A DNA stretch of 32,745 nucleotides from an uncultured Anaerolineae bacterium (GTDB taxonomy: Bacteria > Chloroflexota > Anaerolineae > Anaerolineales > Villigracilaceae): the NCBI GenBank assembly GCA_903908605.1, contig CAIVSQ010000405.1:1-32745 (forward strand), in the 5' to 3' direction. The notes under the pieces are model-generated. The model made no database searches. It saw nothing but the letters and a program-made list of their open reading frames with translations, and was not told where the DNA came from. The position numbers were made by a program, and so were the translations under genes. Positions 1-32,745 of the stretch are shown in pieces (position 1 is the first letter of the stretch; the number at the start of each line of letters is the position of its first letter).

Positions 1-50
1 GCCTTGTGGTCGTCAAAAAGGCCAAAACCTGACCTTTTCGGTACATTTAT

Positions 51-905
51 ATGCTTATCAAGGTGCTTCCTTGTGCTCCAAAAATCGCAAGGTCATTTCA
101 ACTTGTCAAAAGTCCAAAACTTGACAACGATTTTTATATTTGTGCGCTGGATACCCCTGGCTACGGCTTTTCAGACAAGCCCAAAGGCAGCTACCATTAC
201 ACCATCCTGGATGATGCCAGGCTGACAGACTATTTCATCCGTGATATAGCGAAGATTACAGATTTTACGCTGGTAACGCATGACAAAGGTGACAGTGTAG
301 GCCTGGCTATGCTCAACATTTACCAGGCCTACCTTACCAAACCCTACACCTTGCATCTGCATGTCATACTAAATGGGAATATTTTTCTTCCGCTGGCCAA
401 ATTAACCAGCGCGCAGAAATTATTACTCAACCCAATCGTTGGCCCTATACTTTCATCGTTTTTGGATGGTGAACTATTTGCAAAAGGCCTGGCCAGAAGC
501 ACTTACACCCCAGAACTGGCAAACGGAGAAATACAAGCGTTGGCATCCATTTTTGATTACCAGGGCGGAACCAGTGTTGAATATGCCATCATACAGTACC
601 TCAATGAGCGCAAGGTCAATGAAGTCACCTGGCTGAAAGCCCTGGCAAACAGTGATGTACCCACAACTCTGCTGTGGGGCGATCTGGATGAAATTGCACC
701 GGTCGCAGTACCAGATTATGCCTGGGAAAATTACCTCAAACAACGTGCGGTGACAAGCACCTATTGGCGAATTCCTTGCGCCAATCACTATCTACAGGTA
801 GACCAACCTGCCATAGTGGCCAATATCATCCGCGCGGCAATTTCAACAGACAAAGATACAACCGTGACTGGTATTGAAAACTGCCAGCCGCACGTTGTAA
901 AATAA
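51..905 (+). CDS. Alpha/beta hydrolase with Asp nucleophile, N-terminus probably missing or degraded
   Basis: Cytosolic alpha/beta-hydrolase-fold protein of the haloalkane dehalogenase/epoxide hydrolase type. The strand-4 segment 'LDTPGYGFSDKP' (about residues 34-44) is typical. The nucleophile elbow reads H77-D78-K79-G80-D81, so the nucleophile would be Asp rather than Ser. A late Asp in 'WGDLDEIAP' and a His in 'CANHYLQVDQP' complete a plausible triad. Relatives have about 35 residues plus an HG-x-P oxyanion-hole motif before this point. Here the reading frame begins at that position with 'KVLP' in place of HGxP, and an in-frame TGA lies at 30-32. The ATG at 51 is therefore the only start available in the window, but the protein looks 5'-truncated or frameshifted. 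It lies 29 bp upstream of a TetR gene and may share its transcript. The fold is well supported; activity is doubtful. Confidence 0.7.
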   Translation: MLIKVLPCAPKIARSFQLVKSPKLDNDFYICALDTPGYGFSDKPKGSYHYTILDDARLTDYFIRDIAKITDFTLVTHDKGDSVGLAMLNIYQAYLTKPYTLHLHVILNGNIFLPLAKLTSAQKLLLNPIVGPILSSFLDGELFAKGLARSTYTPELANGEIQALASIFDYQGGTSVEYAIIQYLNERKVNEVTWLKALANSDVPTTLLWGDLDEIAPVAVPDYAWENYLKQRAVTSTYWRIPCANHYLQVDQPAIVANIIRAAISTDKDTTVTGIENCQPHVVK

Positions 906-915
906 TTAAACCAAC

Positions 916-923
916 AAAGGAGG
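916..923 (+). promoter_or_regulatory. Strong ribosome binding site for the TetR gene at 935
   Basis: AAAGGAGG is a near-perfect anti-16S match, 11 nt before the ATG at 935. It fixes that start and shows the regulator is translated independently of the upstream hydrolase. Confidence 0.75.
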
Positions 924-934
924 ATAATCATATT

Positions 935-1546
935 ATGCCCAGACCGAAAAAGAGCAAAGCAGAAGTAGAAATCACCCGTGAGCATATTCTCGACATCGCC
1001 CTGGTCCTATTGCAAGAATTCGGCCCAGAAGCCATTACCAGCCGTGCGATTGCGAAGCAAATGGGCGTGGCGCACATGTCACTGTATACCTATTTTGAAA
1101 ACCAGTCTGCCATTTTACGTGCTTTAACGACACGCGAGATAGCAAAATGGCGATCAAGTCACGAAAATTTTCTGCAACGTGCGGAGACAGAAGACATCAG
1201 CCGTGTTGTGGAAGAATTTATCCTGTTTGTAATTTCCTTTGCGCGTGAAAATCCCAACCTGTACCGCATGGCCGTGGTTTTTCCGGAAACTGGTATGGAA
1301 AGTCCGGAAGAAAGTCACCTGCGCATGAAGATAACCGTTGGACAACTAGCGGGGCTCATCCATCTGGGTATAGCACGCGGCGAGTTCAAGTCGCGCAACC
1401 CCTTCCTCGCAGCGGCAACCGTCTGGACCATGGTTAATACGCCATATATATTATTCCACACAGGAAAAATTAAGGATCCGGTCATGCGCGAGCAAATCAT
1501 GAATGAAATCATGGATGCCGCCCTGGGTTACTTAAAATCCACCTGA
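935..1546 (+). CDS. TetR/AcrR family transcriptional regulator
   Basis: A 203-residue one-component repressor. The N-terminal DNA-binding domain (about residues 12-62) has the family's pattern: a first helix 'ILDIALVLLQEFG', then the helix-turn-helix 'ITSRAIAKQMGVAHMSLYTYF', ending in the typical 'YxYFxN' segment. The C-terminal half (about 70-203) is helical and divergent, as expected for a ligand pocket, so the effector cannot be read. It follows the alpha/beta hydrolase by 29 bp on the same strand and may control it. It converges with the large glycan gene, whose stop is 25 bp downstream. The start is fixed by AAAGGAGG. Family call secure; targets unknown. Confidence 0.93.
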   Translation: MPRPKKSKAEVEITREHILDIALVLLQEFGPEAITSRAIAKQMGVAHMSLYTYFENQSAILRALTTREIAKWRSSHENFLQRAETEDISRVVEEFILFVISFARENPNLYRMAVVFPETGMESPEESHLRMKITVGQLAGLIHLGIARGEFKSRNPFLAAATVWTMVNTPYILFHTGKIKDPVMREQIMNEIMDAALGYLKST

Positions 1547-1570
1547 TCTGAGGTGTTATCTTGCTTGATT

Positions 1571-4558
1571 TTAGCCGCCCAGGTCGTGGTCAATCCCATT
1601 GGCCTGGGTGACCTGCCCAGCCCACAACCCAAGCACACAGCCCAACAACATGCGACCAGGGGGCAGGCTCCAAAGATAATGGTCAAACATACTGATGGTA
1701 AACAAGCCAGCCAGAGCGGCAAACAGCAGAATTATGCCCGATTGAGGTTTGCGCAAGCTGATCCAGGTCACAGAAATAGCCAACCCACCCAGCAGCAGCA
1801 TACCGCCCAGGCCTAATTCACTGGCAGCCAGAAGTACCACGTTATGAACCGGCTCGATGATATAGCCCGGTCCAGCACGTTGCGCCAGTGCAATAATAAA
1901 TGCTCCAATCCCCACCCCGCTGAATGGGCGCTCACTAAAATACTGTACCCCCTGCCCGGCCAACCAGGTGCGCCCACTCACTGAGAATGTCTCTGTTTTT
2001 ACAGGGCTATCCCCCAAGCGTGTGGCCGTCAGGTCGCGCAGCAGGAAGGCCATCAGCGCAAAACTGGCCAGTGTGACGAATAACAAAAGCAGCATGCGCC
2101 AGGGGGTGAAATGACGCGCAAACCAGGTCAACACCAGCCCAAAGACAGCCAGTCCCAACCAAGCACTGCGTGAAAACGTCAGCACCAGCAGCGCCACCCC
2201 CAAACCAATCAATCCCAAGGTGAAGACTCTGCCACGGGTCTGCACCAGGTAAAGAGAAATCAGGCTGGCCAGGCACACAAACAACACGCCAGCCAGGATA
2301 TTTGGATGCGGCAGGGTGCCATAGGCTCGCAACCAGCGTGTGCCATCGATCAGCTCGACAACACTGACACCTTTCGTGGCTGGAAGTAGATCGCCTGGCC
2401 AGTTTAGCCCGAGCGGCAACAAGAATGCGGTCGATTGGGTCCAAACCTGCCCAAATCCGGCCACCAATTGTGTCAGGAGTGCAAAGACGCTGCCAATGGT
2501 GAAACTGCGCCAGGTGGAGGGGCGATCTTGCAGTGAGAGGAACAGCCCAAAAACCAACCACCAATGCAGGCTGGTAAAGGCGGAGATACGCCAATCCTCG
2601 GACCAGAACACACTAAGGCTGGTTAATAGGCACAACCCCAGCAACCAGTTGACAGTACGGGCAAACCAGGGGTGATGATCCTGCTGCCGGGCTTGTGCAG
2701 GGCCAAAACCGCGTGCAAGGGCCCAGGCCAGCCAGGCAGATGCGGCGATAGCATCACTCAAAAATACCAGTGCGCCATCATATGTAAAGTACACACGCGC
2801 ATGGTTGTATAAAAACAAGGGGCGATGATACCAAAAACAGAGTGCTATAGGCAGCAAACCCACAAGAATGGAATGAATTGCATACAAGCTGGCTTTGCCA
2901 GTTTTGGGTTTCAATTTTATAAACGCCAGCGCACCCGCAAGGGTAAGCGATAACAAAGGAAACACACCCCAGCTAAACTGTTCCCAGGGGGTTTCAGCTG
3001 GCGGCTCAATCGACGGTGGTAAAACGGCGTTCGGGTTTTCCCAAACATCGACATGATTACTAAGCGAAGTCAGGTAGACCCAGCCATGACGCTTGAGGAT
3101 CGGGATGTAGTCGACCCGGTTGACAACCCCCCAGCGTACGCCACGCTCGCCAAGTTTTTGCAGGACAGGCTCGAGCAATTTAAAACCATCAGGCAGCCAG
3201 TAGGTTGTATCGATCTGTCCAATTCCGCTCGCGCGCAGTTCCGGTAAACCACGAGCGCTGTGGTAACTGCCATCGATGGTCGTGGCCGGTGTCAGGCGGG
3301 ATAGATAAGCGAGTTGATCTCCCAGGCCGAAAGTAACGTAGCGCCAGTCAGCCCGGTCAGCCGTCGCCAGGAAATCGACAATTGGCTGCATATCCACCTG
3401 TTCAGGCTGGGTGGGCAGCAGAGTAGGCAGCAAAGCCGAAATCAGCGCACATAAACCGAGCAGCGAAAAGAAAACCGGCGTCAATAGGCTGGCCAACCCA
3501 CGCGAAAACCTGAATCCAGAAAGACGCAGCCAGCGCCTGGAAAAGACCAGTGCATTGCCAATGAACGGCAGCATCACCCAGGATGCCCACAAGGCAAAAC
3601 GATCGTAGGTTAACCATTCCCAGCCAGAGCCAAAAAACCAGCGCGGCAGTGGGGTAGTTCCACCCAGCCCAAGTGTAAAGAGCAGCAAAAATGCGACCCA
3701 CAGGCCAAACGTTTTTCGGCACAATCCTTTCCATAAAAAGATGGGGATTAGCGGGATCAAGATGCCGTAAACTGGCAGAAAAAATGCCATGGGCGCAAAG
3801 TGGTCGACGAAAAAATTATGGCGGGAAGGGTGATCGATTGGAACTTGCATGGCCTGAAGACGACCCCAGGCCCAAAAGGGCCAAATAACGATCACGGCTG
3901 CCAGTGCCGAAAACAGGCCCACCTGCACAAGGCGCGGTAGAAATATCTTCCAACTCAGGGTTTTGTTCAAAAGCAGATGAGCAAGCAACGCCCCCAAGGC
4001 AAATGGCAGAAACAGCAAGGTGGCATGATGAGCAGCCATCACAACGGTAAAAAGGGCGACAGTCAGGCAGGCATTCAGGCTGCCGCCCTTGTGCAGATAT
4101 TCGTTCAGGGCCGAAATTGCAAAAAGGGCGAACAAACCACTTGCCAAGGTAGGCAGTTGTCCAAAAGTGTGGGCGGCCTGATAAACGGAAGGAAGCAGGG
4201 CGGCCGCCAATGCGGCATAACCTGCCACTGTCCGGCCGGCATAAACCCGTGTAAAGGCATAGGCTGCCAGCGGGTAGGCACTTAATACCAACCACAACAG
4301 CAGTCCAAAGGCTGCATCCACCCCAATGATCCGGCCCAACAAGCCGATCAGCTGGTGCGTAAGCGGTGGATAAGAAACGATCTCAAAACCGCTGTACCAG
4401 CGCGGTTCCCATAACGTCCACCAATTCAGCCGATAATGATCCCCAAAAAACATGTGGTTGTAAGCATCATAGCTCAACCGGTAACGCGCGCTGAGCACAA
4501 ACACGCCCTGCAAGATAAAAGCCAGCAGCGTGGCCAGCCGAACCCTGCGGGGAATCAC
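1571..4558 (-). CDS. Large multi-pass membrane protein with C-terminal O-antigen-ligase (WaaL/Wzy) domain
   Basis: A 995-residue integral membrane protein with two membrane domains. Residues 1 to about 370 hold many hydrophobic segments and resemble the uncharacterised '6-pyruvoyl-tetrahydropterin synthase-related' membrane family. A soluble, probably extracytoplasmic stretch follows at about 385-520, then a second membrane block from about 540. The C-terminal part carries O-antigen ligase signatures: 'GTLPHPNILAG', a 'LTFSRSAWLGL' helix, 'GRTWLAGQGVQYFSERPFSG' and 'EPVHNVVLLAASELG', which contains the conserved His-Asn of Wzy_C-type ligases and polymerases. O-antigen ligases are usually about 400-500 residues, so this is roughly twice normal. 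It starts with GTG and overlaps the upstream glycosyltransferase stop by 4 bp (GTGA), implying translational coupling. Probable role: polymerising or transferring a lipid-linked glycan outside the membrane. The ligase half is fairly sure, the N-terminal half is a weaker call. Confidence 0.8.
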   Translation of the reverse strand: MIPRRVRLATLLAFILQGVFVLSARYRLSYDAYNHMFFGDHYRLNWWTLWEPRWYSGFEIVSYPPLTHQLIGLLGRIIGVDAAFGLLLWLVLSAYPLAAYAFTRVYAGRTVAGYAALAAALLPSVYQAAHTFGQLPTLASGLFALFAISALNEYLHKGGSLNACLTVALFTVVMAAHHATLLFLPFALGALLAHLLLNKTLSWKIFLPRLVQVGLFSALAAVIVIWPFWAWGRLQAMQVPIDHPSRHNFFVDHFAPMAFFLPVYGILIPLIPIFLWKGLCRKTFGLWVAFLLLFTLGLGGTTPLPRWFFGSGWEWLTYDRFALWASWVMLPFIGNALVFSRRWLRLSGFRFSRGLASLLTPVFFSLLGLCALISALLPTLLPTQPEQVDMQPIVDFLATADRADWRYVTFGLGDQLAYLSRLTPATTIDGSYHSARGLPELRASGIGQIDTTYWLPDGFKLLEPVLQKLGERGVRWGVVNRVDYIPILKRHGWVYLTSLSNHVDVWENPNAVLPPSIEPPAETPWEQFSWGVFPLLSLTLAGALAFIKLKPKTGKASLYAIHSILVGLLPIALCFWYHRPLFLYNHARVYFTYDGALVFLSDAIAASAWLAWALARGFGPAQARQQDHHPWFARTVNWLLGLCLLTSLSVFWSEDWRISAFTSLHWWLVFGLFLSLQDRPSTWRSFTIGSVFALLTQLVAGFGQVWTQSTAFLLPLGLNWPGDLLPATKGVSVVELIDGTRWLRAYGTLPHPNILAGVLFVCLASLISLYLVQTRGRVFTLGLIGLGVALLVLTFSRSAWLGLAVFGLVLTWFARHFTPWRMLLLLFVTLASFALMAFLLRDLTATRLGDSPVKTETFSVSGRTWLAGQGVQYFSERPFSGVGIGAFIIALAQRAGPGYIIEPVHNVVLLAASELGLGGMLLLGGLAISVTWISLRKPQSGIILLFAALAGLFTISMFDHYLWSLPPGRMLLGCVLGLWAGQVTQANGIDHDLGG

Positions 4559-5727
4559 ATGCTCTCCGGTAAGAGGTGGATGCGCTTAGAACTACGGCAA
4601 GTTTCGAGCGCCAGGTTAAAAGCCTGCAGGTATGTTCGGCATGTGTCTTGCGGCAGGCTGCGCTGCATGGCGGCAAAATTTTGCTCCACCTGTTTTCGAC
4701 GCGCCTCAGGAGAGGCCAGGCCAGCTTCAAGTACCTTCGCCAGATCGGCGGCGTTACCGCGCTCAAAAAAACTGACATCCAGGCCGCTTTCGGCTGTGAT
4801 CGCGCACGTCTCGGGCAGATCAGAAGCCACCACAGGCCGGCCCCAGGTCGCTGCCTGGTATAAAATACTGGATGAGCCGGTGGAGGCGTTGTATGGCAGT
4901 ACCACCAGCTGGGCATCCAGGAACAAACCGCGAACAGCTTCTTCAGCCACCTGTCCAAGCCAGCGTACGCCATTTAATCCCTGGTACTGGTTACGCAAGA
5001 GGCCAGCGTAGCCAGGAAAACGGGCATGTTCCGTTCCGGCGATGGTCAGGCGCAAACCGGGGTGACGAGGCTGCAACATTTGGAAGGCATCCAGCAGCAC
5101 TTCCAAACCTTTGAAAGGTGCCAAAGTGGTAAAAAAGAGCAGTTCGGGTGACGGCCCGGCGGGCAATAGCTCAGGTGCGTTATAAGCCCCGATGGGGATG
5201 TGCCTGCTCAATACTGTTGGCCGGTGAACAGCCAGCCAATCAATATAGCGCTGCATGGTCAGGCAGACAACATCAGCCTGCAGCCCAAGACTGGTCAGCA
5301 AGCGGGCCCCATGCCTGGCAAAAGGTCCACCGGGTGCTTTTAATGCCGGCAAGTCCGCCAATTCCACCAGTTCGTGCAGGGTGACGACGGTTGGGATACC
5401 CATGCGGCGAACCAGCCCCAGAGAGAGAAAGCCGGATAAATTGGCCAGCGGCGAACGTCCAAAAACACTCGCCCCCAGGTTAAACCAGACCAGGTCTGGT
5501 TGCAATTCACGAATATGCCGGGCGATTTCCCAACCAGCCAGGGAGCTTTCCGGACTCCATCCTGCTTCAACCCGCAAGGCCCCAGGAAGTGCACGTGGAC
5601 TGCCGCCACTTAGCACTGTGATATGCGAAAAAGCACCCGAGGCCGCCAAAGCAGCACTAACATGGTAACCATACTGGCCGATGCCGGTAATATTGGGTGG
5701 AAACGGGCTGACAATCGCGAGGTGCAT
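4555..5727 (-). CDS. Glycosyltransferase, GT-B fold, family 4-like
   Basis: About 390 residues of a retaining GT-B glycosyltransferase, which would add a sugar from a nucleotide-sugar donor on the cytoplasmic face. The N-terminal domain opens with 'HLAIVSPFPPNITGIGQYGY', the Gly-rich acceptor-domain loop common in GT4 enzymes. The donor domain contains 'TLAPFKGLEVLLDAF' and, late in the protein, 'STGSSSILYQAATWGRPVVA', corresponding to the usual E-x7-E region but with Ser/Gln variation. Three starts are possible: TTG at 5766, ATG at 5739 and ATG at 5727. I chose 5727 because a GGA lies 7 nt before it and it begins at the family's first strand. It overlaps the large membrane protein by 4 bp, so the two form a glycan-assembly operon, divergent from the cluster at 5888. 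Confidence 0.87.
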   Translation of the reverse strand: MHLAIVSPFPPNITGIGQYGYHVSAALAASGAFSHITVLSGGSPRALPGALRVEAGWSPESSLAGWEIARHIRELQPDLVWFNLGASVFGRSPLANLSGFLSLGLVRRMGIPTVVTLHELVELADLPALKAPGGPFARHGARLLTSLGLQADVVCLTMQRYIDWLAVHRPTVLSRHIPIGAYNAPELLPAGPSPELLFFTTLAPFKGLEVLLDAFQMLQPRHPGLRLTIAGTEHARFPGYAGLLRNQYQGLNGVRWLGQVAEEAVRGLFLDAQLVVLPYNASTGSSSILYQAATWGRPVVASDLPETCAITAESGLDVSFFERGNAADLAKVLEAGLASPEARRKQVEQNFAAMQRSLPQDTCRTYLQAFNLALETCRSSKRIHLLPESM

Positions 5728-5817
5728 AAGTTTTTCCATTATGACGAATTCAGACCGTGCTTTCAAGCAATAATGGTTAGAATTTTCGATGAGTTTTTCG
5801 TTTTTACAGGTTGGAAA

Positions 5818-5846
5818 TTGACATTACCCGCGCTGCGTTGTACTAT
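5818..5846 (+). promoter_or_regulatory. Sigma-70-type promoter for the 5888-11145 operon
   Basis: TTGACA at 5818-5823, a 17-nt spacer, and TACTAT at 5841-5846: a consensus -35, ideal spacing and a good -10. Transcription would start near 5853, giving a leader of about 35 nt before the ATG at 5888. It is the only clear promoter seen for the five overlapping genes that follow. Confidence 0.75.
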
Positions 5847-5887
5847 GATGCTATTGTATTTGTAAATTATACTCAAATGGTCCTATT

Positions 5888-6784
5888 ATGGAAAACTCCG
5901 ACGTCTCAATCCACAAAGCCATATTAAAGACCGTGCTCTACGCGGATATTTTTGATTACCCGCTCACCTTCGATGAATTACACCGCTACCTGGTGGATAT
6001 CAATCTGTCGCGAGAACAACTGGCCGAACAACTGCGCCAAGATCAATTTCTGACCCAGTCGGGGGGATATTTTACCTTACCGAGGCGGGAAGAACTCATC
6101 CAAAAACGGGCTGCACGCGAAGGACAAGCTGTGTTGTTATGGCGGGAGGCGAATCGCTTTGGCCTCATCCTCAGCAAGATGCCATTCGTCCGCATGGTGG
6201 CAGTCACCGGCTCATTGGCCATGAACAACGTTGAACGCAGCGCGGACATCGATTACCTGGTCGTGACCACCCCCGGGCGTTTGTGGCTTTGCCGCCTGGG
6301 TATTCTTGTGCTGGTACGCCTGGCCGCCCTGCGCGGGGTTTCTTTGTGCCCTAATTATATGCTGAGCGAGCACGCATTGGAAATTCCGGCCCATTCACTT
6401 TACTCCGCGCATGAATTCACCCAGATGGTGCCACTTTCGGGGTTGGAAATTTATCAGCGTATGCGGCAATTAAACCCATGGGTAATGGATTACCTGCCCA
6501 ACGCGCACGGTCTGCCCTCCCTGGCAAGTAAAATAACTGCATCAACCACACGACCTGTAATACGCAGACTCCTCGAGCTAATCCTGCGTACCGCCGCCTT
6601 TGATTGGATGGAAGGCTGGGAAATGAAACGCAAAATTTCCAAGCTGTCCGCACAAAATAAAGACAACCCTGAATCACAATTCACCGCCGAACTATGCAAG
6701 GGACACTCCAGCCGGCACGGTCAGCGCACCACAGTTTCGCTGAACGAAAGACTGGCTTTCCTCGAACAGGAGTTAATTCCATGA
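5888..6784 (+). CDS. Nucleotidyltransferase-fold protein
   Basis: A 298-residue protein with a minimal nucleotidyltransferase core. Residues 107-127 contain the pol-beta-type signature: Gly108-Ser109 of the G-S loop, then the 'ADIDYLVVT' strand giving metal-binding Asp120 and Asp122. A third carboxylate is not obvious. The N-terminal 75 residues form a predicted winged-helix-like domain ('AILKTVLYADIFDYPLTFDE'). Proteins of this build often sit in polysaccharide or lipid-modification clusters; their substrate is unknown. It is the first gene of a five-gene operon, and its TGA overlaps the radical SAM start by 4 bp. It could nucleotidylate a small molecule or protein, or be a non-catalytic relative. 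Family call good, role unknown. Confidence 0.75.
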   Translation: MENSDVSIHKAILKTVLYADIFDYPLTFDELHRYLVDINLSREQLAEQLRQDQFLTQSGGYFTLPRREELIQKRAAREGQAVLLWREANRFGLILSKMPFVRMVAVTGSLAMNNVERSADIDYLVVTTPGRLWLCRLGILVLVRLAALRGVSLCPNYMLSEHALEIPAHSLYSAHEFTQMVPLSGLEIYQRMRQLNPWVMDYLPNAHGLPSLASKITASTTRPVIRRLLELILRTAAFDWMEGWEMKRKISKLSAQNKDNPESQFTAELCKGHSSRHGQRTTVSLNERLAFLEQELIP

Positions 6785-8346
6785 GCGAAATCCTGCTGGG
6801 CCAATCGTATTATTTACGCTTTGACCCCAAGCTGTGGCAACAAATGCAGCCCTACGCACCGCTCGGTACACTATACGCTGCCAGTTACCTGCGCCAGCGT
6901 GGTTACGAGGTGGCTCTATTCGACGCCATGCTGGCAGAATCGGAACAGGAATGGGACCTGGCCCTCGAGAAACACAATCCCAAATTCGCTGTGCTTTTCG
7001 AGGATAATTTCAACTATCTCTCAAAAATGTGCCTGCTGCGTATGCGTGAAGCGGCCTTCAGCATGATCTCAATGGCACACAAGCGCGGTTGCACAGTGAT
7101 CTTGTGCGGCGCCGATGCCACTGATCATGCCGACCTGTACCTGGGGCAAGGAGCTGATTTTGTCCTGCTTGGGGAAGGTGAACAAACCCTGGTCGATCTG
7201 CTAGACAAGCTCACTGATCGCACACAGCAAAGCCTTGAAGCCATCGCCGGCCTCGCCTACACGCACAGTGCTAACAGCGTGCCTGGCACTCATATTAACC
7301 CACGCCGTCCAGACCTGAAAAATCTCGATTCTTTGCCCTTTCCGGCCTGGGACCTGGTGGATGTGGCCCGCTACCGGTCGATCTGGCTGGAGCGGCATGG
7401 CTATTTTTCGATGAACATGGTCACCACGCGCGGTTGTCCGTTTCACTGCAATTGGTGCGCCAAACCGATCTGGGGACAGCGTTACAATACGCGCAGCCCA
7501 GAAAATGTGCTCGCCGAGCTACGTTGGCTGCAACAGACCTACCAGGCTGAGCATATCTGGTTTGCCGATGATATTTTCGGCTTGAAGCCAGGCTGGCTGT
7601 CCCGTTTTGGCGAACTGGTGCAGGCTGGTGGCGGCTTACCGTTTAAATGCCTGAGCCGGGCCGACTTACTGACCCGCCCGGGTGAAGTGGACGCGCTAAA
7701 ACGCGCAGGTGCACAAACCATCTGGATGGGCGCGGAGTCTGGATCTCAAACGGTCCTGGATGCGATGGACAAGGGCACCCGCGTGGAACAAATCCGCGCC
7801 GCAGCCCAACAACTAAAGGCAGCCGGCATCCGCGCCTGCTTCTTTTTGCAATTCGGCTACCCAGGCGAGACACGCGCTGATATTGAAAAAACCATCCAGC
7901 TTGTGCGTGATTGCGACCCGGATGATATTGGCATTTCGGTATCGTACCCGATGCCAGGCACAAAGTTTTTCTCAGCGGTGAGCGAACAGCTTGGTGAAAA
8001 GCAAAACTGGCACGATTCAGATGACCTGGCCATGTTGTATCAGGGTCCTTACCCAACCGATTTCTATCGAAAACTACACAGTGTCATTCACAAAGAATTT
8101 CGCGCGCGCAAAGCATTGCACTCCATACACCGATTGCTATCAGGGAATAAATCACAGGGACCTGCCAGCCAAAAAATACAGGTCTCGGCGCTGCGCAACC
8201 TGGCCCGCCTGGTGTACAACACACTCAGCCTGCCAATTGCTCGCTGGCAGTTGGACAAACTTGCCGCCCGGCCTGCAGCTGTGCTCAGTCTGCCTCACCT
8301 CAACCCTGATCAGGCCGCCCAACCCACGCCCCAGGAGTCACTATGA
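6781..8346 (+). CDS. B12-binding-domain radical SAM protein
   Basis: A 521-residue class-B-type radical SAM enzyme. The N-terminal domain (about 20-145) has the cobalamin-binding Rossmann shape ('PLGTLYAASYLRQRGYEVAL' and 'GADFVLLGEGEQTLVDLL') but lacks a DxHxxG cobalt-ligand His, as many members do. The radical SAM core starts at about 212 with 'TTRGCPFHCNWC'; Cys219, Cys223 and Cys226 form CxxxCxxC for the 4Fe-4S cluster. 'GAESGSQTVLDAMDKGT' is the typical mid-barrel motif. Relatives methylate or rearrange unactivated carbons in lipids, hopanoids or natural products. The ATG at 6781 overlaps the preceding stop (ATGA); an earlier in-frame ATG at 6694 lies inside the upstream gene and is unlikely. 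It also overlaps the next gene by 4 bp. Family certain, substrate unknown. Confidence 0.9.
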   Translation: MSEILLGQSYYLRFDPKLWQQMQPYAPLGTLYAASYLRQRGYEVALFDAMLAESEQEWDLALEKHNPKFAVLFEDNFNYLSKMCLLRMREAAFSMISMAHKRGCTVILCGADATDHADLYLGQGADFVLLGEGEQTLVDLLDKLTDRTQQSLEAIAGLAYTHSANSVPGTHINPRRPDLKNLDSLPFPAWDLVDVARYRSIWLERHGYFSMNMVTTRGCPFHCNWCAKPIWGQRYNTRSPENVLAELRWLQQTYQAEHIWFADDIFGLKPGWLSRFGELVQAGGGLPFKCLSRADLLTRPGEVDALKRAGAQTIWMGAESGSQTVLDAMDKGTRVEQIRAAAQQLKAAGIRACFFLQFGYPGETRADIEKTIQLVRDCDPDDIGISVSYPMPGTKFFSAVSEQLGEKQNWHDSDDLAMLYQGPYPTDFYRKLHSVIHKEFRARKALHSIHRLLSGNKSQGPASQKIQVSALRNLARLVYNTLSLPIARWQLDKLAARPAAVLSLPHLNPDQAAQPTPQESL

Positions 8347-9146
8347 GCGATCCGTTCGGGACCATCGCCGAAGCTTTCTCTCGCACGGCTGAAAAATATG
8401 ACGCCTTCGCGCTGGATCATCCCAACCAGTCGCGCATGCGCAATCGCGTATACAAACACATTGAACACCACACCCCAGCCGGGTCACGCATCCTCGAATT
8501 AAACGCGGGCACAGGCACAGATGCAGCCGAACTGGCCAGGCGCGGTTACAGCGTACACGCCACTGATATTGCGCCCGGAATGTTGGCGCGGGCACGAGAG
8601 AAAGCGGCCCAAACTGAATTGCGCGGTCGCATGAGTGTGCAGGCATGCTCCTTTACAAACCTGGAACAGGTCGAAGGTGGGCCATATGATGCCATATTTT
8701 CGGACCTGGGCGGGCTGAACTGCATCCCGGATCTTTCACCCGTCATAGAGCAGCTGCCGCGCGTGCTGAAACCTGGCGGGCTGGTCACCTGGGTAATCAT
8801 GCCACCAGTATGCTTGTGGGAAATGGCCGAAATTTTTCGCGGTCACCCGCGCCTGGCTTTCCGGCGGTTTGCTCGGCATGGAACACGCACGCATCTTGAA
8901 GGGCTGTACTTCACCTGTTATTACTTTACCCCGCGCCAGGTGCAGAACTGGTTTGGCCCAAACTACGAGACACTTTCAGTAGAGGGTCTTTCGGTCTTTA
9001 CGCCAACAGCCGAAAGCAAGAATCTTGCCAAGCGCCACCAGGCTTTTTACAACAGCCTGGCCTGGCTGGATGACCGGCTGTGCACACGTGCCCCTTTCCG
9101 GTCCTGGGGCGATTTTTTCATTATCACTTTGCGACACCGGTTGTGA
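8343..9146 (+). CDS. Class I SAM-dependent methyltransferase
   Basis: A 267-residue cytosolic methyltransferase. Motif I is 'ILELNAGTGTDAAELARRG' (about 50-68), with the Gly-rich SAM loop; acidic motif II is 'VHATDIAPGMLARAREKA' (about 71-88), whose Asp would hold the ribose. A 'FSDLGGLN' segment (about 118-125) and 'LPRVLKPGGLVTWVI' match motifs III and IV. It overlaps the radical SAM gene by ATGA and the flippase by GTGA, so all three are probably made together. This suggests a modified lipid or glycan intermediate that is methylated and then exported. The acceptor atom cannot be told. Confidence 0.9.
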   Translation: MSDPFGTIAEAFSRTAEKYDAFALDHPNQSRMRNRVYKHIEHHTPAGSRILELNAGTGTDAAELARRGYSVHATDIAPGMLARAREKAAQTELRGRMSVQACSFTNLEQVEGGPYDAIFSDLGGLNCIPDLSPVIEQLPRVLKPGGLVTWVIMPPVCLWEMAEIFRGHPRLAFRRFARHGTRTHLEGLYFTCYYFTPRQVQNWFGPNYETLSVEGLSVFTPTAESKNLAKRHQAFYNSLAWLDDRLCTRAPFRSWGDFFIITLRHRL

Positions 9147-10372
9147 AAAACCTGGCCCGTCATTCACTGTGGTTATTGGGCTCCCGCCTGGCCGCCCAGG
9201 CAGGCATGGCCGTCTTCAGCATCCTGGTGGCGCGCAAATTGGGCAGCGCTGCTTTTGGCGAGTATGCACTGATCGCTGCTCTGCTGGTCATCGGCAATCT
9301 GCTGAGCACCTTCGGCACCGATATGCACCTGGTTCGCGAAATCGCCGCCCATGGGGACCTGCGCCCGCTCTTACCTGCGCTGATTGTGCAGCTTGGGCTG
9401 GCGGCCATGTTGGCGATGGCTGTTTTTACGTTGGCTCCACATTTATCGGCCCAAGGCTCAACCGCCCTGCGCATATATAGTTTTTCGCTCTTCCCTTTGG
9501 CGTTTTTTACCGTCTTTAGCACCGCTTTACGTGGCAAGCAACAAATGAGCGCTATTGCCCTGCTCAACTTGTTACTTGCTATTATGCAGGTTTCGGCCGC
9601 AGTGGGTCTGTACTGGATGAATGGCAACCTGGTCAGCCTGGCCTGGTGTTTGCTGGCCATCCAGGTCATGACAGCCATCACGGCCGGGGTCATCTGCCTG
9701 CAAGTGATCCCTGGCTTCATGGAACCCTGGCGGCAAATCCAGCCAACCGCCATTCGTAGCCTGATTGCAGCCTGTGCTCCCATGGCCTACCTTTCCATCA
9801 CCATTGTTTTTTACCAACGACTTGCCCAGGTTTTGTTACCCTTCCTGGCGGGCGCAACCCCGGCCGGGCACTTTTCGGTGGCAGCCCGCCTGCTGGAAGT
9901 GGCTAAAATAGGACATGTCGCCGTTTTTACTGCTATTTACCCGATGCTCTCCAAAAAAACCAGCGACGGTCCTGCAGTGCTACCCTGGGGAATGCTGCTC
10001 GGGGCGACCGCCCTGGGTGCGGTGACGCTAACTTTGCTGGCAAACCCGCTCATTTCATGGTTATTTGGCAGCGAATACCTGCCGGCTGTCCCAGTTCTGC
10101 GCATACTGGTTTGGAGCCTGCTGCCTTATACGGTCAGCAACCTTGGTTCCCTGGCTTTACTGGCAGAAAAACAGGAGAGCGCCGTTGCGCGGACTGCCAG
10201 CCTTAGCCTGCTAGTACTGGCCGGGCTGTTGTGCTGGTGGGGCTGGCTGTCCGGTCCCCAAGGCGCAGCGTGGGCTATTTTGACTGCTGAGAGCTTGCAA
10301 TGCATGCTACTTTTGAACAAATTTAATCATTTACGCAACAGGCAGGCTCTGGCTGCCGGGAGGTCCTGGTGA
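9143..10372 (+). CDS. Wzx-like polysaccharide/lipid flippase (MOP superfamily)
   Basis: About 409 residues with roughly 12 hydrophobic helices. The N-terminus 'SLWLLGSRLAAQAGMAVFSI' followed by 'ARKLGSAAFGEYAL' is typical of Wzx/RfbX flippases that move lipid-linked oligosaccharides across the inner membrane. I place the start at GTG 9143 because it overlaps the methyltransferase stop as GTGA, matching the other junctions in the operon, and begins at the family's usual N-terminus. An in-frame ATG at 9080 would add 21 residues inside the methyltransferase. Together with the divergent O-antigen-ligase-like gene it supports a surface-glycan locus spanning both strands. Confidence 0.87.
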   Translation: MKNLARHSLWLLGSRLAAQAGMAVFSILVARKLGSAAFGEYALIAALLVIGNLLSTFGTDMHLVREIAAHGDLRPLLPALIVQLGLAAMLAMAVFTLAPHLSAQGSTALRIYSFSLFPLAFFTVFSTALRGKQQMSAIALLNLLLAIMQVSAAVGLYWMNGNLVSLAWCLLAIQVMTAITAGVICLQVIPGFMEPWRQIQPTAIRSLIAACAPMAYLSITIVFYQRLAQVLLPFLAGATPAGHFSVAARLLEVAKIGHVAVFTAIYPMLSKKTSDGPAVLPWGMLLGATALGAVTLTLLANPLISWLFGSEYLPAVPVLRILVWSLLPYTVSNLGSLALLAEKQESAVARTASLSLLVLAGLLCWWGWLSGPQGAAWAILTAESLQCMLLLNKFNHLRNRQALAAGRSW

Positions 10373-11145
10373 ATTTCCCCGTTTACCCTGAAAAACATAC
10401 CCTCACAGCGCTGTATGGTGCTGCGGATATTGTCCGCTACCGCAAACAGATCGGGCGAATGCCCAAGCTGCCAAACCCGGATGGAATTTTGTTCTGCCTG
10501 GAGCGTGGCCTGCCATGGCGGCTGCGCTGGCGCATCCCTGTCGAACGAGTCGGTGGGATGAACGGCGACTTGTTTGCGTTGAAGAAACCCAAGGGCCGGG
10601 TTGGCATCATGACGGGCTTCGGCGGCGGCTCACCCATGACAGTGGAGCTGGCAGAAGAATTCGCAGCCATGGGCGTCAAACGCATGATTCTATTGACCTG
10701 GGGCGGGCTGCTGCAACCGGGCATGCAGGCCGGCGATGTGGTCATCATCGACCGCGCCATCCGCGATGAGGGCACTTCCTATCATTACCTTCCCCCTGAC
10801 AAATACGTGCATGCCAGCCCACGCCTGGCCAATGCCCTTGAGGCCGCCATACACGCCCGCGGTGGCACTTGTACGCGCGGAACCACCTGGACCACAGACG
10901 CCCCTTACCGTGAAACCCCAGAGGAAATCCGTCAGTACCAAAGCGAGGGTGTCAAAACAGTCGAAATGGAATCTGCCGGTTTGTTCACCATTGGGCAAGT
11001 ACGCGGGCTGGAAACCGTCTCGGTGGTGGTTGGGATGGACAGCCTGGCTGAATTTCGCTGGCAGGTACCCGACCGACTGGATGGCATCCTCAAATCGTTG
11101 GAACTGGTGTACGCGGCCGCACTGGATGTGCTGAAAGAAGCGTAA
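10369..11145 (+). CDS. Nucleoside phosphorylase-like protein (PNP/UDP family)
   Basis: A 258-residue protein of the nucleoside phosphorylase/MTAN superfamily. Visible features are the Gly-rich phosphate loop 'GFGGGSPM' (83-90), 'MILLTWGGLLQPGMQAGDVV' (106-125) corresponding to the GT-x-GGL strand, and 'VEMESAG' (198-204), whose Glu201 would bind the ribose hydroxyls. The last positions of a uridine phosphorylase active site cannot be assigned. It starts with GTG overlapping the flippase stop (GTGA), so it closes the operon. It may recycle nucleoside or thio-nucleoside by-products of SAM or nucleotide chemistry in the cluster. That link is inferred from position only. Confidence 0.85.
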   Translation: MNFPVYPEKHTLTALYGAADIVRYRKQIGRMPKLPNPDGILFCLERGLPWRLRWRIPVERVGGMNGDLFALKKPKGRVGIMTGFGGGSPMTVELAEEFAAMGVKRMILLTWGGLLQPGMQAGDVVIIDRAIRDEGTSYHYLPPDKYVHASPRLANALEAAIHARGGTCTRGTTWTTDAPYRETPEEIRQYQSEGVKTVEMESAGLFTIGQVRGLETVSVVVGMDSLAEFRWQVPDRLDGILKSLELVYAAALDVLKEA

Positions 11146-11180
11146 TCAATAGCCAGGCGGACTGAACCTCAATATCAAAT

Positions 11181-11222
11181 AAAACGTGCTAGTGACAGAG
11201 GAAGCAGCCACTAACACGTTTT
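11181..11222. terminator. Bidirectional intrinsic terminator between convergent operons
   Basis: AAAACGTG at 11181-11188 pairs with CACGTTTT at 11215-11222. After one mismatch, TAGTG at 11190-11194 pairs with CACTA at 11209-11213, leaving a 14-nt loop. The A and T tracts on both flanks suit termination from either side, as expected between the phosphorylase and anti-sigma genes. Confidence 0.75.
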
Positions 11223-11246
11223 GTGATTAATCCTTTTAGTTCGTGG

Positions 11247-11978
11247 TTAAAAATCCACCTTAAAAACCCGCGCCCCGGTTGGCTGAGGACTGCCACCGGC
11301 AGGTTCCACGGTTACACCCAGTCCAACATACTTCGCCAGGCTGCCCGTCACCTGTACTTCGATGGAAGTGAAAGCAGAGCCAGCGTTGGCCGCGAATACT
11401 CCCGCGCTGGTACGGCCACCCTGTGGATCGATCAGCCATATCTGGTAACTCTGTTCACTGGGAAGAGCCGGCAAATCCCATGCCAGGATGACTGCAGCGC
11501 TGCGTTCCTTGTCCAGCAAGATCGTTCCGGCCAGGCCATCGGCGTGAATGGGAACAGTTTTTGTTTCAGGGTAAGCCAACATGGCCAACGCCACGCGATC
11601 TGTTTCCAGTTGGCGCGATTGCTTTGCCTGGATACTTCGCAAGTTTTGGAACTGAAAAAAAGAAGAAATGTTTAACAATAACAACAGAAAAATTAACGCT
11701 GCCATCCCTACCTGTGGAAGTGACCAACTCCACCAGGCCTGTTTCGTAACCAGGTTGGCTGGCAGGCGGTTTTGCAATTGCCTACGCAAAGAAAGAGGTG
11801 GCCGCACAGGCGGGATTGCCTTCAACAAGGTTTCGCTTACCGCGCGAAAAGAAGCCAGTTCTGCCTGGCAGGTCGGGCAGCCAGGCATATGAGCTTCCAG
11901 CGCGATCCTAGAGTCACGATCCAGAGCGCCAATCGCATATGCGGGGATATCATCAATGTAGGGATGTTCAATAGACAT
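11247..11978 (-). CDS. Transmembrane anti-sigma factor, zinc-finger/RskA-like
   Basis: About 243 residues. The cytoplasmic N-terminus has an anti-sigma zinc-binding pattern, His30-x3-Cys34-x2-Cys37 in 'EAHMPGCPTCQAEL'. A single membrane helix lies at about 89-108 ('GMAALIFLLLLLNI'). The outer part (about 115-243) resembles the RskA/anti-sigma-K C-terminal domain, with 'YQIWLIDPQGGRTSAGVF'. It should hold the sigma factor encoded just upstream and release it on an extracytoplasmic signal, probably through regulated proteolysis. I start at ATG 11978, preceded by GAGAG; an upstream TTG at 11990 is less likely. The gene follows the sigma gene by 38 bp on the same strand. Confidence 0.88.
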   Translation of the reverse strand: MSIEHPYIDDIPAYAIGALDRDSRIALEAHMPGCPTCQAELASFRAVSETLLKAIPPVRPPLSLRRQLQNRLPANLVTKQAWWSWSLPQVGMAALIFLLLLLNISSFFQFQNLRSIQAKQSRQLETDRVALAMLAYPETKTVPIHADGLAGTILLDKERSAAVILAWDLPALPSEQSYQIWLIDPQGGRTSAGVFAANAGSAFTSIEVQVTGSLAKYVGLGVTVEPAGGSPQPTGARVFKVDF

Positions 11979-12016
11979 TTTGTCTCTCAACCATTAATAC
12001 GTTATTAAATCGGTTT

Positions 12017-12559
12017 TTAGATTTCGCTTTCAATCCAAATCTTACGCAGGTGTTCCATTGCTGCACGAAGACGGGTTTTAACCGTGCCCAATGGCCAACC
12101 AAGGATTTCGGCGATTTCGCTCTGGCTCATGCCCTGGTAATAAGCCAATTCAAGCACCTGGCGTTGATCGGTGGGCAGGGCCTGGACAGCCAGGTGCATG
12201 CTGCGCCAGCGGGATTCTTCCGAAGAAGTTCCACTGGCGGGGATGTCCCGCCAGAGATCTTCGGGATCACTACCATCTGACAAGGTCGGCCGGCGGTCTT
12301 CAAGACGTAATCGGTCCAGCGCAGTGCGTCGCGTGATGGTCAGCAGCCAGGTCACCAACGAGCCGCGCTCTGCCAGGAATTGTCCGGCATGCTTCCACAG
12401 TTTTAAAAATGCATCCTGGGTGGCCTCTTCGGCCAGCATGGGTTCATGTAAGACGCGCAAAGCAAGAGTATAGACCCGGCCAGCATGGCGATCATACAAT
12501 GCCAGGAATGCGCGCTGGTCTCCTTTAACGACCTGCTTTAATAATTCAGTATCTTCCAT
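12017..12559 (-). CDS. ECF-type RNA polymerase sigma factor (sigma-70 family)
   Basis: About 180 residues with the two ECF regions. Region 2 (about 20-85) includes 'FLALYDRHAGRVYTLALRVL' and 'AEEATQDAFLKLWKHAGQF', the -10-binding helices. Region 4 (about 125-175) has 'LPTDQRQVLELAYYQGMSQS' and the helix-turn-helix 'EIAEILGWPLGTVKTRLRAA' that reads the -35. Two starts are close: GAGG is only 1 nt from the ATG at 12568 but 10 nt from the ATG at 12559, so I prefer 12559. The downstream anti-sigma gene makes a classical sigma/anti-sigma pair. The divergent secreted protein at 12732 is a candidate target. Confidence 0.93.
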   Translation of the reverse strand: MEDTELLKQVVKGDQRAFLALYDRHAGRVYTLALRVLHEPMLAEEATQDAFLKLWKHAGQFLAERGSLVTWLLTITRRTALDRLRLEDRRPTLSDGSDPEDLWRDIPASGTSSEESRWRSMHLAVQALPTDQRQVLELAYYQGMSQSEIAEILGWPLGTVKTRLRAAMEHLRKIWIESEI

Positions 12560-12718
12560 GTCGGCCATACCTCAATTGTACCGAATAAATTCGATCAGGA
12601 TATGAATTAGCCCTATTCGAAAACCAATTTGGATAATTTAGACCTTCTTTGAAATCCAATTTCGCATCGAGTGACGTACTAATAAATGCAACCCACTTTA
12701 CCGGTTATCAAATCATAC

Positions 12719-12724
12719 AAGGAG
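12719..12724 (+). promoter_or_regulatory. Ribosome binding site of the secreted-protein gene
   Basis: AAGGAG, 7 nt before the ATG at 12732, near-consensus. The 163 bp between the sigma start and this gene hold the two divergent promoters, but no -35/-10 pair could be assigned with confidence. Confidence 0.7.
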
Positions 12725-12731
12725 AAAGACA

Positions 12732-13244
12732 ATGAAAAAAATAGTTATCGTCACCCTCGCACTGGCTTTGCTCATCAGCACCTTTTTCGCTTCTGGCGCA
12801 ATTTCACGAGCTTCGGCCCGTAGCACGACCGTACTCGAATTCAGCAGCCTGGCTGGTGTTCCTCGCCCTTATACTGGTGCTACGAACGCCATCCGTGGCG
12901 TGCCAGGCGGCGGACGCCCGTGGGTAATTAGCTACGCACAGGGCGAATTGAAGTCAAATGGCAAAATCGAATTGATCGTCCGCGGCCTGGTAATTGACCC
13001 AAGCGAACCAATTGCAGCTGCCGGCACCAACCCGAGCAGCAGCTTCAAGATTGTGGTAAGCTGCCTGAGCAAGGATGCCACTGGCGCAGCAACCACTGTC
13101 AATGTCTCCAGCCCGCTTTTCCCGGCCGACACGATGGGCAATGCAATGGTTGAGACCATGGTTGACCTGCCCTCGCCCTGCATCGCGCCCATTCTTTTCG
13201 TAACCAACCCGACAGGATCCTGGTTCGCGGCCACGGGCAACTAA
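12732..13244 (+). CDS. Secreted hypothetical protein
   Basis: A 170-residue protein of no family I recognise. It has a clear Sec signal peptide: 'MKKIVIV' basic start, hydrophobic 'LALALLISTFFASG' core, and a probable cleavage near 'ASA-RS' at about residue 29-30. There is no lipobox Cys, so it should be released or loosely wall-held. The mature part (about 140 residues) is rich in Ser, Thr, Pro and Gly and looks beta-rich, with two Cys (in 'VVSCLSK' and 'LPSPCIAP') that could form a disulfide. It lies divergent from the ECF sigma/anti-sigma pair, has a good ribosome binding site and ends in a strong terminator, so it is a single-gene unit. Regulation by the sigma factor is plausible but unproven. 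Confidence 0.8.
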   Translation: MKKIVIVTLALALLISTFFASGAISRASARSTTVLEFSSLAGVPRPYTGATNAIRGVPGGGRPWVISYAQGELKSNGKIELIVRGLVIDPSEPIAAAGTNPSSSFKIVVSCLSKDATGAATTVNVSSPLFPADTMGNAMVETMVDLPSPCIAPILFVTNPTGSWFAATGN

Positions 13245-13265
13245 CAATACCATCCATTTCACTGG

Positions 13266-13302
13266 CGCCATCTTGGTAACCCAAGGTGGCGTTTTATTTT
13301 TT
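13266..13302 (+). terminator. Intrinsic terminator after the secreted protein
   Basis: An 11-bp stem (CGCCATCTTGG against CCAAGGTGGCG, one G-U pair) with a TAAC loop, followed by TTTTATTTTTT. Strong rho-independent form, 21 bp after the stop codon. Confidence 0.9.
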
Positions 13303-13358
13303 CCAGGGGTTGAATTAATATTGTGGGCACAGATCAGGGTTGTGTTGTAAAATCTAGC

Positions 13359-13428
13359 TCATGCTTATCTTTGTCCTTGGGTATAGAAGCATGACATCAA
13401 GTTTGAGAAGATGATGTCTGTTTTTTTT
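13359..13428 (+). promoter_or_regulatory. Possible attenuator-type leader of the aldehyde dehydrogenase unit
   Basis: Two hairpins share a boundary. Hairpin 1 pairs TCATGCTT (13359-13366) with AAGCATGA (13387-13394), a perfect 8-bp stem. Hairpin 2 pairs GACATCA (13393-13399) with TGATGTC (13412-13418), a perfect 7-bp stem, followed by TG and eight T (13421-13428). They overlap by two bases, so both full stems cannot form together. A 17-codon reading frame, ATG at 13361 to TGA at 13412-13414, runs through hairpin 1 and stops inside hairpin 2, but has no visible ribosome binding site. The upstream gene already has its own terminator, so this second one may control the genes below. Confidence 0.5.
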
Positions 13429-13447
13429 CCTTTGGAGGTTACGGTGA

Positions 13448-13567
13448 ATGTCAAGCGCTCCGAGCCAGGTAATCAATGAAAGTGCAAAACAAGGGACATC
13501 GATTGAACGATTTCAACAAGATGAATTCTCTTTTTCTAATCATCCCATTCGCTGGAGCATGCCATGA
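13448..13567 (+). CDS. Small ORF (39 codons), coupled to the aldehyde dehydrogenase gene
   Basis: An ATG at 13448 preceded by GGAGG at 13434-13438 (9-nt spacing) opens a 39-residue frame that ends in a TGA at 13565-13567, overlapping the dehydrogenase ATG (ATGA) by 4 bp. The peptide starts 'MSSAPSQVINESAKQG' and ends 'NHPIRWSMP'. It is hydrophilic, with no membrane segment or signal, and I do not recognise it. The strong ribosome binding site and the exact stop/start overlap argue that it is translated. It may be a small protein or serve to load ribosomes onto the downstream gene, whose own GGAG lies inside this ORF's end. Confidence 0.55.
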   Translation: MSSAPSQVINESAKQGTSIERFQQDEFSFSNHPIRWSMP

Positions 13568-15087
13568 ATAGCCTTCTTGAAAAACTAAATATCCAACCCA
13601 TAAATGCTGGTGCCTGCACTGGTCCGGGTGGCTGGCTGATGGATAGCAAAGGCAAGGAACTTGTCTCTTATAACCCATCCAGCGGCGAACCACTGGCTAC
13701 TGTCATCCAGGCCAGTGCTCAAATCTACGAACAAGTGGCAACCAGTGCTCAGCAGTCATTTTTATCCTGGCGATTGAGCCCAGCTCCCAAGCGCGGCGAG
13801 GTTGTGCGCGACCTTGCCAATGCACTGCGGGAATACAAAGAACCGCTTGGCGACCTGGTCAGCCTGGAAATGGGGAAAATCCGTGCCGAAGGACATGGCG
13901 AAGTACAGGAAATGATCGACATCTGTGATTTCGCTGTGGGGCAGTCACGCATGCTATACGGCCTGAGTATGCACTCTGAACGGCCGTCACACCGCATGAT
14001 GGAACAGTGGCATCCGCTCGGTGTCGTTGGTTTGGTGACGGCGTTCAACTTTCCGGTGGCTGTCTGGTCATGGAACTCGGCCCTGGCAGCCATCTGCGGG
14101 GATACCGTGCTTTGGAAACCCTCTTCGTACACCCCATTGACCGCCATCGCAGTAACCCACATCACCAACCGGGTGCTAGCAGATCATGGATTGAGTGGTA
14201 TTTTTAACCTGGCGATCGGCTCGGGCCGCGAGGTGGGCGAGCTGCTGCTCAATGACCGGCGCGTGCCGCTCATTTCGTTTACCGGCTCCACCCAGGTCGG
14301 CGTGCACGTTTCTGAAGCCGTCGCCCATCGATTTGGTCGTACCATCCTCGAGTTGGGCGGCAACAACGCCATCATCGTCTCAGAAAAAGCTGACCTTGAA
14401 ATGGCCACCCGGGCAATCTTGTTTGGGGCCGTTGGCACTGCCGGTCAGCGCTGTACCTCCACCCGGCGCATCATCGTTCATAAATCCATCTCCGCGGATC
14501 TCACTCAGCGGCTGGTGAAGGCTTACCAGCAAGTACGCATTGGCGACCCGCTCCAACCGGGCACGCTGATGGGTCCCCTTGTGGTGGCTTCATCAGTAGA
14601 GGAAATGATGGATGCCATCCGCCAGGCAGTTGCCGATGGCGGGCAGGTGGTAAGCGGTGGGCACATGCGCCCCGAGCTGGGGTCCAACTTTGTTGAACCG
14701 ACCATTATTCGAATGCCTGCCCAAACAGACATCGTAAAAACCGAGACATTTGCGCCGATCTTATATTTACTCGAATATGAAACAGTCGAGGAAGCGATCA
14801 ACATTCACAACGACGTTCCACAGGGACTTTCCAGCGCCATGTTCACCGATTCGCTGCGCGAAGCGGAAGCATTTCTTTCTGTAGCCGGCTCGGACTGCGG
14901 CATTGCGAACATCAACATCGGCACTTCCGGTGCGGAGATCGGTGGCGCTTTTGGCGGCGAAAAAGAAACCGGTGGCGGGCGCGAATCGGGCTCGGATGCC
15001 TGGAAGACCTATATGCGCCGGCAAACCAATACCATCAACTGGTCCAGCGACCTGCCCCTCGCCCAGGGAATCAAGTTTGGCGAATAA
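13564..15087 (+). CDS. Aldehyde dehydrogenase, ALDH7/antiquitin type (aminoadipate-semialdehyde or piperideine-6-carboxylate dehydrogenase)
   Basis: A 507-residue NAD(P)-dependent aldehyde dehydrogenase. Oxyanion Asn162 is in 'TAFNFPVAVWSWNSA', general base Glu263 in 'ILELGGNNA', and catalytic Cys297 in 'GTAGQRCTSTRR'. The C-terminal 'GGEKETGGGRESGSDAWKTY' and the N-terminal 'NAGACTGPGGW' are hallmarks of the ALDH7 group, which oxidises alpha-aminoadipate semialdehyde (in equilibrium with piperideine-6-carboxylate) in lysine breakdown. Length is normal. No other lysine-catabolism gene is adjacent, so a broader aldehyde role is possible. The start overlaps the small upstream ORF; a GGAG lies 6 nt before it. 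Expression may depend on the hairpin leader at 13359-13428. Confidence 0.93.
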   Translation: MNSLLEKLNIQPINAGACTGPGGWLMDSKGKELVSYNPSSGEPLATVIQASAQIYEQVATSAQQSFLSWRLSPAPKRGEVVRDLANALREYKEPLGDLVSLEMGKIRAEGHGEVQEMIDICDFAVGQSRMLYGLSMHSERPSHRMMEQWHPLGVVGLVTAFNFPVAVWSWNSALAAICGDTVLWKPSSYTPLTAIAVTHITNRVLADHGLSGIFNLAIGSGREVGELLLNDRRVPLISFTGSTQVGVHVSEAVAHRFGRTILELGGNNAIIVSEKADLEMATRAILFGAVGTAGQRCTSTRRIIVHKSISADLTQRLVKAYQQVRIGDPLQPGTLMGPLVVASSVEEMMDAIRQAVADGGQVVSGGHMRPELGSNFVEPTIIRMPAQTDIVKTETFAPILYLLEYETVEEAINIHNDVPQGLSSAMFTDSLREAEAFLSVAGSDCGIANINIGTSGAEIGGAFGGEKETGGGRESGSDAWKTYMRRQTNTINWSSDLPLAQGIKFGE

Positions 15088-15175
15088 TCCATCCTTATCC
15101 CACTCACCCTGACACTCAGCTGGCTATGCGAAATATCGCGTCCTCTGCCTATTGGACCCTGGAAAATAAAATATT

Positions 15176-15219
15176 ACCCCTCGCCTGATGTATGGATCAC
15201 CATAGATTAGACGAGGGGT
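15176..15219. terminator. Two-stage hairpin between convergent genes
   Basis: ACCCCTCG (15176-15183) pairs with CGAGGGGT (15212-15219). Inside, TATGG (15191-15195) pairs with CCATA (15200-15204) around an ATCA loop, leaving a 7/7 internal loop. It lies 88 bp after the aldehyde dehydrogenase, between it and the convergent PEP-utilising enzyme. There is no T tract, so it is an atypical terminator or an RNA-stabilising element. The rest of 15088-15334 shows nothing I can name. Confidence 0.4.
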
Positions 15220-15334
15220 TAGTTAATGTAACAAGGGTTCATTTCACACACGGTTGACGAAAGCTCAATTCAGAAGATTATCTACCTTCCACCGGCAATG
15301 GATGGCAGCATCTAGGTAGGAACCAATCATCGGC

Positions 15335-17959
15335 TTACTCAATAACACGGACAATCCCATTCGATCCATCCACTTCCACCAACTGACCATCATGCAGAAT
15401 AGCGGTCGCCTCATCCACCCCAGAGACGCACGGGATGCCATATTCACGTGCCACCACCGCGCCGTGCTGCAATGCACCACCAATTTCAAGGACGATACCG
15501 CCAGCATTAATAAAGAGAGGTGTCCAACCAGGGTCCGTTGCCCGCGCCACCAGGATTTCACCAGGCAGTATTTTCTTTTCTGATGCGTATTGAAGCACTT
15601 TGACCCGACCGCGGACAATTCCTGGCGAAATAGGCACGCCACTCAATTCACCATTTTCGGTGGCACGATGGGGGGGATAAAATATTTTTCCACGGGAATC
15701 GATAATTCGCACCACCAGCTTGCTCTTTCGGGTCTTGTCCGTAAGGATGGTGCCCTGCTTTGCCAACATGCGCAGATTCAAATCCGGTTCAATAACCGCT
15801 CGATCGATGTCAGCAATCGTCAGGTCAAATATCTGACTGGGATCATCCAGGCGTCCAGCCACAACCATCTGTCTACCAATCGACAATGCCTGCCTGCGAA
15901 AAAGGTTAATCACTGTTCTTACGTAATGCTTGGGGGTCTCACGAAACCCTCCCAGGGTCAGCCAGGTTTTATAGTACTGCTCAAATGAACGGGCTTTGTT
16001 TTTACTCTTTTTCAACGCAATGGTATAAAGGGCCTGGTAAGCACTTTCCCGCCTGGCTCGCGCCTCCACAAAAAAGGAGCTGGACTCTTTTATGCCGGTT
16101 GCCATATGCTTGAGCTGATCGAAAAACATGCCGGGTTGCTCAGACAGACGAGCGATGGCGGGGTCGATTTCACCCGGGCAGCGCATTCCATATTCAGCCA
16201 GGAAATTGCGCCAGTCGCGGGCAAAATCCGGGGTCACAGTTCCGTTTTCGAGTGCTTCGAGAAATTCATCTGCATGTCCAAAACGCCGCAATTCCACCGA
16301 ATTGGCCAACGCATACATCGCCTCGCCCATTTCTGTCGTCTTGTTACCCGGTAGCGATATTCCTAAATTGGTCAGGTAATCCTGCACCTGGGTTGATTCT
16401 CCTTGGAAAATATCTTTGATGCGTTGCTGCGCAATTTGCGCCGCCAAAATCATCGGAATGCCATATTCACCGTAAAAAAAGCTCAACAGATCAGCAAGCT
16501 GCACAGCGCATGCCTGCAAAGTGAAGCCACCCCCAGAAAATGCTTCAATTCGACGAAGTTCTCCTGGCAAAGCTGCCTGATATTTTTGCAGGATATGACC
16601 TGGACGGAGATAAGCTGACAATACTGCTCCGGCCATCGGAAGCATCTTGAACATCATTTTGCCACGCACAGATTTCAACCGGGCAGGAAGCTGGCCACCC
16701 AGGTAATGTTTCATATCGATCCCGTCAAGAATAGCGGTCACACGTGGATCGCCCAGGCTGCCGGGGGCAAGAGCGGCATTTTTCATGCCCAACATATATG
16801 CGAATGAAATGTTCATATAATAACGGCCACCAGCAGCAAAGGTGATTCCGTCGGGGCCAATGGCCCCTTCCGCAATCGGGCCACCAACTATATTCAAAAG
16901 GTATACCAGAAAATCGGTACCCAATATTGAGATGGGATCTTGTAAACCCTGTTCAATCAGGGTGGAATTGGCATACAAGCGCTTGGGCTGCCCAGGGGCT
17001 GTGGTCATTTCAGCGGGAAGAGGCAAGTAGGTGGTAATGGGTCGCGCCTGCAGGAGGGAAAATTTTCCTTCAGAAAATGCCCATTCGATGTCAACTGGTT
17101 TTTTGTAATAATTCTCCACTTTTTCGAGCAGGCCTGTTAGCTCCAAAACCTGGGCCGAAGAAAGGGCGGGTTGCTGGGGACTTTCGTGCATTTCACGCGT
17201 GGTACCGCCAGTTTTATTCAACCTGGTAATGACCTGCTTGCCACCGATACGCGTCTCGATAATTTCAGAACGCAGCTTATCTACCACGAAATAATCGGGG
17301 TCCGCTTCACCCGAAACAACCGACTCGCCCAGGCCGTGATTGGCATTAATCACCGCTTCATCAAAGCAGTTGTTAAGCGGGTTGATGGAAAATGCCACGC
17401 CTGCACAATTGGCATCGACTTGCTGCTGCACAACCACAGCAATAGACCTATCGTCCAGGGTAAAGCCATGTTCTCTTTTATATAAGAGAACACGCTCATC
17501 AAAACTGGAAGTGAACGAGTGGCAAACAGCCAGCTCGATCGAATCTGTGGTCACCCCGAGGGTAGTTTCATAGCCGCCCGCAAAAGAAGCTCCCTCCAGA
17601 TCTTCTTCCGGCGAAGAAGATCGTACAGCATATAACGCCGCTGGGGTTGCAGCAGCCAGGCCTGAGAGAGCCTCCGACAGTGCAGATTTCATCTCAATCG
17701 TGAATTCCAACAAATGACAGGCACTTTTCAGCGTAGCAGACCAGCGGGAAAGTTCGGCCTCATCGGAACCCAGCCGGGCATCCCAGGCTGGCTGCTGCCG
17801 TAATTGATCCATCCATGGGTCAAAAAAGCCGACTGCCAGGACAAACCCAGCGGGAACTGGCAGATTGGCCTGAGTCATTTGCATCAGGGCCAGACCCTTG
17901 CCACCCACTTCATCCAGGCCGGGCAGGTCTATTGAGTTGAAGTTATAAATCGTACGCAC
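15335..17959 (-). CDS. Rifampin phosphotransferase-like PEP-utilising enzyme (PEP synthase superfamily)
   Basis: An 874-residue, three-domain enzyme. The N-terminal ATP-grasp domain (about 1-315) has Lys21 in 'VGGKGLALM' and Arg113 in 'YAVRSSSPEEDLEGASFAGG'. A long middle domain (about 320-750) is the variable acceptor-binding region. The C-terminal swivelling domain carries the phosphoryl-transfer His832 in 'GGALQHGAVVAREYGIP'. Length and domain order fit rifampin phosphotransferase (about 867 residues), not PEP synthase, which has a C-terminal PEP-binding barrel missing here. Such enzymes use ATP to phosphorylate a small molecule. Homologues occur widely where no rifampin is met, so the natural acceptor is open. 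It starts at GTG with GGAG 7 nt upstream. The divergent TetR gene and the palindrome between them suggest inducible control. Confidence 0.85.
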   Translation of the reverse strand: MRTIYNFNSIDLPGLDEVGGKGLALMQMTQANLPVPAGFVLAVGFFDPWMDQLRQQPAWDARLGSDEAELSRWSATLKSACHLLEFTIEMKSALSEALSGLAAATPAALYAVRSSSPEEDLEGASFAGGYETTLGVTTDSIELAVCHSFTSSFDERVLLYKREHGFTLDDRSIAVVVQQQVDANCAGVAFSINPLNNCFDEAVINANHGLGESVVSGEADPDYFVVDKLRSEIIETRIGGKQVITRLNKTGGTTREMHESPQQPALSSAQVLELTGLLEKVENYYKKPVDIEWAFSEGKFSLLQARPITTYLPLPAEMTTAPGQPKRLYANSTLIEQGLQDPISILGTDFLVYLLNIVGGPIAEGAIGPDGITFAAGGRYYMNISFAYMLGMKNAALAPGSLGDPRVTAILDGIDMKHYLGGQLPARLKSVRGKMMFKMLPMAGAVLSAYLRPGHILQKYQAALPGELRRIEAFSGGGFTLQACAVQLADLLSFFYGEYGIPMILAAQIAQQRIKDIFQGESTQVQDYLTNLGISLPGNKTTEMGEAMYALANSVELRRFGHADEFLEALENGTVTPDFARDWRNFLAEYGMRCPGEIDPAIARLSEQPGMFFDQLKHMATGIKESSSFFVEARARRESAYQALYTIALKKSKNKARSFEQYYKTWLTLGGFRETPKHYVRTVINLFRRQALSIGRQMVVAGRLDDPSQIFDLTIADIDRAVIEPDLNLRMLAKQGTILTDKTRKSKLVVRIIDSRGKIFYPPHRATENGELSGVPISPGIVRGRVKVLQYASEKKILPGEILVARATDPGWTPLFINAGGIVLEIGGALQHGAVVAREYGIPCVSGVDEATAILHDGQLVEVDGSNGIVRVIE

Positions 17960-17999
17960 AGGATTGCTCCATCATTTATGTTATAATTTTAGAATATTT

Positions 18000-18018
18000 T
18001 ACTACAATAATTATAGTA
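18000..18018. promoter_or_regulatory. Candidate TetR operator between the phosphotransferase and TetR genes
   Basis: TACTACAATAATTATAGTA is a 19-nt palindrome with one mismatched pair around its centre, the size and shape of a TetR operator. It overlaps a minus-strand TATAAT (18015 down to 18010), a possible -10 of the phosphotransferase gene, although the matching -35 is weak. Binding there would block that promoter and perhaps the regulator's own. Confidence 0.5.
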
Positions 18019-18133
18019 TTCAAATTAATCGCTTTCATTATTTTCATTAACCGTGCTCCACGAATATTTGAGAAAGCAGTGATGGCAACCAGGTAATCCA
18101 ATTGAGTGCACCAGCCGGAGCAAGGAGTTTGAT

Positions 18134-18742
18134 ATGAATGGATTTGCAAAGCGCAAACAACAAAGCAAAGAGGATATTCGCCGGGCTGCGGGGGAATTGT
18201 TTAGCCAGTTTGGCGTTGACAGAGTCAGCATGGCCGATATTGCCCGTAAAGCAGGCGTGTCTCAGGCCACCATCTACAACAACTTCGAAAACAAGGAAGC
18301 GCTTACGCGTGAATTTGTGTCCACAGCCGTTTCCGAACTAATCAGCCAGGTTCGGGTTGTGCTTGAAACACCCCAAAATTATCATGACAAAATGGAAGCC
18401 TTCTTCCAATTTATCAGCAGGATGCTCGCAAATAACAAGCCCAACGGAGAAATCTCGCCTGTTTTTTCAGGCAGCATAGACCTGCAATCGGACCCCGAAA
18501 TGATGAAAATTCGCGCCGAGGCCCAGGAACAAATGATCGGCTTGCTGCTGGTACTGGCAGAAGAAGGCAGGCAGCAAAGCCAGATCAACCCCCAAATTAC
18601 TGATGCAACCTTGGTCCTGTATTTCACTGCCTTCATGGATCTATTTAGCGGATCAGGCATTCAACAGCGTGCCTTTCGAAACCCAAAGCTGGTACTGGAA
18701 CTTGGCAACCTGATGATGTTTGGCTTGCAAGGTCCACGGTAA
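18134..18742 (+). CDS. TetR/AcrR family transcriptional regulator
   Basis: A 202-residue repressor. The DNA-binding domain (about 10-60) has 'DIRRAAGELFSQFGVDRVSM' and the helix-turn-helix 'ADIARKAGVSQATIYNNFEN', a standard TetR pattern. The remainder is a helical ligand-binding domain without a recognisable subfamily. The start is fixed by AAGGAG at 18122-18127, 6 nt upstream. It is divergent from the rifampin-phosphotransferase-like gene, with 174 bp between starts containing a palindrome, the usual arrangement of a TetR gene and its target. It could also affect the catabolic operon beginning 279 bp downstream. Confidence 0.93.
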   Translation: MNGFAKRKQQSKEDIRRAAGELFSQFGVDRVSMADIARKAGVSQATIYNNFENKEALTREFVSTAVSELISQVRVVLETPQNYHDKMEAFFQFISRMLANNKPNGEISPVFSGSIDLQSDPEMMKIRAEAQEQMIGLLLVLAEEGRQQSQINPQITDATLVLYFTAFMDLFSGSGIQQRAFRNPKLVLELGNLMMFGLQGPR

Positions 18743-18934
18743 ATTAAGATCAGGCCGACAACCATGTTAGCATCAAGGCGGGGAAATTGAAGTCACCACA
18801 TTATTCTCAGTACTTAGATCAGCTGCGATAAGCCAGCGGGTTCGCTTACCTTCCCATTCCCTAATCCGCCATGCGTCTTTTTCACCTCGATAGAAATATC
18901 GATAGGTTGGTTTAATTTTTTCCATTATTGGCTC
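18743..18934. other. Intergenic region without a recognisable gene
   Basis: No start codon with a ribosome binding site and no terminator with a T tract was found. TCGATAG occurs twice (18887-18893 and 18899-18905), the second within the palindrome TATCGATA (18897-18904), about 30 bp above the -35 of the next promoter. It could be an activator site. Confidence 0.35.
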
Positions 18935-18963
18935 TTGACTCTCGTGTTTAATCCTTGTATTAT
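18935..18963 (+). promoter_or_regulatory. Sigma-70-type promoter of the 19022-32734 operon
   Basis: TTGACT at 18935-18940, a 17-nt spacer, and TATTAT at 18958-18963. One mismatch from consensus in each hexamer at ideal spacing. Transcription would start at about 18970, giving a leader of about 50 nt. Confidence 0.7.
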
Positions 18964-18973
18964 TTTATTTACT

Positions 18974-18989
18974 GTTCAATTTTTTGAAC
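18974..18989. promoter_or_regulatory. Candidate operator just downstream of the operon promoter
   Basis: GTTCAA-TTTT-TTGAAC is a perfect 6-bp inverted repeat lying at about +5 to +20 of the predicted transcript. A repressor bound here would block transcription; the TetR protein encoded within the operon at 26778 or the one at 18134 are the obvious candidates. Confidence 0.5.
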
Positions 18990-19021
18990 GATCGTACAAA
19001 CCACAGGAGAACGGGAGAGCT

Positions 19022-20344
19022 ATGAACATCAAATTAAGTTGGCGCAACATTATTATCGCAGCAACCCTGCCGGCGGTCATGGAGGTGATCTGGCAGCTAT
19101 ATAACACGTACGTGCCGGTTTACCTGCAGGCTGGTAACCCCAGTTTTGTAAACGCAGGTGCCACCACCGTTGGGTTCGGCCTCGGCCCAGCCCTGACCGG
19201 CTTTATCCTGGTCTTCGATAACATCGCCGGGTTATTCATCAGTCCCATTGTGGGGGCATGGAGTGACAGCCTGCGTACCCGCTGGGGACGCCGTATGCCT
19301 TTCGTCCTGTTTGGTGTGCCGGTGGCTGTTGCAGCTTTTGTCATCCTGCCGCTCATCCCGATGGGCATCAAACCCGAACTAAATGGACAGACCGGTCAAC
19401 TTACCGGCTTGCTGATCCCCTTTATTCTCTCCCTGGTTGTTGTTTTGATTGCTTTTGCGATCGTTCGGCCAATTGCAGATGTCTTGATGTTCGACATCAC
19501 CCCCTCTGAGCACCGCACCACTGCCAACGGCATCGGCGGAGCCATCGCCGGATTACTGGTGGTCGCAACTGCCCTGGGCGGCGCGGCACTTTATGATGTC
19601 TACGGTCCACTGCCGTTCTGGATAGCAGCGGGTCTGACCATTCTCATCCTGTTGTTGACCTGGGCCTGGATTACGGAACCGGAAGAACTCGCCAGCGCCA
19701 AAGAATTAGCCGGTGAGACGTTCAACTTGAAGGGCATTCTAAAATTCCTGCGTGACCAACCGGAAGAAAACAGGCGCAGCCTGATCTTCCTTCTCCTGAG
19801 TAACTTGCTCTCTTATGTGGCCCTCTCTCAAATGCAGGCTTTTCTTAGCTCATATGGCGTTTTTTCGCTGGGCATGAAAGAAGCTGAGGCTGCCATGCTG
19901 GTCGCCATCCCCGCCCTGGCGTTTATGGTGGTGGCAATTCCGGCCGGCTTGCTGGCTAACCGGGTTGGGCGAAAGACCACCCAGGTGATTGGCCTGGTGG
20001 GTTACGCAATTGGCGCAATGGTAATCTACCTGTTCCCCGATAAGACCATGCTCAATGTTGGTCTGCTGATCTGTGGTCTGACCTGGCCGCTTGCCAATGT
20101 CGTCCAGGTCACCATGATCCTGGACAGCGCCCCTGTGGACACCCTGATGGGTACTTATACCGGCTTGCGCCAGGTGGCTGTAACGTTGGGTTTCATCATC
20201 GGTCCGTTGTTAGGCGGATCGCTGGTACAGGCGTTGGGCAATAATTATCGCTGGGTCTGGCTGATTATGTTTGTTTTCCTGGTACTTGCCACCCTGGCCA
20301 TCCTGCCTGTTTCCAAGGGCGAAGCCCGGCAGGAAGCTGTCTAA
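19022..20344 (+). CDS. MFS transporter (GPH/SLC45-like)
   Basis: A 440-residue permease with about 12 hydrophobic helices in two halves. The loop after helix 2 reads 'GAWSDSLRTRWGRRMPFVLF', the MFS motif A in the form seen in the glycoside-pentoside-hexuronide and SLC45-like groups. The second half repeats it as 'GLLANRVGRKTTQVIG'. These groups import sugars or other small polar solutes with protons or sodium. I use the ATG at 19022, preceded by GGGAG; an earlier in-frame ATG at 18935 would lie within the promoter. It is the first of twelve co-directional genes and probably imports or exports the compound that the downstream hydrolases process. Confidence 0.9.
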   Translation: MNIKLSWRNIIIAATLPAVMEVIWQLYNTYVPVYLQAGNPSFVNAGATTVGFGLGPALTGFILVFDNIAGLFISPIVGAWSDSLRTRWGRRMPFVLFGVPVAVAAFVILPLIPMGIKPELNGQTGQLTGLLIPFILSLVVVLIAFAIVRPIADVLMFDITPSEHRTTANGIGGAIAGLLVVATALGGAALYDVYGPLPFWIAAGLTILILLLTWAWITEPEELASAKELAGETFNLKGILKFLRDQPEENRRSLIFLLLSNLLSYVALSQMQAFLSSYGVFSLGMKEAEAAMLVAIPALAFMVVAIPAGLLANRVGRKTTQVIGLVGYAIGAMVIYLFPDKTMLNVGLLICGLTWPLANVVQVTMILDSAPVDTLMGTYTGLRQVAVTLGFIIGPLLGGSLVQALGNNYRWVWLIMFVFLVLATLAILPVSKGEARQEAV

Positions 20345-20368
20345 TTATTCTCTAAGAGGATAGCCGAG

Positions 20369-21313
20369 ATGATTTTGTTACAGGTGATCATATTCCTGCT
20401 GGCGCTGTTATTGATCTATGCGGCGGTGGCCTATCTCATCTACCAACGCGTCAAACCTGCGCTGCACGCCTGCCGTGATTGCGCCACCCCTGTAACCATC
20501 AAGGATTACCAGTTATATTACCGCGTGCTCGGCGTGGACAATGGCAACCCACCGGTTGTTCTTGTCCACGGCGGGCCGGGTCACTCCAGCCTGAGCTTCA
20601 AGGATGGCTTTGATTTCCTGGCTGTGCGCGGAAGGCTGATTTTTTACGATCAACGCGGTTCCGGTAATTCCCAAACTAGCTTGAACACCAGCGACTATAC
20701 GATTGAGCAATTGGTGGATGAGCTTGAGACTTTGCGCAGCGAGGTCATCCAGGCCGAGAAAATCATCGTCATCGCTCATTCATTTGGTGGCGCGCTGGCT
20801 CAACGCTACACCCTGAAATACCCTGAGCATGTGGCAAAACTGATCCTGGTTGGCAGTATCCGCATAAACAACGGCATGAGCAATCGTTTTGTTTGGAAAT
20901 GGTTTGGCCCAGCCCTGTACTCAACGGCCATGGGCTTTCCACCCGGCGATGCTCAGGCAGCCGATCAGTGGTTTACCCAATCAGGCGATCGCGATAACCC
21001 GAAACGATTGTATGATGCGCAACGAACGGACTTGCTGCAAAACAGCGGCCCGGTCTCATTTGCTCCCTGGCGAGAAATATCCTTTTCGCTGGTTGGCCCC
21101 GATTTCAAAGAAGAACTGAGCCGGTTACAAACCCCAACCCTGTGCGTATATGGCGCAGCAGATAGTCCTTACACGGGTAAACCTACCGCGACAGAGTTGG
21201 CAGCCCTGTTATCCAACAGTACCCTGGCCGGCTTCGATAAAAGTGGGCACTGGCCCTTTCTAGAAGAACCTCAGAAATTCCAGCAAGTATTGAGCGATTT
21301 CCTCGTAAAATAA
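20369..21313 (+). CDS. Membrane-anchored alpha/beta hydrolase, proline iminopeptidase-like (S33)
   Basis: A 314-residue hydrolase with a single N-terminal membrane helix (about 2-25, 'LLQVIIFLLALLLIYAAVAY') and a catalytic domain from about 45. The oxyanion motif 'HGGPG' is at 67-71, 'DQRGSG' at 94-99, and the nucleophile elbow 'AHSFGG' gives Ser138. The acid is in 'YGAADSPYTG' and the His in 'DKSGHWPF'. HGGPG plus DQRGSG is typical of the S33 prolyl iminopeptidases. The anchor is unusual for that family and would hold the enzyme at the membrane next to the transporter; the side it faces is unclear. AGAGGA precedes the ATG by 8 nt, and the gene follows the transporter by 24 bp. Confidence 0.88.
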   Translation: MILLQVIIFLLALLLIYAAVAYLIYQRVKPALHACRDCATPVTIKDYQLYYRVLGVDNGNPPVVLVHGGPGHSSLSFKDGFDFLAVRGRLIFYDQRGSGNSQTSLNTSDYTIEQLVDELETLRSEVIQAEKIIVIAHSFGGALAQRYTLKYPEHVAKLILVGSIRINNGMSNRFVWKWFGPALYSTAMGFPPGDAQAADQWFTQSGDRDNPKRLYDAQRTDLLQNSGPVSFAPWREISFSLVGPDFKEELSRLQTPTLCVYGAADSPYTGKPTATELAALLSNSTLAGFDKSGHWPFLEEPQKFQQVLSDFLVK

Positions 21314-21364
21314 AGCCATAAAATCAAGATGTGATTTTCAGTGTACCCTGGAAAACAGATAATT

Positions 21365-23056
21365 ATGACCTTCCCGTCCAACACACCCATGCGCGTGGCG
21401 CCATTCAAAGGCGCCGAAACGCAATCCATTTACGTCGCGATGCGTGATGGCACCCGGCTGGCTGTGGATGTTTCACTGCCCCGTGGGCTGGCTGGCTCAA
21501 ACACTCCACGCATCCCGGCCTTGCTGGCTTGCACACGTTACTGGCGTGCCCAACAGCTGCGCCAGCCATTTTCATGGTTCCTATCCCTGCCCGATTCCGC
21601 TCGCGACTTCTTCTGCGCCTATGGCTACGCGATATTACGTGTCGATATGCGTGGCACAGGCGCATCCGAAGGAAACCAGCGGCATCCCTGGCCGGCCAGC
21701 GACCTGGACGACCTGTACGACCTGGCAAACTGGATCACCCAACAACCGTGGAGCAGCGGACAGGTTAGCGCTTTTGGTAATTCGTATCAGGCCACCACGG
21801 CCGAAATGCTGGGGGCCTGCGGACACCCGGCCGTCACAGCCGCCCTGGTGCGCTTCAATGAATATGATGTTTATACCGATATCGCTTTTCCAGGTGGGGT
21901 GCCCAATGAGTTTATCCTGCGCGAATGGTCCGAGTTCAATCGCGCTCTGGATGCCAACCAACTGCCCAGCCGTATGCCCATCCTCGAAAAGCTGTTGATC
22001 TCCGGGGTGAAACCGGTCGATGGCCCCATCCCGACCCATCAGAATCAGCAGGTGGATTCTGCCCTGCAGAATATTACCTACCGCGATGATCTCGATCCAA
22101 AAATGGGCGTGACGATCGACCAGGTCAGCATCCACACCCGCCCAACCACCCACCGCATCGATCACTGGGGCAGCTGGTTTGACGCTGCCACTGCCGATGC
22201 TGTCATCCGGCGGTTTGCCAACCAGCCAGTGCCCCAGCGCGCAGTGATTGGAGCATGGAACCATGGCGCTACCCAACAGGTTGGCATGCCCAAGCACCCC
22301 TTCCCTCTGCTGGCGCAAATGCAGGAAAGCCTGCGGTTTTTTGATCAACCCGCGCTCACACGCGAACTGCATTACTATACAATCAATGAAAACAAATGGA
22401 AAACCACCCATGAGTGGCCACCTACTGGGCTAACACAAACCCGCTTCTACTTGCATGAACAAAATGGATTGGCCAAACACCAACCAGGAACATCCGGCTA
22501 TGACCAGTTTACAGTCGATTATTCAGCATCCACCGGTCTCAATAACCGTTGGCAAACCGAACTTGATCAGCGCCCGGTGAAATATGATGCCCAAAAAAGC
22601 TTGCCAACCTACACCACAGATGCCCTGCAAGCAGACATGGAAATTACCGGCTACCCGCTGATCCACTTGTTTGTAAAATCTACACACTCGGATGGCGCCA
22701 TCTTTGTCTACCTGGAAGCGATTGACGAACACGGCGCGATCCAATACCTGACCGAAGGCATGCTGCGCGTTATTCATCGAAAAATTTCAGAGAATTCACC
22801 AGCTTACAAGCAGTTTGTACCCTACCACTCCTTCAAACGCGCAGACAGCCTGCCGCTCGTGCCAGGAGAGAGCGCGGAATTGGCCTTTGGGCTGAATCCC
22901 ATTTCCGTCCTGGTGCCACGCGGCTGGCGATTGAGAGTATCGATCGCTGGCGCGGACAAACATACATTTTTAAGGCTGCCCGCCACAGGTACGCCGACTA
23001 TTGATATCCTGTTCGGTGGCGAGAACGCATCCTACATCGAGATCCCAACAAAATGA
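21365..23056 (+). CDS. CocE/NonD family hydrolase (X-Pro dipeptidyl-peptidase/acyl hydrolase type)
   Basis: A 563-residue enzyme of the CocE/S15 group, which hydrolyses esters, amides or N-terminal dipeptides. From the ATG at 21365 the triad is Ser140 in 'AFGNSYQATTAEM' (usually GxSYxG, here Gly is replaced by Ala after Gln), Asp273 in 'HWGSWFDAATADA', and His300 in 'IGAWNHGAT'. The jelly-roll C-terminal domain (about 400-563) has 'DMEITGYPLIHLFVKSTHSD' as in other members. A GTG at 21341 would add eight residues; neither start has a strong ribosome binding site. Its stop overlaps the enoyl-CoA hydratase start (ATGA). Substrate unknown; the operon suggests a peptide or acyl-amide. Confidence 0.88.
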   Translation: MTFPSNTPMRVAPFKGAETQSIYVAMRDGTRLAVDVSLPRGLAGSNTPRIPALLACTRYWRAQQLRQPFSWFLSLPDSARDFFCAYGYAILRVDMRGTGASEGNQRHPWPASDLDDLYDLANWITQQPWSSGQVSAFGNSYQATTAEMLGACGHPAVTAALVRFNEYDVYTDIAFPGGVPNEFILREWSEFNRALDANQLPSRMPILEKLLISGVKPVDGPIPTHQNQQVDSALQNITYRDDLDPKMGVTIDQVSIHTRPTTHRIDHWGSWFDAATADAVIRRFANQPVPQRAVIGAWNHGATQQVGMPKHPFPLLAQMQESLRFFDQPALTRELHYYTINENKWKTTHEWPPTGLTQTRFYLHEQNGLAKHQPGTSGYDQFTVDYSASTGLNNRWQTELDQRPVKYDAQKSLPTYTTDALQADMEITGYPLIHLFVKSTHSDGAIFVYLEAIDEHGAIQYLTEGMLRVIHRKISENSPAYKQFVPYHSFKRADSLPLVPGESAELAFGLNPISVLVPRGWRLRVSIAGADKHTFLRLPATGTPTIDILFGGENASYIEIPTK

Positions 23057-23841
23057 GCGAACTTTTATTCCATAAGGAAGACCAGATTGCCACTATCACC
23101 ATCAACCGCCCCGAAGTGTTGAATGTGTTCCGTCGTTCCATGTTCCAGCACATGCTGGAATTGCTGGAGCAGGTTGCCCGCGATGATTCCATTCGGGTTG
23201 TACTGATCACAGGCGCTGGTCGGGCATTTTCAGCCGGTATTGACCTGAAGGAGGTGGCGCATCTATTTGATGGAACCATGAGCATGAACCAGGCGCGCGC
23301 AGAATTAAATGAAATGCAAGAACTAACCCGCCGCATGGTCGAGCTGTCCAAGCCGATCATCTCAGCCATCAATGGATTGGCAATCGGTGCAGGCGCGGAA
23401 ATCGCCATCGCCAGTGATATCCGCATCGCAGCACCTACAGCTTCCTTTGCATTTGCCGAGGTACAACGCGGGTTATTTGAAACCAACGGCGTCATGCACC
23501 GCTTGCCGAGGTTGATTGGGATGGGCCGCGCTGCCGAGGTGATGATGACTGGTGAAGCAATCACGGCCCAATCAGCCCTGGAGATGGGGTTGGTTTCGCG
23601 AGTGGTTCCCGCAAAAACGCTGATGGATACAGCCCAGGACATGGCTAGAAAAATGGCCGCCAGTGCCCCCATTTCGATGCGATTGATCAAGCAAGTATTG
23701 CAGCGCTCCTATGACCTGGACCTGGAAGCCGTTATGCGCCTGGAAACAGAGGGTACGCTGGAATGCCTGGCCAGCCAGGACCTGCAGGAAGGTGTGCAGG
23801 CCTTCATCCAAAAACGCGCGCCTATCTACACGGGCAAATGA
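23053..23841 (+). CDS. Enoyl-CoA hydratase/isomerase family protein
   Basis: A 262-residue crotonase. 'GAGRAFSAGIDLKEV' (54-68) and 'GLAIGAGAEIAIASDIRIA' (108-126) form the CoA-binding and oxyanion segments. Both acid/base glutamates of true hydratases seem present, Glu116 in 'GAGAE' and Glu136 in 'FAFAEVQRG', so hydration of a 2-enoyl-CoA is likely, though the superfamily also includes isomerases and hydrolases. It overlaps both neighbours by 4 bp. The acyl-CoA ligase at 27417 in the same operon could provide its substrate. This suggests breakdown of an acyl side chain released by the hydrolases. Confidence 0.93.
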   Translation: MSELLFHKEDQIATITINRPEVLNVFRRSMFQHMLELLEQVARDDSIRVVLITGAGRAFSAGIDLKEVAHLFDGTMSMNQARAELNEMQELTRRMVELSKPIISAINGLAIGAGAEIAIASDIRIAAPTASFAFAEVQRGLFETNGVMHRLPRLIGMGRAAEVMMTGEAITAQSALEMGLVSRVVPAKTLMDTAQDMARKMAASAPISMRLIKQVLQRSYDLDLEAVMRLETEGTLECLASQDLQEGVQAFIQKRAPIYTGK

Positions 23842-24965
23842 CCACCACAAACACAATGACAACCATTCTAAAAATTGAGATTTATTTATTAAAAATACCC
23901 TATCCGCACCCATTCCGGATTGCACTGGCATCCATGGATAGCGCACATAATATCGTTGTGCGCATACATGATAGTGATGGCATTGTTGGAATTGGCGAAG
24001 GCTGTCCGCCACGCTTTATTACCGGTGAAGCACCTGAAACCGCCTTCGCAGCTGCCAGGTTGTACGCCAACATCCTGGTCGGTAAAAACCCGCTTGAAAT
24101 CGAAACGCGCCTGGCGGAGCTGGAGAGCTTTATGCTCAATAACACTGCGGTGCGCTGCGCCTACGACATAGCCCTATATGATCTACTGGCCAAACATGCC
24201 AACCTGCCCCTGTACGCCCTGCTGGGTGGCACCAAGCGAGTCATTTACTCGAACCGCACCATCGGCATGGACACATCAGAAAATATGGCTGCCACGGCCA
24301 GCTCATTGGTGGCAGCGGGTGCCAGGTATTTAAAAATCAAGTTAGGCAACGGGTTGGCTCTTGACCTGGCTCGTGTACGCGCCATCCGCTATGCGGTGGG
24401 CCCTGGAATCCCTTTCAGGTTGGATGCCAACCAGTCCTGGGACGAATCGACGGCCAACTCCGCCCTAAGCGCTATGGCCGATCTTGGCGTACAGGTGTGC
24501 GAACAGCCGCTTGCGCACTGGAATGAAGCCGGGCTTAAGCGCGTGCGCGAGCGCAGCCCAATCCCAATAATGGCGGATGAGACCCTTTTTGATACCCACG
24601 ACGCCTTTCGACTGGCATCCAATGCCACTGTCGATTATTTCAATATAAAACTTGCCAAATGCGCCGGCATTCACAACGCGCTCAAGATAAACGCCATCGC
24701 GGAAGCCGTTGGCATCCGATGTATGCTGGGCGGGATGTCCGAAAGCCTGATCGGCGTCAGCGCGGGCGCTCACCTGTTGTGCGCCTGCCCCAATATCAGT
24801 CTGGCCGATCTGGATTCGCCCTTCCATTTCATGGAAGATCCCACCTTCGGCGGTGTTGATTTCCAACCAGACGGCGCGGTTACCCTGCACGACGCACCCG
24901 GGCACGGCGCTGATGTCAAACCAGAATGGCGGGAAAAAAGCCAGCGAGTAGAGGTGACAGCATGA
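23838..24965 (+). CDS. Enolase-superfamily dipeptide epimerase-like protein (MLE subgroup)
   Basis: A 375-residue (beta/alpha)7-beta barrel enzyme. The catalytic 'YLKIKLG' gives Lys166-x-Lys168, and Lys271 in 'FNIKLAKCAG' is the opposite base. Metal ligands are Asp196 ('RLDANQSW'), Glu222 ('VCEQPL') and Asp247 ('MADET'). The late 'MLGGMSES' resembles the 'GCMxES' motif of dipeptide (L-Ala-D/L-Glu type) epimerases, which invert the alpha carbon of the second residue. It could also be an N-acylamino-acid racemase or o-succinylbenzoate synthase relative, but there are no menaquinone genes here. The ATG at 23838 overlaps the preceding stop (ATGA); an in-frame ATG at 23763 lies inside that gene. 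Dipeptide specificity is an inference. Confidence 0.85.
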   Translation: MTTTNTMTTILKIEIYLLKIPYPHPFRIALASMDSAHNIVVRIHDSDGIVGIGEGCPPRFITGEAPETAFAAARLYANILVGKNPLEIETRLAELESFMLNNTAVRCAYDIALYDLLAKHANLPLYALLGGTKRVIYSNRTIGMDTSENMAATASSLVAAGARYLKIKLGNGLALDLARVRAIRYAVGPGIPFRLDANQSWDESTANSALSAMADLGVQVCEQPLAHWNEAGLKRVRERSPIPIMADETLFDTHDAFRLASNATVDYFNIKLAKCAGIHNALKINAIAEAVGIRCMLGGMSESLIGVSAGAHLLCACPNISLADLDSPFHFMEDPTFGGVDFQPDGAVTLHDAPGHGADVKPEWREKSQRVEVTA

Positions 24966-25789
24966 ACTTCTTTCCGCCCTTTCCTCAAGACAATGCGCGC
25001 ATCGGCTTGCTGGGGGTTGCCTTCGATGAAAATTCATCCTACCTGCGCGGACCAGCCCAGGCACCTGGCAAAATACGCAGCGCCTTTTTTAGCGATTCGT
25101 CCAACCTATGGACTGAAAACGAAACCAACCTGGGCGCGGATGGCATTTTCGCCGACGCGGGTGATATCAGCCCCAGCCAGGCCTGCATGCCGGCCGAAAC
25201 CGAAGAAGCCGCCAGTAGATTGCACGCAGCCGGTCTAAAGGTATTTGCCTTTGGGGGCGACCATTCGGTCACAACTGCCCTAGTAAAGGCGGCCGCCCAA
25301 TTTCATCCAGAACTCACCATCCTGCATTTTGACGCCCACCCCGATTTGTACGACAACTTTGCTGGCAACCCGCACTCGCACGCCAGCCCATTCGCACGCA
25401 TCATGGAAGCCGGGTTGGCAAAGCGCCTCGTACAGGTCGGCATCCGCACTATGAACGGCCACATGCGTCAGCAAGCCCGCCGATTTGGCGTGGAGGTGCT
25501 CGACATGGGACATTGGCGCGAAGTCTTTGCGATGCAATTTTCCTCACCACTGTACCTGTCATTTGATATGGACTGCCTGGATCCGGCCTTTGCGCCCGGA
25601 ATTTCACACCGTGAACCGGGTGGTCTCAGTACCCGCGAAGCCCTCAGCATTATCCAATCACTGAAGGCCAATATCGTAGCCGCCGACCTGGTGGAATACA
25701 ACCCGGCCCAAGACCAGCCAGGCTTTACCGATATGGTCGCGGCAAAAATATTCAAAGAGATCACAGCCCGGATGCTGGCAATAAAATGA
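24962..25789 (+). CDS. Ureohydrolase family protein (arginase/agmatinase/formiminoglutamase)
   Basis: A 275-residue enzyme with all six ligands of the binuclear Mn centre: His101 in 'FGGDHSVT', Asp124, His126 and Asp128 in 'FDAHPDLYDN', and Asp202 and Asp204 in 'SFDMDCLDPAFAPG'. The family cuts a guanidino, amidino or formimino group from arginine, agmatine, guanidinobutyrate or related compounds. Substrate loops do not fit a specific one I can name. It overlaps the epimerase and the next gene by 4 bp each, so it is tied to the same pathway, suggesting that the imported compound carries a guanidino or similar group. Confidence 0.93.
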   Translation: MNFFPPFPQDNARIGLLGVAFDENSSYLRGPAQAPGKIRSAFFSDSSNLWTENETNLGADGIFADAGDISPSQACMPAETEEAASRLHAAGLKVFAFGGDHSVTTALVKAAAQFHPELTILHFDAHPDLYDNFAGNPHSHASPFARIMEAGLAKRLVQVGIRTMNGHMRQQARRFGVEVLDMGHWREVFAMQFSSPLYLSFDMDCLDPAFAPGISHREPGGLSTREALSIIQSLKANIVAADLVEYNPAQDQPGFTDMVAAKIFKEITARMLAIK

Positions 25790-26781
25790 ACTCACGCGAT
25801 CGAATTCTTTCCACGCTCAACCATCAAACCCCGGACCGTACTCCCCGCTTTGAGGTTTGGATCGACGCCCTGCATGCCGAGCTGGGCGCTTCTGACCCTT
25901 ACCAGGCCTACGCCGAACTCGGGCAGGACGCAGTATTGATGCCAGCCGAGTCACTGCCTGAAAGCAACGCATGGAAGACCGGCGTGGATGAATGGGGTCG
26001 GGTTTGGAATGACGGCCAATACACCGGGGGTGTCCTCGATACAGCCGCTGACTTGCGGCACTACTCCCCACCGATTTCGCTGGCACAACATTTATTCGAC
26101 CCGCAGCGCATTTCGGCCTTAAGGGCACAGTACTCTGAACACTGCCTGTTTTATGGCACCCATATCGGTCCATTTATGAACTCTTATATGGCCATGGGGC
26201 TGGAGCGCTTTTGCATGCGCCTGGCCGATGACCCAGGCTTCATCCACGCATTGATGCATGCGCGCACCGATTGGTGCCTGGCGGTCTTCTCTCGTGCCGT
26301 CGAACTTGGTGCGGAGGTGATCGTGATGGGTGACGATTCAGCTCACCATGGCGGGCCGATGATCTCACCGCGCATGTGGCGCGAGTTTGTGCTGCCCTGT
26401 CACCGCCGAATTGTAGAAAGCCTGCCCGTGCCGGTCATCTGGCACAGCGATGGTGATATCACCAAGTTGTTGCCCATGGCAGTGACGGCCGGTTTCGTAG
26501 GGATTCATGGCCTGGAACCCTGGTCGATGTCGCTGGAAACGATCAAATCCGAATATGCCGGCAAGCTGACGCTGATCGGCAATGCAGATGTGCGCTTGCT
26601 GTGCCAACCCGATCTTGAGCTGGTTCGCAGCGAAATTCGCAGGTGTTTGCAGGCTGGCGGTCCAAACGGTTACATGTTTTCGTCGTGTAATAGCATTTTT
26701 GCCGGTATGAACCCGACTGCAGTGCAGGAATTTTTCCGATACCAGGCCGAAATTATCAGCGCACAAAGGAACAATGCATGA
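25786..26781 (+). CDS. Uroporphyrinogen decarboxylase-like protein (MtaA/CmuA type)
   Basis: A 331-residue TIM-barrel protein of the UroD superfamily. It is not HemE, as the N-terminal substrate residues of that enzyme are absent and its neighbours are catabolic. Relatives such as MtaA move methyl groups between corrinoid proteins and thiols, using a zinc bound by HxC and a later Cys. Here the pattern reads His220-Ser-Asp222 ('IWHSDGDIT') and Cys301 ('MFSSCNSIF'), so the middle Cys is replaced by Asp. Zinc binding is possible but altered. No corrinoid-binding protein is encoded in the window. It overlaps both neighbours (ATGA). Role unknown: a methyltransferase, decarboxylase or other lyase. 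Confidence 0.8.
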   Translation: MNSRDRILSTLNHQTPDRTPRFEVWIDALHAELGASDPYQAYAELGQDAVLMPAESLPESNAWKTGVDEWGRVWNDGQYTGGVLDTAADLRHYSPPISLAQHLFDPQRISALRAQYSEHCLFYGTHIGPFMNSYMAMGLERFCMRLADDPGFIHALMHARTDWCLAVFSRAVELGAEVIVMGDDSAHHGGPMISPRMWREFVLPCHRRIVESLPVPVIWHSDGDITKLLPMAVTAGFVGIHGLEPWSMSLETIKSEYAGKLTLIGNADVRLLCQPDLELVRSEIRRCLQAGGPNGYMFSSCNSIFAGMNPTAVQEFFRYQAEIISAQRNNA

Positions 26782-27398
26782 ACGCAAAAACGACCAAATC
26801 AGATCAACCTACCTTTATCGAAGAAGCGCGCCGTAAACAGATTATCGATGCCGCATTGCAAACCATCGCGGAACAAGGCTATACCCAAACCTCTTTTGCA
26901 GAAATAGCCAAGGGACTGGGCATAACCAAGGGTCTGATCGCCTATCACTTTAATGGCAAACATGACCTGATCACCTCCGCCATTCACACCATATTGAACC
27001 AGCAAGGCCATTACATAAAAGAACGAGTGGATGCGCAACCCCTGGCGCAGGACAAGCTGCGTATTTATATCGAAGCCAGCTTTGAATATATTGAACAACA
27101 CCGCCAACATTTCGTTGCCCTGGTAGACCTGTGGGGCAGCTTTACCTCGGCCGAGGAAAAACAAGCCTTCAGCCAGACTGCCTACGACCCTTGCCGTGCC
27201 CATCTTCAGAAAATATTCCGCATCGGTCGCGAGCAAAAAGAGTTTGGTGACTTTGACGTCCAGGCGATGTCAGCTGTCATCCAGGGTGCGATTGATGGCG
27301 TGATGCTGCAGTGGGTCTTTGCGCCACAAGCAGTCAACCTGGGGACCGCCGCGCGAGAATTAGCTGGATTATTTAGCGATCGAGTCAGCAAGAAATAA
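26778..27398 (+). CDS. TetR/AcrR family transcriptional regulator within the operon
   Basis: A 206-residue repressor. The N-terminal domain (about 15-65) contains 'QIIDAALQTIAEQGYTQTSF' and the helix-turn-helix 'EIAKGLGITKGLIAYHFNGK', close to BetI-like members. The C-terminal helices read 'LRIYIEASFEYIEQHRQHF'. It overlaps the UroD-like stop by 4 bp and is co-transcribed with the pathway genes, so it would repress its own operon; the GTTCAA palindrome at 18974 is a candidate binding site. An acyl-CoA or a peptide product would be a logical inducer. Confidence 0.93.
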   Translation: MNAKTTKSDQPTFIEEARRKQIIDAALQTIAEQGYTQTSFAEIAKGLGITKGLIAYHFNGKHDLITSAIHTILNQQGHYIKERVDAQPLAQDKLRIYIEASFEYIEQHRQHFVALVDLWGSFTSAEEKQAFSQTAYDPCRAHLQKIFRIGREQKEFGDFDVQAMSAVIQGAIDGVMLQWVFAPQAVNLGTAARELAGLFSDRVSKK

Positions 27399-27416
27399 AC
27401 GACCAGGGAGAATTTC

Positions 27417-28970
27417 ATGCGGTGGAACAACATTGGTCAGCTTCTCGAGGATGCTTCTTTACGGTTTGGTGAATATCCATTGTTGGTTTTTGAAGGACAA
27501 CCCCTTTCATTTACCCAAGTCAATCAGCGCGTCAATCAAATGGCTTGCACCCTGCAATCCCTGGGGATTGGCCAGGGTCAGCGAGTTGGCGTTATGCTGC
27601 CAAATGGTTTCGATTTTCCAATCGCCTGGTTCGCCCTGGCCAGGCTGGGGGCAGTCATTGTACCCATTAACATCAATTATCATGACCACGACCTGTCTTA
27701 CACCCTGAACGATTCACAGGCCAGCTTTTTCCTATTGCACGAACAATACCAACCCCAATGGCAACGCGTGCGCGATCATATCCCCTCGGTAAAGCAAGCT
27801 CTGATCATTGACGATGCCGGTAGCAGCGTTTTTTGCCAACAGATAGCACAAGCACCGCTTACATTTGACTCACAAGAAATTGAGCCAGACACGCTATTAA
27901 ACATCCAATATACCTCCGGCACCACCGGCTTCCCCAAAGGCTGCATGTTGACGCATGAGTACTGGCTGCGAATCGGACAAATTGCGGCCGATTATTTCGA
28001 ACTGGACCATGACCAGGTCAACCTGACAGCACAGCCCTTCTATTATATGGACCCCCAGTGGAATACAATCGCCTGCCTGATCGGTGGATCACCACTGGTC
28101 ATTTTGCCTCGTTTTTCACCATCGCATTTCTGGCAGGCGGTCATTGAGCACAACGTCACCGTGCTCTACCTGATCGGCAGTATGCCATTTTTCCTGCTCA
28201 AACAAGACGAACAACCCGCGCTGGACCGAGGACACAAGCTGCGCGTTGTCCTATGCTCAGGGATTCACCCTAAATTCCATGCCGAATTTGAACGTCGCTG
28301 GGGCGTCCCCTGGCGGGAAGCTTACGGCATGACTGAGACGGGCGTAGACCTGATTGTCCCTCGTGAAGACGCCGAAAGCGTGGGCAGCGGCGCCATGGGC
28401 AGGCCGATTACATCCAAGCAAGTTCGCGTGATCGACGCAGCCGGGAAAGATGTAGAGGATGGACAGCTGGGCGAACTGATAATCCAGGGCCAACCGATGA
28501 TGCTCGGTTATTGGAATAATCCTTCAGCGACCGCCGAAACCCTGGTGGATGGTTGGCTGCACACCGGCGACCTGGTCGTTAAAGATGAACGCGGTTATTA
28601 CCATTGGCAAGCCCGCCTCAAAGATACCATCCGGCGAGCCGGTGAGAACATCGCCGCCGCAGAAGTGGAAAGCGTCCTGCTCGAGCATCCAGCCGTCCAG
28701 GCCGCCGCCGTCGTCGCAGTACCAGACGAGTTACGCGGGCAGGAAGTAAAGGCCTACATCGTGGTGCGGGCTGGTTACGAGAAAAACCCGCTAAAAATTC
28801 TGGAATATGCCCGCCAGCAACTGGCCTACTTCAAGGTACCACGTTACATTGAATTTGTGGATGACATGCCCCGGACGGCCTCTGAACGAGTGGAAAAGCA
28901 CAGGCTGGTCGCAAACAAGCCAGATTTGCGCATTGGAAGCTATGACACGGTCGATCTAGTTTGGAGATAA
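27417..28970 (+). CDS. AMP-dependent acyl-CoA ligase (carnitine/crotonobetaine-CoA ligase-like)
   Basis: A 517-residue adenylate-forming enzyme. The P-loop-like motif 'YTSGTTGFPKG' is at 165-175, 'YGMTETG' about two thirds along, and the hinge region 'LHTGDLVVKDERGYYHWQ' precedes 'RLKDTIRRAGENIAAAEVE'. The A10 segment reads 'MPRTASERVEKHRL': the Lys usually present after Gly or Glu is Arg491, an unusual change at the residue that catalyses adenylation. Family members make acyl-CoA thioesters from carboxylates with ATP. The best resemblance is to CaiC-like ligases, but no carnitine gene is adjacent. GGGAG precedes the ATG by 6 nt. The product may feed the enoyl-CoA hydratase. Confidence 0.88.
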   Translation: MRWNNIGQLLEDASLRFGEYPLLVFEGQPLSFTQVNQRVNQMACTLQSLGIGQGQRVGVMLPNGFDFPIAWFALARLGAVIVPININYHDHDLSYTLNDSQASFFLLHEQYQPQWQRVRDHIPSVKQALIIDDAGSSVFCQQIAQAPLTFDSQEIEPDTLLNIQYTSGTTGFPKGCMLTHEYWLRIGQIAADYFELDHDQVNLTAQPFYYMDPQWNTIACLIGGSPLVILPRFSPSHFWQAVIEHNVTVLYLIGSMPFFLLKQDEQPALDRGHKLRVVLCSGIHPKFHAEFERRWGVPWREAYGMTETGVDLIVPREDAESVGSGAMGRPITSKQVRVIDAAGKDVEDGQLGELIIQGQPMMLGYWNNPSATAETLVDGWLHTGDLVVKDERGYYHWQARLKDTIRRAGENIAAAEVESVLLEHPAVQAAAVVAVPDELRGQEVKAYIVVRAGYEKNPLKILEYARQQLAYFKVPRYIEFVDDMPRTASERVEKHRLVANKPDLRIGSYDTVDLVWR

Positions 28971-28973
28971 CTG

Positions 28974-30419
28974 ATGAATACACAACTACTGAATGAGACC
29001 ATCCAGAAAACCATGTCCGAATGGAACATCCCTGGCGCTGCTGTGGCGGTCATAGAGGATGGCATCGAATTTATCCACGGATTTGGCATTCGCGAGGTGG
29101 GCAAACCCGGGCTGGTCAACACGGATACTGTCTTTGCAATAGGCTCAACCACCAAAGCATTTACATCCGCCTTGGTCGGCATGCTGGTGGATGAGGGCAA
29201 ATTGGGCTGGGATGATCCGGTCATCAGGCATCTGCCCGATTTTGAACTCTACGATCCGTGGATAACGCAAAATGTAACCGTGCGCGATTTGCTCTGCCAC
29301 CGGCTTGGACTGGAACGTGCCCAACGTCTTTACTATCACCAGGGCTATACCCAGCGCGATCTGATGCACCGCATGAAATATCTGCGACCGACTGCGCAGT
29401 TCCGTACCCGCTTTCAATATGCCAATCAGCAATATGGCGTAGCGGGCCTGCTCATTGAAGCTGTCAGCGGCCAAACATGGGACGATTTTATTACTAAGCG
29501 GCTTTTTCAACCACTCGGCATGTCACGCTCAGTCAGTGGTTATGACCGCATCACCGATTTTTCCAATGTTGCCAGCCCGCATACGATCCCGGATGAAACC
29601 TACCCGGCCGGGGTGCGCTTCCTGGGAGAACCGGCAGCAATTCCGTGGTACAAGCTAAGCGGCGAACCAGCCGGCTCCATCCACACCTCGGCCAATGACC
29701 TGGCCCGCTGGCTGCGAGTCCTGCTTGCGAATGGAGCGCCTACACTTAAGCCACAGTCTTTTAACGAAATCACCTCACCGCAAATGGTGATGCAAGACCT
29801 GATGAATTCCGAATTAGCACCATTGTACGCCTTGCAACCCGGCACCCATTTCTGGACCTATGGACTGGGCTGGTGGGTAATGGATTACCACGGGGAAAAA
29901 GTGCTGATGCATGGCGGTCAGATGCCTGGCTTCAACTCCGCAGTGGCCTTTTTCCCGGAGCGAAAAGTCGGTCTGGCCGTTGCACTTAACACCCACCAAA
30001 CCCTGGCACACGCCTCGTTGTTCTATGCCATAGCGGATATTCTGCTCGAAAAAACGGGCCGCGTTTGGTCCTCTGAATTCAAAATGGTTGCCCAGGCCTA
30101 CATGGCAGAGGTCAAAGGCGAAGTCGACAAAATAATGACTGGTAAGGAACAAATTTCTCTTTCCGATTCGAAACTGGCGAGCTACGCTGGGGAGTTTTCA
30201 AACGACCTGTTCGGCAACATCCTGGTGACTATACATGGCAGCCAGGTAAAGATGGCCTACGGAAACCTGCAGGCCATCCTCGAACCCTACCAGGCGGACA
30301 CTTTCATCGCACATTGGAATCTAAAAGGCCTGCAGGATGACACGATGATATCCTTCAGCCCAAACACCGGCTTGTTAACCCTGGTCAACGACCGGGCGAT
30401 ATATACTAGAGTTAAATGA
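28974..30419 (+). CDS. Serine hydrolase of the class C beta-lactamase/D-aminopeptidase family (S12)
   Basis: A 481-residue penicillin-binding-fold hydrolase. The SxxK motif is Ser58-Thr-Thr-Lys61 ('IGSTTKAF'), the YxN motif is Tyr149-Ala-Asn151 ('FQYANQQYG'), and the KTG-equivalent is 'HGG' at 313-315. The first 350 residues form the catalytic domain; the last 120 look like the lipocalin-like tail seen in D-aminopeptidase and esterase members. There is no signal peptide, so it is cytosolic and not a secreted beta-lactamase. It probably cleaves an amide, ester or D-residue peptide. The ATG is 3 nt after the ligase stop with GGAG 7 nt upstream, and the gene overlaps the dipeptidase by 4 bp. Confidence 0.9.
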   Translation: MNTQLLNETIQKTMSEWNIPGAAVAVIEDGIEFIHGFGIREVGKPGLVNTDTVFAIGSTTKAFTSALVGMLVDEGKLGWDDPVIRHLPDFELYDPWITQNVTVRDLLCHRLGLERAQRLYYHQGYTQRDLMHRMKYLRPTAQFRTRFQYANQQYGVAGLLIEAVSGQTWDDFITKRLFQPLGMSRSVSGYDRITDFSNVASPHTIPDETYPAGVRFLGEPAAIPWYKLSGEPAGSIHTSANDLARWLRVLLANGAPTLKPQSFNEITSPQMVMQDLMNSELAPLYALQPGTHFWTYGLGWWVMDYHGEKVLMHGGQMPGFNSAVAFFPERKVGLAVALNTHQTLAHASLFYAIADILLEKTGRVWSSEFKMVAQAYMAEVKGEVDKIMTGKEQISLSDSKLASYAGEFSNDLFGNILVTIHGSQVKMAYGNLQAILEPYQADTFIAHWNLKGLQDDTMISFSPNTGLLTLVNDRAIYTRVK

Positions 30420-31849
30420 ACCCCATTGAACTGATCCTTACCTGTTTTGAACAAGTATCCGCCATCCCGCGTGGGACGAAAAATGAAGCCGGTATCCGCG
30501 CCTGGTTGCAGGAGTGGGCGCACGAACGTAGATTGCTCACCAAAGTGGATGCGACAGGCAACCTGGTTATTCAGGTACCCGCCAGCCAAGGCTATGAAGA
30601 TCGACCCACCCTGATCTTACAAGGCCATCTCGATATGGTTTGCCAAAAGACCCCCGACTCGCGCCATGACTTTACCCGCGATCCAATTCGCCTGATTCGT
30701 GAGGGTGACTGGCTGGTGGCCGATAAAACCACCCTCGGCGCCGATAACGGCATTGCCATTGCCCTGATGATGGCCCTGGTCGATGATGACACCATCCTGC
30801 ACCCAGCCCTCGAATTGTTAATGACGGTTGAAGAAGAAGTGGGTGTCACCGGCGCCGACCAAATTGACCCAGCGTTACTGACCGGGAAAACCCTGATCAA
30901 CCTGGACTCAGAGGAAGAAGGCGTCATCACCATTGGCTGCGCAGGCGGTGGGGGCCTGCACATCACCTTGCCGGTCAGCTGGGAGGCCAGGTCGCCAACA
31001 GAAGCCACCTTTGAACTGCGCATCGCGGGGCTGATGGGCGGTCATTCGGCCGAAGACATCAACAAGCACCGTGGCAACGCCAACAAACTGATCGCGCGGG
31101 TGCTGGATTATATCCAGGGTCGGGTTCCCATTCGCCTGGCGAGCCTGAAAGGCGGCACAGCCCGCAACGCCATCCCCCGTGAGGCTGGCGCGCTCTTCAC
31201 CTGCCCGCTGGATGGTGTGGCAGCTTGTCAGGAGCAGTTTGCCCAGATTCAGCAAACAATCCTGGATGAACACCTGCATACAGAACCAGGACTGTACCTG
31301 AATTTAACCCAAAAAAACATCGAAAACCTGTATGCCCTCAGCCGCTCCGAAACCCTGACGGCCATCCGTCTGTTGATTTCGCTGCCGCAGGGTGTTTCAG
31401 CCATGTCAGCTGAAATTCCAGGCCTGATTGAAACTTCCAGCAATATCGGCATTGTCGAATTGCAGGAAATTGGCTTGTTGATCGTCTCTCACCAGCGCAG
31501 TTCGTTATTCTCCAGGCTGGAAGAAATCACAAGCCGGGTGGAAGCCATGGCCTGGTTGGCTGGCGCACGCACCGAACGGACAAAACTATTTCCACCCTGG
31601 CAGCCAAATATGTCTTCTGCCCTGTTGAAAAAGTGTATTGAAATTTACCAGGCAGTGCATGGCAAGCAACCCGAAGTCTCAATTGCTCATGGCGGGGTGG
31701 AATGCGGCGTGATCAGCGAACGCTGTGGCGGTTTGGATACAATTTCATTGGGACCTACCATCCAGAATCCCCACTCACCCGACGAAAGACTTTTTATCCC
31801 CTCCCTGGTTGCCACCTGGACCTTTTTAGCTGCGCTGTTAATAGCGTAA
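30416..31849 (+). CDS. pepD: Aminoacyl-histidine dipeptidase (cytosol non-specific dipeptidase), M20 family
   Basis: A 477-residue zinc dipeptidase of the PepD type, which hydrolyses many dipeptides including X-His. The metal and catalytic residues are visible: His71 and Asp73 in 'QGHLDMVCQK', bridging Asp110 in 'TTLGADNGIA', the Glu pair at 139-140 in 'MTVEEEVGV', Asp164 in 'INLDSEEEG', and a late His453 in 'TIQNPHSPDERLF'. The dimerisation lid (about 190-370) is present, so the length is normal. It overlaps the serine hydrolase by ATGA and would take the last peptide step to free amino acids in the cytosol. Confidence 0.94.
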   Translation: MNPIELILTCFEQVSAIPRGTKNEAGIRAWLQEWAHERRLLTKVDATGNLVIQVPASQGYEDRPTLILQGHLDMVCQKTPDSRHDFTRDPIRLIREGDWLVADKTTLGADNGIAIALMMALVDDDTILHPALELLMTVEEEVGVTGADQIDPALLTGKTLINLDSEEEGVITIGCAGGGGLHITLPVSWEARSPTEATFELRIAGLMGGHSAEDINKHRGNANKLIARVLDYIQGRVPIRLASLKGGTARNAIPREAGALFTCPLDGVAACQEQFAQIQQTILDEHLHTEPGLYLNLTQKNIENLYALSRSETLTAIRLLISLPQGVSAMSAEIPGLIETSSNIGIVELQEIGLLIVSHQRSSLFSRLEEITSRVEAMAWLAGARTERTKLFPPWQPNMSSALLKKCIEIYQAVHGKQPEVSIAHGGVECGVISERCGGLDTISLGPTIQNPHSPDERLFIPSLVATWTFLAALLIA

Positions 31850-31891
31850 TTCCAGCGCGCCTACCTACCAGCAGCTGCAAAAGGATATAGC

Positions 31892-32734
31892 TTGTTAACG
31901 ATTATTTTTGGTCTTTCGGCCGCGCTCTCGTGGGGCTCAAGTGATTTCACCGGCGGGCTGGTCAGTCGGCGGGCCGGAGCTATACGCGCAACTTTGTATA
32001 TGGAGGTCTTTGGAATATTGCCCCTACTCCTGTTGAGCTGGTTTTCAGATGGCCTGCGCAACAGCACCCCAAACGACTGGCTGTGGTGCGGACTGGCTGG
32101 GGTAATCGGTTCACTGGGGCAACTGGGGCTTTACAAAGCGCTTGCAGATGGGAAAATGTCAATCGCAGCACCAGTTACAGCCTTGACCTCCGCCAGCGTA
32201 CCGATTATCGCCGGGGGAATAAGGGACGGATGGCCGCCCGTACTTACCCTGGCAGGCTTTGCCATCGGGTTGTTCGCAACCTGGCTATTATCACAATCAA
32301 ATTCCGGGGCATCCATGCCTGGTATTCATTTTTCCGATATTGGCTTACCGCTGCTGGCCGGGCTGGGGATGGGTTTTTACTTCATCCTGATCAACCACGG
32401 CAGCCGGACAGATGTCTTTGTACCGTTGCTGGCAGTTCGCCTGGGGGCCACGATCGCGCTTTTAACATTCGCGTTCTTTAGTCAGCAACTAATCCTGCCT
32501 TCGCGATCGATGGTGCCATTGGTAATCACCAATACTGTCTTTGATATCGGTGGCGGGCTTTTTTATATTCTGGCCGGCCAGGTGGGTCGCATGGATGTGG
32601 CCGTCTTGCTTGGCTCGCTCTACTCCGGCGTAACCGTATTGCTGGCCTGGTTGATAGTGGGCGAAAAAATCAATCGCAAGCAATGGCTGGGGGTCATCCT
32701 CATTTTATTGGCCATCCTCTTTCTGGCGCAGTAA
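31892..32734 (+). CDS. EamA/DMT-family transporter
   Basis: A 280-residue membrane protein with about ten hydrophobic helices in two EamA repeats (about 1-130 and 145-280). Both ends are typical: 'FGLSAALSWGSSDF' at the start and 'LLAWLIVGEKINRKQWLGVI' near the end. Members export or import amino acids and other metabolites. The start is TTG at 31892, supported by AAAAGGA at 31879-31885, 6 nt upstream. It is the last gene of the operon in this window, 42 bp after pepD; whether more genes follow is not visible. It may export an amino acid made in surplus by the pathway. Confidence 0.88.
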   Translation: MLTIIFGLSAALSWGSSDFTGGLVSRRAGAIRATLYMEVFGILPLLLLSWFSDGLRNSTPNDWLWCGLAGVIGSLGQLGLYKALADGKMSIAAPVTALTSASVPIIAGGIRDGWPPVLTLAGFAIGLFATWLLSQSNSGASMPGIHFSDIGLPLLAGLGMGFYFILINHGSRTDVFVPLLAVRLGATIALLTFAFFSQQLILPSRSMVPLVITNTVFDIGGGLFYILAGQVGRMDVAVLLGSLYSGVTVLLAWLIVGEKINRKQWLGVILILLAILFLAQ

Positions 32735-32745
32735 CCATTCGCTCA

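Follow-up and report, generated by a model that had tools for sequence, protein, structure and literature searches.

A predicted nucleotidyltransferase-like protein paired with a B12-binding radical SAM enzyme in a putative surface-glycan locus of Chloroflexota

The five genes at positions 5888-11145 of the window (the whole stretch of 32,745 nucleotides that was analysed) probably belong to a Wzx/Wzy-type surface-glycan locus of Chloroflexota, built around a conserved module of two proteins, A and B, that acts on a sugar or a lipid-linked glycan; we give this reading a probability of about 0.6. Gene content, the conserved adjacency of A and B, gene fusions, predicted folds and intact motifs were established directly. 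The A-B pair is patchily distributed in the phylum, usually adjacent and at times fused, and it offers an entry point to two uncharacterised proteins, providing a context for protein A, which neither Pfam nor NCBIfam matches. The partnership of A and B is directly testable and could be a route to new radical-made sugars. To our knowledge, the surface glycans of Chloroflexota have been little studied, and no description of the A-E gene set was found in the literature (open-licence PMC papers).

The five open reading frames run in the order A-B-C-D-E on the forward strand, and each is joined to the next by a 4-bp overlap: ATGA at 6781-6784 (A/B) and 8343-8346 (B/C), GTGA at 9143-9146 (C/D) and 10369-10372 (D/E). 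The original prediction of a five-gene run with exactly these overlaps is borne out by the ORF coordinates and the junction sequences. The overlaps indicate an operon, but five further 4-bp overlaps are found in the window (4555-4558, 23053-23056, 25786-25789, 26778-26781 and 30416-30419), and therefore they are not a notable feature of this operon, whereas its conservation is; their reading as a special signal was dropped. Among the compared loci, including the window, a 4-bp overlap is possible at 43/95 A-B, 18/44 B-C, 7/14 C-D and 5/19 D-E junctions. The divergent units are separated by an intergenic region (5767-5887) that holds a promoter-like site, TTGACA-17-TACTAT, at 5818-5846 of the forward strand, which is a consensus match only. 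No other promoter-like site between 4400 and 12700, an interval with nine of them against 5.2 +/- 2.4 in shuffles, has a perfect -35 hexamer, and the site makes a transcript start near 5853 plausible at the level of sequence.

Gene B (6781-8346, forward strand, 521 aa) encodes a B12-binding radical SAM enzyme, in agreement with the original prediction, as both Pfam domains exceed their cut-offs (Radical_SAM 77.7 bits against 29.5, B12-binding 34.2 bits against 32.1). The CxxxCxxC motif (CPFHCNWC, 7435-7458, forward strand) is kept in 15 of 15 aligned B proteins. B scores under the curated cut-off for each of the 25 NCBIfam families shown, from 30 that matched, among them the top-scoring HpnJ (TIGR03471, 124.3 bits, equivalog cut-off 577.6), BchE (TIGR02026, 123 bits, equivalog cut-off 481.35) and the lipid-biosynthesis model TIGR04072 (120.7 bits, cut-off 360). 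B shares with these three families the B12-binding and radical SAM architecture and the CxxxCxxC motif, but is set apart from them by its scores (120.7-124.3 bits against cut-offs of 360-577.6) and by its gene context.

Gene A (5888-6784, forward strand, 298 aa) has one match in the source genome, and its product gives no match to Pfam or NCBIfam at E <= 0.01. The protein is probably nucleotidyltransferase-like, judging from its motif, weak nucleotidyltransferase profile matches on its relatives and the structure model. The GSX10DXD motif occupies residues 108-122 (6209-6253, forward strand). The alignment comprises the window protein and 68 complete A ORFs from relatives, out of 79 (n=69; L054, L065, L083, L084, L089, L096, L105, L111, L114, L116 and L122 were left out as fusions, near-duplicates or to keep it small). 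The G..D-x-D pattern is kept in 69/69 of these proteins; 57 of them have 11 residues separating the G from the D, and 34 have Ser after the G. Asn is likewise present in all 69 at the third-strand position (Asn156), where we presume that the nucleotidyltransferase fold would call for an acid. The structure model (pLDDT 94.6) places extra parts, a winged-helix-like one at the N-terminus and a helical one at the C-terminus, around the nucleotidyltransferase-like domain. HEPN/MNT toxin-antitoxin structures rank first in Foldseek (best E 2.3e-3), every structure match stays below Z 8 (best 7.8), and the wHTH rows for the N-terminal part, 7ne9 and 3mq0, both reach Z 3.6. On the A part of the fusion protein in L096, NTP_transf_2 scores 18.6 bits, below its cut-off of 21. 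The nucleotidyltransferase fold originally proposed for A is thus backed by the motif and the model, but the window protein has no Pfam match and the profile matches are weak. A passage of PMC7641770 gives GSX10DXD as the motif of the AMP-transferring MntA and includes GS-ATase and DrrA among the GSX10DXD/GX11DXD adenylyltransferases. On the one hand, A resembles the MntA-type enzymes in its motif, its predicted nucleotidyltransferase-like fold and the position of its gene next to that of a presumed partner; on the other hand, it differs by its additional terminal parts and by Asn156 on the third strand, and its partner is a radical SAM enzyme, whereas that of MntA is a HEPN toxin.

Protein A is present in 33 of 150 same-class genomes, and a B12-binding radical SAM gene lies directly downstream of it in 26 of 32 loci, the others being five non-adjacent cases and one contig end. 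In a second set, made up of the 80 best of 379 relatives, 72 loci have a radical SAM gene that starts no more than 1 kb downstream of A; three of the eight misses are at contig ends and one has B 1.07 kb on. As a control, six flanking window genes were mapped in this second set and match in 0, 0, 2, 3, 1 and 1 of the 80 loci. A (33 genomes) and the B orthologue (28) co-occur in 24 of the 150 genomes (Fisher p = 1.5e-16, kinship ignored); because the relatives are not independent, the p-values given here are optimistic. Locus counts were taken from tblastn maps, the 32- and 80-locus sets overlap (e.g. L030/L055, L034/L066, L035/L073, L037/L085 and L040/L098), and the matches to A in L027 and to B in L042 are split, possibly by assembly errors. 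The complete order A-B-C-D-E recurs in 4/32 loci and in 13 of the best 80. Separate contigs with different neighbours carry A and the B orthologue in G019, G055, G107 and G146, and B relatives occur without a detected A in four genomes (45-48% in G037, G069 and G096; 71% in G085, on a 3.2-kb contig).

A and B form a single ORF in L065, L096 and L105. These fusions represent two lineages, since L096 and L105 share neighbours and are counted as one. The joins in L096 and L105 have no Met and are mutually consistent, whereas the Met is kept at the join in L065, so that a base-calling error is possible there. A is also found in a single ORF with GT4 (L046). An ECF sigma/anti-sigma pair was considered as a candidate regulator; L096 and L105 both carry similar pairs upstream of A.

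As the 80 loci are the best of 379, that set favours close kin, and the pattern is looser across a wider sample of the phylum. Presence is patchy, with 20 strong A matches in 301 genomes; 13 strong and five weak loci were examined, the strong match G367 and 6/11 weak matches being left out. Of the 13 strong loci, eight have a radical SAM gene no further than 1 kb downstream of A; it lies 1.06-4.7 kb downstream in L161, L162 and L169 and only upstream in L160, and L166 has none within 3.2 kb. In four of the five weak, distant A-like loci (L156, L157, L158 and L170), a B relative of 30-31% is encoded 3.8-4.0 kb downstream, on the strand of the A-like gene, with GT2 in between in L157, and the fifth (L171) has no radical SAM gene within 7.2 kb.

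The three remaining genes of the operon, all on the forward strand, fall into the classes originally proposed for them. C (8343-9146, 267 aa) is a class I SAM-dependent methyltransferase by Pfam, D (9143-10372, 409 aa with the GTG at 9143 as start) is a Wzx/MOP-type flippase (Polysacc_synt, 71.4 bits against a cut-off of 28.2; 1.1e-19), and E (10369-11145, 258 aa) is nucleoside-phosphorylase-like (PNP_UDP_1). We take the phosphate binders of an MTAP-type site to be an Arg and a Thr/Ser three residues further on. When aligned to Sulfolobus MTAP, 24 of 24 locus copies of E are missing this Arg, and two (L096 and L105) retain the Thr; since the Arg is also missing in 15 non-locus paralogues (of 25 partial matches), its loss is not peculiar to the locus. 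For E, Foldseek gives Sulfolobus methylthioadenosine phosphorylase as best match, at TM 0.78 by query and 0.85 by target. E misses the cut-off of each of the 14 NCBIfam families listed for it, including MTAP (TIGR01694, 19.9 bits, equivalog cut-off 274.85), MTA/SAH nucleosidase (NF004079, 15.9 bits, equivalog cut-off 169) and HpnG (TIGR03468, 23.7 bits, curated cut-off 187.1). E therefore has the fold and the PNP_UDP_1 match in common with the MTAP/uridine phosphorylase family, but departs from it in the canonical Arg and in these scores. The source genome has six other PNP_UDP_1 genes.

Most A-B loci have neither D nor E, which are matched in 19 and 20, respectively, of the 80 loci (best 80 of 379 relatives). 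Where at least 6 kb of downstream sequence is present (56 loci), both occur in 15, D only in two, E only in four and neither in 35 (p = 2.7e-8, kinship ignored), and the pairwise identities of D and E correlate at 0.74 over 14 loci. D and E are thus a co-varying add-on to the A-B core. Because they are optional, the proposed coupling of radical SAM chemistry to a flippase holds for one variant and not for the core; as to whether the five genes are rarely found together, A-B and D-E each usually stay together, which favours the original interpretation, but the flippase and the phosphorylase-like gene are missing from many loci. If loci are sorted by the number of radical SAM genes that follow A on its strand, E is found in 0/10 loci with at least two and in 19/46 loci with at most one.

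The divergent unit consists of a GT4 glycosyltransferase (4555-5766, reverse strand) and a 995-aa protein (1571-4558, reverse strand) whose C-terminus carries a Wzy_C (O-antigen ligase/polymerase) domain (55.7 bits, cut-off 31.7). Wzy_C proteins act as ligases, polymerases or oligosaccharyltransferases, and so, of the glycosyltransferase and ligase originally predicted, both find their Pfam domain, but ligase is just one sense of Wzy_C. Both genes are divergent in 8/80 loci (best 80 of 379 relatives), and the Pfam neighbours of A-B in relatives are GT2, GT4, Wzy_C and second methyltransferases. Surroundings with GT2, GT4, Wzy_C and a flippase are compatible with the surface glycan suggested earlier. 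As in Wzx/Wzy-type O-antigen/exopolysaccharide loci, a flippase, a Wzy_C protein, glycosyltransferases and methyltransferases are clustered; unlike in those, the most constant part is the unclassified A with a B12 radical SAM enzyme, the flippase is matched in only 19/80 compared loci, and no initiating phosphoglycosyltransferase is seen in the window (Bac_transf has seven matches in the source genome, none on the window contig C405). The window carries catabolic genes from 18 to 32 kb.

From these features we infer a glycan as product, in preference to a lipid or a glycoprotein, the substrate, the order of steps with radical chemistry ahead of export, the reaction of B, the activity of A and the role of E. 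Glycosyltransferases (here the divergent GT4, in relatives further GT4 and GT2) would assemble a lipid-linked glycan, and B, acting in complex with A, would modify an unactivated carbon of a sugar or of the lipid-linked glycan by C-methylation or rearrangement, while A may prime the substrate or adenylylate a partner. C would add further methylation to the product, D would flip it, and the Wzy_C protein would polymerise it or pass it to a final carrier. E, which is tied to the flippase-bearing variant, would most likely process a nucleoside or nucleotide-derived intermediate of the pathway. A narrower version, which we regard as unlikely, makes A an active AMP transferase dedicated to its B12 radical SAM partner, adenylylating either B as an on/off control or the sugar substrate for B; in the D/E variant, E would then remove the base and leave a ribosyl-phosphate mark on the glycan. 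If true, either alternative would amount to a nucleotidyltransferase-radical SAM module that serves surface-glycan assembly, of which no described counterpart was found in the literature searched.

That HpnJ is the top family for B, with TIGR04072 close by, and that HpnG is matched by E could point to a modified membrane lipid as product, hopanoid-like or bearing another isoprenoid head group, B being HpnJ-like and E HpnG-like. We consider this quite improbable: the three cut-offs are far off, the genome (assembly about 91% complete) has no squalene-hopene cyclase C-terminal domain (PF13243) and no HpnH above its cut-off, and Wzy_C together with several glycosyltransferases favours a glycan. 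A hopanoid or ladderane lipid pathway was therefore rejected as the main reading. A different role for E alone, doubtful but possible and leaving what is proposed above for A-D unchanged, is that of a house-cleaning nucleosidase for the 5'-deoxyadenosine formed by B and the S-adenosylhomocysteine formed by C. The abstract of PMC8102628 describes 5'-deoxyadenosine as an inhibitor of radical SAM enzymes, the best structural match of E is a methylthioadenosine phosphorylase, and the missing phosphate-site Arg would suit hydrolysis. However, that Arg is missing in the non-locus paralogues as well, the genome has its six other PNP_UDP_1 genes, and the MTAN and MTAP cut-offs are not reached. Moreover, loci that carry several radical SAM genes lack E, the opposite of what clean-up would predict, which weakens a generic by-product nucleosidase role, although the role is kept.

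A regulatory role for A and its partner, toxin-antitoxin-like or otherwise and comparable to MntA-HepT, might be suggested by the GSX10DXD motif and the HEPN/MNT structures heading the Foldseek list for A. We hold it to be very unlikely, since no HEPN-domain gene is found among the neighbours scanned by Pfam in the window and its relatives, and the partner resembles a metabolic radical SAM enzyme amid biosynthetic genes. Finally, the genes could be a loose surface-polysaccharide island, brought together by frequent exchange and serving no common reaction. The content around A-B does vary, the multi-radical-SAM and flippase variants differ, and the pairwise identity correlations are just moderate, at r = 0.59 across 52 loci for A-B, 0.36 across 17 for A-E and 0.42 across 24 for B-C. 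We nevertheless hold such an island to be improbable, considering the adjacency of A and B in 72/80 loci (best 80 of 379 relatives), the A-B and A-GT4 fusions, and the co-variation and correlated identities of D and E.

The five same-strand genes predicted at 5888-11145 are seen in the sequence, with 4-bp overlaps (ATGA, ATGA, GTGA and GTGA) at their successive junctions, and the divergent pair at 1571-5766 (-) is joined by a 4-bp overlap of its own. Because such overlaps also occur at five other junctions of the window, the overlaps alone signify no more than chance and were rejected as a sign of anything beyond it; the neighbourhood of the nucleotidyltransferase-like protein A (5888-6784), unlike the overlaps, is more than chance. 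Pfam matches bear out the families proposed for B (6781-8346; B12-binding and Radical_SAM), C (8343-9146; methyltransferase), the flippase-like D (9143-10372; Polysacc_synt), the nucleoside-phosphorylase-like E (10369-11145; PNP_UDP_1) and the glycosyltransferase GT of the divergent pair (4555-5766; GT4). The ligase proposed for the same pair would be the 995-aa protein LIG (1571-4558), which has a C-terminal Wzy_C match, and A is without any match in Pfam or NCBIfam. The window's contig (C405) belongs to an assembly of 5.77 Mb in 612 contigs. Directly downstream of E, on the opposite strand (11247-12568, -), Pfam places an RskA-type anti-sigma factor and an ECF sigma factor; similar pairs lie upstream of A in two relatives (L096, L105).

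The original prediction took these genes to belong together, and for A and B the conserved neighbourhood agrees. Of 150 same-class genomes, 33 encode A (counting that of the window itself), and A is directly followed on the same strand by a B12 radical SAM gene in 26 of the 32 other class loci. Five loci have none directly after A (L017, L020, L026, L045, L047), L044 stops at the contig edge, and in seven of the 26 (L021, L030, L032, L033, L035, L038, L039) the following gene is related to B at 34-38% but is not the orthologue. Both A and the orthologue of B are present in 24 of the 150 genomes (A in 33, B in 28). Scanning a species-genome collection gave 379 relatives of A, the best 80 of which were fetched as named loci, a set overlapping the 32 class loci. 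Among these best 80 of 379, a radical SAM gene starts at most 1 kb downstream of A in 72 (at 45% identity or more in 61), and C, LIG, E, D and GT are matched in 50, 41, 20, 19 and 12 loci, respectively; six flanking window genes, taken as a control, match in 0, 0, 2, 3, 1 and 1. The genes run A>B>C>D>E in 13 of these 80 and in four of the 32 class loci (L018, L023, L024, L041), and the divergent LIG and GT occur in eight of the 80. Labels assign 77 of the 80 to Chloroflexota, some by way of named taxa that belong to that phylum. The A-B pairs of the other three (L093, L112, L128) carry contig labels of Acidobacteria, Gemmatimonadetes and Elusimicrobia, which may reflect transfer out of Chloroflexota or misbinning.

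Among 301 genomes of the phylum there were 31 matches to A (20 with E at most 1.2e-90), from which 13 strong loci, new to the earlier sets, and five weak, distant loci were fetched. The closeness of A and B was retained in part, a radical SAM gene lying within 1 kb downstream of A in 8 of the 13 strong loci; it lies 1.06-4.7 kb downstream in three (L161, L162, L169) and only upstream in L160, and L166 has none within 3.2 kb. In four weak loci (L156, L157, L158, L170) a 30-31% relative of B lies 3.8-4.0 kb downstream on A's strand, the gene in between being a GT2 in L157, and the fifth (L171) has none within 7.2 kb. A and B form one uninterrupted open reading frame in L065 (798 aa), L096 (835 aa) and L105 (806 aa), the last two counted as one lineage for their common neighbours; the L065 fusion may stem from a base-calling error. 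A is fused to a GT4 in L046 (750 aa). A and the B orthologue lie on separate contigs in G019, G055, G107 and G146, and also in G047, where A runs into a contig edge. The tie is not strict, since B relatives occur where no A was found (45-48% in G037, G069 and G096; 71%, on a 3.2-kb contig, in G085). In L154 (5718-8450, 910 aa) and L155 (6687-8537, 616 aa), A is the end part of a much longer open frame with no Pfam match.

Two layouts recur, one of the window type, with GT4 and Wzy_C divergent from A-E, and one with Wzy_C-GT2-A-B-C-D-E all in line; in a third set, at least two radical SAM genes stand in tandem and E is missing. Extra genes in relatives are GT4, GT2, Wzy_C proteins and a second methyltransferase. 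In L070, L101 and L128, one gene run beside A contains three or four matches to B12 radical SAM genes and none to the flippase or E.

D and E also keep company: of the 56 loci that extend 6 kb or more beyond A on its downstream side, 15 have both, 35 neither, two D only and four E only, and E is found in none of the ten loci where at least two radical SAM genes lie downstream of A. Full-length E matches of at least 40% lie within the A-B locus in five of the 150 genomes, the window's counted, and on a contig other than A's in G057. The fold of E resembles Sulfolobus methylthioadenosine phosphorylase (TM 0.78/0.85), but E lacks the aligned phosphate-site Arg, which is missing in all 24 locus copies and in 15 non-locus paralogues fetched from 25 partial matches. 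E falls under the cut-off of each of the 14 NCBIfam families listed.

For B, the top NCBIfam families are HpnJ, BchE and TIGR04072, and membership was rejected, the scores (120.7-124.3 bits) being far under the cut-offs of 360-577.6. Its CxxxCxxC is kept in 15 of 15 aligned B proteins, and four solved relatives include radical SAM protein 9ccb and AprD4.

A model of A built from 69 aligned sequences (mean pLDDT 94.6, pTM 0.91) gave HEPN/MNT toxin-antitoxin structures as best Foldseek rows (best E 2.3e-3), with no row below 0.001. VIA-align matched it to the aminoglycoside nucleotidyltransferase ANT (6un8; Z 7.8, rmsd 3.2, 114 aligned) and kanamycin nucleotidyltransferase (1kny; Z 7.6), DrrA (Z 6.1) and GS-ATase (Z 5.2) ranking below them; as every Z is below 8, the fold alone is no proof. 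Residues 108-122 of the window's A match exactly the GSX10DXD shared with MntA, which, according to PMC7641770, is required for AMP transfer by MntA and agrees with GX11DXD of other AMPylators. All 69 aligned sequences have the G and the D-x-D, 57 of them with 11 residues in between, and 34 retain the Ser. Many active nucleotidyltransferases carry an acid on the third strand, where A has an invariant Asn156, and the activity of A is therefore only putative.

The best-supported reading is that the locus serves surface-glycan assembly, with the A-B module as its most constant part. The interpretation in the original prediction is borne out in part: the glycan setting fits; its radical chemistry is conjectural, B possibly acting on a sugar or lipid-linked glycan with A as partner, and the place of such a step relative to export would be equally presumptive. 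A modified lipid as the product is made less likely by the genome's lack of a hopene cyclase. A and B appear to form a conserved, previously undescribed module at the core of the locus. Nothing on this gene set was found in open-licence literature, which does not prove its absence from print.

Farther downstream, an aldehyde dehydrogenase (13564-15087, +) scores 775.8 bits as L-piperidine-6-carboxylate dehydrogenase, above the cut-off of 730, and an 874-aa protein (15335-17959, -) carries PPDK_N and PEP-utiliser domains at opposite ends of a long middle part that has no confident family match. The gene run at 18134-32734 (+), headed by TetR, is catabolic in look: it includes a CocE/NonD hydrolase, proteins that are enoyl-CoA hydratase-like, muconate-cycloisomerase-like and agmatinase-like, a distant relative of methylcobalamin:CoM methyltransferase, another regulator of TetR/BetI-like type, a dipeptidase and an EamA transporter.
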